NCBI RefSeq assembly: GCF_001889605.1
Contig: NZ_CP018171.1
Location: forward strand, 4,935,501 to 4,999,500
DNA: 64,000 nucleotides
Direction: 5' to 3'
Source: Aquibium oceanicum
GTDB taxonomy: Bacteria > Pseudomonadota > Alphaproteobacteria > Rhizobiales > Rhizobiaceae
This document shows, piece after piece, positions 1 to 64,000 of this stretch (its first letter is position 1; each line of letters begins with the position of its first letter). The position numbers were made by a program, and so were the translations under genes. The notes beneath the pieces were generated by a model. It had not been told where the DNA came from, made no database searches, and saw only the letters and a list, made by a program, of their open reading frames with translations.

Positions 1-690
1 CACGCGGATCGCCGGATAGGCGCTGTCCAGCCGGCCCGAGATCAACGTCCCGGTCATACCGATGAACCACTCCATCCGCTTCTTGAAGCTGTCGTAGAAG
101 CCCTGGGTCCGCTGCGAGCTATCACCCTTGTAGCCCTTGTGGATCTCGTCGACGTGGCAGGCACGCACGAAGGGCGGGAGAGCCTCCCAGTGGGTCGAGT
201 AGCAGTCGAACCCCATGAGGAAGACCTTGGTCTTGCCGGGGTTGGCGATTTCGTAGGGGAGGATCGTCCGCGCGTAGAACATCTGCTCGTTGACGGACAT
301 GTCCTCGTTGACGATGCCAGCCTCGCGCAGGGCCTTGAACGTGGTCTTCTGCGAGCCGAACAGCTTGTAGTGGCCGCGCCAGTTGCGCAGGGTCTCGGCG
401 AGCTTCTTCTGGGCCGGCGAGAGCGGCCGCAGGCCGGTGACGATCGTCACCTCGTCGGGCTGGAACCCGGTGAAGCGCAGGACCTCGTCGCGGTTTTTCT
501 TGAGCAACGACAGAGGCATTACGAACGCCGTGCCGATGCCGTGGGTCTTCCAGAGCCACCACTGCTTCACGCAGACAGACGGTGTCTTCCCCGTGCCCGG
601 ATCGGACAGGTTCAGACACCGCTTGTTGCGCATGTAGAAGGAGAGATCGGCGACCTGGTAGTCCCTAAGCGAGACGTCGCCCTGCTTCAC
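1..690 (-). CDS. Phage-type SF2 helicase, partial (3' end beyond window)
   Basis: Reading from a GTG at 690 gives 230 residues open to the window edge. A Q-like motif (LRDYQ, residues 8-12) precedes a Walker A, DPGTGKT (30-36), then VDEIH (180-184, motif II) and GMTGT (about 213-217, motif III). This order is that of SF2/SNF2-like DNA helicases encoded by many phages. The GTG overlaps the stop of the upstream gene (GTGA), and GGAG lies 7 nt upstream. The C-terminal RecA-like domain is outside the window, so the exact family cannot be fixed. Confidence 0.85.
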   Translation of the reverse strand, partial: MKQGDVSLRDYQVADLSFYMRNKRCLNLSDPGTGKTPSVCVKQWWLWKTHGIGTAFVMPLSLLKKNRDEVLRFTGFQPDEVTIVTGLRPLSPAQKKLAETLRNWRGHYKLFGSQKTTFKALREAGIVNEDMSVNEQMFYARTILPYEIANPGKTKVFLMGFDCYSTHWEALPPFVRACHVDEIHKGYKGDSSQRTQGFYDSFKKRMEWFIGMTGTLISGRLDSAYPAIRV

Positions 691-1016
691 GCCATCTCCG
701 GCGTCACCTCGACGCGGGCTTTGCAGGCTCTCGAATAAATCGTGTCGGTCCTCAAGATGCCGAGTTCGAACAGCGAAGCCGTGAGTTTTGGATCGGCGAT
801 GGCGAGCTTTTCCGGGTCGAGCACGATGGCCGTCCCTTTCGGCGCGCGTTGCGTTGCCGCTGCGACGGTCACCTTGCCTTTGCCGGGGACTTCGTACGTG
901 TCGGCGCCGGCGGAGCGTATTTCTTCCTTCTTACGCTCGAACGTCGCCTCGAGCGGGATCAGTTTCGCCTTGAGTTGGAGCAGTTCCTCGACGAGCGGGC
1001 GGATGTTGTGGTTCAT
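687..1016 (-). CDS. Hypothetical phage protein, 109 aa
   Basis: Starts at the ATG at 1016, which has GGAGAA a few bases upstream; a longer in-frame start at 1100 lacks a ribosome site. The N-terminal half is a Leu/Lys/Glu-rich helix (residues 5-40) and the rest is a compact mixed segment with a VPGKGKV turn. The gene is translationally coupled to the helicase through a GTGA overlap, so it probably serves the same phage replication operon. I do not recognise the family. Confidence 0.75.
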   Translation of the reverse strand: MNHNIRPLVEELLQLKAKLIPLEATFERKKEEIRSAGADTYEVPGKGKVTVAAATQRAPKGTAIVLDPEKLAIADPKLTASLFELGILRTDTIYSRACKARVEVTPEMA

Positions 1017-1455
1017 GGGGTTCTCCAAAATGAAAAAGACGAGACCGTGGTCAACATCTGACGCTTGGTACCCGCATGGACTGGCAGGAGGCGACTTCAT
1101 CCCGGCCTTTCGGCCGGGTTCGCGCGCGACCGGAATCTCGCCATGCGAAAGGCATTCGGCTCCCGGCTTATTCGGAGGCGAGAAGGAGACTGTCAGGTCT
1201 CAGCGAGCGTCGCGCAGACAGCTGCCGTTCTGGAGTCGACCCTTTGTCGTCGTTCCGGCTAGTTCGACCGCTGCCCGAAACCTGCCGTTCGTTCAGCTGT
1301 CCTGCGATGGCAAACTTGGGGCCGTTGAGAGAACCCGCTGCGCGGGAAGGCTCGTGCGACTGAGGTCGACGGTACAGGGCGACCATCGCGCTCTGCATTG
1401 AGCGCCGCCCGGTAGCGGCAGAGCATGACGGGTTTCTGCAACAAGGAGCCTGACA
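1017..1455. other. Non-coding stretch with a GC-rich hairpin
   Basis: No convincing gene. A 7-bp perfect stem (CCCGGCC/GGCCGGG, loop TTTC) lies at 1101-1118 without a T-run. Bases 1251-1300 carry the degenerate motif TTCGACCGCT...CTGCCGTTCG, which recurs near 4796 and, on the minus strand, near 8200. The remainder looks like decayed sequence upstream of the recombinase fragment. Confidence 0.4.
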
Positions 1456-1899
1456 ATGCACAACCAACCGAACTCGCCCGCGATCAGCCCGCTTCCTCAA
1501 CGCCTGATTGACGACATGAACCTGCGCCGCTTCGGACACGAGGCCCGACGCAAATATCTCCGGGAAATCGGACGGCTTGCTACCTTTCTCGCACGATCTC
1601 CCAATACGGCGTCCCCGGATGATCTGCGCCGCTTCCAGATATGGCAGCAAATCGAGGGCGTCCCGGTGCCGACGATGAACAGCGTTGTGTCGGCGCTGCG
1701 GTTCTTCTTCAATACCACGGTTGATCGCCCTGATTTTGGCCGCCGCCTTGTTCGGCTGGGGCACCCGCGCAAACTGCCGGTGGTGCTCTGCCGTGAGGAA
1801 GTGACACGTCGGCTCGACGCCACGACCTGCAAGCCTACGGGCAGACTAAATCCCATCGGGTTCCACAACGATGGTGCTGGTCCACGAACGGGATCCTGA
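1456..1899 (+). pseudogene. Tyrosine recombinase/integrase, N-terminal fragment
   Basis: A good ribosome site (AAGGAG, 8 nt from ATG) starts a protein whose first ~125 residues follow the N-terminal SAM-like core-binding domain of the integrases that accompany IS91-type elements: SPLPQRLIDDMNLRRFG, a Y at the start of a helix, SALRFFF, then RKLPVVLCREEVTRRLDA. After that point the family pattern stops and the frame ends within 20 residues. The catalytic domain with its R-H-R-Y residues is absent, so the fragment cannot recombine DNA. It is evidence of past transfer into the 1059-9655 segment. Confidence 0.7.
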
Positions 1900-2050
1900 A
1901 CGGATCATAGATCGGTTCGCAGACGTGTTCGAGCAGTTGTCCGTTGCAGTTCAGTCGGGGAACGACACGTGGGGAGGTCAACACTTCCCCTATGCGAACA
2001 CGCCCCAAGTCGTTGGCGAGTTCCTCAAAGACTGCCCCCGCGCTCCGTAG
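1871..2050 (+). CDS. Small ORF, 59 aa, doubtful
   Basis: An ATG-initiated frame overlapping the tail of the recombinase fragment. It encodes an acidic, protein-like sequence (RIIDRFADVFEQL, then WGGQHFPYANTPQVVGEFL). No ribosome site and no recognised family. It may be the tail of a lost gene. Bases 2051-2248 contain nothing I can identify beyond the pal leader. Confidence 0.25.
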   Translation: MVLVHERDPERIIDRFADVFEQLSVAVQSGNDTWGGQHFPYANTPQVVGEFLKDCPRAP

Positions 2051-2248
2051 GTGGAATCACCGGTCAGTCAGTGTTGGCGCTCATTGGCCTGTCGGAGTGG
2101 CGAAGCAGCCGACCGCTGCCAGCGACACCCGAGGCGGTTCCTTATCCAAAAATTCGCAGTCATTAACCTCGTTTCTTGAGTGGCGGTTAACCTAGACGTG
2201 GATACTAGAAGATCACACTAACCCCTGCAATTTGAAGGAGTGGCGGCG

Positions 2249-2776
2249 ATGCGCCGGATGGCAACGACTGCAAAGAGCCCGGCGATCTATGCTCTCTTCA
2301 TTGTGCTCGCGGTGACCGGCTGCGCGTCCAAGAAGATTCCCAACAGTGCGGCCGATCTCGGCCTGGGCGCGGCCGCCGTCACCGGCGCGAGCGTCGGCGC
2401 TGGGGCACCCGGCTCTCAACAAGAGTTCACTGTCACAGTCGGAGATCGGATCTTCTTCGACACCGATTCGTCCACCATACGCGCCGATGCTCAGGCAACC
2501 CTTGCCCGCCAGGCGCAGTGGCTGAACCAGTATCCGTCCTATTCGATCACCATCGAGGGACATGCGGACGAACGCGGCACACGCGAATACAACCTCGCGC
2601 TCGGCGCGCGCCGCGCCGCGGCAAGCCGCGACTTCCTGGTCGCACGCGGCGTTCAAGCAAACCGCTTGAAGACGATTTCGTATGGCAAGGAACGTCCGAT
2701 CGCCGTCTGTGACAACATCTCTTGCTGGTCCCAGAATCGCCGTGCGGTAACGGTCCTGAACAGCGTCGGCAGCTGA
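2249..2776 (+). CDS. pal: Pal-like OmpA-family peptidoglycan-associated lipoprotein
   Basis: GAAGGAG at 2234-2240 fits the ATG at 2249, 8 nt on, rather than the GTG at 2240. The 175-residue product has a type II signal peptide ending in a VTGC lipobox, a short Ala/Gly linker, and an OmpA-like peptidoglycan-binding domain with RIFFDTDSSTI and the Pal hallmark EGHADERGTREYNLALGARR. In the family it is acylated, held in the outer membrane, and binds meso-DAP in peptidoglycan as part of Tol-Pal. No tolB or tolQRA lies nearby, so this is probably an extra, orphan copy. It converges on the histidine kinase downstream with a 20-bp gap. Confidence 0.85.
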   Translation: MRRMATTAKSPAIYALFIVLAVTGCASKKIPNSAADLGLGAAAVTGASVGAGAPGSQQEFTVTVGDRIFFDTDSSTIRADAQATLARQAQWLNQYPSYSITIEGHADERGTREYNLALGARRAAASRDFLVARGVQANRLKTISYGKERPIAVCDNISCWSQNRRAVTVLNSVGS

Positions 2777-2795
2777 CTTATCCAAAGAGTCGAGC

Positions 2796-4136
2796 TCAAA
2801 CTGCCTGATCAGCATAGTCCTGCGCGGGGGGATGTCGTAGCGGGAATTGGACCCGCCAGCGGGTCCCCGGTCTCTCCAAGTCTGATCGAGCAGAGGTATG
2901 AGCTGAGCGGCCGGCCAGAGTGCTAACCATCGACTGGACCACCAGTGATCCAAGTCCTTCTTGAGCTATAGAATCGATTCCGGCACCATCATCGACCACT
3001 TCGACGACGACATCGTCGTTCTTCCCGCAGACGCTCACTGAAATGAATCCGCCATCAGACGGGAATGCATACTTCAGCGAGTTCACCACAAGCTCGTTTA
3101 CAATGATCCCCAGCGAGACAGCATCATCTCCTCTCATCAGGAGCGCTTCAGCTGACAGCTCCAAGCAAATGCCCTCCCGGACCAGGGTACAACGAATGTC
3201 CCTGATCAGAGCTTCGAGGTACGCCCTGATATCGACGGCCGAGGTCGCTGAATTGATCTGGAGACGACGTTGCGCCGACGCGACCGATACTATCCGCTGG
3301 TGCACATCCTCCAAGGTTTCGCGCGCACCGGGGTCGGTGGTTCGGCGAGCCTCCAGAACTAGATATGATGAAAGCATCGACAGGTTGTTGCCGAGGCGAT
3401 GACTCATGTCGGCCAGCAAGTTCTCGACCCGACGTCTCTCGAGTTCAAGCTGGCGAGTGCGTTCGCCAACCTTTCCTTCCAGGTCGCGATTTAGATCGGC
3501 CAGACGCTCGGCCATCCTGTGCTCACGTTCGAAACTGACCGTCGAAAAAAGGAAAGTGCCAGTCAACACGAACAGCAGAACTCCCAGAAGGGTACCCCGC
3601 AGGAGCGTGACTTGTCGTTCTCGTTCTCCCAGAAGGCGGTTTTCCTCCTCGCCGATGGTCGCTACCAAGTCGAGAATTTGGTTCGTTGTCTGCCGGACTT
3701 CGTTCCGCCGAACCTCTTCGACTGCAGCACTGAAACCTCTGGCATGTAGAACCTCGATCGCTGTCGTGAGCTGACTGTTTCTCTCCCCCGCCAATCGATA
3801 GAGTTCTTCTATCGCATCGTTCTCAATTCGATTGCGAGCTACTATCTCTCGAAGCTGTTCAGCAAGCTTGCCGATCTTCTGCAGCGCGTACTCGTAATCG
3901 GCAAGGTACTCGCGATCCTGCGTAAGGATGTAGGCGCGTTGCGACCTTTCGGCTTCTACCACCGCATGGATGAAGCGTTCTACATAGGTTCTCGCCTCAA
4001 GGGATGCCCGGACCCGATTTTCCGCCCAACTGCTTAGCAGTGCGAACGAGATCACGATGAATGCGCTCACGACAAGGGCTGCAATCCATGTAATCCGCAC
4101 CCACCGCCTATGGGCAACACCGGAATCGTTAGACAT
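2796..4136 (-). CDS. CHASE3-domain sensor histidine kinase (HisKA_2 type)
   Basis: The start at 4136 has AAGGA upstream; an in-frame ATG at 4262 adds 42 unlikely residues. The 446-aa protein has a TM helix (about 15-37), a helical periplasmic region typical of CHASE3 with ERSQRAYILT, a second TM (about 180-200), a coiled coil, then the phospho-acceptor box MSHRLGNNLSML. The ATPase domain shows NELVVNSLKYAFP (N box) and VVDDGAGID (G1). This matches HisKA_2 kinases, which phosphorylate stand-alone receivers or PhyR-type regulators. No response regulator is adjacent, so its partner is elsewhere. Confidence 0.85.
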   Translation of the reverse strand: MSNDSGVAHRRWVRITWIAALVVSAFIVISFALLSSWAENRVRASLEARTYVERFIHAVVEAERSQRAYILTQDREYLADYEYALQKIGKLAEQLREIVARNRIENDAIEELYRLAGERNSQLTTAIEVLHARGFSAAVEEVRRNEVRQTTNQILDLVATIGEEENRLLGERERQVTLLRGTLLGVLLFVLTGTFLFSTVSFEREHRMAERLADLNRDLEGKVGERTRQLELERRRVENLLADMSHRLGNNLSMLSSYLVLEARRTTDPGARETLEDVHQRIVSVASAQRRLQINSATSAVDIRAYLEALIRDIRCTLVREGICLELSAEALLMRGDDAVSLGIIVNELVVNSLKYAFPSDGGFISVSVCGKNDDVVVEVVDDGAGIDSIAQEGLGSLVVQSMVSTLAGRSAHTSARSDLERPGTRWRVQFPLRHPPAQDYADQAV

Positions 4137-4391
4137 TGACAAGGTCCTTGTGCCGACAGTGCAGAATGCCAGAATCCAGCGGTGAAGTGGCTGACAGTGT
4201 ACTGACTCCGAGGACGAATCAGCACCGTAGAGTGAAGCAGTGGCGGCGAGATCTTTCAACATGGATAGTACCGGCCTCTGGAAACACAGGGGCGTCGAAC
4301 CTATCCAGCGCCTTCTCCCTGCTCTGCATGGGTCGCTTCAAAGATGCAGTCGCGGCAAGACGAGAACCTGGCGCCTAGCTTGCTGACACTG

Positions 4392-4660
4392 TCAGATGAC
4401 GCCGGCGACCCAGGCGATCGCTATCGCCGAGGGAAGCAGCAGAGCTTGCGCGAGCAGGGTGCCGACTAAGCGGCTCGGCTCCATCCATATGACAGCGCGC
4501 CCGAAATCCCTCTTGCTCGTACGGCCGGCGATAACATCGTCCGCAAGCGCGTCCAGGAAGGGGTCGACCACCACGAACATCACGATTGTGGCCAGGCCGT
4601 TGATGATGGCCGAGAGCGTACGGGCGGTGACCCTGAACAGGTTCGAGCGAACCGGCAGAG
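4392..4660 (-). pseudogene. Amj-like lipid II flippase, C-terminal fragment
   Basis: The minus strand reads RVTARTLSAIINGLATI, VVDPFLDALADDVIAGR, then GRAVIWMEPSRLVGTLLAQ and a hydrophobic tail, ending at a stop at 4392. The spacing and conserved residues match the C-terminus of Amj (alternate MurJ, DUF2837) proteins as I remember the family. The upstream two thirds are missing: beyond about 4660 the frame enters unrelated sequence. No start codon or ribosome site is present. The identification is by eye. Confidence 0.5.
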
Positions 4661-4663
4661 ATC

Positions 4664-4906
4664 GCCGCGAGCACGCCTGTCAGGCTGCCTCCCACTCCGT
4701 TGGAGCCGTTCAGGCGCGTAGGGCGGGCCGGTAACCGGAGACCGGCAGGAGTCGACCCCATTTAGGTCGTCCAAGCGCGATCGCGAGGCGCTCGAAACTT
4801 GCCGTTCGCTCCGCGCCGCTTTTTGGTCTTGAGCGGGGCCATCCCGGCGGCACTGGCCGACGGCGTGACGCACCTCAATCAGGGCAGCAGAGTGCGCGCT
4901 GACTTG
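4664..4906. other. No gene seen
   Basis: Decayed sequence between the Amj remnant and the HD-GYP gene. It holds the degenerate motif GAAACTTGCCGTTCGCTCCG around 4796-4815, related to copies near 1280 and 8200. Confidence 0.3.
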
Positions 4907-6289
4907 CTACGAGGCGATTGCCGGATATCGAAAGGTCGCTTCCCCACGATCATTTGCATAAACTTCTTCTACTTGGGACCAACACGATAAAAGGGCGTCC
5001 ACACAGGCAGGATCGAAGTGGGTGCCGGCGTTTTCGGCAAAGTGTCTTTTGACCTCAGAGAGCGGCCAGGGCTTCTTGTAAGGACGCTCTGAAAGGAGTG
5101 CGTCGCAGACGTCGGCGACAGCGGTCAGCCTGCCGGAGATTGGAATGTCGTCACCCGAGATTCTGCGCGGATAACCTTTGCCATCCCATCTCTCGTGATG
5201 AGACAGCGCTATTTCAGCAGCTAACTGCACCAGCTCGGAGTCGCTTCCGGAGAGAATTTCGTAGCCCCTGAGCGCATGCGTTTCCATCTCCCGCCGTTCG
5301 TCGTCATCAAGTTTTCCAGGCTTGTGGAGGATGGCATCAGGGATGGAGATCTTGCCGACATCGTGCATCGGAGACGCCCGGCACAGGTCTTCGACGAAAG
5401 TGGGATCAAGCCCCAACTTCTCCGCGACAACCCTGCTAATTTTTGCAACCCGCACGACGTGCTGACCGGTTTGATCATCCCGCAATTCGCCTGCTCGAGA
5501 CAATCTTTGAATGATCTCTCCCTCACGGGACAAGATCTTGTCAGTGGCAGCACCGATCTCTGAGACCATAGCATTGAAGCTCGCGGCAAGTTGTGCGGTC
5601 TCTGCATCCGGCGTTTCAATTGACACCTGACTGTATTTGCCAGTGCGCGCGACGTCGTCCATGGCGCAGGTCAATTGGTGCAGCGGGCGGGTGATCGATC
5701 GCTGCAGTCGCCATGCAAGCAATAGGCTGGGCACGAGAGCTACAGCCGACCCCACCAGTGCGTATCCAAGCACCTTCCATACCTGGCTAAGTAGGTCACT
5801 TTCGGCGATCAATATGAGTTTGCCGACCTCCTCCCCACCATCAATGACTGGCGTCGTCACCGCTACAGTATCCGCGAATAGAAGAAGCCACAGGTTCTTG
5901 CTGGCGAACGTGTCGCCGATATCTACGTCGCTTTCAAGCCGAACAACGGAACCGATGCTCGCTAGCTGCGATCCGTCTCTGTCAATCACCTCCGCGTAGA
6001 GTAGATGAGGAATCCGAGCTATGCCTCTCAGAGATTGCTGGACCCCGGCAGCATCATCATCGGCCGTGGCGGCCGATACCGCGGCCCCAAACACCTGCGC
6101 GGTTGCCGCCATCGTTTCCTGCTTCTTAAGAAGAAACTGATTGGCCTCGTGCCACATGCTGATCACCGACGCCATCAAGAGCGCGACCCCGAGGGACGAT
6201 AGAACGAGCCAGGTCAGCTTCGTCTGGATTGAGATCGAAGTTTGCGAACGGCGTTGCACAGTCACGTGTCGATGCTCCGATGGCGTCAA
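4907..6289 (-). CDS. Membrane HD-GYP domain protein, probable c-di-GMP phosphodiesterase
   Basis: A 460-aa protein: TM helix (about 26-46), a periplasmic domain of CHASE8 style (residues 55-165, with AEVIDRDGSQLASIG), a second TM (about 175-195), a HAMP linker (RSITRPLHQLTCAMDDVA), a short coiled coil, then an HD-GYP domain with MHDVGKISIPD, LSHHERWDGKGYP and ADVCDALLSERPYKK. The metal-binding HD and the GYP signature are intact, so hydrolysis of cyclic di-GMP is expected. No diguanylate cyclase lies beside it. Confidence 0.88.
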   Translation of the reverse strand: MTPSEHRHVTVQRRSQTSISIQTKLTWLVLSSLGVALLMASVISMWHEANQFLLKKQETMAATAQVFGAAVSAATADDDAAGVQQSLRGIARIPHLLYAEVIDRDGSQLASIGSVVRLESDVDIGDTFASKNLWLLLFADTVAVTTPVIDGGEEVGKLILIAESDLLSQVWKVLGYALVGSAVALVPSLLLAWRLQRSITRPLHQLTCAMDDVARTGKYSQVSIETPDAETAQLAASFNAMVSEIGAATDKILSREGEIIQRLSRAGELRDDQTGQHVVRVAKISRVVAEKLGLDPTFVEDLCRASPMHDVGKISIPDAILHKPGKLDDDERREMETHALRGYEILSGSDSELVQLAAEIALSHHERWDGKGYPRRISGDDIPISGRLTAVADVCDALLSERPYKKPWPLSEVKRHFAENAGTHFDPACVDALLSCWSQVEEVYANDRGEATFRYPAIAS

Positions 6290-6455
6290 GATGTAGTGTA
6301 CACGGACGTCAAGCCCCTGCTTACGGCTGAGTTTCGATGGTTTCTGCGTTCGATCGGGATTAGATCGCAGTAGTTCCGAGGGAACATCATGCCGACAGAG
6401 CGTTAAAGGTTCCTCTTGCGGACATCACCGCTTCGCCGTTCCTCGTCAAAGGGCT

Positions 6456-7802
6456 TCATTCAGCCAGGGAGACGCTGGTGCTGTTCGGGCCAAGTCCTGC
6501 AGGGACAGGGACTCTTGAACCTTCATAGTCGGAGTTGAGGACGAGCGTCACCCCATCGGTGACGTCCAGCTGGTGGGCGACTATAGCCGTCCAATCCGAC
6601 TCGGTACCGACGTCTGTAACGCAAGGAAGAAGTGGCATCGCGGGCAAGGCATCGCACAAGCCATCGCCATCCTTGTCACCACCGATAGTCAGCTTGTCGC
6701 CGGGCAAATAGACGGTTCCCAGGAGCTTCTCGGCGTGCCGACTTTCGATCTTGAACTCGCGGACTTTGCCCGAAATGGGCTGAACATACATGAGGACGCC
6801 CGCCATGGGGCCGTCCTCAGGGGCAACAAGAGAGATCGTTGAATCGTTCTTGAGTTCAAGCTTCGCGTCTTTCCCTCTGAAGACGAAGCTGACGTTGTGC
6901 CCTAGCAGCTTAGCCATTTTGTCGAGCTTCAGAGCACCGTCCTTGATGACGTATATACCCGGCGCAAGCTTTACCTCTGAACTGTCAGTGATCTCCAGGC
7001 CGTCGCAATAGGTACCGGGTGACAGCGTTCGGATCTCTTTTTCGATCTTCAGCTTGGTGAACTTACACCCCGAGCTGGCCGCCTGATCCATCACGGGAGC
7101 ACGAAGCGCCAGAGGGTCACGAATTATGGGACAGTCGGTAACCGGTAGGGGTGAGAAGTTGATGCTCCTACCGCGAAAGCCGCCGACGGAACACGAGAAT
7201 TGAGCGACGATCCGGGAAACGTCCTTCGCGGCAAGACCGCTCGGATGTTTCGAATTGGTGTATGTCGAACATCCTTGAGCCCTTATCTCTGACTTACCAC
7301 TGATTTTGAACACCTCTTTGCCGCTCTTGGCTTGCACAATGATGCACAGCATCGCCTGGCCGTGAGCACGAGCCACTGCGCGAACGGTGATCTGGGGACT
7401 TCCGGTGAAATAGCCAAGGAAGAAGTAGCCATAGTGATCTTGAGTAAGGGATAATTCGATTCTGCGCTTTGCTTCATCGATCACTACTTCGGTCTGGAAT
7501 GTCGCGCCGGCGAAGCGATCCACAAGATTCGCTGATACGACGGATTCCGCAACCTGCTTTGCTGTGGTGGTATTCCAGCCCTTCATGCCCGCTTCCGTAG
7601 CGACGGCCATCACTGCTGCGTCCGCTGTATTCTGCAATTGGTTTTCTTGGTTCTCAAAAACATAGAGGTCGATGGCGCCGCCAACGACACCGAGAAGCAT
7701 AGGTGCAATCAAGGCAGCCGTAACTGCGAAATTGCCCAGCCGATCGGCAACGAAGGCTGAAAATGACTGAACCATGCGGGCAATTGTGGATGGCCGTTTC
7801 AT
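6456..7802 (-). CDS. TadG/TadE-like pilus assembly protein
   Basis: Residues 15-50 form the TadE/TadG N-terminus: DRLGNFAVTAALIAPMLLGV followed by GGAIDLY, then ENQLQNTADAAVMAVA. The remaining ~350 residues resemble the C-terminal half of alphaproteobacterial TadG-like proteins with one TM anchor and an extracytoplasmic domain rich in conserved Gly and Cys. Neither start (ATG at 7802 or 7877) has a strong ribosome site; 7802 is preferred because it begins just before the basic/TM region. No other tad or cpa gene is present, so it is an orphan. A second, frameshifted relative lies at 44149-46037. Confidence 0.75.
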   Translation of the reverse strand: MKRPSTIARMVQSFSAFVADRLGNFAVTAALIAPMLLGVVGGAIDLYVFENQENQLQNTADAAVMAVATEAGMKGWNTTTAKQVAESVVSANLVDRFAGATFQTEVVIDEAKRRIELSLTQDHYGYFFLGYFTGSPQITVRAVARAHGQAMLCIIVQAKSGKEVFKISGKSEIRAQGCSTYTNSKHPSGLAAKDVSRIVAQFSCSVGGFRGRSINFSPLPVTDCPIIRDPLALRAPVMDQAASSGCKFTKLKIEKEIRTLSPGTYCDGLEITDSSEVKLAPGIYVIKDGALKLDKMAKLLGHNVSFVFRGKDAKLELKNDSTISLVAPEDGPMAGVLMYVQPISGKVREFKIESRHAEKLLGTVYLPGDKLTIGGDKDGDGLCDALPAMPLLPCVTDVGTESDWTAIVAHQLDVTDGVTLVLNSDYEGSRVPVPAGLGPNSTSVSLAE

Positions 7803-8290
7803 ACGAGCGAAGGTAGCCGAGTTTACTAAATTCCTTGTTAAGCGCGGACTGAACCGTAGCAATTGATGATCGCGCATACGGAGTTGACGGCAGCAATGTC
7901 ACAAGACGTAGGAGCCAACTTCCCTCGATGTCGGCTACAGAGACTCACCAGTTCTGTCGCGACGCACGAATGAAGGCCGCGTCAGTGTTGAAATGACACG
8001 GTTACCCGAATGTCCGCTTTCCAGAGGCCCCTCTCAGAACCGGTCGGGCAGGAGTCCACCCCCGAGCGTACTTTCAGGTCCGGTACTATTCGTCGGATTT
8101 GCACCACTAGACAGCAGGCGTACGGCCGTGGATAGGACCAGTTCGTCCGAGTGGGACCCTACCGCTGCGGAGCTGTCCGCTTTAAGGCCCGACTGCACCA
8201 ACGGCAAGTCTTGGCGCGAAGCGGTCGAAATGCGGCTGCCACGCAAACCGCTGGCTTCCTACTTTGCCCCCCAGAAGCCGTCGGGCGGAT
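7803..8290. other. No gene supported
   Basis: About 490 bp left of the first IS copy. Plus-strand frames start with weak sites and show no family. The minus strand near 8200 has the third copy of the degenerate motif TTCGACCGCT...CTTGCCGTTGG. The last bases (GAT) are duplicated after the IS. Confidence 0.4.
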
Positions 8291-8343
8291 TGAACCGCCC
8301 CGGGTTTGCCGGAGGCTCCAACTCCTGAGAAGGTGGAGCCATC

Positions 8344-8670
8344 ATGAGCAAGACGACGAACAAGTTTTCCCCGGAAGTACGCCAGCGAGCCGTGCGGCTG
8401 GTGCTGGATCACGAGCATGAACACCCCTCCCGCTGGGCGGCGATCATGTCGATCTCGGGCAAGATCGGCTGCACGGGCCAGACGCTGAACGAGTGGGTGA
8501 AGAAGGCCGAGGTGGATGCCGGCAAGCGGGCCGGTGTGCCGGCGGACATGGCGGCCAAGCTGAAGGCCCTGGAACGGGAGAACCGAGAACTTCGGCAGGC
8601 CAACGAGATCCTGCGCAAGGCGTCGGCGTATTTTGCCCAGGCGGAGCTCGACCGCCCATTCAAACGATGA
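8344..8670 (+). CDS. IS3-family OrfA (copy A)
   Basis: A 108-aa protein with an N-terminal helix-turn-helix ([17 protein letters not shown] to [15 protein letters not shown]) followed by a leucine-zipper-like coiled coil ([18 protein letters not shown]). This is the usual DNA-binding and dimerising OrfA of IS3 elements. Its stop overlaps the OrfB start (ATGA at 8667-8670), so OrfB may be made by coupling as well as by -1 frameshifting. No strong slippery run was seen in the overlap. Confidence 0.93.
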
Positions 8671-9572
8671 TCGCGTTCATCGACGATCACCGCGAGGCGT
8701 ATGGGGTCGAGCCGATCTGCAAGGTGCTGCCGATCGCCCCGTCGACCTACCACCACCATGTCGCCAAGCGCGCCAATCCCGAGAAGCTGTCGGCGCGGGC
8801 GAAGCGGGACCTGGAGCTCAAGCCCGAGATCGAGCGCGTCTTCACCGAGAACTTCGAGGTGTATGGTGCGCGCAAGGTCTGGCGTCAGATGCTGCGCGAA
8901 GGCTTCGGCGTTGCGCGCTGCACAGTCGAGCGGCTAATGGCCGACGTGGGCCTACACGGCGTCATCCGCGGCAAGCCGATCCGCACCACGGTCCAGGACA
9001 AGGCCGCGCCATGTCCACGCGACCATGTGAACCGGGTCTTCCATGCCCCGGCGCCGAACAGGCTCTGGCTCTCGGACTTCACCTACGTCAGCACCTGGTC
9101 GGGCTTCGTCTACGTGGCCTTCGTGATCGACGCCTATGCGCGTCGCATCGTCGGCTGGCGGGTGAGCCGGACGGCGCATGCGAGCTTCGTTCTCGATGCT
9201 CTTGAACAGGCCCTGCACGAGCGGCGGCCCATTCATCGCGGTGGCCTGGTGCATCATTCGGACAGGGGATCTCAATATGTCAGCATCCGCTACACAGAGC
9301 GTTTGGCCGAGGCGGGCATCGAGCCTTCCGTCGGAAGTATCGGCGACTCCTACGACAACGCTCTCGCCGAAACCATCAACGGCCTCTACAAGGCCGAGGT
9401 GATCCATCGGCGCGGACCCTGGCGCTCCTTCGAGGCCGTCGAGTTCGCAACGCTGAACTGGGTCGACTGGTTCAACAATCGCCGGCTGCTGGAGCCCATC
9501 GGCAACATCCCGCCGGCCGAAGCCGAGGCACGCTACTACGCCATGCTGGAAGAACCGGCCATGGCAGCGTGA
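8667..9572 (+). CDS. IS3-family OrfB transposase (copy A)
   Basis: A 301-aa rve-type integrase core with all three catalytic residues: D in [10 protein letters not shown] in [10 protein letters not shown] and E in [21 protein letters not shown]_21-like sequence ([10 protein letters not shown]) precedes the core. The frame is open back to 8493, in the -1 phase relative to OrfA, as expected for an OrfAB fusion. The element looks active. Confidence 0.93.
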
Positions 9573-9658
9573 CTCAAACCAAATGGCCTCCGGCAAACCC
9601 GGGGCGGTTCAGATAGCCCCCATGAGCGGACTTCCTTGTCGGGTACCACGCGTCACCG

Positions 9659-9847
9659 TTAGGCCGGCTTGCTGAGTTCCTGTTCGTAGATGTTCTGGAG
9701 GCGAGCACGGAGGCGCGGGTCCTTCTCCAAGGTGATGGCGAGTTTGAAGGGGCCCGTTAGCCAGGAACGGCGGGTTTTTTCCGTCGCGCACCGTCGCAGT
9801 CCGCAAAGAGCGGACCAATAGCTCTTAAGGTGGTTGTCGACCGTCAT
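9659..9847 (-). CDS. Hypothetical phage protein, 62 aa
   Basis: The start at 9847 follows GAGAGGG; upstream in-frame ATGs (9886, 10009) lack ribosome sites. The product is basic (KSYWSALCGLRRCATEKTRRSWL), ending LRARLQNIYEQELSKPA. It is the last phage gene before the 1059-9655 segment; once that segment is removed it would precede the 109-aa gene. Function unknown. Confidence 0.6.
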   Translation of the reverse strand: MTVDNHLKSYWSALCGLRRCATEKTRRSWLTGPFKLAITLEKDPRLRARLQNIYEQELSKPA

Positions 9848-9974
9848 CAGGCCCTCTCGGACCGTGTCATGTGATTCCCTTCTCATGATAGCGGAATTGA
9901 TCGCGGCAGAGGTCAGCTTCGTTGCCGCCGGTGCACTGGTACCCCGCAATTTCGGGGCTGCGGGATAGGCGGCG

Positions 9975-10697
9975 CTAGGGGTTTCCCGAACACCAGACGT
10001 TATCGACATGGCGTTTCAGCGCGCCATGGGCAGGAAACCCGATGATGACACCCTTGCGATCGCCGTCAGCGCAGACACCGCACTCCGTACAGCTGATGTC
10101 GGCATAGATTGCCGGACAGACCGCAATTTTCCGGCCCTTGGGGGTCCGGCGTGGCAATAATCGTAATCGCTCGCGGAAAGGGCCTAGTGGCTCGGCAGAT
10201 TTGCGGCCATGCTCCGAGCTCAGCACTGTGACAACCGGCAGACCCAAATCGGCCAGCTCATCGGCCTCCTCCAGGTTGTCGGCGGAGAGATTGACGTTCA
10301 GCCCCTTCTCGGAGACCTCACGCAAAATCGCCAGGTTCTCTGGCGTTGGGGGTTTGTGGGTGAATACGATTGCTCGCTTCCCCCGGTTCACTGTGGCGAT
10401 CTTGCGCATCGCTTCGTGGTCGATGACGTCACCCTTCCCGGGAAGATCACCGGCTTGGCCCCAGCGCCACAAGGCGCCGCGGTTCAGCTTTCGGATCGGC
10501 TTCAGAGCCTCGTCCAGGTCGGTACCCCGCTCACCTGACGTCACTTTATCCCAGTGTAGCTTAAGCGGGCCGGTGAGTGCATAGCAACCCTTTGCTTTCA
10601 AAGGGCAACTGTCGGGGCAGGTGTCGGCGGAACTCGTCACGACGGGCATCGGACCGGTCTTCTCATTCCGGGACACCTTCGTGGTGTGATATCGCAT
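9975..10697 (-). CDS. Gp88-like / DUF7227-like cysteine-rich phage protein
   Basis: 240 aa; GAGGAG lies just upstream of the ATG. An N-terminal cluster TCPDSCPLKAKGCYA and a C-terminal cluster CPAIYADISCTECGVC together supply nine cysteines. The middle contains IVFTHKPPTPENLAIL and LNVNLSADNLEEADEL, suggesting an alpha/beta fold. The first cluster resembles that of mycobacteriophage Gp88-type proteins. Metal or Fe-S binding is likely from the pattern, but no activity can be assigned. Confidence 0.65.
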   Translation of the reverse strand: MRYHTTKVSRNEKTGPMPVVTSSADTCPDSCPLKAKGCYALTGPLKLHWDKVTSGERGTDLDEALKPIRKLNRGALWRWGQAGDLPGKGDVIDHEAMRKIATVNRGKRAIVFTHKPPTPENLAILREVSEKGLNVNLSADNLEEADELADLGLPVVTVLSSEHGRKSAEPLGPFRERLRLLPRRTPKGRKIAVCPAIYADISCTECGVCADGDRKGVIIGFPAHGALKRHVDNVWCSGNP

Positions 10698-10712
10698 CAG
10701 TCTCCTCGCAAC

Positions 10713-10740
10713 AAAAAAAAGGGCGCTCCGAGGAGCGCCC
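10713..10740 (-). terminator. Rho-independent terminator after rIIB-like gene
   Basis: A 9-bp perfect stem (GGGCGCTCC 10721-10729 with GGAGCGCCC 10732-10740) followed on the minus strand by eight T residues (A-run 10713-10720). It lies 30 bp after the rIIB-like stop and just upstream of the Gp88-like gene, separating two transcription units. Confidence 0.9.
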
Positions 10741-10769
10741 TTGTTGGCAGTTTGGGGTGGATGGTGTGG

Positions 10770-11588
10770 CTAGTTCAGCCACCTCCTTGTCCAGGCACGG
10801 ATGCGGCCGAAGATCGTTGGGCTTTCGGCGTCGTTGTCCGGGTCGTCATAGACCGTCGTGTAGACCGGCTTGGGAAACGCCCACTCGGCCTTCTCGGCCT
10901 CGACCTCGTCGACGATCGTGTAGCGCCACGCCCTACCCTTCGCGGTGTCGTCCCGCGGGAAGGCCACGACATCGGCCGGGTTGATCTTGAGCACCAGGAC
11001 CTTGCCCTGATCGCCGAGATAGTTGCCGAGGTAATGCCACGAGCAGAAGTGCAGACCGCTCGAGCAATAGCTGAAGCGGTCGGGATCACACTCCTCGCGC
11101 GGGAGAAAGATGGTCGAGCCGACGTCGTTGCGGGTCTTACCATCGTGGAACGACAGGTAGTCGTCCCGGACCTTCTTGTAGGCCAGGAAGTAGCCGTCCG
11201 GCGTGATCGGCATCCCGGCATGCTCCAGCCACTCGAACAGGTCGTCCCTGATCTCCTGATCCGGGTTCATCTGGACGCGCTTGAGGAAGGCGATCCACGG
11301 GGCGATCGGCTGCTTGTACTTCGCCATCTCGATGATCCTCTGCGTGAGGTAGTTGTGCAGCGGCTGGTCGTTGTAGTTGAGCGTGTCGTAGCCAACCCTG
11401 ATCAGGTCATCCTCGTAGAGAACCTGCTTGCGCAGGGCGGCGCTGATGTCGATCAGATCCTCGACCGGCTGATCTTCGCGGAGCGCATCCTTGATCTCCG
11501 TGAAGTTCGGATGCGAGGAGTCGATCGTGCGAAGGTCACCGCCGATGAAGACGGTGACCGTGTTGCCGGAGATGATGTGGGGTGTCAT
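10770..11588 (-). CDS. rIIB-like phage protein
   Basis: 272 aa, with GGAGG upstream of the ATG and 9 bp after rIIA. The C-terminal half matches the T4 RIIB pattern: DGYFLAYKKVRDDYLSFHDG, VGSTIFLPREECDPDR, the hallmark CSSGLHFCSWHYL and KINPADVVAFPRDD. The N-terminal ~80 residues also follow the family (alternating strand/helix). In T4, RIIA and RIIB are membrane-associated and needed to grow in hosts with the Rex exclusion system. The pair is kept in many tailed phages with unclear biochemistry. Adjacent placement with rIIA supports the call. Confidence 0.8.
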   Translation of the reverse strand: MTPHIISGNTVTVFIGGDLRTIDSSHPNFTEIKDALREDQPVEDLIDISAALRKQVLYEDDLIRVGYDTLNYNDQPLHNYLTQRIIEMAKYKQPIAPWIAFLKRVQMNPDQEIRDDLFEWLEHAGMPITPDGYFLAYKKVRDDYLSFHDGKTRNDVGSTIFLPREECDPDRFSYCSSGLHFCSWHYLGNYLGDQGKVLVLKINPADVVAFPRDDTAKGRAWRYTIVDEVEAEKAEWAFPKPVYTTVYDDPDNDAESPTIFGRIRAWTRRWLN

Positions 11589-11597
11589 GCGTGCCTC

Positions 11598-13586
11598 CTA
11601 TCGGGCAATGAGTTTCAGGTACTCGTCCAGCCACTCGTCGTTGCGGTGGACGGCGTCGAACAGCGGATAGCGGGCGATGAGTTTCGCCCACCGGTCCCGC
11701 CAGTAGGTCCGGAGGTCAGGCAGCTGCTTGCCGGTGATCCTCTGCCAGAACTGGGAGAGGTCGTACTCACCATTGGTGACGGGCTCGATCTCATCGATCG
11801 CGTCGAAGAACGCCTGCAACCGCTTGGGCAGCTGTTCCTTGCGCTGGTGGAGCCGCATGACAAGAAGGTCCTGGAACAGGCGACGAGCCTCTTCCTTGCG
11901 CTGGAAGTCCTTCGGGTTGAAGGTGCCGGCGATCTCCTGGAGCACGTCCTCCAGGCTCTTCCAGTTCTCGTCCTTGGCGAAGGCCTTCTGGGTCTTCAGC
12001 AGAACGACGATCAGCCGGTCGAAAAACAGTGGGCCGACCTTGCGGGCCGGCTCGATGAACCGACGCTGGATCGTCTCGTAGTCGAACACCTCGCCGAAGA
12101 CCTTGTACTTCGAGCCTTCCGACTGGACGTAGATGACCTCGTCGACCTCGCCGGGGATGATCGACCGCCACTGGTCGAAGCGCCGGATGTCGGTCTTCTT
12201 CAGGCTCCGGGTCTGGCGCGGGGTGCGCGGCAGCTTCAGGGGCTCGTAGTCCTCCAGGTCGACGAAGTCCTCGACGCCATATTCCTTGGCGAGACTGTCG
12301 AGGTAGTCGGTCTTCACCCAGATCACGTCGGCGCCGGGGTTCTCGGAACGAAACCGACGCAGACGATCCTTGGCGAACTTCAGATCCTCGGACTGGACCA
12401 CGATGGTGGCGTCCCGCAGCTCCTCCGGCGTCCAGGAGGGTGCCTTCCTGCCGTAGCGGAGGTCAGTACTGGTTGGCTGACGGACGGTAATCCAGTCCAC
12501 ACCATGGGGGCGGGACATCTTGATCGTCGCGCCCCGGCTTCCCGAGAACGGGAAGGACGAGCGGAGTCCGGTTTTGCCCCTCCACTTCAGTCCCTTGCTC
12601 CACAACCTGGAGGGCAGCGTGTGGGTGAGATCACGATACCGAATGCAGGCGTCGTAGAAGTTGGTGGGCTCGTCGAGCGTCCTCTGGATTGACGCCTGGA
12701 TGTCCTCCATGGTCGCTTTCCAGATCTTGGCCAGGTTTGCCTTGGTCGTCTCGTCGTAGCCGAGCTGCTCGCGAGAGGTCGACACGCTGGCCGTACCAAT
12801 CGGCACGTCGAGGATGATCGGGAGCTGATTGTCGTGGTACTCGCCGCCGATCTGTTCCGCGTCCAGCGGGTAGAGTACGCAGCCCTGACGGACATACGGC
12901 CGCTTGATCATGTCGCTCTTCACGATCCGGAAGTTCGAGCCCGTCATCAGATCGACGGGCCGGCCGGGTTGCCAGGCCTCGTTGAGGATCTTCGGCATCG
13001 GATCGAAGCCGATCATCACCTTGGAGATCGCCGCCTGGAAGCGGTAGATGTCCTCCTGCTTGACCGGGAACATCACCTTGAGCCCACGGGGCTCAGTCGA
13101 CGGCACCGGCTCCATGGCGGAGACGTTCGGCTCCTCCCCTGCGTCCAGGTAGCAGACATAGTCGCGCTGGAACTCGCCGTCGTAGCAGGTGATCGTGTAC
13201 TGCTTGGTGTAGGCAAACGGCGACATCATGCCGATGCCGATCATGCCCACCTGGTTGTTGGTGTCCCGCTTGCTCGAAGCGAACGCTGTCGTGGCGCGGG
13301 TCTCCACCTCTTCCTGGCTCATGCCTGGGCCGTAGTCCCGAACCATGAAGTACGGATTGAAGGTCGACGGCGCCATCAGCTCGAAGGGGACGTCGTTCTT
13401 GTCGACCATCAGGTGGGCGTCGAAGGCGTTGGTCGAGATCTCGCGAACCGGCGCCAGGATCTTGTCGGAGTACATGCCGTTGATCACGGCGTGGAACGCC
13501 ATGGCGTTCATCTCGAAGCCGAACTTGCGGGCCTCGCCGAAGCCCGAGGAGGTGAAGTCGTTGGCGAGAGAGGTATTCAGTTTCAT
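11598..13586 (-). CDS. rIIA-like phage protein (GHKL ATPase fold)
   Basis: 662 aa. The N-terminal 210 residues show GHKL motifs: REISTNAFDAH (N box, 47-57), VRDYGPGMS (G1, about 82-90) and GMIGIGMMSPFAYT (G2). This is how T4 RIIA-type proteins begin. The C-terminal 400 residues are family-specific and helical. ATP binding is expected from the motifs; a biological role in host-exclusion resistance is inferred from T4. The ATG overlaps the stop of a 39-codon ORF. The IS1595 transposon sits 140 bp upstream and may separate it from earlier genes. Confidence 0.82.
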   Translation of the reverse strand: MKLNTSLANDFTSSGFGEARKFGFEMNAMAFHAVINGMYSDKILAPVREISTNAFDAHLMVDKNDVPFELMAPSTFNPYFMVRDYGPGMSQEEVETRATTAFASSKRDTNNQVGMIGIGMMSPFAYTKQYTITCYDGEFQRDYVCYLDAGEEPNVSAMEPVPSTEPRGLKVMFPVKQEDIYRFQAAISKVMIGFDPMPKILNEAWQPGRPVDLMTGSNFRIVKSDMIKRPYVRQGCVLYPLDAEQIGGEYHDNQLPIILDVPIGTASVSTSREQLGYDETTKANLAKIWKATMEDIQASIQRTLDEPTNFYDACIRYRDLTHTLPSRLWSKGLKWRGKTGLRSSFPFSGSRGATIKMSRPHGVDWITVRQPTSTDLRYGRKAPSWTPEELRDATIVVQSEDLKFAKDRLRRFRSENPGADVIWVKTDYLDSLAKEYGVEDFVDLEDYEPLKLPRTPRQTRSLKKTDIRRFDQWRSIIPGEVDEVIYVQSEGSKYKVFGEVFDYETIQRRFIEPARKVGPLFFDRLIVVLLKTQKAFAKDENWKSLEDVLQEIAGTFNPKDFQRKEEARRLFQDLLVMRLHQRKEQLPKRLQAFFDAIDEIEPVTNGEYDLSQFWQRITGKQLPDLRTYWRDRWAKLIARYPLFDAVHRNDEWLDEYLKLIAR

Positions 13587-13702
13587 GGGTCAGTGCCTTT
13601 CAGCCATCGGAACAGCCTCACGGCGCGCTCCCTTTCGTCAGACGGAAAGGAGGGGTTCGAGAGGTAGTGTCGGAGGGCTCTTTGGAGGGTTTTTCGTAGC
13701 AT
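13583..13702 (-). CDS. Small basic phage ORF, 39 aa, coupled to rIIA
   Basis: ATG at 13702 with GGAG 5 nt upstream; the stop overlaps the rIIA start (ATGA). The product is Arg-rich (LRKTLQRALRHYL, RERAVRLFRWLKG). Length, ribosome site and overlap match neighbouring phage genes. The transposon end lies only 24 bp upstream. Confidence 0.6.
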   Translation of the reverse strand: MLRKTLQRALRHYLSNPSFPSDERERAVRLFRWLKGTDP

Positions 13703-13789
13703 GGTGGCTCCTTTGGGAATTTCTTCCTAATTATGCACTTGACGTACCACGCCTGAAATGCGATAACACTCGCAAGAGGGGGCGAAGCC

Positions 13790-14083
13790 ATGCCGAAGAA
13801 AAAGACAGAGCGGGAGATCGTTGAGGAGCTTCAACGCAAAGCCGACAACCAGCGCCCGATGCGTGTGGACTTCCAAGGCCAACCGGGACCATTCGAACTT
13901 CCCAAATGTGGTCCGCACGTTTCAGTTGGTGTGGGAGCCGGAGATACATTTGTCCTTGAACTGGAAACAGCAGAACAGTCCCAACTGATCCGTATTCCGA
14001 TATCCGTTGAGGCTCTAAGCGGGCTTGAAAGCATGATCCTCCACATGCGCCAGAACTACGGCCTAGATCAGAAGAAGCACTAG
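13790..14083 (+). CDS. IS1595 passenger, 97-aa hypothetical
   Basis: Ends 2 bp before the transposase ATG, so both are probably co-transcribed. N-terminal Lys/Glu-rich helix (KKKTEREIVEELQRKA), then a beta-rich middle (VSVGVGAGDTFVLELETA) and an amphipathic helix (ALSGLESMILHMRQNYGL). There is no recognised domain. Its position suggests a regulatory or accessory role in transposition, but this is only inferred. Confidence 0.65.
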   Translation: MPKKKTEREIVEELQRKADNQRPMRVDFQGQPGPFELPKCGPHVSVGVGAGDTFVLELETAEQSQLIRIPISVEALSGLESMILHMRQNYGLDQKKH

Positions 14084-14085
14084 CC

Positions 14086-15072
14086 ATGATCAACATCACC
14101 AACGAGATTTACAACGACGAAGCCAAGGCCCGCGAGCACTTGGAGGCGATCCATTGGCCGAACGGTCCGGTTTGCCCGCATTGCCAGAACGCGGACGAGA
14201 CCCGCATCAAGAAGATGGAAGGCAAGTCCACGCGCCCCGGCGTTTACAAGTGCAATGAGTGCCGCAAGCCGTTCTCCGTGACTGTCGGGACCGTCTTCGA
14301 GCGCTCGCATATCCCGCTGCACAAGTGGGTACTGGCCTCACACCTGATCGCAGCTTCGAAGAAGGGCATGTCCGCTCACCAGTTGTGGCGCATGCTTGGC
14401 TTTGGCTCCTACCGCACCGCTTGGTTCATGCTGCATCGCCTTCGCGAAGCCATGAAGGAAGACGTGAAGTCTTCTGGTCCCATTGGCGGCGAAGGCAAGA
14501 CCGTGGAAGCCGATGAAACCTACATCGGCAAGCGTGAGACACCCCGCGTTTCAGCGCAGCGCAAGGGCCGTCCTTTTACGAAGGGCGGCAAGTCAGGCGG
14601 CGCACAGAAGCGTATCGTCGTCGGCCTCGTGGAGCGCGGTGGCAAGGCACGCATGTTCCACCTGAACGACGCCACGAAGGAAACCGTCCGTGACGTGCTG
14701 GTCCGCAATGCAGACCGCAAGTCCATCCTCTACACGGACGAAAGCCGCCTCTACACCGTCACTGGCGCCGAGTACGCGGGACACAAGACCGTCAAGCACT
14801 CCGCCAAGGAATACGCCCGCCGCGAGGGCGATGTTGTCATTCACTCCAATACGATTGAAAACGTGTTCTCTGTCTTCAAGCGCGGCATGGTCGGTGTCTA
14901 TCAGCACTGCGGTGAGGCTCACCTACACCGCTATCTTGCCGAATTCGATTTCCGCTATAACCGCCGCATGGCGCTAGGCTTCAATGACGCGGATCGCGCC
15001 GAAGACCTGTTGCGCGGTGCGCGTGACAAGCGCCTGACCTATCGGCGGACTGGTGAGTCCGCGTACGCCTAA
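14086..15072 (+). CDS. IS1595-family transposase (ISXO2-like)
   Basis: 328 aa. An N-terminal zinc ribbon (CPHCQN...CNECRKPF) and a helix (HKWVLASHLIAASKKGMSAHQL) precede the ISXO2 catalytic domain: VEADETYIG (D), LYTDES (D) and HSNTIENVFSVFKRG (N/E). The basic loop KGRPFTKGGKSGG lies between. Full length for the family, so the transposon could still move. Confidence 0.93.
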   Translation: MINITNEIYNDEAKAREHLEAIHWPNGPVCPHCQNADETRIKKMEGKSTRPGVYKCNECRKPFSVTVGTVFERSHIPLHKWVLASHLIAASKKGMSAHQLWRMLGFGSYRTAWFMLHRLREAMKEDVKSSGPIGGEGKTVEADETYIGKRETPRVSAQRKGRPFTKGGKSGGAQKRIVVGLVERGGKARMFHLNDATKETVRDVLVRNADRKSILYTDESRLYTVTGAEYAGHKTVKHSAKEYARREGDVVIHSNTIENVFSVFKRGMVGVYQHCGEAHLHRYLAEFDFRYNRRMALGFNDADRAEDLLRGARDKRLTYRRTGESAYA

Positions 15073-15118
15073 GCAGAAGGCGCGCGTATTGCTTCGCAAG
15101 AGAAGGAAGAACTAATTT

Positions 15119-15394
15119 CTAGTCAGTTAGACGCTTTATGCTGACCAAATTCTGCTCGACCCTAACGCTGTAGCCGGCCCCCAATCCATCCACTTCCACT
15201 ATGGGAGGCTTCTTGTAGGATAAGCGACTTGCCCAGTACCCCAGACCAGAAAGCCCGATAACTCCAAGTGCGATCCGCATCCATTCGAACTCAAGGATCA
15301 TAGCCAAAACGCCCCAGCTCTCCGGGCAGCCTGCTAATCCAAGGATCAAGCTAGCTGCACCAACGACAAAACTTGCAATTTCGAGCATCCTCAT
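15119..15394 (-). CDS. IS1595 passenger, two-TM membrane protein, 91 aa
   Basis: Two hydrophobic segments (IASFVVGAASLILGLAG and MRIALGVIGLSGLGYWA) followed by a short soluble tail (IVEVDGLGAGYSVRVEQ). Start is ambiguous (ATG at 15394 or 15388), neither with a strong ribosome site. Transcribed against the transposase. Function unknown. Confidence 0.5.
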   Translation of the reverse strand: MRMLEIASFVVGAASLILGLAGCPESWGVLAMILEFEWMRIALGVIGLSGLGYWASRLSYKKPPIVEVDGLGAGYSVRVEQNLVSIKRLTD

Positions 15395-15459
15395 AGCAGT
15401 ATGATGCTCACGCGCCTTTCACCAAGTCAACTACACTGAACTTTTTGCCAGGAGGAAGC

Positions 15460-15651
15460 ATGGAGCGTGTGGTGATTAAGTGCCCAGTGACGGGAAAGAC
15501 CGTTCCGACGGGCTTTGCTATGGATAAAAGGTCCTTCGATTCGGCTCAAATGAGCAGGAACACTTTCGGGCCATGCCCCGCATGTGGTCGCATGCATACA
15601 TGGGACAAGAAAGATGCGTGGGTTCAAGAGTGGCCCCCGCGCCAACTGTAA
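15460..15651 (+). CDS. IS1595 passenger, small zinc-binding-like protein, 63 aa
   Basis: AGGAGGAAGC directly precedes the ATG at 15460, favouring it over 15445. The protein has KCPVTGK near the N-terminus and CPACGRMHTW near the C-terminus, likely forming one zinc knuckle. Such small treble-clef-like proteins are common in mobile elements. Function unknown. Confidence 0.6.
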   Translation: MERVVIKCPVTGKTVPTGFAMDKRSFDSAQMSRNTFGPCPACGRMHTWDKKDAWVQEWPPRQL

Positions 15652-15750
15652 TCAATGCGCGCGTTCAACACCACGACCCGCTTGCCCGCGAGTAAGCGGA
15701 TCAGGGCAAACCTAATCGTGTTCATTTGCTTCTCCTTTGGTGGCTAGAAC

Positions 15751-16509
15751 ATGCCGAGCATACCCGGCTATTGCGCGCATTGTGACTTGGTCTTTGACGG
15801 GTCGGGCGGCATCCACATTGAAGGCGCTTCGAATGTGGTGCTCAGCGGGAACGTCATGACTTGCCCAAGATGCCACCGACCGGCAAAGCTGGCAGAGGGC
15901 ACGTTCAATGTTCGTGGCGGCAATATTGAACTCGTCTCAGGCCCACCGCTCACGGTCGAAATTCTTAGGCGTCTTCAAGACATCGCTGAACGAGCGCATG
16001 CCAAGAAGATCACGCCTGATGCCGCCATCAGAGAAGCCAAGGAACTTGACACCATCCTAGGCAACTTGCTGGAGCGGTTCCTCGCTCTCGGCCTTCCAGC
16101 GCTCGCTGCCTTTATCGGTTTGATTGGCGTATATCTGGCGCATGCCTCCCTACAGCTACAGAAAGAAGGGGTTGCCCTTCAGAGGGAAAGCCTTGACCTC
16201 CAAAAGCTCGACAGTGAAGCGTCGGAATCGTTTTATCGCGAATCTCTAAATTTGCTGAAGGAACAAAAGGCCGCATCAAAAAAGGTGAGACAACCACCAC
16301 GAAAGCGTGTCCGTCCACCACATGATGAGCAGGGCGTTGATGATAAACGCGACAGACCAACCAAGGCAGACGCCGCAAAGAAAACGGTGGCGTTCAAAAA
16401 ACCATCGAAACGCCGAACGGAAGTCTACAACCAGCGCCGCATCGAGCTGAAAGAGCGGCGTAGGATGTTCCCGCGTCGGGCGCGTCGGGCGCATCGACCT
16501 CAATCCTGA
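15751..16509 (+). CDS. IS1595 passenger, zinc-ribbon and TM protein, 252 aa
   Basis: N-terminal zinc ribbon (CAHC and CPRC, about residues 8-41) whose intervening GGIHIEGASNVVLSGNV resembles a beta-rich insert. A helix is followed by one TM segment (about 112-132, ALGLPALAAFIGLIGVYLA), a coiled coil (LQKEGVALQRESLDLQKL), and a very basic tail (RRRMFPRRARRAHR). The layout suggests a membrane-anchored protein with a nucleic-acid-binding tail. The last 10 bp overlap an opposite small gene. Confidence 0.6.
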   Translation: MPSIPGYCAHCDLVFDGSGGIHIEGASNVVLSGNVMTCPRCHRPAKLAEGTFNVRGGNIELVSGPPLTVEILRRLQDIAERAHAKKITPDAAIREAKELDTILGNLLERFLALGLPALAAFIGLIGVYLAHASLQLQKEGVALQRESLDLQKLDSEASESFYRESLNLLKEQKAASKKVRQPPRKRVRPPHDEQGVDDKRDRPTKADAAKKTVAFKKPSKRRTEVYNQRRIELKERRRMFPRRARRAHRPQS

Positions 16510-16661
16510 CCCGTCTTGCCACGTTTGGCAGCATTTGGCTTTGGCTTAGGCGTCTCACTCTTCCCGGCCTTGCCAGCCTTCGGCGCGGGAGGGGTCTTCA
16601 ACAGGCGTCGAAGAAGTTCGTCGCCCTTCTCCCTGTCTTTGTCCTTAGGAGCATCAGCCAT
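16500..16661 (-). CDS. Small basic protein, 53 aa, opposite to passengers
   Basis: Starts MADAPKDKDREKGDELLRR and ends with a Lys/Pro/Ala-rich tail (KAGKAGKSETPKPKPN). GAGAGG lies upstream of its ATG. The start codon overlaps that of the plus-strand gene at 16660 (CATG read from both strands). Lysine-proline-rich tails of this kind occur in small DNA-binding or disordered proteins. It is too short for many gene finders. Confidence 0.5.
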   Translation of the reverse strand: MADAPKDKDREKGDELLRRLLKTPPAPKAGKAGKSETPKPKPNAAKRGKTGQD

Positions 16662-17283
16662 GCCTCAGCCTCTCTCGCGCGTGAACCCGAATGCCAGCGT
16701 CATGGTAGGTAACGCTGGCATTCCTGTCTTCCATCACAACCCGTCCCTCGGACTACTAGCGATGGAAAGCATCGCTACGTGGTCGAACGTAGAGAACTTT
16801 CTACTCGGCTTGTATCTCGAATTGCTTGGAGGTGCATCCGACCGAGCCGCCATAGCCTATCTGGCAATCGAGACGCAAAGCGCAAAAACCCAAGCGATCC
16901 GCGCGGTTGCACAAAGCGTTCTGAACGAGGACCATTTCGAGCTGTTGGCTGCGATCCTGAAGGTAGCCAAAACAGCCCAAAAGAGCCGTGACAAACTCGC
17001 TCATCACATTTGGGGATTTAGCCCAAACTTGCCAGATGCCCTCTTGCTGGTTGATCCTAGGGCGCTCGCGCGCCGCCTTGATCCCCGCGAATTTGGCGAT
17101 GACGTTATGGTTTACCGCCAACCAGATTTTATGAGCATCATCGACATCAATAACCGGGTTTGCGGATGGGGATTGTCACTGCGTTTTATCGTTACCGGCC
17201 ATCCAGCCAACCACGAAGGCGAGCTATACGCCCAGCTATGTGCGGAACCTGAAATTCGAGAAAGGCTAGATCGTCAGGCTTAG
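16660..17283 (+). CDS. IS1595 passenger, HEPN-like protein, 207 aa
   Basis: ATG at 16660 has AGGAG 8 nt upstream; the longer frame from 16516 reads through the small gene on the other strand. The N-terminal half is helical (SNVENFLLGLYLELLGG, YLAIETQSAKTQAIRAVA) and ends in SRDKLAHHIWGF, an Rx4H motif placed as in HEPN RNases. The rest (residues 120-207) is beta-rich. HEPN proteins often cleave RNA in toxin or abortive-infection systems. Here that role is inferred only from the motif and mobile context. Confidence 0.6.
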   Translation: MPQPLSRVNPNASVMVGNAGIPVFHHNPSLGLLAMESIATWSNVENFLLGLYLELLGGASDRAAIAYLAIETQSAKTQAIRAVAQSVLNEDHFELLAAILKVAKTAQKSRDKLAHHIWGFSPNLPDALLLVDPRALARRLDPREFGDDVMVYRQPDFMSIIDINNRVCGWGLSLRFIVTGHPANHEGELYAQLCAEPEIRERLDRQA

Positions 17284-17383
17284 CCAGTTCGATCTCATCG
17301 CGCAGAATTTCCTCAATCGCGCGTTTCATTTCCTCTCTTTGATTTGCCGGCCTGTCAGCCGAATCAATGTCATTTTTCATCAT
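17192..17383 (-). CDS. Possible small passenger ORF, 63 aa
   Basis: An acidic helical protein (REEMKRAIEEILRDEIELAK, then FQVPHIAGRIARLRGWL). The ATG lies at the inner edge of the right inverted repeat with no ribosome site, and the 3' part overlaps the HEPN-like gene. Protein-like composition, but weakly supported. Confidence 0.35.
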   Translation of the reverse strand: MMKNDIDSADRPANQREEMKRAIEEILRDEIELAKPDDLAFLEFQVPHIAGRIARLRGWLDGR

Positions 17384-17418
17384 GGTACGTCAAGTGCATA
17401 ATTAGGAATTTCTTCCTA

Positions 17419-17613
17419 TTACGCGGCAAGCGTTTGGAGGTCCACCCTGTTTGCGACTGCCTGTTGATAAGTGCGCGCCTCGGCGAGGATCACACCGTCG
17501 TCACCGGTGACGAGGTATTTCTCCCAGCCGTACTTGAACGGCAGACGCATCTTACGGACGTCGGCCCGAGTGAGGATCGTGTCCGTCTCGAGCTCATAGA
17601 TCTTGATCTGCAA
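17419..17613 (-). CDS. Hypothetical phage protein, 64 aa
   Basis: Overlaps the preceding gene by 20 bp. Sequence is strand/loop-rich (QIKIYELETDTILTRADV, KYLVTGDDGVILAEARTYQQAV). It is the last gene before the transposon; the insertion lies 5 bp after its stop and leaves it intact. Function unknown. Confidence 0.65.
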   Translation of the reverse strand: MQIKIYELETDTILTRADVRKMRLPFKYGWEKYLVTGDDGVILAEARTYQQAVANRVDLQTLAA

Positions 17614-17890
17614 GAAATTCCTCCAATCGTTGGGTCTGCCCGTTGATGATGCGGGCGACGGGCCGGCCGTCGATCAACAGGATGTTGTCGAAGATCTCAG
17701 CGGGTTTGCTATGAAGTCGGAGGGCGTCCTTGCCCTCCTGAGTGATGGTGCTTCGGTTGACGGAATAGTCGGACGTGATCCAACCCTTCCGATGCATGGC
17801 CTTGACGGCGGCGTGCTCGCCGCTGCCCTTGAGCGAGACGTAGTCGGACTGGAGCGCCTCCACGAGGAGCTCCTTCTGTTTCGGGGTCAT
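17594..17890 (-). CDS. Hypothetical phage protein, 98 aa
   Basis: ATG coupled to the upstream gene by an ATGA-type overlap at 17887-17890. The N-terminal helices (KQKELLVEALQSDYVSLKG, AVKAMHRKGWITSDYSV) look like a winged-helix arrangement, with a short C-terminal IIDGRPVARIINGQTQ strand pair. Could bind DNA, but this is only a fold impression. Confidence 0.6.
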   Translation of the reverse strand: MTPKQKELLVEALQSDYVSLKGSGEHAAVKAMHRKGWITSDYSVNRSTITQEGKDALRLHSKPAEIFDNILLIDGRPVARIINGQTQRLEEFLADQDL

Positions 17891-18273
17891 ACGACAAAGA
17901 CCTCCTTTCCGATGAAGTAGGCGAGATTGGCCTTGAGGATCGGGCGCCCGCTGGGTGTCACAAACTGCGCGTTCTCGTAGGGATTGTATCGAACGCGCAT
18001 TCCCAGGAGTGGCGGCTCGGTCACGGTGATGGCGCTAACGGTCCCACGAATTGTCGCGTGGACCTCCTCGCGCTTGTTCTGCATCACCCGCTCTCTGACC
18101 TTCTGCGAGACGTGGAAGGTCGAGTTCTCCAAAACGAAAGGGCCGCGGTTGTAAAACACGCGGCCCCTGGGGGATCTTTCGAAGCCGGAGAGCTCTGCAT
18201 AGGGCTTCCTCGGCCGGATGCTGAAACACCGCTTGTGGGTGTTCCAATAGACGTCAACCTTGGGGGGTGACAT
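17887..18273 (-). CDS. Conserved phage protein, 128 aa
   Basis: Begins VDVYWNTHKRCFSIRPRKPYAEL and continues FYNRGPFVLENSTFHVSQKVRERVMQNKREEVHATIRG. This arrangement (VYxNxHKxCFSIR then FxVxxxxRxRV...KxVHAxIxG) recurs in a small protein of unknown role common in phages and plasmids. Ends RYNPYENAQFVTPSGRPI. Coupled to both neighbours. Confidence 0.7.
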   Translation of the reverse strand: MSPPKVDVYWNTHKRCFSIRPRKPYAELSGFERSPRGRVFYNRGPFVLENSTFHVSQKVRERVMQNKREEVHATIRGTVSAITVTEPPLLGMRVRYNPYENAQFVTPSGRPILKANLAYFIGKEVFVV

Positions 18274-18457
18274 TCTCGACCTCCCTCTCGATGATTGACT
18301 GGCCGTGGAAATCGATCTTGTCGTCGAGAAAGGCGTGTTCGGCCGCCTCGTGGCGATCCTCCTCCTTAACCGTGTCAGGAAGTTCGACGGTGAAGGTATG
18401 AACGATCGTCTCCACTAGAGTGACGTCGTACTTGCGTTTGTCTCCTTCCGGAGTCAT
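18254..18457 (-). CDS. Hypothetical phage protein, 67 aa
   Basis: AAGGGAG precedes the ATG. Contains TLVETIVHTFTVELPDTVKEED and a C-terminal VENVTPQG; overlaps the next gene by 20 bp. The start is only 29 bp from that of the divergent plus-strand gene at 18487. Confidence 0.65.
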   Translation of the reverse strand: MTPEGDKRKYDVTLVETIVHTFTVELPDTVKEEDRHEAAEHAFLDDKIDFHGQSIIEREVENVTPQG

Positions 18458-18486
18458 AGGTGTTCTCCCTTTCGATGGAGGTTTGA

Positions 18487-18711
18487 ATGGCGAAGGCCAA
18501 TGTTGATCTGACGGACAAGAGCATGGATGAGCTCGAAGCCATCCACGAGGCCGTGATGCAGGCCAAGGAGAAGAAGGCGATCGAGCATCAGAACGAGCTG
18601 ATCCGCGAGTATCAGACCCTGCGGGACAAGATGGTGAAGTACGGGGTCGCGAAAGACGACGACCTTCCCCGGTTCAAGGTTCGTGGATGGTCTCGCTCGA
18701 AGCCTCACTGA
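18487..18711 (+). CDS. Small coiled-coil protein, 74 aa, opposite to the phage array
   Basis: GGAGG lies 5 nt before the ATG. The protein (KSMDELEAIHEAVMQAKEKK, then ELIREYQTLRDKMVKYGV) is a charged helical coil with a short basic tail, somewhat like the N-terminal oligomerisation part of H-NS-type proteins. It is the only clear plus-strand gene in the phage array outside the transposon. Its 3' end overlaps the convergent gene by 38 bp. A regulatory role is a guess. Confidence 0.55.
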   Translation: MAKANVDLTDKSMDELEAIHEAVMQAKEKKAIEHQNELIREYQTLRDKMVKYGVAKDDDLPRFKVRGWSRSKPH

Positions 18712-19027
18712 CACGCTTGATGTCGTCCGGGTTGATGCCAGACCGCCTCGCCCATTCCTTGACCAGGAACTCCGGCACGCACTCGGGCACCTCGACCTGG
18801 TTGCGCTGGATCACCTCGGGCTCCACGACCTGGGGCTCGAGCACGGCACCGGCCGGAGAGGCTTCCGCGGTGAGTCCCATCATGCCGTTCAGCAGCGCGG
18901 CCAGCTCGTTGCGGTCGTTTATCACCACCTTTGTGTTCGCTGCCGGCGGGAGGCCGAGCTCCCGCCGGTGTGCCTCGGCGTCGTTCTTCATGGGGAACCA
19001 GCCGCGGGCGACGTTGTAGACGATCAC
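18674..19027 (-). CDS. Hypothetical phage protein, 117 aa
   Basis: A GTG at 19027 overlaps the stop of the upstream gene (GTGA) and has GAGGGAG upstream, so it is preferred to the TTG at 19045. The sequence begins VIVYNVARGWFPMKNDAEAH and ends with a helical ECVPEFLVKEWARRSGIN segment. Function unknown. Confidence 0.6.
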   Translation of the reverse strand: MIVYNVARGWFPMKNDAEAHRRELGLPPAANTKVVINDRNELAALLNGMMGLTAEASPAGAVLEPQVVEPEVIQRNQVEVPECVPEFLVKEWARRSGINPDDIKRVSEASSETIHEP

Positions 19028-19269
19028 AACGATGCTCCCTCGCAACCAGTGACCTGAAGCGTCTCGGTGTCGAGCACGGCGAGCTGGGCTCCCTTCCAGC
19101 TGCCGGCCTCGTACTGCTCCGAGACCTCTTTCCAGAACTCCGGCGTGTCATCCTGTCGGGTCGTGCCGAAGGCGTCGGCGATTTCGACGATGGCCTCCTG
19201 GCGGGTCCGGAAAGCGTGGATGCTCTCGTCGTAGTCGTGGTTGAACGTCACGATGTAGATCTTGCTCAT
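19024..19269 (-). CDS. Hypothetical phage protein, 81 aa
   Basis: Begins SKIYIVTFNHDYDESIHAFRT, an alternating strand pattern, then a helix (RQEAIVEIADAFG). ATG overlaps the stop of the 216-aa gene. Possibly a small ferredoxin-like fold; function unknown. Confidence 0.65.
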   Translation of the reverse strand: MSKIYIVTFNHDYDESIHAFRTRQEAIVEIADAFGTTRQDDTPEFWKEVSEQYEAGSWKGAQLAVLDTETLQVTGCEGASL

Positions 19270-19916
19270 CGACGGATCTCCTCCAGATTGTACTTCAGGG
19301 CGCAGTGACGAGCCGCCTCCTCCGGCGTTGCGTCCGGATCATACCAGCGATCCAGGAACTCCTCCGGGGTCATCCCGAAGGAAATACCGTAGTGGCGCTC
19401 GTGGTAGGCCTGAGCCGTTCGGTGGTACTCGGCCTTCGCCCAGTCGCTGTTGATGACGTTGAGCGCCGCCACCTTCGGAGTGGGGTAGGCCTCGCCGGGG
19501 GTCAGCTCGCTGCAGATCGCCGGGACGATCTCCCAGTCGTAGGAGCCGCTCTCGCGGACCCACTTCGGCAGGAGGTCGTAGACCTTCAGCACCCACTGGC
19601 CGATCTTCATGCTCTCGTGACGGAGCTCGACGGAGCCAACACCGTCGCGGTACTCGATCCAGTCGGGTTTGCCATCATCCAGGGTGACTTCGTTGATCCA
19701 CTCCCAGACGCAGAGCGCGGCTTCCATTTCGAGCGTGCTCCAGGCGTCGGGCAGCTCGACGGGTAGGGTCTGCGAGTGGGAGATCTTGCCGCCGGCTTTG
19801 GTGACCCACTCGCGGTGGGCCTTCTCGGTGGCGTTGTCGCCGGGAGCGACGAGCCAGCGGTGGACACCGGGCACCTCGTCGTGCTCGGCTTCGAGGTAGG
19901 TGAGATTGAGTTTCAC
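19266..19916 (-). CDS. Hypothetical phage protein, 216 aa
   Basis: One of the longer genes of the array, coupled on both sides by 4-bp overlaps. Rich in Trp and acidic residues (ALCVWEWINEVTLDD, WVLKVYDLLPKWVRE, FLDRWYDPDATPEEAA). The C-terminal segment NSDWAKAEYHRTAQAYHERHYGI is helical. No domain recognised. Confidence 0.7.
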   Translation of the reverse strand: MKLNLTYLEAEHDEVPGVHRWLVAPGDNATEKAHREWVTKAGGKISHSQTLPVELPDAWSTLEMEAALCVWEWINEVTLDDGKPDWIEYRDGVGSVELRHESMKIGQWVLKVYDLLPKWVRESGSYDWEIVPAICSELTPGEAYPTPKVAALNVINSDWAKAEYHRTAQAYHERHYGISFGMTPEEFLDRWYDPDATPEEAARHCALKYNLEEIRR

Positions 19917-20317
19917 AAGTATTTCTCCAGTTGAACTGTCACCGAATACTGGACGTTGCTTATCCTCGCCGTGTGGTAGAGGAAGGGCAGATCAATCGCG
20001 AGATATCGGTTGAGGAGCTGCATGTAGGCGCCGACGAAATCCGGGCCGTGCTTGTCGCCGTGCGTCAGGGCGTGGGCGACTTCGTGCAGGATGACCCAGG
20101 TCGGGGTCGGAGCGGTGGTGGGGAAGCGGACACGCAGACGGTGGCCCCTCCCCCCGTTGCCGGCGAATGGTCGAACGATCGGTGGGTGTGGCGTCGGCCA
20201 CACATGGTTCACGATCGGCTGGATGGCGTCAAACGGGACCTGTGACTGGTCCCGCGGCTTGATGTAGATGTCCTCCCAGCGATAGACGCGCGACTTCTGG
20301 TAGTCAGGCTCCCTCAT
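19913..20317 (-). CDS. SprT-like zinc metallopeptidase, phage type
   Basis: 134 aa with a zinc-peptidase signature HEVAHALTHGDKHGPDF: HExxH followed by a third histidine in the HGxxF context, as in SprT-like and related phage metalloproteins. The preceding strand TPTWVILHEVAHAL forms the usual active-site helix entry. The target is unknown; some SprT-like proteins act at DNA-protein crosslinks. Overlaps the next gene by 14 bp. Confidence 0.7.
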   Translation of the reverse strand: MREPDYQKSRVYRWEDIYIKPRDQSQVPFDAIQPIVNHVWPTPHPPIVRPFAGNGGRGHRLRVRFPTTAPTPTWVILHEVAHALTHGDKHGPDFVGAYMQLLNRYLAIDLPFLYHTARISNVQYSVTVQLEKYL

Positions 20318-20537
20318 ATCGCTGGAGCCGAGCCTGAGCCGAATACTCCGGTGGGTTCACGAGGTGGGCCAGGGCTCCGCAGGACGGACACTGGCCCGCC
20401 GGGACGATCTCGCCGGGGCTGATCCGCTCTTCGATGTCGGTTACCATGTCCAGCTCGTCAGCCCGGTGTGTCTCCCCGCAATCATCGCAGATGCAGGGAT
20501 CATCGTCGTTTTCGGTCTGGATGTAGCACTGGGTCAT
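20304..20537 (-). CDS. Small double-CxxC zinc-ribbon protein, 77 aa
   Basis: CICDDCGETHRADEL and GQCPSCGALAHLV supply two metal knuckles separated by about 35 residues. Acidic overall. Coupled to its neighbours by short overlaps. Likely a structural zinc ribbon; role unknown. Confidence 0.7.
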   Translation of the reverse strand: MTQCYIQTENDDDPCICDDCGETHRADELDMVTDIEERISPGEIVPAGQCPSCGALAHLVNPPEYSAQARLQRYEGA

Positions 20538-20785
20538 GCCAGCACCTCCCTGATCCGGGCCAGGAGGTCGTCGACCGGTGGATCTTGGAGTTCACACCCC
20601 TCGAAGCCGGCGATGAAGCGCTCGGCCTCGGCGAGGAGGCCGATGATGTCGGACTGTTCGGCCGCTGCGCTTTGGGTAATCTGCTTGTAGAGGTCCTGGA
20701 TCTGGATGATCGTCAACGGCCATGCTCTAGCTACTGCGACGATGACATCCATCGGTGGATGGAGGGGGACGAGGACTGTGGTCAT
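20534..20785 (-). CDS. Hypothetical phage protein, 83 aa, with shared C-terminal tail
   Basis: ATG at 20785 has AAGGAG 6 nt upstream. The C-terminal 35 residues (LLAEAERFIAG...PPVDDLLARIREVL) nearly repeat the tail of the adjacent 170-aa protein, though the N-terminal parts differ. This suggests a duplicated interaction module. Function unknown. Confidence 0.65.
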   Translation of the reverse strand: MTTVLVPLHPPMDVIVAVARAWPLTIIQIQDLYKQITQSAAAEQSDIIGLLAEAERFIAGFEGCELQDPPVDDLLARIREVLA

Positions 20786-21294
20786 GTCAGCTCCTTTCGA
20801 ATTCTGGTCAGCAGATCGTCGACCTTGCCTCCCTCGGGCTCGCCTCCCGAGAGGCCGGCGATGAAGCGCTCGGCCTCGGCCAGGAGCCCGCGGAGGTTGC
20901 CCTCCACTGGCGACCACTGGCCATCCTCCATCTTGTCGGAGAGCGGTCTGAGGATGGTGTCCCAGATCTCGTCGCAGATCGTGTTGGCCGAGTAGTCGGA
21001 GATCACGTCATAGCCGTCGTTGCCGTAGATAAGCTGGAACCAGCCGATCTTCGTCACGTCATCCACTCGACGAACCATGATCAGGTCCTCGTCGGTCGAG
21101 AAGAGAGCGGCCATGATCTGGGCCTTGTCGGTCGACCGCTTGACGACCCACTCCCCACCATCGTTGACCGATAGGCAGTAGCCACGGGCGAGGCAGGCCG
21201 CGACGAGGGCGTCAGCCATTGCCTCTTCCATCTGGATCCGGAAGCGGACATCGGTGTGGGCACGCTCCAGTGCCTGTTGGAAGCCGGACTTCAT
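20782..21294 (-). CDS. Hypothetical phage protein, 170 aa, with shared C-terminal tail
   Basis: N-terminal helix (ALERAHTDVRFRIQMEEAM), a beta-rich middle (CLSVNDGGEWVVKRSTDKA) and a tail LLAEAERFIAGLSGGEPEG ending VDDLLTRIRKEL, matching the neighbouring gene. Coupled by ATGA overlaps on both sides. No family assigned. Confidence 0.65.
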   Translation of the reverse strand: MKSGFQQALERAHTDVRFRIQMEEAMADALVAACLARGYCLSVNDGGEWVVKRSTDKAQIMAALFSTDEDLIMVRRVDDVTKIGWFQLIYGNDGYDVISDYSANTICDEIWDTILRPLSDKMEDGQWSPVEGNLRGLLAEAERFIAGLSGGEPEGGKVDDLLTRIRKELT

Positions 21295-21521
21295 GTGGTC
21301 TCTCCTTCGATTGGCTCCAGGTAGAACTCCACCGTGTGGCCCATGTACTCGCCTCCGGACATCCGCTCTTGGACGTCGGTCTTGACCATTGTGCGGGACT
21401 GGAGTTCCAGACGGGCACGGGTGTGTTCGGCGAGTATGGCGGCTACCTGCTCCGGCTCGAGATCGAGGGTCGTGACGTCGACCTCCTTCTCGACCGTGAC
21501 TCGGATGGTTTCACGTCTCAT
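21291..21521 (-). CDS. Hypothetical phage protein, 76 aa
   Basis: The ATG at 21521 overlaps the stop of the upstream gene (ATGA). The sequence RETIRVTVEKEVDVTTLDLEP followed by HTVEFYLEPIEG suggests a small beta-sandwich with a central helix. Function unknown. Confidence 0.65.
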   Translation of the reverse strand: MRRETIRVTVEKEVDVTTLDLEPEQVAAILAEHTRARLELQSRTMVKTDVQERMSGGEYMGHTVEFYLEPIEGETT

Positions 21522-21973
21522 CGGAACGCCACCTCCCACTCGACCTCCCCCGTCTTGGCCAGATGCCGGAGCACCTTCGCGGCCTGGCGCGGGGTGACTT
21601 CGTCCCATTCGAGGTGGATCGCTGGGCCGTAGTTCATCGGCTCGAACAGGGTTTCGGCATCCAGCTCGTCGAGGCCAAGCAACTTTGCTGCGACGATCGG
21701 CTCAGGGGCGTAGGTTGGGTGATCGATCCCAAACTCTTCCACCATCTGGCTCTCTTTGCGAGGCGTGTCACGCAGAGTGCCATCGAAGTTCAGGAACTGA
21801 GCAGCCCAGCCGGCGATGCAGGAGACGGTCCCACATTGATGGCCGACGTTTTCCTTCACTTCAGGATTGGGCTCGGTCTCTACGGAGTACCACTCCATGT
21901 TAAAGCCGGTGTCGTACTTGCTCGGTATGTTGGTGAGCAGGTTGGCGAGCGCGGTGATTGCGGTGGTGTTCAT
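21518..21973 (-). CDS. CGxxxCxAG-family phage protein, 151 aa (paralog 1)
   Basis: Carries CGTVSCIAGWAAQFLNFDG after an N-terminal helix, and a C-terminal helix TPRQAAKVLRHLAKTG. The same CG[ST]xxC[IV]AG core, followed by a LLGL/WLG motif, occurs in the genes at 27251 and 27931. The family is widespread in actinophage and proteophage genomes with unknown function. The two cysteines could bind metal or form a disulfide. Confidence 0.7.
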   Translation of the reverse strand: MNTTAITALANLLTNIPSKYDTGFNMEWYSVETEPNPEVKENVGHQCGTVSCIAGWAAQFLNFDGTLRDTPRKESQMVEEFGIDHPTYAPEPIVAAKLLGLDELDAETLFEPMNYGPAIHLEWDEVTPRQAAKVLRHLAKTGEVEWEVAFR

Positions 21974-22212
21974 TATACCTCCAGGACTTGAATGACTCGG
22001 ATCTCACGGACGTCGATGATGACGGGGTTGTCGTTGTCGAGGATCAGGACGGGCTCGCCGTCCCACTCTTCGGGCACACCGGTGAAGCTGCGAAACTTGT
22101 CGGTGTAGACGCGGAAGTGATATCCGCGGCCGGCCTCGCAGATCTCCCGACCGAGATCGAAAGCGTACTTGACGACGGGGCAGTAGGTCTTGACCTGGTC
22201 AGGGCGAAGCAT
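21973..22212 (-). CDS. Hypothetical phage protein, 79 aa
   Basis: Contains FRVYTDKFRSFTGVPEEWDG and a C-terminal strand-rich EPVLILDNDNPVIIDVREI. Its stop touches the next start. No family recognised. Confidence 0.6.
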   Translation of the reverse strand: MLRPDQVKTYCPVVKYAFDLGREICEAGRGYHFRVYTDKFRSFTGVPEEWDGEPVLILDNDNPVIIDVREIRVIQVLEV

Positions 22213-22489
22213 GGTGGAGAGACCTCCTCGTGAACGGTGGAATGTTGCGGAGGCGCAGCCACTCCTCCAGACGGGGCTGAAGCGCGGTCAGGAACTGGAT
22301 GTCGTCCTGCAGATCGCGGGTCCACTCGGGGTTGTTGTCGCCGATCAGGGACAGGGTCGCGTTGTTGTAGTCGATCATCATCTTCGTGCGTTCGAGGCTG
22401 ACCTCGATCGTGAAGATGTCGCTGAAGTCCTCCAGTGGCTCGACGACGGCGAGCCACTTCCGAAGGATCGGGGTGTAGTTATACTGCAT
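22199..22489 (-). CDS. Hypothetical phage protein, 96 aa
   Basis: Begins QYNYTPILRKWLAVVEPLED; a mixed helical protein ending in a basic tail (TRRSLHHASP). It overlaps both neighbours by 11-14 bp. Function unknown. Confidence 0.6.
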   Translation of the reverse strand: MQYNYTPILRKWLAVVEPLEDFSDIFTIEVSLERTKMMIDYNNATLSLIGDNNPEWTRDLQDDIQFLTALQPRLEEWLRLRNIPPFTRRSLHHASP

Positions 22490-22718
22490 GGATCAATCTC
22501 CCGATGACTTCCTCGTCCAGGCCACGGCCGAAGGCGATCGTGGCGGCGTGTTCCGGTGATGACGCGATGATCGTCCCGCCGTACCGCTTTCCGTTGGCTT
22601 GGAACTCGGTCAGAAAGACGAGGCCCCGGCTGACAAGAAGATCCAACGACAGCTCTCGGATGTCGTCGAAGCAGGTGCCGTCAGCTCGGCCTTTGCTGCT
22701 TTCGATGATCATGTTCAT
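22479..22718 (-). CDS. Hypothetical phage protein, 79 aa
   Basis: Includes GLVFLTEFQANGKRYGGTII followed by ASSPEHAATIAFGRG, which looks like a strand pair and a helix of a small alpha/beta domain. Coupled by an ATGA overlap. Confidence 0.6.
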   Translation of the reverse strand: MNMIIESSKGRADGTCFDDIRELSLDLLVSRGLVFLTEFQANGKRYGGTIIASSPEHAATIAFGRGLDEEVIGRLIHAV

Positions 22719-22936
22719 GTGTGGGCAAACCTCTCAATTCGAGGGCGCGGCCGGCGTTCGTTGCACTCCAGCTGGTAGGCGGTCCAACGGCGCAGGACGT
22801 ACTTGGCAGCTGCCAGACGCTGTTCGTCCGCCTCCGTGTTGTTCCACGAGTGCAGGCTGAGTGCGGTCGCCATGTTGCGGATGGGGGTGTAGGTATTGTT
22901 GATCCCCAGGATGGAGATGGCTTCGTCCATGTTCAT
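22715..22936 (-). CDS. Hypothetical phage protein, 73 aa
   Basis: A helical, basic small protein (DEAISILGINNTYTPIRN, AAAKYVLRRWTAYQLE) coupled to its neighbours by 4-bp overlaps. No family recognised. Confidence 0.55.
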   Translation of the reverse strand: MNMDEAISILGINNTYTPIRNMATALSLHSWNNTEADEQRLAAAKYVLRRWTAYQLECNERRPRPRIERFAHT

Positions 22937-23154
22937 TTGTCGCGGGCTCCGATTGCAATCGGAAGGATGTCGGCCAGCTTCTCCGTCTGGTGGCTGAAGT
23001 TCCTCCGGTGGATGTCGATGATACGATCTAGGGCGTCGTCCTTGGGCTGCATGTGTTCCCGTAGACGGCTGACGAGGGTGGCGTCGTTGTAGCCAGCCTC
23101 GTAGAGGTTGATCAGGTCCTGGACCGCTGCTGCGTAATCAATCGAAGAAGGCAT
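22933..23154 (-). CDS. Hypothetical phage protein, 73 aa
   Basis: Two predicted helices: YAAAVQDLINLYEAGYND and DALDRIIDIHRRNFSHQTEK. Overlaps a 26-codon membrane ORF at its 5' end and the next gene at its 3' end. Confidence 0.55.
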   Translation of the reverse strand: MPSSIDYAAAVQDLINLYEAGYNDATLVSRLREHMQPKDDALDRIIDIHRRNFSHQTEKLADILPIAIGARDK

Positions 23155-23218
23155 AGGCGAGCTCCAGGATGATGAGGATGGTGAGGCCGATGACGAGCCA
23201 GTACTCCTGATCAGTCAT
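23138..23218 (-). CDS. 26-aa single-TM microprotein
   Basis: ATG at 23218, with GGGGAG just upstream, lies within the last codons of the 84-aa gene. The peptide is a charged N-terminus (TDQEYW) and one hydrophobic helix (LVIGLTILIILELAYAFF). Ribosome site and nested overlap argue for translation. It is shorter than standard gene-calling limits. Confidence 0.55.
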   Translation of the reverse strand: MTDQEYWLVIGLTILIILELAYAFFD

Positions 23219-23465
23219 CCCACTCCCCTCCCTCGTCGACGTTGTTCAGGACGTCGGGCATGGCCTGGCCCGGGATGGCCGGCTTGAAGGTCGCCATGGT
23301 GCCTCCGAGGTCGTAGCTGGCGCCGGAGGTGGCGATGCCGAGCTGGTCGGCCATGTCCTTGGCGATGGTGTCGGCCAGAGCCTCGAGCTCGAGCCGGTAG
23401 GTGTTGTCGGGGTTGATCTGGTCGAGGACGTCGATCATTTCGTCGACGGTGAGGACTTTCGCCAT
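23211..23465 (-). CDS. Hypothetical phage protein, 84 aa
   Basis: Helical N-terminus (TVDEMIDVLDQINPDNTYRL, LADTIAKDMADQLGI) and a Gly-rich C-terminal half ending GGEWDD. Flanked on both sides by nested membrane microproteins. Confidence 0.6.
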   Translation of the reverse strand: MAKVLTVDEMIDVLDQINPDNTYRLELEALADTIAKDMADQLGIATSGASYDLGGTMATFKPAIPGQAMPDVLNNVDEGGEWDD

Positions 23466-23548
23466 TTCAAAAACACTCCAATGAAAAGGGCTCCGAGGAC
23501 GAAGACCGCGGAGCCTGTGATGGTGGTCACGATGAAGAGGTGGATCAT
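23435..23548 (-). CDS. 37-aa single-TM microprotein
   Basis: ATG overlaps the stop of the DUF2786 gene (ATGA at 23545-23548). The peptide is one TM helix (IVTTITGSAVFVLGALFIGV) followed by a basic tail (KWRKSSPSTK), a positive-inside arrangement. It overlaps the next gene by 31 bp. Confidence 0.5.
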   Translation of the reverse strand: MIHLFIVTTITGSAVFVLGALFIGVFLKWRKSSPSTK

Positions 23549-24774
23549 GTCAGGAGCAACTGATCCGGTTTGGCACCGGCGAGCGGCCTGTTCAGGTTGA
23601 CGCGGTCACCCACTTCACGGCCGGCGTGGTAGGCGGCGGCGTTTACCCGGACGGCCTTGGCCTTGCAGCGCTTCAGCTTCAGGTTGGGCTTCAGGCGCTG
23701 GAGCTCTTCCGAGACCTTTGTCTGCTTAACGAGCACGAGACCCTTGCCCTGCGGGACCATGGGGCGCAGACGCTCGTCGAGACGGCCGAAGAAGCCCAGC
23801 TGCCACGCCTTGAGCAGACGTCGCTTGCTGCGGATCGTTCCCCAACGATACGGGGAGGTTTCCCGGAAGCGCTTGGCCTCGGTGTGGAAGGCCTTGAGAA
23901 TGGTCTCCGACAGGTAGACGGCGAGCTGCACGTCGGGCTCGTAGCCGAAGAAGTGGATGTCGGGCATGTTGCTCCACGCCCGGGTCTGGGTGAAGGCGGC
24001 GATGGTCGAGAAGATGTAGACCCAGCGCGGCCGGGTGACCCGCTGGAGATCGATGGTGGCTTCGACGCACGTCTCCTCGGCGAGCAGGGCCTCGCTCATG
24101 GTGAGGTTGTAGACCTCGAGCAGCTCGGCGACCTTGTCCATGGCGGCGAGGGCTTCTTGTTCGGTGCAGCCATGGGCGGTCGTCTTGAGGGACAACGCTC
24201 GGATGCGGGCCTTGACCTTGTTCAGTTCGGTGTTCATGGGGACCACGTTGTGGAAGTTGTTGGCGTCGACCATGTTGAGCCGGCCAGAGGACTCGAAGGC
24301 AGTGGCTGGCATCACGCGCTTCAACCATTCACGGACCATCTCGTGATCGACCACCTGGCTGGTGGCGTCGATGAAGACGATCCTTCTGCCGCTGATGAAG
24401 GCCCTGCGTAGGCTGACATGCACCGGCTTGTCGTCGATGTGTCCGATCGTGCGGCCAATCCCGGACAAGTTCTCTTCCCAGAACCGACCGGTGCGGCTGT
24501 TGCGGTAGAGTTGGTGGTACTCGAACGAATTGGCCTCGACGATACCGTGGGCGCCCTTGATGAACTCCTTGAGCTCTTCGTCGGCGACACCCACCTCTGT
24601 GATGCTCTCAGCTTCAACAGTTCGGTCGATGACGCCCACGCAGCGGGTGGTCCTCTCGTGGATGGTGTCACCGATCTCCGCCTTCGTGATGGCGTAGTCT
24701 GCGTTCTCAGCGTCGATCGTGTACGTGACGTTGTAGGCGCGGGTCTCGATGACCCGAACTTCAAAGCGTTTCAT
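23545..24774 (-). CDS. DUF2786-domain phage protein, 409 aa
   Basis: The ATG at 24774 overlaps the upstream stop. The N-terminal ~170 residues are unassigned. Residues from about 180 form the DUF2786 helix pair (KVKARIRALSLKTTAHGCTEQEALAAMDKVAELLEVYNL; the core is the Ala/Leu-rich EALAAMDKVAELL). The following ~150 residues match the companion C-terminal domain of such proteins, with a YIFSTIAAF strand and long basic helices. DUF2786 proteins are frequent in phages and islands; biochemistry is unknown. Confidence 0.7.
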   Translation of the reverse strand: MKRFEVRVIETRAYNVTYTIDAENADYAITKAEIGDTIHERTTRCVGVIDRTVEAESITEVGVADEELKEFIKGAHGIVEANSFEYHQLYRNSRTGRFWEENLSGIGRTIGHIDDKPVHVSLRRAFISGRRIVFIDATSQVVDHEMVREWLKRVMPATAFESSGRLNMVDANNFHNVVPMNTELNKVKARIRALSLKTTAHGCTEQEALAAMDKVAELLEVYNLTMSEALLAEETCVEATIDLQRVTRPRWVYIFSTIAAFTQTRAWSNMPDIHFFGYEPDVQLAVYLSETILKAFHTEAKRFRETSPYRWGTIRSKRRLLKAWQLGFFGRLDERLRPMVPQGKGLVLVKQTKVSEELQRLKPNLKLKRCKAKAVRVNAAAYHAGREVGDRVNLNRPLAGAKPDQLLLT

Positions 24775-25139
24775 GCTGCCTCTCGGTGTTCGTGCCGGAA
24801 TGTCTGGGGATGCTCGCGCTCGTACCAGAAGTAGACGCGGGGCGGCTCGTTGTAGATCGCGAGCGTGATGCACCGGTGATCGTACTTGGCCGACGCCTTG
24901 CGCAACGTCTTTCCGGTCTGGGTTGCGGTGTCGATGATCAGCAGATCACCGAGGTGATGGGGAGCTTTGGCGCCGTACGGGATGAAGGGGACGCGGAGGT
25001 AGTGCGATGCGTAGACCGCAGCCACGGCGCCGGACCGGCCGGGGCCGGTGACTGCGCCGATGGTGTCGGTTGGGAGGTCGTCCAGCGTCAGCTCCAGACG
25101 AGCGCGGAACTCGCGCTCGTCGACAAGCCTCCAAGTCAT
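24771..25139 (-). CDS. Phosphoribosyltransferase-fold phage protein, 122 aa
   Basis: ATG at 25139 overlaps the upstream stop. VTGPGRSGAVAAVYASHYL is the beta-loop-helix entry and LLIIDTATQTGKTLRKA is the PRPP-binding loop (hydrophobic strand, acidic residue, TGKT) of type I phosphoribosyltransferases. It is short (about 120 residues against 170-200 in purine or orotate enzymes), so it may lack the hood domain. Substrate unknown; phages use such enzymes in nucleotide or NAD salvage. Confidence 0.65.
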   Translation of the reverse strand: MTWRLVDEREFRARLELTLDDLPTDTIGAVTGPGRSGAVAAVYASHYLRVPFIPYGAKAPHHLGDLLIIDTATQTGKTLRKASAKYDHRCITLAIYNEPPRVYFWYEREHPQTFRHEHREAA

Positions 25140-25669
25140 GCTGCGATCGGCTCGCCGACCAGCTTGATGCCCTTCAGCCGGCACCTGGCCGACTTGGATT
25201 TGGTGTCGAGCTTGACGATCTTGACCAGCGTGTTGTGCTTGGGCAGGAAGACGAGGTCGCCCTCCTCCACGCTGCCCTTGTCGGCCTCCATGTGGAACTC
25301 GCTGCGGGCATCGCCGACTGCCTGGACGAGGATCGTGTAAGGACGCACTTCCTCCAGCTGGTCCGGGGTGTAGGCCTGGACCTTGGGGACCGAGCCCTTC
25401 AGCTCCAGCACCATGTTGCCGGCGCTGTCGCGGGCCAGGAGGGTGCCGTACTGGTTGTCGGGGGTCTTGAAGAGGGTGGGCTGGGACATTTGGGGTTCCT
25501 CGAAGTGGATGAACTTGTCGTGGTGACGGGTGGTGGGCGGATAGTGGTGACCACCCGGCGACGTGTACTTGGCGGTAATGTTGACCCTGCCAACGGCGAT
25601 GACCCGCTGCGGGCTAGTCCCCGTTTTGAGGCGGACGATGTCACCTACAGCGAACGGATTGGAGGTCAT
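25136..25669 (-). CDS. Hypothetical phage protein, 177 aa
   Basis: The ATG at 25669 overlaps the previous stop. Beta-rich, with an N-terminal SH3/KOW-like stretch (FAVGDIVRLKTGTSPQRVIAVG) and a second similar one near the C-terminus (VEEGDLVFLPKHNTLVKIVKLD). Two related barrel-like units around a TPDQLEEVRPY linker are possible. Function unknown. Confidence 0.65.
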   Translation of the reverse strand: MTSNPFAVGDIVRLKTGTSPQRVIAVGRVNITAKYTSPGGHHYPPTTRHHDKFIHFEEPQMSQPTLFKTPDNQYGTLLARDSAGNMVLELKGSVPKVQAYTPDQLEEVRPYTILVQAVGDARSEFHMEADKGSVEEGDLVFLPKHNTLVKIVKLDTKSKSARCRLKGIKLVGEPIAA

Positions 25670-25908
25670 GCGGCCCTCCGTGTGAGGACCGCGTTCGCCT
25701 TGTCGATGAGCTCGTTCCCGAGACGGCGCAGGACGTGGGGATCGGCCGGCAGGGTGACATGGGTGCGGGCCGGCTGGTCGTGAGCCGTGTAGTTGACGAT
25801 CCACAGCTCGTTGGGCGTGATCTCCATCAGCTCCACGGCTGTGACGATGGTGCGGTGGTCGCCCATCAGGGGTGGGACGGTCGGTTGGAAGGGGATGGCG
25901 CGTTTCAT
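25666..25908 (-). CDS. Hypothetical phage protein, 80 aa
   Basis: Sequence TIVTAVELMEITPNELWIVNY followed by a helical tail (LGNELIDKANAVLTRRAA). It overlaps both neighbours by 4 bp. No family recognised. Confidence 0.6.
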   Translation of the reverse strand: MKRAIPFQPTVPPLMGDHRTIVTAVELMEITPNELWIVNYTAHDQPARTHVTLPADPHVLRRLGNELIDKANAVLTRRAA

Positions 25909-26465
25909 AAAATCGCTACTCCTGCTTCATTGAAGACCGAAAGGAGCGTCGCTTCGAGCCTGTCGAACGCTTCCTTGATCGTGTCGATGGTGGGTTCGGC
26001 GACGGGGATCGAGATTTCGACCTGTGTATAGGCACGGTCGTGGTTCGGGCCGTACTGCCACTCGCCTCCTTGGGGGCAGAAGTGATCGACCTCCTTGCCC
26101 TTATAGACGTACAGGATCTCGGCGTTGGCTTTGGCCGCGCCTTCGTAGATCTTGCGCCGGTTCTCGTCGTCGCCCTCGTCGAACGAGCGAAACTCGGCAC
26201 CCACGCGGGTCTGACCACCCCAGTGTTGAACACGGGCAAAGCTGCCGTTGAACTGCTTCTGTGCTTCCCAGATCAGGATCACATGCTCAGCCAGTTTCTC
26301 TGTCGGGAGATGCAGGCGAGCAAGATCCTTGAACTCCTGCTCGAGATCCGCGTCGTTAGGGTCACGGCCGATCTTGCGCTTCAGTTCGGCATGGTTGATG
26401 TCGCCAATCACATAGGCATCGTGGAAAAAGACCTCGCCGAGGCCGTTAACGATCAGGTCTTTCAT
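25905..26465 (-). CDS. Hypothetical phage protein, 186 aa
   Basis: Start at 26465 follows GGAGAAG at 8 nt. Features are KLAEHVILIWEAQKQFNGS, a Trp/Gly-rich middle (HWGGQTRVGAEF), and a long C-terminal helix (TIDTIKEAFDRLEATLLSVF). The internal single cysteine (HFCPQGG) does not form a clear site. Function unknown. Confidence 0.65.
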   Translation of the reverse strand: MKDLIVNGLGEVFFHDAYVIGDINHAELKRKIGRDPNDADLEQEFKDLARLHLPTEKLAEHVILIWEAQKQFNGSFARVQHWGGQTRVGAEFRSFDEGDDENRRKIYEGAAKANAEILYVYKGKEVDHFCPQGGEWQYGPNHDRAYTQVEISIPVAEPTIDTIKEAFDRLEATLLSVFNEAGVAIL

Positions 26466-26616
26466 CGGTAGACTTCTCCATGATGATTGGAATGAGAGAG
26501 GGGCCGGGACCGATGATGATCCCGGCCCCTCGGATGGAAAGCCGCGTGAAGCACTGGTATGGCTTCGGTGGTGGGTCGGGAACGAAGTCGTCCCAGCCGT
26601 TGCGCCAGTTACGCAT
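26446..26616 (-). CDS. Possible small ORF, 56 aa, spanning a strong hairpin
   Basis: ATG at 26616 overlaps the end of the DUF6197 gene, with GAGG 9 nt upstream; the stop lies inside the next gene. The sequence is Pro/Trp-rich at the N-terminus (RNWRNGWDDFVPDPPPKPY) and hydrophobic in the middle. The 11-bp hairpin at 26499-26530 is inside it. Either the peptide or the hairpin may be the functional element. Confidence 0.35.
   Translation of the reverse strand: MRNWRNGWDDFVPDPPPKPYQCFTRLSIRGAGIIIGPGPSLIPIIMEKSTDERPDR
26499..26530 (-). other. Strong 11-bp stem-loop
   Basis: AGGGGCCGGGA (26499-26509) pairs perfectly with TCCCGGCCCCT (26520-26530) around a 10-nt loop. On the minus strand it follows the DUF6197 stop by about 80 nt and precedes the next start by 34 nt. 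No T-run follows, so it is more likely an mRNA processing/stability or attenuation element than a simple terminator. Confidence 0.5.
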
Positions 26617-26911
26617 GGTTGATTGCCTCGTCGAACTTGGCCAGCACCTGGGCGTGGGTGTGGTTGTCGTTGAAGGAAGCGATGCACCTGTTGAGGGTGT
26701 CGCGGAGTCGTGCCCGAGCCTCATAATAGGCGTCGTTGAACTCACCTCCGGCCGCACGTTCGAGTGCGCCGATCGAGCAGAAGCAGACAGCCGATGGGTG
26801 CTGTGGGTTGATGTAGCTGCCGGTGTTGGAGCGGGCCAGTTGACCTTGCGTCCAGTGCTTGGGGTCTGCGATGAGCTCGCGGGCCTTGATCAGGATTTCA
26901 GTCGGCGTCAT
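26609..26911 (-). CDS. DUF6197-like phage protein, 100 aa (paralog 1)
   Basis: ARELIADPKHWTQGQLARS, AVCFCSIGALERAAG and VLAKFDEAINHA reproduce the DUF6197 layout: helix with GWxxG-like turn, CFCxxGAL core, and FDxAI at the end. A second copy is at 30429-30737. Function unknown; found in many phages. Confidence 0.75.
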   Translation of the reverse strand: MTPTEILIKARELIADPKHWTQGQLARSNTGSYINPQHPSAVCFCSIGALERAAGGEFNDAYYEARARLRDTLNRCIASFNDNHTHAQVLAKFDEAINHA

Positions 26912-27254
26912 CGGGGAACCACTCCTTTCTGAGGTCGTCGAAGGCCGTCTTCATGTCGGCCGGGAGGGGGTTGTTGTCGTGAGTGCTCTGCAGGATTTGG
27001 AACTCGTCGTGTGTGAGGTTGCCCAGCAGGCCGATGTTCTGGAACGAGCCGAGGCCCCAGATGCCGACGCCGGTGTGGTCGTCGTCCATGACGGGGTCGT
27101 AGTGGCCGTCGGGGATCAGGTGGCCGACGGCGCACTTCCGGCCAGCATGGGTCGGGTCGCGGTAGGCGCAGGTGCCACAGGGGAGTGTCGACTGCTTCCA
27201 GCCCTGCGCGGCGAGGCCGTTGTAGACGGTGTCGAACTGTTCGCGGGTGATCAT
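26898..27254 (-). CDS. Hypothetical phage protein, 118 aa, two cysteine motifs
   Basis: CGTCAYRDPTHAGRKCAVGHLI gives CxxC and a further Cys-His cluster, followed by GVGIWGLGSFQNIGLLG and a C-terminal helix FDDLRKEW. It appears distantly related to the DUF6197 and CGxxxCxAG proteins beside it (short helix, Cys core, then acidic helix). Function unknown. Confidence 0.65.
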   Translation of the reverse strand: MITREQFDTVYNGLAAQGWKQSTLPCGTCAYRDPTHAGRKCAVGHLIPDGHYDPVMDDDHTGVGIWGLGSFQNIGLLGNLTHDEFQILQSTHDNNPLPADMKTAFDDLRKEWFPDDAD

Positions 27255-27601
27255 GTGCGAAGCGTCTCCAGGTGTTCGATGGTTTCGGTGAGGGTGATCT
27301 CGCTGCGGGGTTTGAGCACCCAGTGGCCGAGGAACAGGCCGAGTGCGTCACTGCTGCTCATGCCGAGCCAGATGCCAGCGGCGTCGGAGATGCTGCCGCC
27401 CTCGACCTCATCTCGAAACTTCATGACGATGTGACCGGCGATACAGGCTACGGACCCACAGTCGAGTTCGTTCGGCTCGACCTCGAAGACGTAGTCGAGC
27501 TCCTCGTAGTCAGGGCGCTGGACGAAGATCTCCATGTTGAACTGATGCTGTTCGATCGCCCGCAGGTGGTCGATCAGCCGTGACAAGTTCTGTTGGTTCA
27601 T
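27251..27601 (-). CDS. CGxxxCxAG-family phage protein, 116 aa (paralog 2)
   Basis: LSRLIDHLRAIEQHQFNME, then CGSVACIAGHIVMKFRDE, AAGIWLGMSSSDALGLFLG and TETIEHLETL. It aligns along its whole length with the gene at 27931 (NLRRLINHLRSIKPSQFAM...CGTAGCVAGHVVVGFRDE...WLGINEDDAYDLFYGHW). The pair is a duplication flanking the ClpP-like gene. Confidence 0.75.
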   Translation of the reverse strand: MNQQNLSRLIDHLRAIEQHQFNMEIFVQRPDYEELDYVFEVEPNELDCGSVACIAGHIVMKFRDEVEGGSISDAAGIWLGMSSSDALGLFLGHWVLKPRSEITLTETIEHLETLRT

Positions 27602-27938
27602 CGCAGAGTCTCCAGATTTCGGTGGTGAGGGGGTAGCTCATGCGCTTCCAGCCGGCGTGCGGTTGCTCGCCGACCAGCTGGTCGATGTCCGTGCTGTAGT
27701 GGATTTGGAAGCGGCTCATGTCCGGGAGATTGGTGCCCGCGTGGAAGTACATGCGCGCGTCAGGTGTCACGCACACGTTCTGGCGCGCTCGGTCTGCGAA
27801 GATGGTGCAGGCCGAGAAGCAATCTCCGGTGATTTGCACGGGGATGTCGTACTGCAGGACGTGGGCGGCGCGTTCGAGGTATTCCTGAACTCTGCCGCCG
27901 CCGTCGAAGGCGATGACGATGACAGCGACCTTAAGCAT
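27510..27938 (-). CDS. ClpP-like (COG3904-type) serine protease-like protein
   Basis: 142 aa. AFDGGGRVQEYLERA is followed by ITGDCFSACTIFADRARQ and VCVTPDARMYFHAG, the SACT catalytic Ser-turn and following His-containing strand seen in predicted ClpP-fold proteins of alphaproteobacteria. The Ser sits in the crotonase/ClpP-like nucleophile elbow. No signal peptide is obvious, so it is probably cytoplasmic. The last 30 residues overlap the downstream gene by 92 bp in another frame. Confidence 0.6.
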   Translation of the reverse strand: MLKVAVIVIAFDGGGRVQEYLERAAHVLQYDIPVQITGDCFSACTIFADRARQNVCVTPDARMYFHAGTNLPDMSRFQIHYSTDIDQLVGEQPHAGWKRMSYPLTTEIWRLCDEPTELVTADRPPAGDRTASVQHGDLRPAP

Positions 27939-28284
27939 CGACGAGGGACTCGAGGTGCTCGATGGCCTGCTCGACGGTCAGATCGTCAAGGAACTGGCCG
28001 GATTGGCGGTTCGGCCAGTGGCCGTAGAACAGGTCGTAGGCGTCGTCTTCGTTGATGCCGAGCCACTCAGCAGCTGCGGTTTGGATGTCGCCACTGGCGG
28101 GAAGCTCGTCCCGGAAACCCACGACGACGTGACCGGCGACGCATCCGGCGGTGCCGCAAGTGGCGCGCTCGAGAACAGGGGCTCTTGTGCGGTCCTTGTT
28201 GACGACCCACTCGCCCATGGCGAACTGCGAGGGCTTGATTGAGCGGAGGTGGTTGATCAGGCGGCGGAGATTGGTCTGGTTCAT
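27931..28284 (-). CDS. CGxxxCxAG-family phage protein, 117 aa (paralog 3)
   Basis: Full-length relative of the 27251 product with the same helix, CGTAGCVAGHVV core, AEWLGINEDDAYDLF and C-terminal EQAIEHLESL. Coupled to the kinase-like gene upstream by an ATGA overlap. Confidence 0.75.
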   Translation of the reverse strand: MNQTNLRRLINHLRSIKPSQFAMGEWVVNKDRTRAPVLERATCGTAGCVAGHVVVGFRDELPASGDIQTAAAEWLGINEDDAYDLFYGHWPNRQSGQFLDDLTVEQAIEHLESLVDA

Positions 28285-28802
28285 GGCTTCCTCCAGAGGA
28301 CAGGATCAGTCAGGATCGGTAGGCCTGAGCCGTCGACCATGACGTTGGCGGAATGGATGTCGAACTCGACACCGAACGAGAGAAGTTTCTCGAGAGCGCG
28401 CCGGAACCGGTTGTCGGCCTTGTGACTTGTCCACTCGCCGGTGAGCTTGCTGGCCGTGCCGTGGACCGGGTAATAGGTCCCGTAGGGCGGCTTGTAGTAG
28501 CGGCGCATGATGACGATGAATGCCTCCCCTTCCTCGCGTACGTCGTAGATCTTGGGGAAGAACTTCGACCCGACAGTTCTGGCGCGGATCCATGAGGCGA
28601 AGTCAGGGAATGCGTCCCTGTAGCGGCTGCGGACGTGCGGGGCGCCCTCTCGCTGGCCCACCTTGACCACCACGTCCGGGGCGTCGGGGTGGACGTAGAC
28701 CCGAGAGAAGGCTCCCGAACCGATCTGCTCGTAGCCTCGTTTGCGCATGAGGGAGCGATCGAACGTCGCATTGCGACGCGCGTGGTTGATCTGCTTTCGC
28801 AT
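28281..28802 (-). CDS. Phage protein-kinase-fold protein, 173 aa
   Basis: ATG at 28802 follows AAGGGAAA. Kinase motifs in order: Gly-loop IGSGAFSRVY, VVVKVG (ATP Lys), FPKIYDVREEGEAFIVIMRRY (hinge region), catalytic loop FDIHSANVMVDGSG (D...N) and LTDPV, whose D stands where DFG would be. Only ~170 residues, so the C-lobe is minimal. It resembles the short phage kinases that use DxHxxN, and could phosphorylate host proteins. A terminator lies just upstream. Confidence 0.65.
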   Translation of the reverse strand: MRKQINHARRNATFDRSLMRKRGYEQIGSGAFSRVYVHPDAPDVVVKVGQREGAPHVRSRYRDAFPDFASWIRARTVGSKFFPKIYDVREEGEAFIVIMRRYYKPPYGTYYPVHGTASKLTGEWTSHKADNRFRRALEKLLSFGVEFDIHSANVMVDGSGLPILTDPVLWRKP

Positions 28803-28824
28803 GATGTGGTTTCCCTTGGATGTG

Positions 28825-28849
28825 AAAAGGGCGCCTCGTGGGCGCCCTT
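28825..28849 (-). terminator. Rho-independent terminator
   Basis: AAGGGCGCC (28827-28835) pairs with GGCGCCCTT (28841-28849), followed on the minus strand by TTTT. It lies 64 bp after the HNH-like gene stop and just before the kinase-like gene, which therefore needs read-through or its own promoter. Confidence 0.8.
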
Positions 28850-28912
28850 GTTGGTCAGTAGTCTTTGGGGTGATGCTCGATCTGGCGGAGGTCCAGGTCG
28901 AAATGGAGCACA

Positions 28913-29356
28913 TCACATCTGGACGCGGCGTTTGATCTCCTCGAAAACGTGGTCGGACTTGATACTTTCGCGCACGTCCTCAAGGGTGAACTCACCAGAT
29001 TGGACATCAGCCACGTTGTCCTCGATCTCTTCAACTTCGCGATCGGTGAACGTCACTCCACCCATCACACGCTTCCGTGGATCGTTCCACTTCTTGATCG
29101 GGCCGTGGTCGTGCCACAGGGGGTTCTCAGCGATCACCTGCCAGTGGTGTGGCTCGATACAACGTGGTTCGGAGCATGTTGGACGGACTTGCCGGTGGGG
29201 GTGGCCGACGAGCTCGAGCAGGACACGGACTGGATTGCCGAAGTGACCAATATGGGGTTTGTTCTTGTACATCCGGCCTGTCCAGATTAGGTGGCCGTGG
29301 TGTTCCTCGGTCCGCTGCAGGACGTATTCACGGGTCGGTGGGTACTTGCGCGGCAT
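28913..29356 (-). CDS. HNH-like phage protein, 147 aa
   Basis: HLIWTGRMYKNKPHIGHFG, then a helix VRVLLELVGHPHRQVRPTC and CSEPRCIEPHHWQVIAEN. The last motif stands where phage HNH enzymes have CxNPxCVNPxHL; the first His of HNH is less clear. The C-terminal part (TFTDREVEEIEDNVADVQSG) is acidic and helical. Could be an HNH nuclease or a derived binding protein. Confidence 0.55.
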   Translation of the reverse strand: MPRKYPPTREYVLQRTEEHHGHLIWTGRMYKNKPHIGHFGNPVRVLLELVGHPHRQVRPTCSEPRCIEPHHWQVIAENPLWHDHGPIKKWNDPRKRVMGGVTFTDREVEEIEDNVADVQSGEFTLEDVRESIKSDHVFEEIKRRVQM

Positions 29357-29621
29357 CTCTCAGTCTCACCCTCAGAAGGAACTTGTCGATATGGGTCACG
29401 TCCCACTCCCGTTGCAGGCGGTCGATTAGGGCCGGGTCGGTGTCCGGGATACGGTGCTCGGGTGGGATGTCGACCATCGGTGTACCGTTGAACTTGTGGA
29501 GGCTCTTGAACCGCTTCAAGGGCGAGTTTGACCATGAGAAGTTCCGACCATTTCGGTTGGCGCGACCACGTGCGAGGGAAGCTTGCTCAAGATAGATGTT
29601 GAGAACCTCGTCATCTGTCAT
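29328..29621 (-). CDS. Hypothetical phage protein, 97 aa
   Basis: The ATG at 29621 has AGGA in place; the in-frame ATG at 29636 does not. Contains EVLNIYLEQASLARGRANRN, WSNSPLKRFKSLHKFNG and LIDRLQREWDVTHIDKFLLR. Basic. First gene of a two-gene unit transcribed out of the 29637-29855 regulatory region. Confidence 0.6.
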   Translation of the reverse strand: MTDDEVLNIYLEQASLARGRANRNGRNFSWSNSPLKRFKSLHKFNGTPMVDIPPEHRIPDTDPALIDRLQREWDVTHIDKFLLRVRLRDAAQVPTDP

Positions 29622-29647
29622 GGTTGTATCCTGCATCTTTTGGTTGC

Positions 29648-29748
29648 GGGGAATTACTCATGAGCCCTATTCCGTTCAACAGTTAATATTTTACCCCGGG
29701 GTAGTAGCGAGCCCCGTGGAGTCGATTAGGTATTATGAGTAATTCCCC
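29648..29748. promoter_or_regulatory. Long-range inverted repeat in AT-rich control region
   Basis: GGGGAATTACTCAT (29648-29661) and its exact complement ATGAGTAATTCCCC (29735-29748) are 73 bp apart. To the right is a purine tract (GGGGAAGAAAGAAAGAAAGAGAG, from about 29768) and TATATAATATA, the most AT-rich point in the phage block. Candidate operators and a promoter for the minus-strand unit 29621-28913, or a replication site. Confidence 0.5.
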
Positions 29749-29833
29749 CTCTTTCTCTCTACGCATAGGGGAAGAAAGAAAGAAAGAGAGTATATAATAT
29801 AGGGCGAAAAAGCAAATGATTCCAGAAGCTTAG

Positions 29834-29874
29834 GGGAGAGTGCTGGCAGAAAGGGTTAAGACCAGCACTCTCCC
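29834..29874 (-). terminator. 13-bp perfect stem-loop at the end of the 50-aa ORF
   Basis: GGGAGAGTGCTGG (29834-29846) pairs with CCAGCACTCTCCC (29862-29874) around a 15-nt loop containing the ORF stop. No T-run follows, so termination is not certain; it may protect the short mRNA. Confidence 0.5.
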
Positions 29875-30008
29875 GGCACTTCGAGAACCCGACCGGTGAT
29901 TGGCCGAGGCGGCTCCCGAAGATAGCGGTCAGCCTCGATCTTGTACCTCTCAATGGCCTCCTCTCGCTGCTCTTGGTGGGCTGGCTTGAAGTAGGGATGG
30001 TAGGTCAT
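29856..30008 (-). CDS. Small ORF, 50 aa, single-gene unit
   Basis: GGAGGAG precedes the ATG at 30008. The peptide (YHPYFKPAHQEQREEAIERY, IEADRYLREPPRPITGRV) is charged and helical. It is bracketed by a terminator upstream (30033-30063) and a hairpin overlapping its stop, suggesting a short independent transcript. Confidence 0.6.
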   Translation of the reverse strand: MTYHPYFKPAHQEQREEAIERYKIEADRYLREPPRPITGRVLEVPGECWS

Positions 30009-30032
30009 GGTCTCCTCCATGGGGCTGGTTAG

Positions 30033-30063
30033 AAAAAGCCATCCTGCTGGCTGGCAGGATGGC
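30033..30063 (-). terminator. Rho-independent terminator
   Basis: GCCATCCTGC (30038-30047) pairs with GCAGGATGGC (30054-30063), loop TGGCTG, followed on the minus strand by five T. It ends the unit 31553-30148. Confidence 0.88.
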
Positions 30064-30147
30064 CTTTGGAAAACAGTCGGGAGTTGCTCAAATGGGTTTG
30101 GTGTTAGCGCATGATGGCCTCCTTCGTTGGCGTGATCCCGCCGGGGA

Positions 30148-30432
30148 TCAGGCTAGGGTCTCGATGAGTTCGACCCAGTCCTTGGACTCCCTCAGTCCCC
30201 AGTCGGAGAGGGCTCGAACGATCTTGATGGCGGCGATCTTCTGACCGTTCCGGCTCAGGTGGCGGATGTTCTCGATCAGCTTTGGCATTGCCTCCGACTG
30301 AACCAGTGGCAGCTGCTCGATCTTGATTGGAAATCGAACGGTGATGAGCTTGTAGAAGTCGGCGAACTCACCGGTCTGATCCAGCTTCGAGGTGTGACCG
30401 CCGAAGGCATTGCGAAAGACGTAGATGGTCAT
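30148..30432 (-). CDS. Phage protein with ribosomal L7/L12 C-terminal-like helix pair
   Basis: 94 aa. RNGQKIAAIKIVRALSDWGL followed by RESKDWVE matches the L7/L12 C-terminal domain pattern (KKIxVIKxVRxLTGLGLKEAKDLVE), used in the ribosome to contact translation GTPases. The N-terminal half is different, with beta strands. The resemblance is local and by eye. Coupled to the DUF6197 paralog. Confidence 0.6.
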   Translation of the reverse strand: MTIYVFRNAFGGHTSKLDQTGEFADFYKLITVRFPIKIEQLPLVQSEAMPKLIENIRHLSRNGQKIAAIKIVRALSDWGLRESKDWVELIETLA

Positions 30433-30737
30433 GCTGCCAGCTCCTTAATGGCGTTGTCGAAACGAGCGAGGACCTCGTCCTGGGTCCGATCCTTCTCGTC
30501 GTTCCAGAGGAGGACCTGACCGGAATACTCGAAGCCGAGGGCTTGGACGGCGGGATGGACGATGTCCTCGTCGAATGTCCCAGCAGCTCGGAACAGGGCT
30601 CCCATGGTGCAGAAGCAAACAGCATCCTCATGCAGAGGACCTACTGTGATCCCGTTTGCACTCTCGCCGTAGTGACCTTTGTTCCAGCCGGCAGCGACCA
30701 ACTCACGAGCCTTCGTGAGGATTTCATACGTATTCAT
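30429..30737 (-). CDS. DUF6197-like phage protein, 102 aa (paralog 2)
   Basis: AAGGTG precedes the ATG. TKARELVAAGWNKGHYGESA, AVCFCTMGALFRAAG, WNDEKDRTQDEVLARFDNAI; aligned with the gene at 26609 over its whole length and closer to the usual DUF6197 pattern. Confidence 0.8.
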   Translation of the reverse strand: MNTYEILTKARELVAAGWNKGHYGESANGITVGPLHEDAVCFCTMGALFRAAGTFDEDIVHPAVQALGFEYSGQVLLWNDEKDRTQDEVLARFDNAIKELAA

Positions 30738-30748
30738 GTGAACACCTT

Positions 30749-30937
30749 CTAATGTGTTAGGGCAAAACCAGAGCCGGCGACGACGACCGCCGCCAGCAGG
30801 ACGAAGCCGAGCTCAGCCGAGCGCGCCCACGCGCCCAGCCCCACGGCGATTACGAGACCGGTAATCAGCATCACGAAAACTCCACGAACGAGCGCCAGCG
30901 CCACGCCCACCCAAGGATGAGCGACTGGTGCAGACAC
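30749..30937 (-). CDS. Small two-TM membrane protein, 62 aa
   Basis: Two hydrophobic stretches (VGVALALVRGVFVMLITGLVI and LGFVLLAAVVVAGSGFAL) separated by AWARSAE. Likely an inner-membrane phage protein; function unknown. Confidence 0.55.
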   Translation of the reverse strand: MSAPVAHPWVGVALALVRGVFVMLITGLVIAVGLGAWARSAELGFVLLAAVVVAGSGFALTH

Positions 30938-30993
30938 AGGAATTGGTTGAAATCAGAACCTAAGCAGGTTCAGGTTGTGGCGCAGGCGCGGGA

Positions 30994-31110
30994 CTACCTG
31001 TCGAGCCACTCCCAAATGCATGCAAGCGCGTAGCCCCAGATGGGGAAGGTGATGAAAGCGAGCAGAGCGATGTCTTGCACCTGCCACCAGAAGAGAATGT
31101 CTGAGTTCAT
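30994..31110 (-). CDS. 38-aa membrane microprotein
   Basis: ATG overlaps the stop of the 148-aa gene (ATGA) and has GGAGAG upstream. The peptide has one aromatic-rich TM helix (IALLAFITFPIWGYALACIW) ending EWLDR. Third small membrane ORF of this kind in the phage block. Confidence 0.55.
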   Translation of the reverse strand: MNSDILFWWQVQDIALLAFITFPIWGYALACIWEWLDR

Positions 31111-31553
31111 GCCAGCTCTCCCTCGAACACGACCTTCAGGTCGGCCAGCTCGCAGCCTTGGCTGCACGCCAGCTTCTCGGCTTCCACTTCACAGTGCGCA
31201 GCACCTCCACGCACCCGCGCCAGCACCTGATCCGTCTCCCGGTCGAGGATCACAAACACGGTCGAGACTCCGCGCTGATCCTGTGGCCGGTACATCCGCC
31301 GGTCATTGCGGGGGATCTGGTGCTGGCGCCGGCCTCCCGCGGCGCGGACCTCGACGACTGGAGGTGTCGTGGCCACGCGCTCGGGAAAACTCATCGCGTT
31401 CCAGCGAGCAGTCGGCATGCGCTTGCCCTCGATCTTCGAGCCCAGCGGCTTGCCCGGGTCGGGACGCACTCCGCCCTCGTCCCGGTCAATGACGACCGTG
31501 CGCAGCCGCTGGCCCCGCATCGGTTTTTGGGAAAGATCGGTCAGCACGCGCAT
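31107..31553 (-). CDS. Hypothetical phage protein, 148 aa
   Basis: Basic N-terminal half (GQRLRTVVIDRDEGGVRPD, RRQHQIPRNDRRMYRP) and a C-terminal strand-rich part (VSTVFVILDRETDQVLARV) with two cysteines. No family recognised. Confidence 0.6.
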   Translation of the reverse strand: MRVLTDLSQKPMRGQRLRTVVIDRDEGGVRPDPGKPLGSKIEGKRMPTARWNAMSFPERVATTPPVVEVRAAGGRRQHQIPRNDRRMYRPQDQRGVSTVFVILDRETDQVLARVRGGAAHCEVEAEKLACSQGCELADLKVVFEGELA

Positions 31554-31656
31554 GTCCTGCTCCTGCGAGAAATTTGGGTTTGCTTCCTGCGCGCTATAAG
31601 GAAGAAGCCTCGCGCCACATGCGTGGCGTGCGGATGCGCGCAGACACGTATGGGGT

Positions 31657-31678
31657 GGGCGCCCCTCGCGGGGCGCCC
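31657..31678 (-). terminator. GC-rich hairpin after the 206-aa gene
   Basis: GGGCGCCCC (31657-31665) and GGGGCGCCC (31670-31678) form a 9-bp stem with a TCGC loop, seven bases beyond the gene stop. There is no T-run, but the core resembles the other phage terminators here. Confidence 0.55.
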
Positions 31679-31684
31679 CGTGGA

Positions 31685-32305
31685 TCAGGCGGCCTTCCTG
31701 ATCTCTTCCGTCTGCTGCATGTCGGCGATCCGAGCATTCAGCATCTTGGCCGCTTCGATCAGCTCTTCCGGGGAGAGGGTCAGCATGACCGCCTCGAAGT
31801 GCTCCAGAGGGGACCGTTCCGAGCCGGTCTTGTCCGTGGCCTCTTCCTTGGCTTCCGGCTCTTCCGTGGTGACCGGCTGTTCCGTGGTCTCTTCCGGAGT
31901 GGGCGCCGGCATGTCCTCCTTAGAGGCATACTTGCAGAACTCCTCATACTGCCCCATGCTGGTCACGCCGAGCGCCGTCTTGTGCGCCTCAAGGCTATCC
32001 ATGGCGAACTTGAGCGCGTCATCCAGCCCCATGGTGGCGACCTTTTCACGGTGCCCCTTGTGGAAGCCTTCGGCGAAAGCCTTGTCGGCGATCCGCCATG
32101 CGTTCCGGAAGGTCGACGTCACCTTGACGCCTTTTTCCACTCCGAACACCTTGTCCTCAAGGCGCTTTTTCGCACCCTTGCCACTGTCCCGCGCCATGGC
32201 CAGCCAGCAAAGGCCGACATAGTATGCGCCGTTGGTCTTGCTTTCCAAATCGCGGATACGACCGGCAACGCCTGAAATCGTGTATCCCTTGGTTTCCGTG
32301 GTCAT
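31685..32305 (-). CDS. Hypothetical phage protein, 206 aa, first gene of the block
   Basis: ATG at 32305 has AAGGGAAA upstream. N-terminal 120 residues are helical and basic (RIRDLESKTNGAYYVGLCWL, GAKKRLEDKVFGVEKGVKV, FRNAWRIADKAFAEGF); the middle is an acidic Thr/Glu/Pro linker (TPEETTEQPVTTEEPEAKEE); the end is a helix pair (SPEELIEAAKMLNARIADM). The shape suggests a DNA-binding domain plus tail, but none is proven. Confidence 0.65.
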   Translation of the reverse strand: MTTETKGYTISGVAGRIRDLESKTNGAYYVGLCWLAMARDSGKGAKKRLEDKVFGVEKGVKVTSTFRNAWRIADKAFAEGFHKGHREKVATMGLDDALKFAMDSLEAHKTALGVTSMGQYEEFCKYASKEDMPAPTPEETTEQPVTTEEPEAKEEATDKTGSERSPLEHFEAVMLTLSPEELIEAAKMLNARIADMQQTEEIRKAA

Positions 32306-32326
32306 CTTCGTTTCCCTTTCCGTTTT

Positions 32327-32338
32327 GCTCAATTGAGC
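32327..32338. promoter_or_regulatory. Perfect 12-bp palindrome before the first phage gene
   Basis: GCTCAATTGAGC lies 22 bp upstream of the ATG at 32305, a plausible operator position. No consensus promoter was clear in 32340-32560, which is AT-richer toward 32520-32570. Confidence 0.4.
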
Positions 32339-32573
32339 AGGTTGTCCGTTTGACACACCTCTCCCGTTGCCCCGCGAGGGGCTGGTTTAGAGCGGTGGCT
32401 GGCCGGTCCGTCATCACGACGCTCCGTTAGACATAGACTACACTGGCCCACGGTCAGGTCTACGAAGGCGTAGACGATTTTCTGCAGTAAATACAAGGTG
32501 TTGATTACCGAATAGTGACACACATACTTCACCTATATTTTCCATTTTTCATCTGATATCACTCCAGATATAG

Positions 32574-32599
32574 AAAAGGCGCCCCGAAAGGCGCCTTTT
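32574..32599. terminator. Bidirectional terminator at the right edge of the phage block
   Basis: AAAAGGCGCC (32574-32583) pairs with GGCGCCTTTT (32590-32599); T-runs exist on both strands. It shares the GGCGCC core of the other phage terminators and probably closes a unit that once continued to the right. Confidence 0.9.
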
Positions 32600-33563
32600 C
32601 CTTCGCCGTTTCTTTATTAAGACCCTAATCCCAACTCGGGGCCTCGATCAACGGCATGAACCTGGGGGTCATTGAAGATTAGTGTCTTGTTCCTCCTGTG
32701 AGCTCCAATTCGGCCAGAACCGGCGCGGTTTCGTTGAGGATGGTGGCAAAAACCTCCATGGTGCACCGCCACGCCGGTAGCCAAGCGGCACCAAAGCGCC
32801 GCGCCGCCCCGCGCCGGCTCAGCCCCTCGATCTGAACCGCATGGCGAACCCTATAGCTCTACGCCCATCTCAATAGACATCAGCTTTCCTGAAGCTTCCG
32901 ACAGCAGTCCCAACGGGGAAAGTCGGAAGGAGCGATTGCGAAATCTCCGGCCTCCGCTTGGCCCGAGCTGGTCGGCATGGCTCGGGTTCATTAGGAACTT
33001 TCAAAACTACACATGCGTTACCCTTGGCCAGAGGGCGAAAGCGGCTTGGCACGGATGGAATGTTCTGCACGTGCTACGGCCCCGCCGGCGGCGTGATGTT
33101 TCTGGGAGGAACCGCGCCGCCGGCGTCTGAGCGGCCAATGGTGCCAAACCGCCAAAATCGGTCACCGCCCACCGACTTTCTCGGCGTATTGTGTGTACGA
33201 TTTTTCCGTGAATAACTGCGCTACACCATTGCACGCGGATCTGATGGGCATAGATTTCCCTTGCGGCAGGGCAAGGCAATCGGCGCCATTGGGCGACACG
33301 TAACGAGGTGTGGGCGCGGATCCCGCAATCCGAAGCGCCTCGCGGTCCCTTCTTCCGCGAGGCGTTTCGCTACTCCAGCAATCCGAAGTCAGATTTCCGA
33401 TAGTCGAGGCTGCGCCCTGCTATGGCCGCAAGCCCGAACGTCTGACAACGTGGAGGCGGAGATGTTCCGCGCGGTAAAACCCGCGCCGCTCAGATCTCGT
33501 GGCGTCCTCGACGCTTCTGTCGGAGGGTTCGAACAAGGCGCGCGCCGAACTCTCCCCCAGATC
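32600..33563. other. No gene supported
   Basis: About 960 bp between the phage terminator and the sigma-factor gene. Frames on both strands are short, start without ribosome sites and have no family pattern. Probably a junction of decayed sequence. Confidence 0.5.
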
Positions 33564-34034
33564 CTAGAGCAGGCTGACGCGTGCGCGGTTGAGGCGGCTC
33601 TTGACCGTGCCCATGGCGCAGCCGCAGACCTCCGCCACCTCCTCGTATCTCATGCCCAGCATGCCGATGAGCACGATCACCTCGCGATGCTGCACGGGCA
33701 GCCGGTTGATCGCCGCGACGAGTTCCTTAACGCGCACCGACCATTCCTGCGTGGCCTGCTCGATCGGGCGGACCGAAGCGCAGTCGGCGAGCCCCGGGAC
33801 CTCGCGGCTGTAGACCTTGATGCGAGTATAGAAGGTGTTGCGCATGATCGTGAACGGCCACGATTTTATCCGGGTGCCCGGCTCGAACTTGTCGAGGTTG
33901 GCAATGCCCTTCGTCAGCGTCTCTTGAAAGAAGTCGTCGGCGTCGGATACGTCGCGGTAGAAGCTGCGGGCAAAGGCGCGAAAGGCCGCGATTAGATCGA
34001 CCAGTTCCCTCTCGATCCCGTCTCTCTCCGGCAT
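33564..34034 (-). CDS. ECF RNA polymerase sigma factor, EcfG-like
   Basis: 156 aa. Region 2: DADDFFQETLTKGIANLDKFEPGTRIKSWPFTIMRNTFYTRIK. Region 4: LPVQHREVIVLIGMLGMRYEEVAEVCGCAMGTVKSRLNRAR, the helix-turn-helix that reads the -35. The QETLxKxxxNxDxFxPGTxxxxWxFTIxRNTFY pattern is that of EcfG-type general stress sigma factors. No NepR or PhyR gene lies next to it, so it is probably one of several EcfG paralogs. The C-terminus stops right after region 4. Confidence 0.85.
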   Translation of the reverse strand: MPERDGIERELVDLIAAFRAFARSFYRDVSDADDFFQETLTKGIANLDKFEPGTRIKSWPFTIMRNTFYTRIKVYSREVPGLADCASVRPIEQATQEWSVRVKELVAAINRLPVQHREVIVLIGMLGMRYEEVAEVCGCAMGTVKSRLNRARVSLL

Positions 34035-34290
34035 CGGATGTACCTGCAGCGATAAACACGATTAAAGACCTGTCGAAAAGTGGCCGGTCGCGGCATTGGT
34101 TCCTGGCAAACCCCTTCAGGATGAGATCGATACCATAGACAGCGGCATTCGCGGGTTTGCGAAGTGTTATGCTCGCTCCTCCATTCTGCCTCGCTATCGT
34201 CGCATTGGCGGACGGAGCGGACCATCCCATTAACTGAGGCCCGCTCGTAAGAAGCGAACCGGTGGCGCAGATATGTGGTAGTAGTTCGCA

Positions 34291-34455
34291 ACAGCTGCGC
34301 GACGCGTGTCCGCTACGGCTACGGACGCGCGTAAGGCAGTGCTCCACGCGCTCGGGAACATGAAGGACGCGAAAACCGCGGCGAAGGCCAGAGAGACGTT
34401 TGCCGATGCTGCGGACGAGGCCGTCAATCTCATGCCATCCCGCCCAAGTCGCTAG
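34291..34455 (+). pseudogene. DUF982 protein, C-terminal fragment
   Basis: The plus strand reads ARKAVLHALGNMKDAKTAAK then ARETFADAADEAVNLMPSR and a stop, paralleling the C-terminal half of the DUF982 gene at 47028 (VRKAVLKAMESAYTVTTARKAFAEAADEAGILLP). No start. The IS407-type element begins 38 bp downstream. Confidence 0.5.
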
Positions 34456-34511
34456 CGCCAGCCGGTTTCAAAACCCCCAAATTGGAACCGACCTGACCTG
34501 CCACTGAACTT

Positions 34512-35441
34512 TCATCCAGCGGCGGTTAGAGCCTTGGCCGTTTCTGTTACGCCGTAGGGCGCGGTTCGAGCAACCGGTGGAGACGCGAAGCCCTTATCGA
34601 GCGAAGCGTCGGAGGCGGTTGCGGCGAGAGTTCCGGCGAAGGCCGCCGGGGTCTGGTATCCGAGCGAGGAATGAGGTCTCGCAGAGTTGAAGTCCTGCCG
34701 CCACTCGGCGATGGCGTTGCGGGCGTGGTCGAGGCCGAAGAACAGGCTCTCGTTCAGGAGTTCGTCGCGCATCCGGCCGTTGAAGGATTCGACGTAACCG
34801 TTTTGCATGGGCTTGCCCGGCGCGATGTAGTGCCATTCGACGCGATGATCCTTCGACCAGGCGAGGATCGCGTTCGAGGTGAACTCCGTGCCGTGGTCGG
34901 AAACGATCATGTCCGGCTTGCCGCGACGGCTGATCAGATCGGTCAGCTCACGGGCCACCCGACGACCGGAGATCGACGTGTCGGGGATGGCGCCCAGGCA
35001 TTCGCGGGTCACGTCGTCGACGATGTTGAGCACGCGGAACCGCCGCCCGCAGGCAAACTGGTCGTGCACGAAGTCCAGCGACCAACGCGCGTTCGGCCTC
35101 GCCTCGACCAGGATCGGCGCCCGCGTGCCCACCGCGCGTCGCCGCGCCCGGCGCTTGCGCACTGTCAGCCCCTCCTCGCGGTAGAGCCGATAGATGCGGT
35201 TGATCCCTGATGGCTCGCCCTCGCGCCGCAGCAGGATGAACAGGCGCCGATAGCCGAAACGCCGGCGCTCGTTGGCGAGATCGCGCAGCCGGCCGCGCAG
35301 TTCGGTCTCCGGCGCCCGGCACGACTGGTAGCGGATCATCGTGCGATCGGCACCGACGATGGAACAGGCCCGACGCTCCGACAGACCCATGACGGCCTGC
35401 AGATGCGCGACGGCTTCGCGCTTGGCGGCGGGCCCTACCAT
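34512..35441 (-). CDS. IS407-like OrfB transposase
   Basis: 309 aa with the HTH_21 segment ([17 protein letters not shown]), then catalytic D in [10 protein letters not shown] in [11 protein letters not shown] and E in [18 protein letters not shown]. An A7 run (T7 at 35441-35447 on the plus strand) lies exactly where OrfA is left by a -1 slip (A AAA AAA), so the functional enzyme is probably an OrfAB fusion. Confidence 0.92.
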
Positions 35442-35701
35442 TTTTTTGACAGGAGCTCGCGAAGGGCCGAGGCTTCCAGCATCTGCTCGGCGAGCAGGTT
35501 CTTCAGCCTCCCGTTCTCGTCTTCCAAAGCCCTCAGGCGCTTGGCGTCGGACACGTCCATGCCGCCATACTTCGCCTTCCAGTTATACAGCGTCGCCTCA
35601 GAGACCCCGTGCTTGCGGGCCAGGTCACCTGCCTTCGCACCCGCCTCGTGCTCGCGTAGAACCCCGATGATCTGCTCTTCCGTAAATCGCTTTCGCTTCA
35701 T
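35435..35701 (-). CDS. IS407-like OrfA
   Basis: 88 aa HTH protein ([33 protein letters not shown]) followed by a zipper ([19 protein letters not shown]). Typical OrfA; its last codons contain the A7 slippery run. Confidence 0.92.
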
Positions 35702-35771
35702 CTGTCCGTCCTTCGATCGAGAGCCGGACTCTAACTCCAGGTGGAGGAAAAACTCAGTGGCAGGTCAGACC

Positions 35772-36220
35772 GAAGCCGAAGCGACTTTTTCCCATCCCGT
35801 GAAGCCGTGCGCGGCAGGCTCCATTTTCCCTTCGAGGCGCAGGCTGACCGGGACTTTCGGTGCGACCGAGATTGGAAGAGCAAGGCCCAGCGGGCATATC
35901 AGCGGCGTACGCAGGCGGCCGATGCGCTGATCGCCTCGGTCTTCCTTCCCGACACCAATACGCGCCGAATGCGCCGCGCAACTGCTACGCTGGTCGCTGG
36001 AGCCATCGGCAAGGACGTGGTCAGCCGCACTTGGCGCAAGGTCAATACCGGCCGGGATGCCTGTAACGCTCGCTCGCTGGCCGAGGAACCGATCATGCGC
36101 CTGATCCTGGACGGCACGATGGTCCGTGACAGGCTCGACCGCAAGGCGACCTCGCTCTCGCTGCTGGTAATCGTCGGCGTGCCCCGGATGATGCCGTGCT
36201 TTCGATCGATCGAGATGTAG
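35772..36220 (+). pseudogene. IS256-family transposase, N-terminal/middle remnant
   Basis: The plus strand reads DTNTRRMRRATATLVAGAIG, KDVVSRTWRKVNTGRDACNA and RSLAEEPIMRLILDGTMVRD then RLDRKATSLSLLVIVGV, the segment of IS256 (mutator) transposases around the first catalytic Asp (LDGT). The frame ends at 36220 before the rest of the DDE core. The upstream IS407-like insertion probably cut or displaced its 5' end. Confidence 0.65.
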
Positions 36221-36508
36221 CTTTTGTAGCCATGACGGGAATGGCGATGTCGATCTGAGGGGCGCCGTCCTCCTTCGGTTTGGCCCTGGAGAACTTCACC
36301 GTCCAATGGGCGTCGCGATCGGATGTCCCCATCAGTTGGCTTGATTTTTTTTTCACCAATTCTTACGAATACCGAGCGAATGAATATCGGCAGTGCAGAC
36401 CAACTTTCCCCGCGACCGTTGTCCGCAGTCCCATACCTCCTCTGTTGGCCGACCACACTTGAACATAGTTTGATCGCTGGTTCGCTCTGAGCGGTGATCC
36501 TTTTTGAC

Positions 36509-36766
36509 TCAGGGTTCACCCGGGTGTCCCGGCTCAGGGAGCACGTCGGTTTTTGTTCCATTCTGCGTATCGCGTCGATCCGTTCCGGCGCGGCAACGCG
36601 CTTCGATAAGCCATTCGAGGACGGCAAGATCGGCCAGCACATCATTGGGATTTCGCCGCCACGCCGATCTCAAAGCCGCCCTAAGCCAACGCCCGGTCTG
36701 TGCGCTCGCCAGGACCTCTTTGTATAACCGATCAGGTGATTTGGCAGTAGTTGATTTCTTGCTCAT
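36509..36766 (-). CDS. Hypothetical protein, 85 aa, last gene of dab operon
   Basis: ATG at 36766 lies 11 bp after the DUF6671 stop. The protein is helical and basic (PDRLYKEVLASAQTGRWLRA, NPNDVLADLAVLEWLIEARC) with a disordered tail. Same direction and spacing as the operon, but weak ribosome site. Function unknown. Confidence 0.5.
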   Translation of the reverse strand: MSKKSTTAKSPDRLYKEVLASAQTGRWLRAALRSAWRRNPNDVLADLAVLEWLIEARCRAGTDRRDTQNGTKTDVLPEPGHPGEP

Positions 36767-36776
36767 GCTCGTCATC

Positions 36777-37643
36777 TCAGGGGTTGCAGAACAGGCAATG
36801 AGCGGCCGAAGCGCGCGATGCCCGATCAGACGCTCTACGCCTTGAAACATGCTTGCACTTCACACAGCCGTAGACTTCCCAGAGTGGCAAAGTACTTGGT
36901 CCACCACACTCTTCGCATGGTAAGCCCGTCTCGATGTCAACGAGACCAAAGCCCGGGTTGTCGCAATCTGGACAGAGTGTCAGCAATCTGACCGCGAGCC
37001 TTCTGACGGCCTTCTGGATTGCGGCCATCCGGGTCGGGTTGAAGTGTGCACGCATGTCCGACGCGACGAGTGCTTTACCATCTTTGGATGACTTAGCGCA
37101 GACAGCGATTGCTTCGTCCAGCGCACAATAGGAGCCGATGCCCTTGAAGATTATTCCCGGTACGCGATCTGGCAAGTTCGGCCGGACGATCAGCGCATGC
37201 GAAGGAAAGTAGTTGTTCGTCAGAAAATCTTCGAGTTCGCTGATTGCCGCGACTGAGCGATGCGCAAAGACTGGCGCATCGACCACTAGATGCTCGTGGA
37301 CGATGATCCCAGCGACATCATCGACGAGAACAACAAGCTCGATGCCGCCTGGTACGAAAGGCAATTGAGGATGAGGACCATAAGCACCTTCGCTCGCAAG
37401 ACCGCGGGGCAGCTTCATAGCGGTCATGCCAAGCCGGGCTTTTGCCATAACTGTTTCGAGCATCGTGCCCTTGCGAGGAACTTCGCCGGTAAACGTGCCA
37501 AGCGCATCGGTATCGATCATCTCGGGTACGAGCACACTCAGTCCCAGAATGTCGTGAAGAATAGCGGAAAACGCCTGCTCCTTGCCATGCATGGTTGCGA
37601 GTGCGGCCTGTCCGCCATCATAAACGCTCAGAGGCCTGCCCAT
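36777..37643 (-). CDS. DUF6671 family protein with zinc-finger tail
   Basis: 288 aa from ATG 37643, which overlaps the cysD stop (TGATG). The conserved core is TMHGKEQAFSAILHDILGL, then DTDALGTFTGEVPRKGTMLE and KARLGMTAMKLPRGLASEGAYGPH, which I recognise as DUF6671. The C-terminus has four Cys pairs (CPDC, CEEC, CVKC, CLFC) forming two zinc knuckles. Biochemistry unknown; stop-start coupling to cysD suggests they act together. Confidence 0.8.
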   Translation of the reverse strand: MGRPLSVYDGGQAALATMHGKEQAFSAILHDILGLSVLVPEMIDTDALGTFTGEVPRKGTMLETVMAKARLGMTAMKLPRGLASEGAYGPHPQLPFVPGGIELVVLVDDVAGIIVHEHLVVDAPVFAHRSVAAISELEDFLTNNYFPSHALIVRPNLPDRVPGIIFKGIGSYCALDEAIAVCAKSSKDGKALVASDMRAHFNPTRMAAIQKAVRRLAVRLLTLCPDCDNPGFGLVDIETGLPCEECGGPSTLPLWEVYGCVKCKHVSRRRASDRASRASAAHCLFCNP

Positions 37644-38533
37644 CAAAAATAGCCTTCGCGTTTTTGTGCCTCCAGCGACGAACCATCGCCGACCCGGCCG
37701 TTTCGCTCCGAGATTCGGGCCGAGAAGGTTTCTTGCAGTACGGCGCCAAGGTCCGATGCCGACGACTTTGCCGCGGCCGTGACCGGCCAGCACCCCAGCG
37801 ACCGAAAACGCACGCCCATTGTCCTTATCGGCCCAAACTGGAAACGCTTCGCCTGCTCGGGTTGGTCAACCACGATCAGATTGCCATTGTGCTCTACGAC
37901 TGGCCGCGGCGCAGCGAAGTAGAGTGGACAAAGCTCGATACGATTGAAGAAGATGTAAGCCCACAAATCCTGCTCGGTCCAATTCGACAACGGATAGACG
38001 CGGAGGGTCTGCTCCGGGCTTCGGCGGAAATTGTAAATCGACCAAAGTTCCGGTCGTTGGTTCTTGGGATCCCAGCTGTGTTCCTTGCCCCGGACGGACA
38101 CGATGCGCTCCTTGGCCCTGGATGCTTCTTCATCTCGCCTGGCACCGCCGAGAATGACATCATAGCCACCCAGATCGAGAGCTTGCTTGAGCGCATCTGT
38201 CCGCATCATGGTCGTGTAGGTGGCGCCGTGATCAATCGGGTTCAGCCCCTCGCGTCGCCCTTCTTCGTTCACATGGGTGCGGAGTTCGAACTCGTTCGCA
38301 GCAGCGAAAGCATCGCGAAACGCAATTACATCGTTGAATTCCCACGTGGAGTCGACAAGCAACAGAGGGATAGGCGGTTTTGCCGGGTAGAATGCCTTGA
38401 CGGTAAGGTGTGCCAACACCGTTGAATCCTTGCCGCCAGAAAACAGGACCACGGCATTGCTGCTCTCGACCACCGCCTCCCGGATAATCCCGATTGCCTC
38501 ACTTTCCCTGTGCGAGAGATGCGTGAAGCTCAT
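37643..38533 (-). CDS. cysD: Sulfate adenylyltransferase subunit 2 (CysD)-like
   Basis: 296 aa. PP-loop SGGKDSTVLAHL (about 35-46) for ATP, DSTWEF, the GGARRDEEASRAKERIVSVR loop, NFRRSPEQTLRVYPLSNWTE, and the C-terminal RFRSLGCWPVT and EAQKREGYF. These are diagnostic for CysD, which with the GTPase CysN makes adenosine-5'-phosphosulfate. No cysN is present; the gene is instead joined to dabA (ATGA overlap) and DUF6671. Either it works with a CysN encoded elsewhere or it has been recruited to another adenylation. Confidence 0.85.
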   Translation of the reverse strand: MSFTHLSHRESEAIGIIREAVVESSNAVVLFSGGKDSTVLAHLTVKAFYPAKPPIPLLLVDSTWEFNDVIAFRDAFAAANEFELRTHVNEEGRREGLNPIDHGATYTTMMRTDALKQALDLGGYDVILGGARRDEEASRAKERIVSVRGKEHSWDPKNQRPELWSIYNFRRSPEQTLRVYPLSNWTEQDLWAYIFFNRIELCPLYFAAPRPVVEHNGNLIVVDQPEQAKRFQFGPIRTMGVRFRSLGCWPVTAAAKSSASDLGAVLQETFSARISERNGRVGDGSSLEAQKREGYF

Positions 38534-40890
38534 AATGCACCCCATCGGAGATCTCTGATGTAGCGGCTGGTCGGGCGGCCGAGATCGTCCAGGGCGACGA
38601 GCGAAAGCCAGGCGTTGTCGAACAACGCGCGTACACCTGTATGACGTTCCAAGATTGTTGTGATCGCATCGATAGGGGCAGCGACGAGGACGCAAAGGCG
38701 CACAGGATCATGAACAAGCCGTTCGCCATCGTGGACCGATTGCCAAGGTAAGCCGGTGCGAAGCGGTCCTGAGTTGCCTTCGAGCACACCAATGCCGCCC
38801 GCTACGTTGTGAAGCATTTTATTCCCCGATCCATACATGTCAGGCGCCACGCTCGAACCGAAATATTGGAGGCTGATCCAACTCGCCACGACAACCGGCG
38901 CCGTCATGATCAATTCAAGGACTTTGAACCCATCATCCTTGCGCCAGTCATAGTCATGCAAAAAACTACGCCCCTCCAGCGCGAGACCGCGTGTTCGAGA
39001 TCGCGGTGCGGCGATAAATGCCGCACATCCAGCCAAGCCCCATTCGGGCCGCAACTCGGACCAATCCTTGCCGCGGACAGTGAGGGAAGCGGCGTTGCTC
39101 GCACCGGGCAGACGGGCGGCGCGCTCGACCCGGGCAAGGGCACTCGCCTGATCAAGCCAACAGCGCGCTTGCGAAATTTGCGGCGTAAGGCCTTTCGCGA
39201 AATCTTCGAACAGAGTCACCTGGTCGGAGGTCGTGTCGTGCAATCCGGCAACGAACACGGTCTCCTGCGGGATGGTGATGCCCATGACCACCAGCCCTTG
39301 CCGAACCTCCGCCTCGTTGAGGATGCCGGCGAGCACTCTTGCGTTGACGTCGCCGGCGTGGCCTCCGCATGCTCCGCAATGCAGTGCGCTGGCGAACGGG
39401 TTGTTGACGACTTGCGCGCCGTGACCGATGAGCAGGATGAGTGGCGGAAAATCCTGCGTCATCGACATCGCCTGCAAAATGCCCGATGCCATTGTAATCT
39501 TGGTGCTGAGATCAGCGTTCAAATACGGCGCGGGCTCTGCCACAGTCGAGTCTTCTTGGCGGAGGGCGCCTCTCGCCAACCGGAGCGCGTATCCAAGACC
39601 GGCCGCCTCGACATAGGCAAAAGACGAAACGGCAGCGGCCTTGAACCGGTCCAGCGCTCTTCGAGCGCGTCTTGCGATTCTGGCGTTGGTATCCGGCAAT
39701 TGGTTTTCGCGCGTGGATGCCGTGGTAGACACCGCTGGAGGTAGCAGCACCGGCAGGCGATGTTCTGGGACATCGGAAGCGAAGCGATGATGCGAGGAGC
39801 CGATCCCAAAGAAGCCAGCGAAACCTCCTGTCTCGATACATGGTGAAACGCATTCCAACGCCCGCCGGAAAACCTCCGAGCGCACGTCGATACAAAAGAA
39901 CGCCTTTATTTCGGTCGGCTTGCCAGCCGGCTTGAGGGTATTCGTGGACAGTGTCCGTGCCAGATTTCTGCGGGAGGCCACTTCAACCGATGTTTGCAGA
40001 ACACAATCCACGAGAATGTCGTCGGACACGACCAGTGGAGCTGCGTGCGCTCTAAGTATGCCTGCCCATTTTTCCCGGCTGCGCGGTGACGCGAGATCAA
40101 GACATGCCTTTTCAAACTGAAGGTAAGCGGCCAGGAATCCATACAGTGTCTCGTCGCGTTCCCCTTTTTGTTCAGCCAGCCAGCCTGGCAACCGCGCCGC
40201 CTGCGCCCAGCCGCGGAGACGAAGCAGCAACTGATGGCAGTAGCTCTCCGCTGCTGTTTCGGAAACGCCGAGCTTGCCCAGCGCGGCGATTACCGCATCG
40301 GCTGTGCTGGCAGGCGCTCCTTGCGCTTTGCGGCAAAATCCTTTCAGGCCGACGAGTTCGGGAACGAGGTCGTGTGTCGCGAACTCACGCCAGCTGGCAA
40401 AGGCGTTCGCTAGTCTTGCCGGGCGCCACATTGCCTGGCCCTCATCGAAGTAGCCCTGAGCCCAAATCGACAACCTCTCTTCGACCAGCACTGGAAAATC
40501 GAACCCGCGTTCGGCGGAAAGGATATCCGCGACGGTGGCAAGCGGCCCTACAGGATCACGTTCCACCCCGGCGGCGGCTTTGACACTCGAGGCGTTCATG
40601 CGCGAATCCAGACCGAGATCACCAAGCGCTATTCCGATGTCACCATCTTCGATCTCTCCACTTGCCAGCCTGTCGCGGTACCAGGCTCGCGGCATGAGCG
40701 GATGCGGACCGCCAATCCGCTCCATACGCGCAGCAACGATTGGAAGAGTTTCTTCCGCGTGGCCGAGAAACGGGTTGACAGCAACGGTTGCGCTCAGCGG
40801 CCATGCAGGAGGGATCATCTGACAGGCCCGGTCGACTGCCTCGAGGACTGGGTTCGCAAAGAAGCCACTGGCCGAAGGAATCTGGTTCAT
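38530..40890 (-). CDS. dabA: DabA inorganic-carbon accumulation protein (DUF2309/UPF0753)
   Basis: 786 aa from the ATG at 40890, overlapping the dabB stop (ATGA). The carbonic-anhydrase-like zinc site is visible: FFCIDVRSEVFRRALE supplies C and D, and HGAQVVNNPFASALHCGACGG supplies H and C. Early motif PLSATVAVNPFLGHAEETLP is also typical. In the DAB systems of chemolithoautotrophs, DabA with the membrane subunit DabB drives bicarbonate accumulation using ion gradient energy. The zinc ligands are intact, so activity is expected. Confidence 0.9.
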   Translation of the reverse strand: MNQIPSASGFFANPVLEAVDRACQMIPPAWPLSATVAVNPFLGHAEETLPIVAARMERIGGPHPLMPRAWYRDRLASGEIEDGDIGIALGDLGLDSRMNASSVKAAAGVERDPVGPLATVADILSAERGFDFPVLVEERLSIWAQGYFDEGQAMWRPARLANAFASWREFATHDLVPELVGLKGFCRKAQGAPASTADAVIAALGKLGVSETAAESYCHQLLLRLRGWAQAARLPGWLAEQKGERDETLYGFLAAYLQFEKACLDLASPRSREKWAGILRAHAAPLVVSDDILVDCVLQTSVEVASRRNLARTLSTNTLKPAGKPTEIKAFFCIDVRSEVFRRALECVSPCIETGGFAGFFGIGSSHHRFASDVPEHRLPVLLPPAVSTTASTRENQLPDTNARIARRARRALDRFKAAAVSSFAYVEAAGLGYALRLARGALRQEDSTVAEPAPYLNADLSTKITMASGILQAMSMTQDFPPLILLIGHGAQVVNNPFASALHCGACGGHAGDVNARVLAGILNEAEVRQGLVVMGITIPQETVFVAGLHDTTSDQVTLFEDFAKGLTPQISQARCWLDQASALARVERAARLPGASNAASLTVRGKDWSELRPEWGLAGCAAFIAAPRSRTRGLALEGRSFLHDYDWRKDDGFKVLELIMTAPVVVASWISLQYFGSSVAPDMYGSGNKMLHNVAGGIGVLEGNSGPLRTGLPWQSVHDGERLVHDPVRLCVLVAAPIDAITTILERHTGVRALFDNAWLSLVALDDLGRPTSRYIRDLRWGAL

Positions 40891-42425
40891 GACCTGAGCC
40901 CCTTGGGTTCCGCATAGCTGCGCAAGGCTAGATCGAAGAGAAGGTTTGCGTAGAGCCCATTTTGGAGGTGAACCCTTAGTCCCGCGGCGGCGGGATGATC
41001 CGCCCAGTGTGGGAACATCGACTGAGCGAACGCCGTTATGGAGAAGGTGGTAAGAGCGAGCACGATCAACACCCACTCCAGAGGCCCGGCAAAGGGAACC
41101 GGTGCGACGGCGTCGCCGACCAGGAGAGTAACCCCCTGTTGCAGCGCAAAATATGCAACTGTCATCACCGCGGCATAGACGATGGTGCGGCGCGTAAGTG
41201 CTCCGGGCGCGGCATCGGCCAGACCCTGAGCGAACATATAGGCGATGCCCAGCACCAAGATGATCCCTAGAGCAACTGCTTGTGGCGGTTTATTCCACGC
41301 CTCGAAGAGCACTGCGACGACCGTGAACACCAGGAGCGCACAGAGAAACGCAAGCGCGACTGATCTCAGCGAGGGCACAGCTACGCGACCCGGCCGCTTT
41401 GCAGCGGTCACTCTCTCGACCACCCCTCCTGAAGAGAGGAAAGAGTGGGCCTTGTAAAAGGAGTGGGCAACGATATGGAGGAGAGCAAAGGCAAACAGAC
41501 CCAATCCGCACTGCATTATCATGAAGCCCATCTGTGCAATCGTCGACCAGGCAAGTGCGGTCTTGATTGCGGGCTGCGTTAGCATGACAAGGCTCCCGAT
41601 CAGCGCCGTGAAACCGCCGATCGCTACAAGCACAGCAAGGACGCCGGGCGCACCGACCAGGACGTCCGAGAATCGGATCAACAAAAACCCACCCGCGTTG
41701 ATCACGCCGGCATGAAGCAGGGCAGAGACCGGGGTCGGCGCCTCCATCACTTCCGTGAGCCACCCATGGAATGGAAACTGCGCGGATTTGAGAATGGCCG
41801 CTGCCGCGATTAGAGCCGCCGCAAGCGTCGTGCTTGCCGAGCCGGCAAATTGGCCGGCCTGCGCTGAAATCGTGGCGATGTGGCCGCTGCCAAACGTGTA
41901 CGCAAGCAGGATGAACGCGACTGTGAGACAGATGTCGCCGGCGCGGGCGAGCAGCCATTTCTTGCGGGCGGCCCGAATTGCAAGAGGCCGATGCGGATAG
42001 AAGATAAGCAGACGCTGCAGGAATAAGCTCGTGGCAAGCCACGCCAAGGCGAATAGCCAGAGCGTACCTGCCTGCACAAGAATGTGAACGGCGCACAACG
42101 TCAAAGTCATCCAGCCGAGAAAGCGGTCGCCGCCCTTCTCCTCGCGCAGATTGATCGTGCTGTAGCGCAAAACGATCAAGCCAACAAAAGCGATTAGACA
42201 AGATAATATTACCGTGATGTTATCAATCAGAATCGGCAAAAGCATTGCTTTATGACCGATTACCAACAGCATTGCCGAATTCAATGTGAATAAGAGCGAA
42301 ATGCTCGCAGCAATTAATACTACACAAGTCTTGATGAACCGCTGCTCGCCCGGTCGCAGAAGCGCGAATAGACCGGCGAAGGCCAGAAGCGCAGGAGCGG
42401 ATAAGGCAGTGATGTCAAGCAGCAT
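40887..42425 (-). CDS. dabB: DabB proton-conducting membrane subunit (NuoL-like)
   Basis: 512 aa, about 14 TM helices, with the Proton_antipo_M pattern: SAQFPFHGWLTEVMEAPTPVSALLHAG, KTALAWSTIAQMGFM, HIVAHSFYKAHSFLSSG. It matches the truncated NuoL/MrpA-type partner that sits beside DabA. First gene of the operon, 95 bp from the divergent lysR. Confidence 0.88.
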   Translation of the reverse strand: MLLDITALSAPALLAFAGLFALLRPGEQRFIKTCVVLIAASISLLFTLNSAMLLVIGHKAMLLPILIDNITVILSCLIAFVGLIVLRYSTINLREEKGGDRFLGWMTLTLCAVHILVQAGTLWLFALAWLATSLFLQRLLIFYPHRPLAIRAARKKWLLARAGDICLTVAFILLAYTFGSGHIATISAQAGQFAGSASTTLAAALIAAAAILKSAQFPFHGWLTEVMEAPTPVSALLHAGVINAGGFLLIRFSDVLVGAPGVLAVLVAIGGFTALIGSLVMLTQPAIKTALAWSTIAQMGFMIMQCGLGLFAFALLHIVAHSFYKAHSFLSSGGVVERVTAAKRPGRVAVPSLRSVALAFLCALLVFTVVAVLFEAWNKPPQAVALGIILVLGIAYMFAQGLADAAPGALTRRTIVYAAVMTVAYFALQQGVTLLVGDAVAPVPFAGPLEWVLIVLALTTFSITAFAQSMFPHWADHPAAAGLRVHLQNGLYANLLFDLALRSYAEPKGLRS

Positions 42426-42483
42426 GGCATTCTCCCCGAGAAGTCAGAACAGCTTAACAAAGGGGGCTTCCATCCATCAAATC

Positions 42484-42509
42484 GAAAGAATAGAATGGAT
42501 CGTTCTTTC
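42484..42509. promoter_or_regulatory. Candidate LysR operator
   Basis: GAAAGAA (42484-42490) and TTCTTTC (42503-42509) form a perfect dyad with a 12-bp spacer between dabB and the divergent lysR, 12 bp before the lysR ATG. LysR-type regulators usually bind such dyads and autoregulate. Confidence 0.5.
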
Positions 42510-42520
42510 ATGGAGAACAC

Positions 42521-43399
42521 ATGCTGCTGAATTACAACCATTTGCGGTATTTCTGGGCGGTAGCGCGGGAGGGAAACCTCACCCGGGTCGCCGAGCATAT
42601 GCGCGTGTCCCAGTCAGCGCTTTCGACCCAGATCAGGAAGCTCGAACACCAGCTTGGACACGAGCTATTCGATCGACGTGGCAGGAAACTCCTCCTTACC
42701 GAGGCGGGCAGGCTGGCGTTCGAGCATGCGGAAGCAATCTTCCGGACAGGTGATGAATTGGTGGGCACGCTTCGCGCGCAAGGAGAATCCCAAAGGATCA
42801 TTCGGATCGGTGCGCTGGCGACGTTGTCGCGCAACTTTCAGATGGAGTTTCTAGGTCCTTTGCTTCGCCAACCTGAACTCGAGATCGTGCTTCGATCAGG
42901 AAGCTGGGAGGAATTGCAGGCGGAGCTGGAGGCGCTGCGCCTCGACGTGCTTCTGGTTGACCGGCAGGTGCCCGCCGAGCCTGGAAGGCAATGGATCGTC
43001 CATCGGCTCGACGAACAACGGGTCGGCTTGGTCGGTACGCCTCGCTATGACACCGGTGAGACGCTGAAGAAGACTCTCAAGCAGTATCCTTTGATCCTCC
43101 CGACCGCTGCCAGCGGATTTCGCATGGGCTTCGATGCGCTCATCGACAAGATGGGCATCACGCCGCTCGTGAAAGCGGAAGTGGATGACATGGCCATGAT
43201 GCGCTTGATGGCACGGGAAGGCTCGGGGTTGGCTGTCGTGCCGCCGATCGTCGTGCGAGACGAGCTAGAGTCCGGGCTTTTGAAAGAGATACATCCATTG
43301 CCCGGGATCGTAGAGACCTTCTATGCCGTAGCCATTGCCAGAAAATTCCCCAATCCTGTTCTTGCAACCCTCTTGGGGCGTGGATCCGGGGAACATTGA
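42521..43399 (+). CDS. LysR-family regulator of the dab operon
   Basis: 292 aa; GGAG precedes the ATG. N-terminal winged HTH: LNYNHLRYFWAVAREGNLTRVAE, VSQSALSTQIRKLEHQLG, LFDRRGRKLLLTEAG. The effector domain has GLVGTPRYDTGETLKK, AVVPPIVVRDEL. The YNHLRYFWxVAREGNLTRVAE start is that of the NhaR/LysR subgroup which often sits beside dab or Na+/H+ transporter genes. Divergent orientation implies control of dabBA and downstream genes. Confidence 0.88.
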   Translation: MLLNYNHLRYFWAVAREGNLTRVAEHMRVSQSALSTQIRKLEHQLGHELFDRRGRKLLLTEAGRLAFEHAEAIFRTGDELVGTLRAQGESQRIIRIGALATLSRNFQMEFLGPLLRQPELEIVLRSGSWEELQAELEALRLDVLLVDRQVPAEPGRQWIVHRLDEQRVGLVGTPRYDTGETLKKTLKQYPLILPTAASGFRMGFDALIDKMGITPLVKAEVDDMAMMRLMAREGSGLAVVPPIVVRDELESGLLKEIHPLPGIVETFYAVAIARKFPNPVLATLLGRGSGEH

Positions 43400-43528
43400 T
43401 ACGCTCCACTATTACGGAAAAAGCTGACCTTCGCTTGGCATAAGTAGATAGCCGGGGTCGAAACCCAGTCGGGCTATTGAAGGTCTGCAACAAATCAGAT
43501 TCGCTGTCGTCGCTTTACGGCGGAGGCG

Positions 43529-44050
43529 ATGATGAGGAGGCATTTCTGGCTGGACGACGAGGCGTGGGCGGCGATCGAGCTGCACCTTCCAAGGAAACAG
43601 CCGGGCGCGCGCCGAGTCGATGATCGGCGCATCATCAGCGGCATCCTGCATGTGCTGAAGGCCGGCTGCCGCTGGCAGGACTGCCCGGCCATTCTGCCGC
43701 TGACCGCCGACAACGTCGCCCACTTCACCATGGCCGGGCCACTGATGGACGCGGCCGGTCGGGCGCGCTGCCTGATCGCCGACAAAGGCTACGACGCCAA
43801 TGCGCTGCGCAAGCGCCTGCACGCCAAAGGTGCCGAGGCCATCATTCCCGGGCGCTCGAACCGGAAGGTGCCGATCGACTACGACGAAGTCCGCTACAAG
43901 GGACGCTGGCGCATCGAGGCCGCCTTCTGCAGGCTGAAGGACTTCCGCCGCATCGCTACCCGCTACGACAAGCTCGCCCAAAACTTCCTCTCGGCCGTCG
44001 CGCTCGCAACCCTCGTCGCATTCTTGGGTCTGAATGAGTCTCAACCTTAG
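43529..44050 (+). pseudogene. IS5-family transposase with internal deletion
   Basis: 173 aa; HFWLDDEAWAAIELHLPRKQ and GGRR-like DDRRIISGILHVLKAGCRWQDC are the N-terminus, but the frame then jumps to LIADKGYDANALRKRL and RYKGRWRIEAAFCRLKDFRRI, the C-terminal DDE part. About 80-90 residues, including the first catalytic Asp (DSTHVK region), are missing in-frame. Non-functional. Clear inverted ends were not found. Confidence 0.75.
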
Positions 44051-44148
44051 CCAAAATCGGGAGCCTCGGCCAACGGGGACACGAGATCACCGAAGCTTAC
44101 TATCGCCAGTATTGATGAACGCGAACATTAGTATCCTGGCAGTTGGTA

Positions 44149-46037
44149 TTACCCAACGATGCGCAGGTTCGACAATTCGTCCGCGATTTCCTTGAACTTG
44201 TCGGAAAGATTGGCGCCGGTCGCGTTCCAGTAGAGCTTCGCGGGGCTTCCCGAACTGTCGTTGCGGAAGCGGGAGTTGGACGAGCACGCCTTCAGCGCGT
44301 CGATCTGCGCTTTCTCGTCGGACTTGGAGGTGCTGAGGTCGAGCGACACGGTCATGACGATGATGCCCTTGGCCTTGGCGCTTTCGCAAAGAGCGTTCAT
44401 CTGCTGCGTCATGGCGCTGGTGTAGTTGTCGTTCGAATAGGTGGTCTTCCCGACCGTGGTGCCCATGAACATGCGGGTGTAGGATTCGCCCGGCTGCTTC
44501 AGGCCGGTGTAGCCGTAGGCCGAATAGGTCGACTTGTTGGCCGCCGCGTCGGCGTATCCCAGCGAACTCGGCGTGTAGTAGGTGTTGGCGCCGTCGGTGA
44601 GCACGATGACGACCTTGTCGTTGCCCTTCTCGGTCTCCACCCTGCCCTCGGTGAAGGGAGCATCGTGGGAAACGGTCCGCCATCCCCAGGCCAGGCCTTC
44701 GGGAACGTTCGTCGCCCCAGCGGGGTCATCGCGTCGATCGCGTCCTCGATCTTCTTCTTACCGGCCGCGACGCTGACGTCGACGAGCGCCGTGATCGGCT
44801 TGGTGGTGCAGGAATCGTTCGGCCCGCTGCTGGCTGCCGCGGCGGACGTGCCCTCCCCGGCCGGCGTGAAGTATTTGGGCATGTATTTCTGCCGCGTCGA
44901 GGCGCTGCTGGACGTCGTCACGTCGACCCACCAGCTGTTGGGTGCCGAACCGCCCGAGGTCTGGTCTGTCTCGTCGGGGGCGAACATCGGGACGAAGAGC
45001 GTCGCCGGCGTCGCCGTGACAGGCGCGGCATCATTGAGGTTGTAGGGATAGGGCCGCGCCTCGACGCATCCCTGCCAGCCGGCGAAGGCGCCGTATGAAT
45101 ACTGGTACGCGCCGTTGTCGACCCAGCCATAGGTCCGGCACGATCCGCTCGACCTGTACGAGGTGCACACATACTGCATGTCAGCGACCCAGGACTTGCC
45201 GGTGACCCGCTTGACGTCGTTGAACATGGTGAAGCGGGTGACCTTCTGGTTCTCCTGCGCGCCCCAGTCCGCGCCCTTCTTGTAATAGATGCCGCCCGAC
45301 AGCTGCACCTTCTTGGTCGAAGGCATGGTGGTCCAGTCGAAATCCTCGTGATGGATCGGCGAACGGCCATCGACGTCCATCCACGCAGCGGTGGCGTTGG
45401 AGGGACCGACATTCACGGAAGCCGCAAACGGGACGAGCGAGAACTGCACCGGCTTGTCGACCTGCTTGAGCTGGTCGGCCTGCGCGGCGAGCGTGGAAAC
45501 GAGTTGCTTGGCGGCATCGCGCAGAAGCACGATCCGCTTCTTCCCCGATCCCGAGCCCGTGTAGTCCATCGAGCCGGAGTTATCGAGAACGAGCGCGACC
45601 TCGAGCGTGTTCTTCAACCTCACCTTCGTCTCGGCCTGGAAGTCCAGCACCGCCTTGTCGCTGCCGATGAGGCTGGTGAACCCGTCGAGGAAGAAGGGCT
45701 TGAAACTATGTGTCGCCGAGATCGTCAGCACACCGCCGCCGGTCCCCTCGTTGGGAAGGACGAGCGTGAACTTCGCGCCACCACCATCGATCCCGTTCAG
45801 GTTGGCGAGGAAGAAGTCCTTCGCGTAGGCGGTGGTCGCATCCTTGCTGGCGCCTTCGACGTAGTAGCGCGCAGCGGCGATGCCGGCCGCATCGAGGGCG
45901 TTCTGGACGATCGCCCGTTCTCTCGAAAGCTCGGTATAGTCCACCGCCAGAGCGAGCGAGCCCAGGATCGGGATGATCGCCACCGCCGTGGCGATTGCAT
46001 AATCGCCACGCACATCACGCAAGAATTTTCGGAACAT
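44149..46037 (-). pseudogene. TadG-like VWA pilus assembly protein, frameshifted
   Basis: Starts RKFLRDVRGDYAIATAVAII and LALAVDYTELSRERAIVQNAL (TadE/TadG anchor), followed by a von Willebrand A domain with MIDAS LVLDNSGSMD and later VIVLTDGANT. At AIDAMTPL the frame is lost; adding one G to the GGGG run (C-run 44715-44718) restores GATNVPEGLAWGWRTVS and the rest to the stop at 44149, giving about 629 residues. The single-base loss in a homopolymer could be real or a sequencing error. No tad genes adjoin. Confidence 0.8.
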
Positions 46038-46144
46038 CTGCCTGCACCCGCAAGAAACGAGCCCAACCAACGCGATCTGTAGTGGTGATTCCCTAACGAT
46101 TCCTAACCCGGAGTCGGATTTCAGAGTATTAAGGCGGAATCCGT

Positions 46145-46400
46145 TCACGTTGCATCGTATCCTACGGCAGCGAAGTAGTTTCGGCATTCGGTCGGAGTGA
46201 AGTGGTCGATAAGGCGGCCGATCGTCGACCAGAGGGCCGTAAGGGTCTGCTCGCCGGCCTTCCTGAGCAGCGCCTTGAGCTTTGCGAAGGCGTTTTCGAT
46301 GGGGTTGAAGTCGGAAGAATAGAGCGGCAGGAAGCGCAGTGTGGCGCCGGCCGCCTCGATCAGTTCGCACACCTTGTCGCCCTTGTGCCATCGCTGGAGC
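46145..46400 (-). pseudogene. IS630-family transposase, C-terminal fragment
   Basis: GATLRFLPLYSSDFNPIENAFAKLKALLRK then RNYFAAVGYDAT: the final part of the IS630 DDE domain with the E (NPIE) and the usual C-terminus. The N-terminal two thirds are absent. Part of the remnant cluster right of tadG. Confidence 0.75.
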
Positions 46401-46435
46401 CGGGAACCTCCGCTCGCGCGTGCTCTTATCTTTTC

Positions 46436-46634
46436 CATGTTCATCAACTTGGCGATCAGTATCGGAATTGGCCTCCTCCTTGGTGCTGGCCTTTGTGCGG
46501 TGCTGGGGCACGCCCTAATCGGCGATGCGGCGCTCGGCTTGTCGTTTGGAACGCTGGTCGATCTGCGATCGGGATCATCTTCGCTGTTGCCCGCGATAGA
46601 TGAATATCCGGCCAGACGAGCAGCCGGGTTTTGA
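46436..46634 (+). CDS. Possible small membrane protein, 65 aa
   Basis: FINLAISIGIGLLLGAGLCA then GHALIGDAALGLSFGTLVDL: glycine-zipper membrane helices, which often occur in Rhizobiales small proteins. Probably truncated downstream. Weak start. Confidence 0.25.
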
Positions 46635-46713
46635 ACCAGCGCCCCTCTCCCTCGTCTCTTGCTACATGGCCCACGCCGAGCTAACTTCTTCCCACCAAGA
46701 ACGGGGTTCAGCG

Positions 46714-46884
46714 ATGTCTCTGCACAATGTAAAGGCCCACGCTATTGCCGCGCGCGCGGAGAAAGACGTGGCGAAAAAGCTGGATGCGATAGCTTGTGCT
46801 CTTGAGGAACTCGCCAAAGCTCTGGGAACTCCAAGTTCGCAACTCAATGGCAAGTCCCCAGAGGAGAGACGTTTGTTCAAATGA
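46714..46884 (+). CDS. Small hypothetical protein, 56 aa
   Basis: From ATG 46714: SLHNVKAHAIAARAEKDVAK, LDAIACALEELAKALGTPSS; a helical protein with protein-like composition. No clear ribosome site. Function unknown. Confidence 0.35.
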   Translation: MSLHNVKAHAIAARAEKDVAKKLDAIACALEELAKALGTPSSQLNGKSPEERRLFK

Positions 46885-47027
46885 TCCTAGCTGGTGCGTA
46901 GCGGACAGCAATGAGACGATTGCAGCCCGCGCCTGGGCTGTAGTCCTCGTCTATCATTTCTTGCACGCTGCCACCCGTCGCAACCCATGGCGATTGACAT
47001 CACTTCCTCGTGACACGTTCATGAAAG

Positions 47028-47366
47028 TCATCGATCGCGCTTCAGCTTACCTTTCGACCGGGTCCAAGCTGGCGACTTGAAGCCCTCCCGCGCCACCGAC
47101 TTCGGCGGCTCCGGCAGCAGAATGCCGGCCTCGTCCGCAGCCTCTGCGAACGCCTTCCTCGCGGTGGTAACGGTATAGGCACTTTCCATCGCCTTTAGGA
47201 CGGCCTTGCGCACCGACAGGTGCTTTGCGGTCCAGTTGGTCGGCCAGTCGGTGGCCAGGATTTCAGCGGCCTTTTCTGGCGAAGTAACGGCATGCGCGAG
47301 GTTGCCGGCGCGTCCGAGCGAAACACGAAAGTGTGCGGAGAACTGGTCGGACATTTGGGTACTCAT
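47028..47366 (-). CDS. DUF982 protein, 112 aa
   Basis: FSAHFRVSLGRAGNLAHAVTSPEKAAEILATDWP then HLSVRKAVLKAMESAYTV and ARKAFAEAADEAGILLP, the DUF982 pattern confined largely to Rhizobiales. The basic tail (SKGKLKRDR) is extra. A degraded relative lies at 34291. Function unknown. Confidence 0.75.
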   Translation of the reverse strand: MSTQMSDQFSAHFRVSLGRAGNLAHAVTSPEKAAEILATDWPTNWTAKHLSVRKAVLKAMESAYTVTTARKAFAEAADEAGILLPEPPKSVAREGFKSPAWTRSKGKLKRDR

Positions 47367-48323
47367 GTGAACGGCGGAATCAACTTAGAGCGAGCAGCAC
47401 GGTTCCGAGGCAGGCTCTGCTTGATATGTTCATTGAGCCAGACCACAGCCTCTTCTGCGGCATAGAAGAGCGGCGGAATAGGATCCAGCGGAAAGAGACA
47501 CGCCTCTATGTACCAGTGACCTCACATCTCCTCGTAGGTCTCATTCTCGAGATAGACTAGCATCGCAACCAGGATGTCGTCGCGCGAGACCAGACTTCCC
47601 GCCCCGATGCCGCGGGGAATGCGTACCGGAACCGGCTCTATGCAACCATAAGCAACACCGCCAGTCTCGGTTGAACGGGGCCTTCCCCTTCACGATGCAA
47701 GGCGGCGCGAGGTATACGAACCTGCCACCCAACCTTTGGTTAGTAGAAAGTTCAGATGTCGGGATCCTAGAGCCACCGCTTAAAGCCCTCTTATAACGGG
47801 ACGATCTAAGTGACGAGGAAATTGCGCAGTCGCACTCGTTGCCGTGTCGCCGACGCGCCCATCAGCGCGGCGAACAGATCATTCCGGAAGGCGCCCGGCT
47901 TGACTAAAGCTGCTTTGTCGTAAAGGGCCTTATCGTCCGGGCTCGTCGACCTCCTTGCCTGGGCACTCAGACAAAGTTAATCAAACGTTTCACAACTCTT
48001 TTACCATCACCGCAGCCGGCCTCTCAGAAAGCAGGAACTTTGTTCTCGGCTCCCTATTTCATTCTCTATCCATAGGGGTATGGAATGAACATGCTTGCCG
48101 CCTTGTCGCTGTCGCTTGTCGTCGGCTTTACCATCGCTTCAGTAGTGCTAGGGGTTCCATGAAGCCCGCTTGAAACTCGGCGTTGAGCCAGGCAAATGCG
48201 TTTCGACGCTTGGCGGAGATAGGTGGGCGAACCACCTGAGTGCCCCAGTACAGGTGGGAAACTGGCGGTCTACGCTTGCTTTGCCGCTGGTCGCTTGATT
48301 TCGCAGAATACGCGCTTCATCAT
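47367..48323. other. Decayed region with two minus-strand gene tails
   Basis: No intact gene. A minus-strand frame ending at 47522 reads GIGAGSLVSRDDILVAMLVY then LENETYEEM, and another ending at 47806 reads FRNDLFAALMGASATRQRVR; both look like C-termini of lost genes. A 23-25 codon hydrophobic ORF near 48084-48162 (LAALSLSLVVGFTIASVVL) is possible but lacks a ribosome site. Confidence 0.35.
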
Positions 48324-48820
48324 GCTGCGAGTGCAACTTTTGCAACGTCACCGAGGGTCCGCGGGCGATCCCTAAGTTCACCCGCACCATGCTCAACGGC
48401 GCGGGCAATCTGGCGCCGGGCGACGTCTACCCGGACTATTCCGCACCTATCGTCCGCAACAGCGAACAGGGGCGCGTTCTTACCCGCGCACGGTGGGGTT
48501 TGCCGTCGTCCCGAAAGGCGTTGATGGATGCCGCGTCTTAGCGCGCCGACAAGCTGCGATCCAAGGGCAAGGAAGTGGATTTCGACTTGCTCCTGAAGAT
48601 GGAGCCGGACGGTGGGACCACAAATGTCAGGAACGCGGTAAGCCGGCATTGGAAGCCGTGGCTCGGGGTCGAGAACAGGTGTGTGATGCCGCTTACCGCC
48701 TTCGCCGAGCCGGACCGGGCGAACAAGCCCGAAGGCGGCAGGACGCCCAATGCTTGGTTTTCCACCGGTCCCGACTATCCACTCGCGTTCTTCGCGGGGA
48801 TCCATGTGCCGGGCTGGGAA
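48324..48820 (+). pseudogene. SRAP (YedK/HMCES-type) peptidase, 5' two thirds
   Basis: The plus strand reads GNLAPGDVYPDYSAPIVRNS, RWGLPSSRKALMDAAS, a TAG stop at 48539-48541, then KVDF-like VDFDLLLKMEPDGGTTNVRN, HWKPWLGVENRCVMPLTAFAEP and PLAFFAGIHVPGW in the same frame. These are SRAP motifs (DNA abasic-site crosslinking proteins). The N-terminus lacks a Met-Cys start. The remainder of the gene (VRKV...GFLTTEP) is at 55816-56016, 7 kb away, so the gene was split. Confidence 0.75.
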
Positions 48821-49021
48821 TTTTGCCCTGCACCCCAAGCGAAGCGCCGGGGCGGGCGAAGCGGAAAGACGGCGCATGCGTTGCAGGGACGAAATTGCTT
48901 CTGCCAGAACCTCCAGCAGAAAAGGCCGCGGGGCGTCGCGGATCGTCAGGCGTCGAAGGAAATGGTGTCCGCCCCCGGAGAGGCTGGCGCAGGGGAACGG
49001 CTCTATCGCATCGAGGCAGTA

Positions 49022-49513
49022 TTACAGGCCGCGCAGATCCTTGATGAGCGCGAACAGGTGGAGCGGGTCGCTAGGCGATTCTACGGATCCGAAATGCTTG
49101 TAGAAGGATCGCGCTGCGTCGTTCTTGGCATGGACGGTGAAGGCGCGGATGCCGGCGATGTGAGCAGCCTGGAGCGTTCGAAGGATGGCGTCGCGCAAGA
49201 GGCCGGCAACGATGCCCTTGCCTTGCCAGTCTCGACTGACAGCAAGACGCGCAAGCAGCATGATGAGCAACGGATGGCGTGCGAGGCACTTGGTCAGCCG
49301 TTCGGGTGCGCCGTCATACGCGACCTCGCCGACGACCAGCGTGTAGTATCCGATGATCGTATCGTTCGAGAGCCCGGCACAAGTTTGCGACGCGTTCGCC
49401 TGTTGGTTGGGCAGCGCATAACGGAGCAGGAACCGGTTGAGCGGCTCCTCGCCGCAGTCGAAGAGATCGACCGCGTGTTTGCGCGCCAGTTTCTCGATTC
49501 GAAAACCGCTCAC
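49022..49513 (-). CDS. GNAT acetyltransferase toxin (TacT-like)
   Basis: 163 aa. CGEEPLNRFLLRYALPNQQAN at the N-terminus, RLAVSRDWQGKGIVAGLLRDA (acetyl-CoA loop RxxQGxG), then AFTVHAKNDAARSFYKHFG. This is the pattern of GNAT toxins that acetylate aminoacyl-tRNA and pair with DUF1778 antitoxins. Its start overlaps the antitoxin gene stop at 49510-49513, but that antitoxin is truncated. The toxin reading frame is intact. Confidence 0.8.
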   Translation of the reverse strand: MSGFRIEKLARKHAVDLFDCGEEPLNRFLLRYALPNQQANASQTCAGLSNDTIIGYYTLVVGEVAYDGAPERLTKCLARHPLLIMLLARLAVSRDWQGKGIVAGLLRDAILRTLQAAHIAGIRAFTVHAKNDAARSFYKHFGSVESPSDPLHLFALIKDLRGL

Positions 49514-49690
49514 GCGGGCTCGCGGCCGGAAAAGACGGACGGCTCGTTCAAGATCTTCTTCAGGCGCGGCAGGTCGCGCGGGGGCGCGTCAAGCGCGGCT
49601 TGAAAGGCCTCCCACCGCTCAGCGTCAAGATGAAAGCTGCGCCGGTCGGCCAGCGTTTCCTCGACGCGGCCCGACGAGGAAGCAACGAAC
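49510..49690 (-). pseudogene. DUF1778 antitoxin (TacA-like), C-terminal fragment
   Basis: Minus strand: VEETLADRRSFHLDAERWEAF, AALDAPPRDLPRLKKILNEP, the toxin-binding tail of DUF1778 antitoxins. The N-terminal ribbon-helix-helix DNA-binding domain is replaced by unrelated sequence joining the resolvase remnant. The tail alone may or may not still be expressed and neutralise. Confidence 0.7.
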
Positions 49691-49753
49691 GGACCTGCAG
49701 CAAAAGGCGCTGGAGGCGGCAAGGTGCGACATGGTCGTGCTGGGACGGCTTTC

Positions 49754-50090
49754 CGCAGTATGCACATAGGCCGCGGCCTGCTGGCGGCGATCGGCAGCTG
49801 CCGTCGCGGCGACACGCTGGTTGTCTGGAAGCTCGATCGCGTCAGCCGCAATCTTCGGGAACTGCTGGCGGTGCTGGAAGCGCTGATACCTCAAGGCATA
49901 AGCCTGAAGGTTTTGAACGGAGCGGGAGCCGCCATCGATCTGTCGCAAGTCGAAGGGGCGGCCATTTACACCGTCTATGCGGCCTTCGCGGAAATGGAAC
50001 GCCAGATGAACCGCGCGCGTACCGTTGCCGGCCTTGAAGCTCGGAAGGAAAAACGGCCGCAGAGCAAACGGTTACATCATTATCGACGAC
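49754..50090 (+). pseudogene. Serine recombinase (resolvase) internal fragment
   Basis: Reads GRGLLAAIGSCRRGDTLVVW, KLDRVSRNLRELLAVLEALI, TVYAAFAEMERQMNRARTVA: the central part of the resolvase catalytic domain (GDTLVVWKLDRLxRS) and the E helix. The catalytic Ser region at the N-terminus and the HTH are missing. Remnant of a Tn3-like or invertase gene. Confidence 0.7.
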
Positions 50091-50329
50091 CCTCGCTCTG
50101 CTCCGTATTCAATTCACGCTCTGCGAGATTAGGCCATATCAGCCGAACTCGCATTTAGGTGCCGTGCGCAGAAGGTTCGCGCAAAATCGATCGGTATGGG
50201 GAACCGGACCATTTGAAGGATCGTGGGCATGGCCGATTGCGACCGCTTCTCGGACCCTCGACATATTACCTGCCTCTCCCGAATGCTGTCGCCTTTCGCT
50301 TGCAGCACTGCAACAGATAAGGTGGTGGG

Positions 50330-51211
50330 ATGGAAGCACGGGCGATCATAGGCAGTGACGGCAAAATCAACTCCTTCGGTATTACAACCTCCGTCCCATG
50401 GTGGAGCTTCACGAAAACTGCCCTCGCGATTGCGCTTCTACGATTGTCGGAAGTTGGCAGGCTCAACCTGGACGAAGCAGTTGCGGGCAGACCATTCACA
50501 CCGGCCCAGCTGCTTCGGCACGAGGCTGGCTTGCCCGACTACGGTGCGCTGGCAGCTTATCACGTCGATGTCGCGGCGGGGCGATCGCCATGGCCGATCG
50601 AAAAGCTCATGGCAGCGGTCGAGGCGGATCGGTTGCGCGACGAGCCGGGACATGGCTGGGCATACTCGAATATCGGCTACTGGTGGGTCGCCCGCCTGAT
50701 TGAACAGGTTTCGGATCGACCGCTTGAGGAAGCTCTCACGGATCTTGTCTTCGGCCCAGCCGAACTCACGACAGCCCGGCTTGCTACAGTTCCTGCGGAT
50801 CTCGCCCATGTCAGCATGGGGGACGCGTCCGGCTACCATCCGGGATGGGTTTATCATGGCCTCGTGGTTGGATCCGTGATTGACGCTGCGTGGCTGCTGC
50901 GTCTGTTGCTCCGAGGCTCACTGGTGAACGAGCGCACGCTTTCACGTATGCGTGAACCTAGAGCTCTCCCTCAGTTTCGAAGTGACCTATACCCCGATCC
51001 TGCATATGCGATGGGCCTTATGCTGCGGGCGACCAACCCGCTTGACCACCCGATAGGTCACACCGGGGGCGGGCCGGGAAGCCAGATTGCCGTCTACGGT
51101 CGGCGCGGCGTTACCTGTGCGGTTTGGGTATCTTCCGCTGTCGGTATCGATCCGGTGACGGAAGTGTTTCAAACGTTGGGAAACGGCGGCAATCGCGAAA
51201 CCGTGGCCTAA
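50330..51211 (+). CDS. Serine hydrolase, beta-lactamase/penicillin-binding family
   Basis: 293 aa; AAGGTG precedes the ATG. Active-site motifs: SFTKT (SxxK), WAYSNIGYW (YxN) and GHTGGGPGS (HTG in place of KTG). LLRHEAGLPDYGAL also fits class C-like serine hydrolases. No signal peptide is visible, so it is probably cytoplasmic, not a classical secreted beta-lactamase. Likely an esterase or peptidase of this fold. Confidence 0.85.
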   Translation: MEARAIIGSDGKINSFGITTSVPWWSFTKTALAIALLRLSEVGRLNLDEAVAGRPFTPAQLLRHEAGLPDYGALAAYHVDVAAGRSPWPIEKLMAAVEADRLRDEPGHGWAYSNIGYWWVARLIEQVSDRPLEEALTDLVFGPAELTTARLATVPADLAHVSMGDASGYHPGWVYHGLVVGSVIDAAWLLRLLLRGSLVNERTLSRMREPRALPQFRSDLYPDPAYAMGLMLRATNPLDHPIGHTGGGPGSQIAVYGRRGVTCAVWVSSAVGIDPVTEVFQTLGNGGNRETVA

Positions 51212-51346
51212 AGCGGCCAGTCGGGTTTCCACCCCTACCAAGCCGTTCCGCTGCGCTAGTCCTGGGGAAGCCGATCCGGCAGAAACCGACGCCTTAGTAG
51301 CCATTCCAGCGCCCAACCACCTCTGGCGAAAGCGGACGCTGAGCTC

Positions 51347-51376
51347 ATGAAACAGAATACTAAGATTCTGTTTCAT
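51347..51376. repeat. Palindrome ATGAAACAGAAT (copy 1)
   Basis: Perfect 12-bp arms (51347-51358 and 51365-51376) with a 6-nt loop. Related palindromes at 53478-53504 and 55308-55331. It lies between the serine hydrolase and the 159-aa secreted protein gene. Confidence 0.75.
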
Positions 51377-51521
51377 CGGCCGGAGGATTCTCATCGTGCA
51401 GCTGGATTGCTTCCGCACCCGGCTCTCTATAAAAGTCTTCAAGTAGCGCTTTATGGACGTGCGAACGCCCTTGGTTACCCGTCAGCAGAACACAGTGAAT
51501 ACTCTTACAAGAGATAACTAA

Positions 51522-52001
51522 ATGAAGAAAATATTTATGGGTATTATAGGCTCCGCGATGTCTGTGGCTGCCGGAACTGGTTATGCCCTAGCACAGCAGG
51601 AGCCATTCGGACAGGGATTTGCCGGCTGGACCTTTACGCAAGAAGCTCAAAAGGATGGGAAAATCTTCTGTCGGGCGTTTTTGACCCGAGGCAAGCAGGT
51701 ATCCATCATGGGCATGCTAACCGACGGCACCGGATACGTCTCCGTGAACAATCCGGGAGTGCAGGGGAAACACGCCAGCCGGCTGAACCTCACACAAGGT
51801 CCGATCTCGGTGACCGCCACCTCCTACCCCACGCGTCTGGTGTTCTCTCCGCTCGATGACTTCACCCTCGACCAGATCGCTCAGGAAGGCGGATACGTTT
51901 GGGTGATCCCGAAGATCAACAAGAGCAACGAAGTCGATCTCGGCGACCGGGCAACGGACGCTTTGAACCGTGTGTTCGAGTGTATCAACGCCAACAGCTG
52001 A
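51522..52001 (+). CDS. Secreted hypothetical protein, 159 aa
   Basis: Cleavable signal peptide (KKIFMGIIGSAMSVAAGTGY-ALAQ). The mature part begins GFAGWTFTQEAQKDGKIFCR and ends ATDALNRVFECINANS. The W...C...ECI layout matches each module of the downstream 451-aa protein, 80 bp away, so the two form one operon-like pair of related exported proteins. Function unknown. Confidence 0.75.
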   Translation: MKKIFMGIIGSAMSVAAGTGYALAQQEPFGQGFAGWTFTQEAQKDGKIFCRAFLTRGKQVSIMGMLTDGTGYVSVNNPGVQGKHASRLNLTQGPISVTATSYPTRLVFSPLDDFTLDQIAQEGGYVWVIPKINKSNEVDLGDRATDALNRVFECINANS

Positions 52002-52080
52002 ATTGCCTACTCCCGATGGGCGCGTCCGTCCTCTCAAACTGGAACTTCGCCCGATCACTTGATTCAATGGGATCTACGAC

Positions 52081-53436
52081 ATGCTCGGCCGCCTTCGCCT
52101 GTCCGCCTTGATTTTTGCCGCATCCGCCGCTGCCTTCGCCCCATCCGCGACTGCGCAGGAAACCGACTATGCGATGGTGAAAGGCTGGCGCATCTTCTCC
52201 GAGCAAGGAGGTCTGTCGGGTGGGCTAGTGTGTTACATGTCGAAGGACAACGGCCGCGTCGAGTTGCGGCTTGGCACCGACGGCGGCGACTGGCTGCTCG
52301 GGATGCCTTATTATGATCAGGAAGACCGCACCGGAGCCTGGGGATTTGACGGGCTTGAAGCCGAAGCGACCTTTCAGGTGATCGGCTCCGGTTGGGCCTA
52401 CATGTCCGTTTCGCGGGAAATGCTCAGAAACCTGCGCAACGAGGCCTCTGTCTCGCTCGAACTGGATCGCGGCGTCCAATCCTTCTCGCTTTCGGGTTCC
52501 GCAGCGGCGATGACCAAGGTTGAGGAATGCGTGGACAATCGTGGCCGGCCGGCCGGCGGCAACCGGTCGGTTCAGACCCGGCAGCCAGCCTCCCCCGCCC
52601 CTAGAGACAATTCAGGATCGCAAGGGGCGAAGGGAGCGACCTCCCAGGTTGGACGCTGGCAACTTCAACGCTTTCGCGACCATTGCGCAGTCACGAACAT
52701 CCAGGGGCAGGAGAAGGCCCTGCGCTTTGCCTTCGACGGCAACGTGTTCGAGTTCGGCTTTATGGGGATTGGTAGCCACTCGGTCGACAACTCGATTCCG
52801 GTGGAAATTTGGTTCGACGGGAGCCGGTCAGGATCCGAGACGTTAGAGGGCGCGCTGACCACTGACGCAGAAGGCGTCGAATGGCGTTCCTTCGCCGATC
52901 CGGCCAACGAGCCGGGTCATGAGGACGGGTTCATGAATGCCAGCAGCTTCCACGCCGCCTATACCACGGCTGGTGGCGACGCGACAGAAACCTTCTCCCT
53001 GAAGGGCAGCAGCGCTGCGCTGAGGTCGCTATTTGACTGCGGACACAAAGTCTCCGGCAGCACCATGAAGGCAGCACCGCCGCCGGCTACAAGCCGCATG
53101 GCGACCCGCGTTACCCCGCAGACTGCTCCGGTCGAGGACGACGCCTATCGCCTTGGTCGCGGGTGCCCCAAGCTTGGCGCTGTTGTCTCCGACGACTCTG
53201 CCGAGCCTGCATCAGTCGAATTCAGGTACGCAGTCGGTTCGGGTAATGCGACGCTCATCTACTGGCTCGATCTGGGCGGCAATCCGGTTGAGATGTCGAC
53301 GTTCGACGCAACCGATGCGATCGTGCGCCTGGATAGCTTCGTCGGACATTCCTTCATCGTGAAGGATTTTCAGGGCACCTGCTACGGTGGATTCTTCGAA
53401 GTCCAGCCAGGACGAAATGTATTTGTCGTACGGTGA
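52081..53436 (+). CDS. Secreted two-module hypothetical protein, 451 aa
   Basis: Signal peptide (LSALIFAASAAAFAPSATAQ). Module 1 (about 35-155) ends VQSFSLSGSAAAMTKVEECV; module 2 (about 195-335) ends TETFSLKGSSAALRSLFDCG; a third shorter domain (about 365-451) has two Cys and RYAVGSGNATLIYWLDLGG. A low-complexity Pro/Ser linker separates modules. Periplasmic or extracellular; no enzymatic motif seen. Confidence 0.75.
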   Translation: MLGRLRLSALIFAASAAAFAPSATAQETDYAMVKGWRIFSEQGGLSGGLVCYMSKDNGRVELRLGTDGGDWLLGMPYYDQEDRTGAWGFDGLEAEATFQVIGSGWAYMSVSREMLRNLRNEASVSLELDRGVQSFSLSGSAAAMTKVEECVDNRGRPAGGNRSVQTRQPASPAPRDNSGSQGAKGATSQVGRWQLQRFRDHCAVTNIQGQEKALRFAFDGNVFEFGFMGIGSHSVDNSIPVEIWFDGSRSGSETLEGALTTDAEGVEWRSFADPANEPGHEDGFMNASSFHAAYTTAGGDATETFSLKGSSAALRSLFDCGHKVSGSTMKAAPPPATSRMATRVTPQTAPVEDDAYRLGRGCPKLGAVVSDDSAEPASVEFRYAVGSGNATLIYWLDLGGNPVEMSTFDATDAIVRLDSFVGHSFIVKDFQGTCYGGFFEVQPGRNVFVVR

Positions 53437-53477
53437 GGCGCGCGCACGGCCGACAGTCACCTTTGAAGGTGCGACTT

Positions 53478-53504
53478 TGAAACAGAATTCTCAATTCTGT
53501 TTCA
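53478..53504. repeat. Palindrome TGAAACAGAATT (copy 2)
   Basis: Perfect 12-bp arms (53478-53489 and 53493-53504) with a CTC loop, between the convergent stops of the 451-aa gene and the IS-disrupted secreted gene, a position suited to a bidirectional terminator, although no T-run follows. Confidence 0.75.
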
Positions 53505-53876
53505 GATTCCGCTCTGATCCGAGATGAGCAGGATTGGAGTCAAACTCGCTGACAAAAGGCAGCTTCGGCCCCGCGCCCACTAATATAGCTTAGCGTTGGA
53601 ATGCCTTGCCTGACCTCGTAGCTGGCCACAAAACCATCAGGCATTACCCCTTGCAGCGGTCCGGAGAGAAACGTCACCGCGCCGAGTGCATCGACGGAGT
53701 AGGTGCCCGATGCCCCATCATATCCCGTGTATGTTCCCGGGCCGTCCACGGTGAAATTGAGCGTCAACTGAGCCTGATTGAAATACCAGCACTCGTAGGT
53801 TCCGGTCGCCATGTCAGCTGCAAGGGCAGGAGCGGATTGAACCGCCCCGGGTTTGCCGGAGGCCATTTGGTTTGAG

Positions 53877-54782
53877 TCACGCTGCCATGGCCGGTTCTTC
53901 CAGCATGGCGTAGTAGCGTGCCTCGGCTTCGGCCGGCGGGATGTTGCCGATGGGCTCCAGCAGCCGGCGATTGTTGAACCAGTCGACCCAGTTCAGCGTT
54001 GCGAACTCGACGGCCTCGAAGGAGCGCCAGGGTCCGCGCCGATGGATCACCTCGGCCTTGTAGAGGCCGTTGATGGTTTCGGCGAGAGCGTTGTCGTAGG
54101 AGTCGCCGATACTTCCGACGGAAGGCTCGATGCCCGCCTCGGCCAAACGCTCTGTGTAGCGGATGCTGACATATTGAGATCCCCTGTCCGAATGATGCAC
54201 CAGGCCACCGCGATGAATGGGCCGCCGCTCGTGCAGGGCCTGTTCAAGAGCATCGAGAACGAAGCTCGCATGCGCCGTCCGGCTCACCCGCCAGCCGACG
54301 ATGCGACGCGCATAGGCGTCGATCACGAAGGCCACGTAGACGAAGCCCGACCAGGTGCTGACGTAGGTGAAGTCCGAGAGCCAGAGCCTGTTCGGCGCCG
54401 GGGCATGGAAGACCCGGTTCACATGGTCGCGTGGACATGGCGCGGCCTTGTCCTGGACCGTGGTGCGGATCGGCTTGCCGCGGATGACGCCGTGTAGGCC
54501 CACGTCGGCCATTAGCCGCTCGACTGTGCAGCGCGCAACGCCGAAGCCTTCGCGCAGCATCTGACGCCAGACCTTGCGCGCACCATACACCTCGAAGTTC
54601 TCGGTGAAGACGCGCTCGATCTCGGGCTTGAGCTCCAGGTCCCGCTTCGCCCGCGCCGACAGCTTCTCGGGATTGGCGCGCTTGGCGACATGGTGGTGGT
54701 AGGTCGACGGGGCGATCGGCAGCACCTTGCAGATCGGCTCGACCCCATACGCCTCGCGGTGATCGTCGATGAACGCGATCAT
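53877..54782 (-). CDS. IS3-family OrfB transposase (copy B)
   Basis: Identical to the copy A OrfB by inspection, with the same D, D, E residues ([33 protein letters not shown]). Intact. Confidence 0.93.
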
Positions 54783-55105
54783 CGTTTGAATGGGCGGTCG
54801 AGCTCCGCCTGGGCAAAATACGCCGACGCCTTGCGCAGGATCTCGTTGGCCTGCCGAAGTTCTCGGTTCTCCCGTTCCAGGGCCTTCAGCTTGGCCGCCA
54901 TGTCCGCCGGCACACCGGCCCGCTTGCCGGCATCCACCTCGGCCTTCTTCACCCACTCGTTCAGCGTCTGGCCCGTGCAGCCGATCTTGCCCGAGATCGA
55001 CATGATCGCCGCCCAGCGGGAGGGGTGTTCATGCTCGTGATCCAGCACCAGCCGCACGGCTCGCTGGCGTACTTCCGGGGAAAACTTGTTCGTCGTCTTG
55101 CTCAT
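54779..55105 (-). CDS. IS3-family OrfA (copy B)
   Basis: Identical to copy A OrfA; HTH plus zipper; ATGA overlap with OrfB. Confidence 0.93.
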
Positions 55106-55307
55106 GATGGCTCCACCTTCTCAGGAGTTGGAGCCTCCGGCAAACCCGGGGCGGTTCAGATGCCGCAGCTAGAAACAACAGGACAACCGCTGCGCGCATG
55201 CACTTACTCCCCCCAAAAAGCCAGCTCTACCGAAGGCAAATCTGTTCCAGATTCCGCCGGGAAGCATGGCTGGACCCGCCCCGTCGATGCCCCATAGCGT
55301 ACCGGCG

Positions 55308-55331
55308 GGAAAGAATTCACAATTCTGTTTC
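55308..55331. repeat. Degenerate palindrome copy 3
   Basis: GAAAGAATTCACAATTCTGTTTC keeps one complete arm (AATTCTGTTTC) and a left arm lacking the CA of GAAACAGAATT. It lies upstream of the disrupted secreted gene. Confidence 0.5.
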
Positions 55332-55346
55332 AGTTGCGAGCTAATT

Positions 55347-55670
55347 TCATCGAAACGCCTGCTCTGCCGTCCTTGTGGCCGAAACCTGCCAGTCGGCTTC
55401 CCACCCCTTCGCCGCCGTTTGGCGCTCGCTCGAGTGGTGGCCGCTTTCCGGTTCGGCACTCGCTGGCTTGATCTCCGTACAGGACGGAAACTGTCCTTCT
55501 CGATAGACGAAAGTACCAGCGCGCTGCACCTGAACGTCCTCCTCATAGAAGGGCGGGCAGATCATGTGGCCGTTCTCAGTAAGGTTCGATTTCGCAGCCT
55601 CGGAGTGTTCTGCCTCCACTTCCCAGATTTCGGTGATGATGGTGCGATAGACGGCGATGAATTTGGGCAT
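55347..55670 (-). CDS. Hypothetical protein, 107 aa
   Basis: GGAG sits 6 nt before the ATG. The N-terminus PKFIAVYRTIITEIWEVEAE followed by an Ala-rich helix (HSEAAKSNLTENG) looks like a small beta-alpha domain; the last 40 residues seem disordered. Function unknown. Confidence 0.55.
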   Translation of the reverse strand: MPKFIAVYRTIITEIWEVEAEHSEAAKSNLTENGHMICPPFYEEDVQVQRAGTFVYREGQFPSCTEIKPASAEPESGHHSSERQTAAKGWEADWQVSATRTAEQAFR

Positions 55671-55815
55671 GGCGTTCTCCTATTCTGTTGGCTCTCGCGA
55701 GCGGGGAGAAGCCAAATGGACGGCATCGAGCAGCCGGTCATGATGCAACTGGCCGGCGCAGCCGGGTGGTGCGGGCGGCATCTCGACGGGCTGCGGCCCT
55801 CCATCATGATGACCG

Positions 55816-56016
55816 CGCGTCCGGAAGGTGCGCGAGGGACTGGCCTGCACCGATCTGTATGGCTTCCTAACGACGGAGCCGAGTGCCGTGGTCGCGCCGG
55901 TCCAACAGAAGGCGATGTCGGTGATCCTTACCGAGCTCGCAGAAATCGATGCGTGGATGACCGCGCCCTGGGGAGAGGCAAAGGCATTGCAACGTCCGCT
56001 GCCAGCGAGCGGCTGA
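55816..56016 (+). pseudogene. SRAP peptidase, C-terminal fragment
   Basis: RVRKVREGLACTDLYGFLTT then EPSAVVAPVQQKAMSVILTE and DAWMTAPWGEAKALQRPLPA are the SRAP C-terminal motifs. They begin almost exactly where the 48324-48820 fragment stops (after FFAGIHVPGW), so both probably come from one gene split by a 7-kb insertion. Confidence 0.7.
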
Positions 56017-56053
56017 TGGTCGTGACTAAGCCGGAGACTCTCTCGTGACAGCG

Positions 56054-56178
56054 ATGATCACGCTGTCGTTTTCGCTAAACGTCGCGGTTCTCGTGCCGGT
56101 CTGCATCGGACTGTTCCAGAATGCCGACTGGACACTCTTAGCTTACGGGTTAGCTTCACCCGCGCGAGGCATCCTCTT
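56054..56178 (+). pseudogene. Small membrane protein truncated by IS3-like element
   Basis: ITLSFSLNVAVLVPVCIGLF then ADWTLLAYGLASPARGILF: the N-terminal helix and loop of a small Rhizobiales inner-membrane protein family as I recall it. The sequence changes to the IS end at 56179. No downstream half was found after the element. Confidence 0.5.
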
Positions 56179-56255
56179 TGGAGTGCGCCCTGCGGGTGGA
56201 CAGATTGGTGGAAAGGCATTCACCGGTTTGCCAGGGTTTCGAAGGATGGAAGCCC

Positions 56256-56606
56256 ATGGTTCGACATCGCACACACAGCATCGAGTTCACGCGTCAGGTC
56301 GTGCAGAAGTATCTCGCCGGCGAGACGCTCCATGGCCTCGGCAAGCGACATGAGCTGCTCCGCAATCTGATCCGCATCTGGATCCAGAAGTTCGAGGCCG
56401 GAGCGTTCGATGACGAAGTCACTGCAGCCGACACGATCCAAACATACGAGGCCAGGATCGCCGCCCTGGAGCGACTTGTGGGGAAGCGGGCTCTGGAGAT
56501 CGAGTTTCTAAAGGGGGCGCTGAAGCACGGACCGCAGCCGAGAAACGCGACTACATCCGTGATCACCGGCCCCGGGGCATCTATGTCGCGGAAGGATGTC
56601 GTCTGA
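56256..56606 (+). CDS. IS3-family OrfA of degenerate element
   Basis: From ATG 56256: HSIEFTRQVVQKYLAGETLH, LLRNLIRIWIQKFEAGAF and the zipper RIAALERLVGKRALEIEFL. HTH plus coiled coil as in IS3 OrfA. Intact, but without a partner. Confidence 0.75.
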   Translation: MVRHRTHSIEFTRQVVQKYLAGETLHGLGKRHELLRNLIRIWIQKFEAGAFDDEVTAADTIQTYEARIAALERLVGKRALEIEFLKGALKHGPQPRNATTSVITGPGASMSRKDVV

Positions 56607-57407
56607 TAGGAAGCGCGCGCTCGACCTTCTACGACCGGCCGGCCGTGAGCTTCGACGACACCTCCCTCGTCGAACGGATGGTGGCGATCTCCGACACTTT
56701 CGAGGCCTATGGCTATCGCCGCATACAGGCGGCTCTGCGTCAGCAGGGTATGGTCGTCAACCATAAGAAACTGCGACGCCTGATGCGCGAGCATGACCTT
56801 CAGCCTCGCCGCCGAAGGCGCTATGTCGCCACCACCGATGGCGATCACGACTTGCCGCTCTTCCCGAAGCTGGCGAATGAGATCGTATCCGACGGCCCAG
56901 ATCAGCTTTGGGTCGCGGACATCACCTATGTGGCGATCCAGGCCGGCTTCGCCTATGTCGCGGTCATCCTCGACACCGGGTCGCGCAAGGTGGTGGGCTA
57001 TGCGATCGCCCGGTCGGTCGACGTGCGGCGGACGCTGGCAGCGCTGCAGTCAGCCATTGAGAAGCGGAAACCGCCTCCAGGCTGCATTCATCAAACGGAC
57101 AGGGGATCGCAATACTCGGCCGGGCGCTACCGACAGGTTCTGGCGCAACACGGCTTCGTCGGATCGATGGAGTGCCGGCCCCTACGACAATGCAAAGGCG
57201 GTGAGCTTCATGAATACGCTGAAGGTCGAGGCGGTCTACCCGATGTCCTACGAGAGCTTCGCTGACGTCGCCGCCGACCTTCCGCGCTTCATTGACCAGA
57301 TCTACAATGAGCGCCGATTACACTCGGCGCTCGGATATCTGAGCCCGCAGCAGTTCGAAGATCAACACACCCTGTCAAAACCTCCGCCTGATCCTGTCCA
57401 TCCGTAG
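56540..57407 (+). pseudogene. IS3-family OrfB, dead
   Basis: Starts in the -1 frame of OrfA (KRDYIRDHRPRGIYVAEGCR), keeps D in [15 protein letters not shown] and D in [13 protein letters not shown], then shifts frame at about 57175 and continues as [21 protein letters not shown]. The usual catalytic Glu (AKAESF) is Val here (GTG). Two independent defects make it inactive. Confidence 0.85.
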
Positions 57408-57420
57408 GGGCGCACTCCAA

Positions 57421-59076
57421 TTAGTCCAAAACCTCCCGAATTTTTGCCGCCATCTCTTCCATTGTGGACGGCTTCGGCAGGAAGGCGACGTCTGCGTCCA
57501 GTATTCCGTTGTGTACGATGGCGTTGCGCGTGTAGCCGGTAGTGTACAGTATCTTCAGTCCGGGCTGTGCTTCCTGCGCTTTTTTTGCCAACTGGCGCCC
57601 ATTCATGTCCGGCATCACAACATCGGTGAATAGGAGGTGGACTCGGGGATGGTTTCGCAGGACCTCCAAAGCATCCGCGCCGTTGCTCGCCGTGAGAACC
57701 GAATAGCCAAGTTCCAGCAGTGTCTGCCTCGTTAGGTCAAGAACACGAAGGTCATCTTCCACCAGCAGAACAGTTTCGCCTCGGGATGAAACAATAGCAT
57801 CTCGTCGAGTCGCGCGCTCCGGAACGTCGGCCTCTCCGTAAAGGCGGGGCAGGTAGATCTTCACGGTGGTTCCGTGCCCGAGCTCGGAATAGATCTTGAT
57901 GTGACCGTCTGATTGCTTCACGAACCCAAAGACTTGGCTCAGGCCCAGTCCGGTCCCTTTGCCGACCCCCTTCGTCGTGAAGAACGGCTCGAATGCTTTC
58001 GCGAGTATGTCCGATGACATGCCTGCACCTGTATCGGTAACCGCCACCATTACGTATTGGCCAGGCGATACCGCATGTTGGGCAGCATAGGTGTCATCGA
58101 GGTGGCAGTTGGCGGTCTCGATCGTAAGCCGCCCCCCGTCCGGCATGGCATCACGAGCATTGACGGCGAGGTTGATGATCGCGTTCTCGAGCTGGTTAGC
58201 ATCCGCCTTGGTCCTCCAAAGTCCGCCGGCCAACACAGTCTCCAGCTGGATCGTTTCTCCCAGAGTGCGACGGAGGATCTCCGACATCTCCGACACCATG
58301 CGATTGGCGTTCAGTGGCTGAGGCGATAGCGGCTGCTGACGCGAGAACGCCAGCAAACGCTGCGTCAGTTTAGAGGCGCGATTGGCCGCATCTCGTGCAG
58401 CGTCCACATAAGACTGAACGTCCGTCTCGCCCCTGGACAGGCGCTTCTCGAGAAGGTTCAATCCCGATAACACGACGGCCAGCATGTTGTTGAAGTCATG
58501 GGCAATGCCGCCGGTCAGCTGACCTACTGCCTCCATCTTCTGCGCTTGGCGTAGCGCGCTTTCGGCCGCCATCCGCTCCTCGACTGCCTCGGCAACACGG
58601 GTTGCCAACGTGCGGTTCAGTTCTTGAAGCTCAAGACTGGCTTGCTCTGCAGTTCTCCGAGCTTGAAGCAGTTCGGCTTCGTACTTGCGTCGGTCCGTTG
58701 CATTGAAAACCGTGATACGAATGAAGCGCACGCCACCAGCGTCATCGCGACGCTCGACCGCATTCACCAGAACAGGAAACGACCTCCCGTCGCCTTTGAC
58801 CAAGTCGAGAGCCACCTCCTGGAAGAAGCCTTGCATCCGCAGCAAAGGCGCGAAGTGGGTTTCGTAGTAGATACGGCCGGCTATGTTCAGAAGGTCCTGG
58901 AACCTGCGATGTGACAGTTCCTCACGAGGGACGGCCATCCAGTCGGCAAAGGTCTGGTTCACTCGCGATATGCGGCCATCCGGAAGCGCAGAGACGTACC
59001 CGCACGGTGCGTTGTCGAAGAGATCCAGCAGCTCCGACGTGTCGAGAGTCAGATGCTCCTGTGAATTATCGCTCAA
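57421..59076 (-). CDS. Hybrid PAS histidine kinase with receiver domain
   Basis: A TTG at 59076 overlaps the rsbQ stop (TTGA) after GGGCGGAG; no ATG fits before the PAS domain. PAS/PAC: LFDNAPCGYVSALPDGRISR to IRITVFNATDRR. HisKA H-box GGIAHDFNNMLAVV; ATPase NLAVNARDAMPDGG, VTDTGAGMS, FEPFFTTK, GKGTGLGLSQVFG; receiver LLVEDDLRVLDL with phospho-Asp in LFTDVVMPDMNG, and K in LPKPS. About 551 aa, soluble. Coupled to RsbQ upstream, which suggests it senses a product or ligand of that hydrolase. Confidence 0.88.
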   Translation of the reverse strand: MSDNSQEHLTLDTSELLDLFDNAPCGYVSALPDGRISRVNQTFADWMAVPREELSHRRFQDLLNIAGRIYYETHFAPLLRMQGFFQEVALDLVKGDGRSFPVLVNAVERRDDAGGVRFIRITVFNATDRRKYEAELLQARRTAEQASLELQELNRTLATRVAEAVEERMAAESALRQAQKMEAVGQLTGGIAHDFNNMLAVVLSGLNLLEKRLSRGETDVQSYVDAARDAANRASKLTQRLLAFSRQQPLSPQPLNANRMVSEMSEILRRTLGETIQLETVLAGGLWRTKADANQLENAIINLAVNARDAMPDGGRLTIETANCHLDDTYAAQHAVSPGQYVMVAVTDTGAGMSSDILAKAFEPFFTTKGVGKGTGLGLSQVFGFVKQSDGHIKIYSELGHGTTVKIYLPRLYGEADVPERATRRDAIVSSRGETVLLVEDDLRVLDLTRQTLLELGYSVLTASNGADALEVLRNHPRVHLLFTDVVMPDMNGRQLAKKAQEAQPGLKILYTTGYTRNAIVHNGILDADVAFLPKPSTMEEMAAKIREVLD

Positions 59077-59879
59077 CTGCTCCGCCCGTTGTTCAGGAAT
59101 CCCTTCATTGCGGAAACCGTCTCCTCCGGAGCGCTCAGATTGGGACAGTGGCCCGAGGCCTTCATCACAACCAGTTCGCTGCCAGGGATGTGCTTGTGGA
59201 CGAACTCGCCTACCGCCCGGGGAGCTATCACATCCTCCGAGCACTGCAGGATCAACGTCCGAACGTTCACATTCGCGAGGTCCTCTCGATTGTCCGACAG
59301 GAATGTCGCGCGTGCGAACTGCTTGGCGATTTCCGGGTCTGTGCGGCAGAAGCTGTTGGTGAGTTCCTCGCCGAGTTCCGGCCGATCGGAGTTGCCCATG
59401 ATCACGGGCGCCATTGCCTGTGACCACCCCATATGATTGCTGTCCAGGAAATCCAGCAACTCGTGTATCTGGTTCTCGCTGAAGCCCCCCACGTAGTCAC
59501 CGTCATCGATGTAGCGCGGCGAGGGACCGACCATGATGAGCGTATCGAATAGTTCAGGTGCTCTCTTAGCAGCGAGCGCTCCGATCATGGCGCTGACCGA
59601 GTGGCCGACGAATACGCCATCCTGAATGCCGAGCTCCCGGCACAATGATACTACGTCATCTGCGTAGCCATCGAGCGAAGTGTGCTTCGTAGGATCGTAG
59701 GAAGCCAGATCAGAACCGCCGGACCCGAGATGATCGAAGAGAACGATGCGATAGGCGTCCTCGAACGCTGGCGCCACGAAGCGCCACATGTTCTGATCGC
59801 AACCAAATCCGTGAGCGAACACCATAGGTGTCGTCCCTCTTCCGCTCGGGTTTACATTGTGGCGGCGCGCTGCGTCCAT
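59073..59879 (-). CDS. rsbQ: RsbQ-like alpha/beta hydrolase
   Basis: 268 aa; GGGAGG precedes the ATG. Opens RHNVNPSGRGTTPMVFAHGF; nucleophile elbow FVGHSVSAMIG (Ser), Asp in CSEDVIAP, His in ASGHCPNLSAP. FAHGFGCDQNMWRFVAPAF is the RsbQ/KAI2/D14 pattern. In Bacillus, RsbQ supplies a small hydrophobic ligand to the PAS phosphatase RsbP. Here the partner is probably the adjacent PAS kinase. Confidence 0.88.
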   Translation of the reverse strand: MDAARRHNVNPSGRGTTPMVFAHGFGCDQNMWRFVAPAFEDAYRIVLFDHLGSGGSDLASYDPTKHTSLDGYADDVVSLCRELGIQDGVFVGHSVSAMIGALAAKRAPELFDTLIMVGPSPRYIDDGDYVGGFSENQIHELLDFLDSNHMGWSQAMAPVIMGNSDRPELGEELTNSFCRTDPEIAKQFARATFLSDNREDLANVNVRTLILQCSEDVIAPRAVGEFVHKHIPGSELVVMKASGHCPNLSAPEETVSAMKGFLNNGRSS

Positions 59880-60306
59880 TCTTCCCTCCCATGATGCCGT
59901 TCATCCCCATCCACATCAGTTGGCGAGGCGATCTAGTGACGATAGAAACTTGTTCTCGCGTTCTTGTCGGCGCTCGTCGTGAGACGAGAGGTTTGTGGAT
60001 CCCAATTCAGGGTGATCCTGCATTCGAACCCATCGGGACCTGCAATTCGATGGATCGCCCCTTCGCACTCGAGTCTAATATTCAGATCGATCAGGACGCC
60101 TGCAAAGCGGTCCTCAATCCATTCTGTAGAGGAAGCTTTTGTCTCGGTCCATTTGAGCTCCAACTTCTGAGGCTCCTGTGGATCTGGCTTCCATTCCACC
60201 TGTATGCTGCTCGCCTCGGCTGACTGGCTACGCCACTTGGCACCAGCGGAAAGTGAACCGCCCCGGGTTTGCCGGAGGCTCCAACTCCTGAGAAGGTGGA
60301 GCCATC

Positions 60307-60633
60307 ATGAGCAAGACGACGAACAAGTTTTCCCCGGAAGTACGCCAGCGAGCCGTGCGGCTGGTGCTGGATCACGAGCATGAACACCCCTCCCGCTGGG
60401 CGGCGATCATGTCGATCTCGGGCAAGATCGGCTGCACGGGCCAGACGCTGAACGAGTGGGTGAAGAAGGCCGAGGTGGATGCCGGCAAGCGGGCCGGTGT
60501 GCCGGCGGACATGGCGGCCAAGCTGAAGGCCCTGGAACGGGAGAACCGAGAACTTCGGCAGGCCAACGAGATCCTGCGCAAGGCGTCGGCGTATTTTGCC
60601 CAGGCGGAGCTCGACCGCCCATTCAAACGATGA
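60307..60633 (+). CDS. IS3-family OrfA (copy C)
   Basis: Identical to copy A OrfA. ATGA overlap with OrfB. Confidence 0.93.
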
Positions 60634-61535
60634 TCGCGTTCATCGACGATCACCGCGAGGCGTATGGGGTCGAGCCGATCTGCAAGGTGCTGCCGATCGC
60701 CCCGTCGACCTACCACCACCATGTCGCCAAGCGCGCCAATCCCGAGAAGCTGTCGGCGCGGGCGAAGCGGGACCTGGAGCTCAAGCCCGAGATCGAGCGC
60801 GTCTTCACCGAGAACTTCGAGGTGTATGGTGCGCGCAAGGTCTGGCGTCAGATGCTGCGCGAAGGCTTCGGCGTTGCGCGCTGCACAGTCGAGCGGCTAA
60901 TGGCCGACGTGGGCCTACACGGCGTCATCCGCGGCAAGCCGATCCGCACCACGGTCCAGGACAAGGCCGCGCCATGTCCACGCGACCATGTGAACCGGGT
61001 CTTCCATGCCCCGGCGCCGAACAGGCTCTGGCTCTCGGACTTCACCTACGTCAGCACCTGGTCGGGCTTCGTCTACGTGGCCTTCGTGATCGACGCCTAT
61101 GCGCGTCGCATCGTCGGCTGGCGGGTGAGCCGGACGGCGCATGCGAGCTTCGTTCTCGATGCTCTTGAACAGGCCCTGCACGAGCGGCGGCCCATTCATC
61201 GCGGTGGCCTGGTGCATCATTCGGACAGGGGATCTCAATATGTCAGCATCCGCTACACAGAGCGTTTGGCCGAGGCGGGCATCGAGCCTTCCGTCGGAAG
61301 TATCGGCGACTCCTACGACAACGCTCTCGCCGAAACCATCAACGGCCTCTACAAGGCCGAGGTGATCCATCGGCGCGGACCCTGGCGCTCCTTCGAGGCC
61401 GTCGAGTTCGCAACGCTGAACTGGGTCGACTGGTTCAACAATCGCCGGCTGCTGGAGCCCATCGGCAACATCCCGCCGGCCGAAGCCGAGGCACGCTACT
61501 ACGCCATGCTGGAAGAACCGGCCATGGCAGCGTGA
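60630..61535 (+). CDS. IS3-family OrfB transposase (copy C)
   Basis: Identical to copy A OrfB with all catalytic residues. Intact. Confidence 0.93.
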
Positions 61536-64000
61536 CTCAAACCAAATGGCCTCCGGCAAACCCGGGGCGGTTCAAAGTTCATGGAACACGAGGCTAAGGG
61601 CAATTGCTTGCCTTGGAGGGACTGCAACATTTGGCCCGTGGATTTGGATATGCTTATCGTCGCCCGGTAGTTGTTTCTCAAGAGCTTTGGAAATGATGAG
61701 ACCCAACGGTGCGGCTTTCCATTCGGCTTCCGAAAGCAACGTGTGGCCATCTGCGATCGCGATGAGCCGGCGGCGGAAGGCGGTGATGAACTCCTCACGG
61801 TCACGGCTCACTCTAGCCGTTTGATCAGCAATGGATACCACGACTGCAAGTGTGTTCTTGACCCGGTGATTGAGCTCCGAGAGCAGCAGACGTTGATGCT
61901 CCTCGGAGCGTCGCCGATGATCGAGCTCCACCTTGGCTTGCTGGAACATGCGCGCGTTGTCCATTGCAACGGCTGTCTGTGCCGCAATGCTTTCGACAGC
62001 CTGAGCCGCAGACTCATCGAAAATCCCCTGCTCGGGATGACCGAAGAACAGCCCACCTACAACCTCGCCAGAGCGGGATGTTACCGGGACCGCTAAGTAT
62101 GATCGTACTGGAAGATGACCAGGCGGCATGCCAAAATGAGGGTCGTTCTGCCCATAGCGGACATCCGACGTGATGTCATCCGAAAGCATGGTTCCTTCGC
62201 CGCGAAGCGTTGGACCAAACACCTGCGTGTGACGAGGCATCGGGAAATTTGCGAATGCCTTTCGGTCTGCCCCAGATAGAGTGAACAGTTCGTAGGTCTC
62301 TTCCCCAGGTCCTGGATTCCTGAAGAACGCTCCGAAGCCCGCTCCAATGAGACGAGTGGTAGCGTCTGTCACAGACTGCATCACCTTCTGAACGTCCAGT
62401 TCCGCGGCAAGTTGGAGGTTGATGGCGTGAACAGTCTGGAGTGCGCTTGTCCGTCGTTCGAGCGCCTCAGCGGTGGCCTTGAGTTCCGAGACATCAAGAA
62501 GGGCACCATCCCATACCACGCTACCATCCGAGCGGCGGTGGGGTCGGGCTAAGCTACGAATCCACGAAAGGGTCCCATCCTCTCCGACGATTGGCCCCTC
62601 AAATTCGAACAAGTCTAAGGTCGAGGCGCTTTTGCGGATTTCCTCAGTAAAGCGGGTGCGCGCTTCTGACGTCGCAAAGATCTGTGACACCTGCTCCACC
62701 GTCATCTTCTCGCGCATGAGATCGTTCAGTCTTGCGGAAAAGGGCGTGTCACTGCTGGAACTGATGAAGGGGAATGTCACAGTCCCATCCGGATGAAGTA
62801 CGCGACGGTAGAGAACTCCCGGAAACTGCGCAGTTATGTCCTGCAGTCTCGCCTCCGCCTGCCGCTCACCCTCAGCTTTCAGGCTGCGTCGCTCGGCCTC
62901 CCGTTCGTTCCTGATTTTCTGCATCACCAGCCATGCAAGCAGTGCTGCGACTCCAGCGGCAGAGGCCGCGCCTGCCGCTAGCCACCACCTGGATTGATTG
63001 ATGATCTGCCGTGCTACTCCGGCTGGCGCCCCGACGGCTGCGCTCCAGCCGGTAATCGAGGACCTGCCGATGGCTGTATAGACAGGTTCACCTTCCTGAT
63101 TATAGGAGTAGAAGAGATCCTCGGGCGTCGAGTCTATCATGTCGATCAGCGATGGTGTGGCTCTTCTTCCGACATATCGTTCGACTGCCCTTGAGCGGCC
63201 TGCAATCCTATGTCCAGGCCCAAGTAGCGCCGCGATCCATCCTTCCGGCAAGTCTAGTGTCTGAAGCGCTTTGGAAAACGGGTCAAGGGAAATGATCGCG
63301 GTCAAGGACATGCTCTGATTCGAGGCTTCTTGGCGAATGAGCAGGAATGAAAACCCAGCTTCGTCCCCGGCGACCACAGCCGGCAAAGTGCCAGACTCGA
63401 AAGCTTCTGGCTCACCACGGAGGATGGCCCTGGCGCTATCAGGTAAGCCGGGACGCATCAGCGACGAAATCGCTCGTCCATTTTTGTCATGCAGACGAAT
63501 GGTAAGCCATGGCCCCTCACTCAGAAGCCGGTCTGCCTGCGATTGGAATGCTTCTGGGAACAGAGCAAGATCGGAAAGGATCTCGATCTTCAGCAAATAG
63601 TCAGACAGAATTCGATCACCCAGACCGACCGATGCATCAGCTATCGCAATCAGGTCGGCTTCGAGCTGTTGCTCCTTTCCGCCGGAGAGCTGGGCCGTCA
63701 AAAGGATGGCAAACACCATGACGGGCAGAATCGCTACCGCAGGGAGAAGTACCAGCCACCATCCCGGAGCCCGCCACGGATCTCCGCCGCCCTTGCCCAC
63801 CATTCGACCACCTCTTACCCCAACCGGCTTCAACGCGGGGAGCTCTCCGAGGTTCCATGTCTTCGATAAGGCATTGATGATCAATGAATCGAGAGAGAGA
63901 GCGCATATGATCCCAAGGGAGCACATTGCTTTCCTCCGCAGTTGCGAGATAGTTCCGCAATCAGGGAGGAACCTCGTGAAGATCCAAGGATTGCCCGACA

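Follow-up and report, generated by a model that had tools for sequence, protein, structure and literature searches.

The closest described relatives of this locus are the DAB/MpsAB complexes for inorganic carbon (Ci) uptake, in which DabB and DabA are established to drive one-way hydration of CO2 to cytosolic bicarbonate, as the pair here would also do, judging from its conserved site residues. The published active site of DabA2 comprises Cys351, Asp353, Arg355, His524 and Cys539 (PMC13144422). In the window (the whole 64-kb stretch of Aquibium oceanicum DNA that was analysed), DabA possessed Cys333, Asp335, Arg337, His490 and Cys505, matching that description by motif and spacing, and DabB adjoined it; a DabA with a Cys/Asp-Arg/His/Cys site beside DabB is what marks a DAB complex. 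Common to both are the dabB-dabA pair (PF10070, PF00361) and the five site residues, whereas the window adds a co-directional cysD paralogue (cysD-E), a DUF6671 gene and a small fifth gene, none of which is mentioned in the accessible sections of the DAB/MpsAB literature. A second comparison is with SbtA-SbtB, in which bicarbonate transport is paired with a PII-like regulator: elsewhere DUF6671 genes adjoined SbtA, and a Synechococcus locus (L082) encoded SbtA and a P-II family protein. Unlike SbtB, DUF6671 is not PII-like, and its partners further include DabAB and metabolic enzymes. Our literature search found no paper on DUF6671 or on dab-cysD-DUF6671 linkage. We propose that the locus is probably a LysR-controlled Ci supply operon for CO2 limitation, with DUF6671 and a neofunctionalised CysD-E as additional components.

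Organization and distribution of the operon

The dabB/dabA and dabA/cysD junctions were ATGA overlaps, cysD and DUF6671 shared a TGATG overlap, and a single nucleotide separated DUF6671 from the fifth gene (Table 1). These junctions, the gene orientations and the Pfam matches bear out the original prediction of a dabB-dabA-cysD-DUF6671 operon of overlapping or near-touching genes with a divergent LysR gene. No CysN was found in the 64-kb window. The fifth-gene family recurred after DUF6671 elsewhere, and a profile of ten homologues picked out the window gene among 603 ORFs; Pfam held no family for its product or for three homologues, and its structural model had a pLDDT of 72.6. A promoter scan of the locus gave no site in the 95-bp divergent region, and promoters and terminators did not exceed those in shuffled sequences. 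No RNA element was found by an Rfam search of positions 34000-46000. A reading as a defence system was rejected, with no PADLOC match among the six proteins tested.

Table 1. Features of the operon and its flanks (positions in the window)
Feature	Position	Strand	Evidence
LysR-family regulator gene, divergent from operon	42521..43399	+	PF00126 (HTH_1) and PF03466 (LysR_substrate)
Divergent intergenic region, 95 bp, presumed control region	42426..42520	.	sequence
dabB, 512 aa, proton-conducting membrane subunit	40887..42425	-	PF00361 (Proton_antipo_M), E 2.1e-38
dabA, 786 aa, beta-CA-like zinc subunit	38530..40890	-	PF10070, E 1.8e-230
cysD-E, 296 aa, orphan CysD paralogue	37643..38533	-	PAPS_reduct, E 4.9e-42; NF003587; 1zun_A
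DUF6671 protein, 288 aa	36777..37643	-	PF20376, E 1.8e-40
Fifth operon gene, 88-aa helical protein	36509..36775	-	profile of ten homologues, E 3e-14
Transposase gene with integrase-core domains, one flank of operon	34512-35441		Pfam
IS4/5-type transposase gene, other flank of operon	43529-44050		Pfam

A survey of genomes, proposed in the original prediction as its check, found the linkage beyond one strain: the complete order LysR/dabB-dabA-cysD-DUF6671-small gene was present in genome G011 and on a plasmid of Mesorhizobium terrae, and on a plasmid of Mesorhizobium sp. INR15 these five genes recurred, LysR and dabB being separated there by a HAD-family gene. LysR proteins 55-57% identical to that of the window occupied the equivalent place in G011, G024 and G049. 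The linkage is widespread, and DUF6671 loci recurred across bacterial phyla. A search of four further genomes of the genus, one of them only 69% complete, revealed no DUF6671, so the operon segment looks accessory.

Genomic neighbourhoods of DUF6671

We fetched 80 DUF6671 loci and counted 74 after dropping six near-copies (L104, L105 and L107-L110, each sharing 99.4-99.99% identity with L111 across the part compared); L037 was left out for want of a usable DUF6671 ORF. The 74 were those that matched the window best, several from related species, and not a random sample; they share two contigs (L028, as L083, and L026, as L114) with a second set of 16 loci from the window's own family, order and class. 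DabAB or SbtA occurred in 47 of the 74: a scripted count gave DabA or DabB in 31 and SbtA-type proteins in 14; L085 and L070 were added, their fusion ORFs having been scored as DabA and PurK. Within 9 kb of DUF6671 lay PyrC (12 of 74 loci), IlvD and TsaC (7 each), PurK, PurE and FolC (5 each) and an acyl-CoA carboxylase-like protein (5), identified by NCBIfam, the last below the cut-off only, yet so annotated in L252. All of these are users of CO2, bicarbonate or a carboxylated lysine. One locus encoded a DabA-DUF6671 fusion and another a PurK-DUF6671 fusion. Because of these neighbours and fusions, DUF6671 appears to mark Ci supply and not sulfate metabolism. No carbon-related family tested was present in 14/74 loci (corrected for L070 and L085) and 7/16 loci. 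TerC and isocitrate dehydrogenase also recurred near DUF6671, with no simple fit to a carbon-related reading. CmpA/NrtA-type ABC transporters near DUF6671 in cyanobacteria, with NMT1-type domains only and one SsuA-like match below the cut-off, were indistinguishable from nitrate or other transporters and were not counted.

Ten of 12 matching plasmid records were also evaluated (H10 and H11 were left out), and nine of them had a DabAB or SbtA-type ORF within 9 kb of DUF6671. Class-wide, DabA was encoded in 8 of 14 DUF6671 genomes (one match, in G188, being a fragment with stops) and in 40 of 371 others (p 5.6e-5; p 2.6e-4 without the window's genome). PurK had one copy over the cut-off in 7/7 genomes, which does not support an extra-copy reading, so these PurK-linked DUF6671 loci are housekeeping operons. 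Dimer-type PyrC was over the cut-off once in nine of 11 genomes, twice in G461 and not in G458, where the match was split; as the other dihydroorotase type exceeded the cut-off in 10 of the 11 (just under it in G463), the DUF6671-linked PyrC is likely an extra isozyme.

CysD-E and the change at residue 65

The operon CysD belongs to the family of the CysD subunit of CysDN ATP sulfurylase and has its PP-loop. It aligned end to end with 1zun_A (E 7.4e-92), scored 357.5 bits against the NCBIfam subfamily model NF003587 (cut-off 195), was about 50-57% identical to most full-length canonical CysDs compared, and kept the SxGKDS motif and most conserved charged residues. It differs from the CysD of CysDN in having no adjoining cysN, in Glu65 replacing the usual Lys and in falling below the cut-offs of two stricter models (NF009214, 372.6 versus 413; TIGR02039, 359.8 versus 396.6). 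It is a second copy, an ordinary cysDN lying elsewhere in the genome.

Among 67 CysDs, residue 65 was Glu or Asp in 20, Lys in 46 and Asn in one. Every one of the 20 acid CysDs had DUF6671 or DabA nearby and none adjoined cysN, and 17 of the 18 CysD ORFs with DUF6671 within 6 kb had the acid; the exception, L248, has a CysN behind its non-acid CysD. Of the 47 CysDs whose visible neighbourhood contained neither DUF6671 nor DabA nor SbtA, 45 had Lys65, many of these canonical loci being shorter than 4 kb, with the wider neighbourhood outside view. Two proteins (L169 and L178) were left out of the canonical CysD column list and kept in the 67-protein comparison. In a tree of the 20 acid and 22 of the 47 other CysDs, well supported branches forced at least four changes at residue 65. 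CysN occurred within 9 kb of DUF6671 in 0/74, 0/16 and 1/10 loci of the three sets, the one being L248, where it has its own K-type CysD; a CysN match in L043 was rejected, as it lies where the DUF6671 ORF is extended out of frame through cysD. The description of DabAB coupled to an orphan CysD and a DUF6671 zinc protein without cysN as an unusual combination holds, and the combination is conserved, with no cysN found in this operon type. CysD was present in only 11 of the 74 DUF6671 loci and CysD-E is accordingly optional. The best reading of these sequence comparisons is that CysD-E would be a neofunctionalised ATP-pyrophosphatase serving DUF6671/DabA, and not cysteine synthesis.

The original prediction had suggested a link between CO2 supply and sulfate or another adenylation pathway; the latter may still apply. 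In a sulfate link, the operon CysD would pair with the chromosomal CysN and make APS at low CO2. We consider this sulfate link unlikely. It would account for the identity to canonical CysDs, the retained PP-loop and charged residues, and the cysN elsewhere in the genome, but it sits badly with the repeated K65 to E/D difference at a near-invariant residue, and with the lack of CysN beside any of the 20 acid CysDs. In G064, moreover, the linked CysD was the sole one over the cut-off and no CysN exceeded it. DUF6671 also partners two bicarbonate uptake systems that are unrelated to each other, as well as enzymes that use CO2, its other recurrent partners being mostly carbon-, not sulfur-related.

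A change always to an acid, at least four times, could also mean that canonical CysD is CO2-dependent through a carboxylated Lys65, the acid CysD being a CO2-independent partner of CysN kept for starvation. FolC is a carboxylated-lysine enzyme. So is dihydroorotase (PyrC), according to abstracts, and IlvD, according to one report (PMC9314677). The presence of all three in DUF6671 loci would suit this explanation, which we nevertheless regard as rather improbable: the linked PyrC, FolC and IlvD retained their lysine in every case where the motif could be located (for FolC, it was not found in L064 or L104-L111 type loci), no lysine-free, CO2-independent copies being seen, and G064 again has no CysN over the cut-off to act as partner. 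We know of no report of a carboxylated lysine in CysD.

CysD acts on oxyanions, and DabAB and CysD might instead handle another one, such as sulfite, selenate or molybdate, in place of bicarbonate. The kept DabA active-site residues make this quite implausible, as does the partnership of DUF6671 with SbtA, with SbtA and a P-II protein, and with PurK/PurE, TsaC and carboxylase genes.

The DUF6671 protein

The DUF6671 protein was modelled by AF2 (pLDDT 93.3) as a putatively ITPase/HAM1-like N-domain (residues about 1-221) followed by two zinc-ribbon-like Cys sets (C224, C227, C243, C246 and C260, C263, C283, C286). These eight Cys are invariant and make up four CxxC pairs of the kind seen in zinc ribbons. 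Foldseek placed RdgB/YjjX top in the PDB and an inosine/xanthosine triphosphatase top in a viral library, all matches being weak (best E 1.7e-3, none at or below 0.001; query TM about 0.2-0.33). An hhalign comparison with HAM1/ITPase was marginal (P 0.0025), first of 42 alignments with the next at 0.062; global mode, and YjjX as a single sequence, gave no useful match. The N-domain model thus weakly but consistently resembles the HAM1/RdgB and YjjX ITP/XTP pyrophosphatases. In the hhalign alignment, K21 and K68 match RdgB K13 and K53, and the spacing suggests that invariant E85 falls about where RdgB has DDSG. Compared with RdgB and YjjX, DUF6671 adds a double zinc ribbon and has different neighbours, the sequence relation being only marginal. 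A PDB sequence search returned nothing below E 0.2, mostly zinc-ribbon or other small zinc-domain chains. In viruses, 17 pattern matches to DUF6671 yielded none that was confirmed.

DUF6671 is a probable zinc protein whose genes mostly lie close to CO2/bicarbonate genes, and might be an unrecognised carbonic anhydrase. The four zinc-ribbon CxxC pairs and the weakly matched ITPase-like fold make this very improbable. A role as a substitute carbonic anhydrase was rejected, with beta-CA (PF00484) present in 40 of the 43 DUF6671 genomes searched. That the genes are mere passengers of a mobile island is hardly credible: transposase genes flank the operon, similar loci are plasmid-borne and the four congeners searched yielded no DUF6671, but tight overlaps, fusions, recurrence across phyla and the repeated identical CysD difference count against it.

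Proposed function and implications

In the Ci supply operon that we favour, which LysR may control and which may serve under CO2 limitation, the bicarbonate formed by DabB-DabA would pass to CO2/bicarbonate-consuming enzymes, with DUF6671 acting between the two, as its neighbours and two fusions suggest, and probably binding or hydrolysing a nucleotide. CysD-E would work with DUF6671/DabA as a PP-loop ATP-pyrophosphatase with Glu in place of the sulfate-activating Lys. A bolder version, speculative and improbable in our estimate, is that CysD-E and DUF6671 perform ATP-driven bicarbonate activation, either CysD-E or DUF6671, with its NTP-pyrophosphatase-like fold, forming a carboxyl-nucleotide with bicarbonate replacing sulfate or water. 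If true, activated CO2 would be delivered to carboxylating and carboxylated-lysine enzymes under CO2 scarcity, and DUF6671 would be the hallmark of a CO2-starvation system, so far unrecognised, that spans bacterial phyla.

The Lys-to-acid difference in CysD, arising repeatedly beside DUF6671 or DabA, is a sharp evolutionary marker, through which a single residue and a single operon become open to direct testing. Annotations as 'sulfate adenylyltransferase subunit CysD' in DAB operons (L245 and L251) may mislead. On the favoured reading, DUF6671 gains a functional frame, and the CO2-limitation physiology of non-autotrophs would be tied to a conserved gene set.

Operon structure and gene identities

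The original prediction claimed a dabB-dabA-cysD-DUF6671 operon with a divergent LysR gene, and the positions of the five minus-strand genes (dabB, dabA, cysD, DUF6671 and a small fifth gene) and of LysR were borne out. Pfam and NCBIfam assigned DabA, DabB (proton-antiporter-type subunit), a CysD-type PAPS_reduct protein, DUF6671 and LysR. Coding ends overlap as ATGA, ATGA and TGATG, with 1 nt separating DUF6671 from the small gene; therefore, the five genes very probably form one transcript. The fifth gene matched no Pfam family, but a profile of ten proteins that stand after DUF6671 elsewhere picked it out of 603 window ORFs at E 3e-14; its structure, modelled from four sequences, is predicted to comprise three helices (pLDDT 72.6). 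Transposase genes lie on both sides of the operon segment, with a sigma-70-family (ECF-like) factor gene beyond a transposase gene. The window's genome holds a second dabA (L038), of which a broken N-terminal part remains, interrupted by two in-frame TAG; a LysR gene lies near it.

Coordinates of the operon and of other loci discussed in the text
Feature	Source	Position	Strand
LysR gene	window	42521-43399	plus
dabB	window	40887-42425	minus
dabA	window	38530-40890	minus
cysD-E	window	37643-38533	minus
DUF6671 gene	window	36777-37643	minus
Small fifth gene	window	36509-36775	minus
Sigma-70-family (ECF-like) gene	window	33564-34034	minus
Second dabA, remnant (L038)	G000:C1	841075-841476	
dabA then Asp65 CysD (L236)	G099	7563-11954	
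DUF6671, P-II gene and sbtA (L082)	Synechococcus	7298-11662	

Recurrence of the linkage

The conserved dabA-cysD-DUF6671 linkage, for which a survey had been proposed, recurs in genomes G011 and G049 and on Mesorhizobium plasmids. A search over 61 relatives found DUF6671 in four genomes, including the window's own, and not in four others of the genus, among them one that is just 69% complete. G011 has LysR/dabB-dabA-cysD-DUF6671-small, ordered as in the window, as does G049, but with a short-type CysD; in G024, DabA and DUF6671-small enclose only a 58-aa CysD-like C-terminal piece. Gene order on a Mesorhizobium terrae plasmid equals the window's, and a Mesorhizobium sp. INR15 plasmid carries all five, a HAD-family gene there separating LysR from dabB. 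Across a class-wide draw of 385 genomes, 14 had DUF6671, 48 had DabA and eight had both (Fisher p 5.6e-5; 2.6e-4 when the window's genome is left out), the eight including G188, whose DUF6671 is a broken fragment only. At locus L087, two DUF6671 genes stand on either side of an acid CysD (Glu or Asp at residue 65, window numbering), downstream of dabB-dabA.

DUF6671 and inorganic-carbon genes

By its neighbours, DUF6671 probably belongs to inorganic-carbon supply. Scanning genome contigs with a profile provided the best 80 of at least 574 confirmed relatives, reduced to 74 loci by removal of six near-copies. Within 9 kb, these best-matching loci held DabA or DabB in 31 cases and an SbtA-family permease (PF05982 in three examples) in 14; the DabAB/SbtA groups total 47/74 once L085 and L070 are added, their fused ORFs having been assigned by the script to DabA and PurK. 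L085 (Parachlamydiaceae chromosome CP058704) is a single 1034-aa frame, DabA at 9-737 then DUF6671 at 754-1034, and L070 (a Desulforudis MAG) a single 715-aa frame, PurK at 1-375 then DUF6671 at 431-715. The two fusions support a direct link of DUF6671 with DabA and PurK, though both are MAGs by title and sequencing error could have joined the frames. A DabAB- or SbtA-type ORF also lay within 9 kb in 9/10 plasmid records (ten of 12 plasmid matches); in the tenth, L252, DUF6671 has pyrC on one side and an acyl-CoA carboxylase beta gene on the other.

Further neighbours within 9 kb, out of 74, were PyrC (12), isocitrate dehydrogenase (8), IlvD (7), TsaC (7), TerC (6), PurK (5), PurE (5), FolC (5), formate dehydrogenase (3) and an acyl-CoA carboxylase-like protein (5, matching its family model only below cut-off). 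Bicarbonate is a substrate of PurK, TsaC and acyl-CoA carboxylases, and FolC has a carboxylated lysine. The same modification is described in IlvD (PMC9314677) and dihydroorotase (PMC8659124). Another dihydroorotase type scored over cut-off in 10 of 11 genomes with PyrC beside DUF6671, suggesting that the PyrC linked to DUF6671 is an additional isozyme; PurK, unlike PyrC, was single-copy in 7/7 genomes. None of the carbon-related families was found within 9 kb in 14/74 loci (16 in script output minus L070 and L085) or in 7/16 of the own-family, order and class set, and the recurrence of TerC and isocitrate dehydrogenase has no obvious fit with inorganic-carbon supply.

TerC/Alx-family membrane proteins lie within 9 kb of DUF6671 at L244, L246, L248, L250 and L253 and at 6/74 genome loci. 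At L082, DUF6671 faces a P-II family gene, which lies between it and sbtA, and adjoins an NMT1-type ABC transporter gene, with flavodiiron-type genes near; L065, L081, L100 and L115 are similarly arranged. Near DUF6671 at L064, L079, L084, L089, L111, L250 and L253 lies a small winged-helix-like protein whose start is of the 'WTFLTNHAHVLLCIARD' type; it perhaps stands in for LysR.

A CysD probably distinct from that of sulfate activation

The operon CysD is probably not the sulfate CysD. Twelve of the 14 genomes with a DUF6671-linked CysD have a second CysD beside a CysN-like gene elsewhere (at about 2.816 Mb in the window's genome), counting G449, G452 and G454, though their CysN-like match is below the model cut-off. 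G445 has both genes on separate contigs. In G064, whose listed completeness is 100%, no CysD except the linked one scored over cut-off, and the best CysN-model match reached 55 bits (cut-off 336).

One alignment position separates linked from canonical proteins in every lineage compared. In a set of 67 distinct CysD ORFs, residue 65 is Glu in 17 of the 18 that have DUF6671 no more than 6 kb away; the remaining one, on plasmid L248, is directly followed by CysN. Among 47 CysDs without DUF6671, DabA or SbtA in view, which for the many canonical loci under 4 kb covers near surroundings only, it is Lys in 45, Asn in one (L137) and Glu in one (L252, with DUF6671 8 kb off on the same plasmid). DabA-adjoining CysDs without DUF6671 in view have Glu65 (L208/L237, a short contig) or Asp65 (L236). 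L236 is from G099, and the class-wide DUF6671 matches fell in 14 other genomes; acid CysD may thus pair with DabA alone. All 20 acid CysDs lie near DUF6671 or DabA, and CysN was beside none of the 20 in the DNA examined around them. A CysN match at L043 was rejected, since it arises where the DUF6671 ORF runs on out of frame across cysD.

In CysD trees of 30 and 42 sequences, the residue-65 label changes at least four times on well supported branches, the separate acid groups being a clade of alpha-, gammaproteobacterial and acidobacterial members, a planctomycete, G049 and genomes of Melainabacteria type. With Lys as the ancestral state, at least four gains of an acid residue would be needed, which argues for a required carboxylate and not mere loss of binding to sulfate or CysN. 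The aligned linked CysDs keep the PP-loop and most of the conserved charged residues.

Predicted structure of DUF6671

DUF6671 was modelled from a 70-sequence alignment (pLDDT 93.3, pTM 0.88). Its eight C-terminal cysteines are invariant as four CxxC pairs, a pattern that would fit two zinc ribbons. E. coli RdgB, YjjX and human ITPA headed the structural matches; Maf and archaeal NTPases came further down amid unrelated folds. In a viral structure library, an inosine/xanthosine triphosphatase ranked first and a HAM1 NTPase fifth. No match in either search reached E 0.001, and TM-scores were low. In profile comparison, the N-domain aligned with HAM1 over profile positions 12-82 (P 0.0025), the best of 42 alignments (runner-up 0.062); in this register, RdgB K13 and K53 correspond to invariant DUF6671 K21 and K68, and E85 falls roughly at the place of the RdgB DDSG motif. 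The N-domain is likely an ITPase-like nucleotide-binding domain.

Proposed function

MpsAB of S. aureus corresponds to DabAB, and all five DabA active-site residues are present in the window's DabA. DabAB is described as coupling CO2 hydration to membrane potential to yield bicarbonate (PMC13144422), and the bicarbonate transporter MpsAB as required for growth at atmospheric CO2 (PMC6689103, PMC8552792), making DabAB-type function in a non-autotroph ordinary. No paper naming DUF6671 was found in literature that leaves out most subscription papers, CysD was not mentioned in the papers found on DabA/DabB and inorganic carbon, and titles and abstract openings yielded nothing on DUF6671-CysD-DAB linkage.

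We propose that DabAB would hydrate CO2 to bicarbonate, driven by membrane potential, and that DUF6671 may bind or hydrolyse a nucleotide in connection with bicarbonate supply or use. CysD-E, the operon CysD with its Glu65, would be an ATP-pyrophosphatase with an altered acceptor or partner; the change may mean a new acceptor, mimicry of a carboxylated lysine or a regulatory role. DAB is already known; its DUF6671-CysD-E extension appears to be new.
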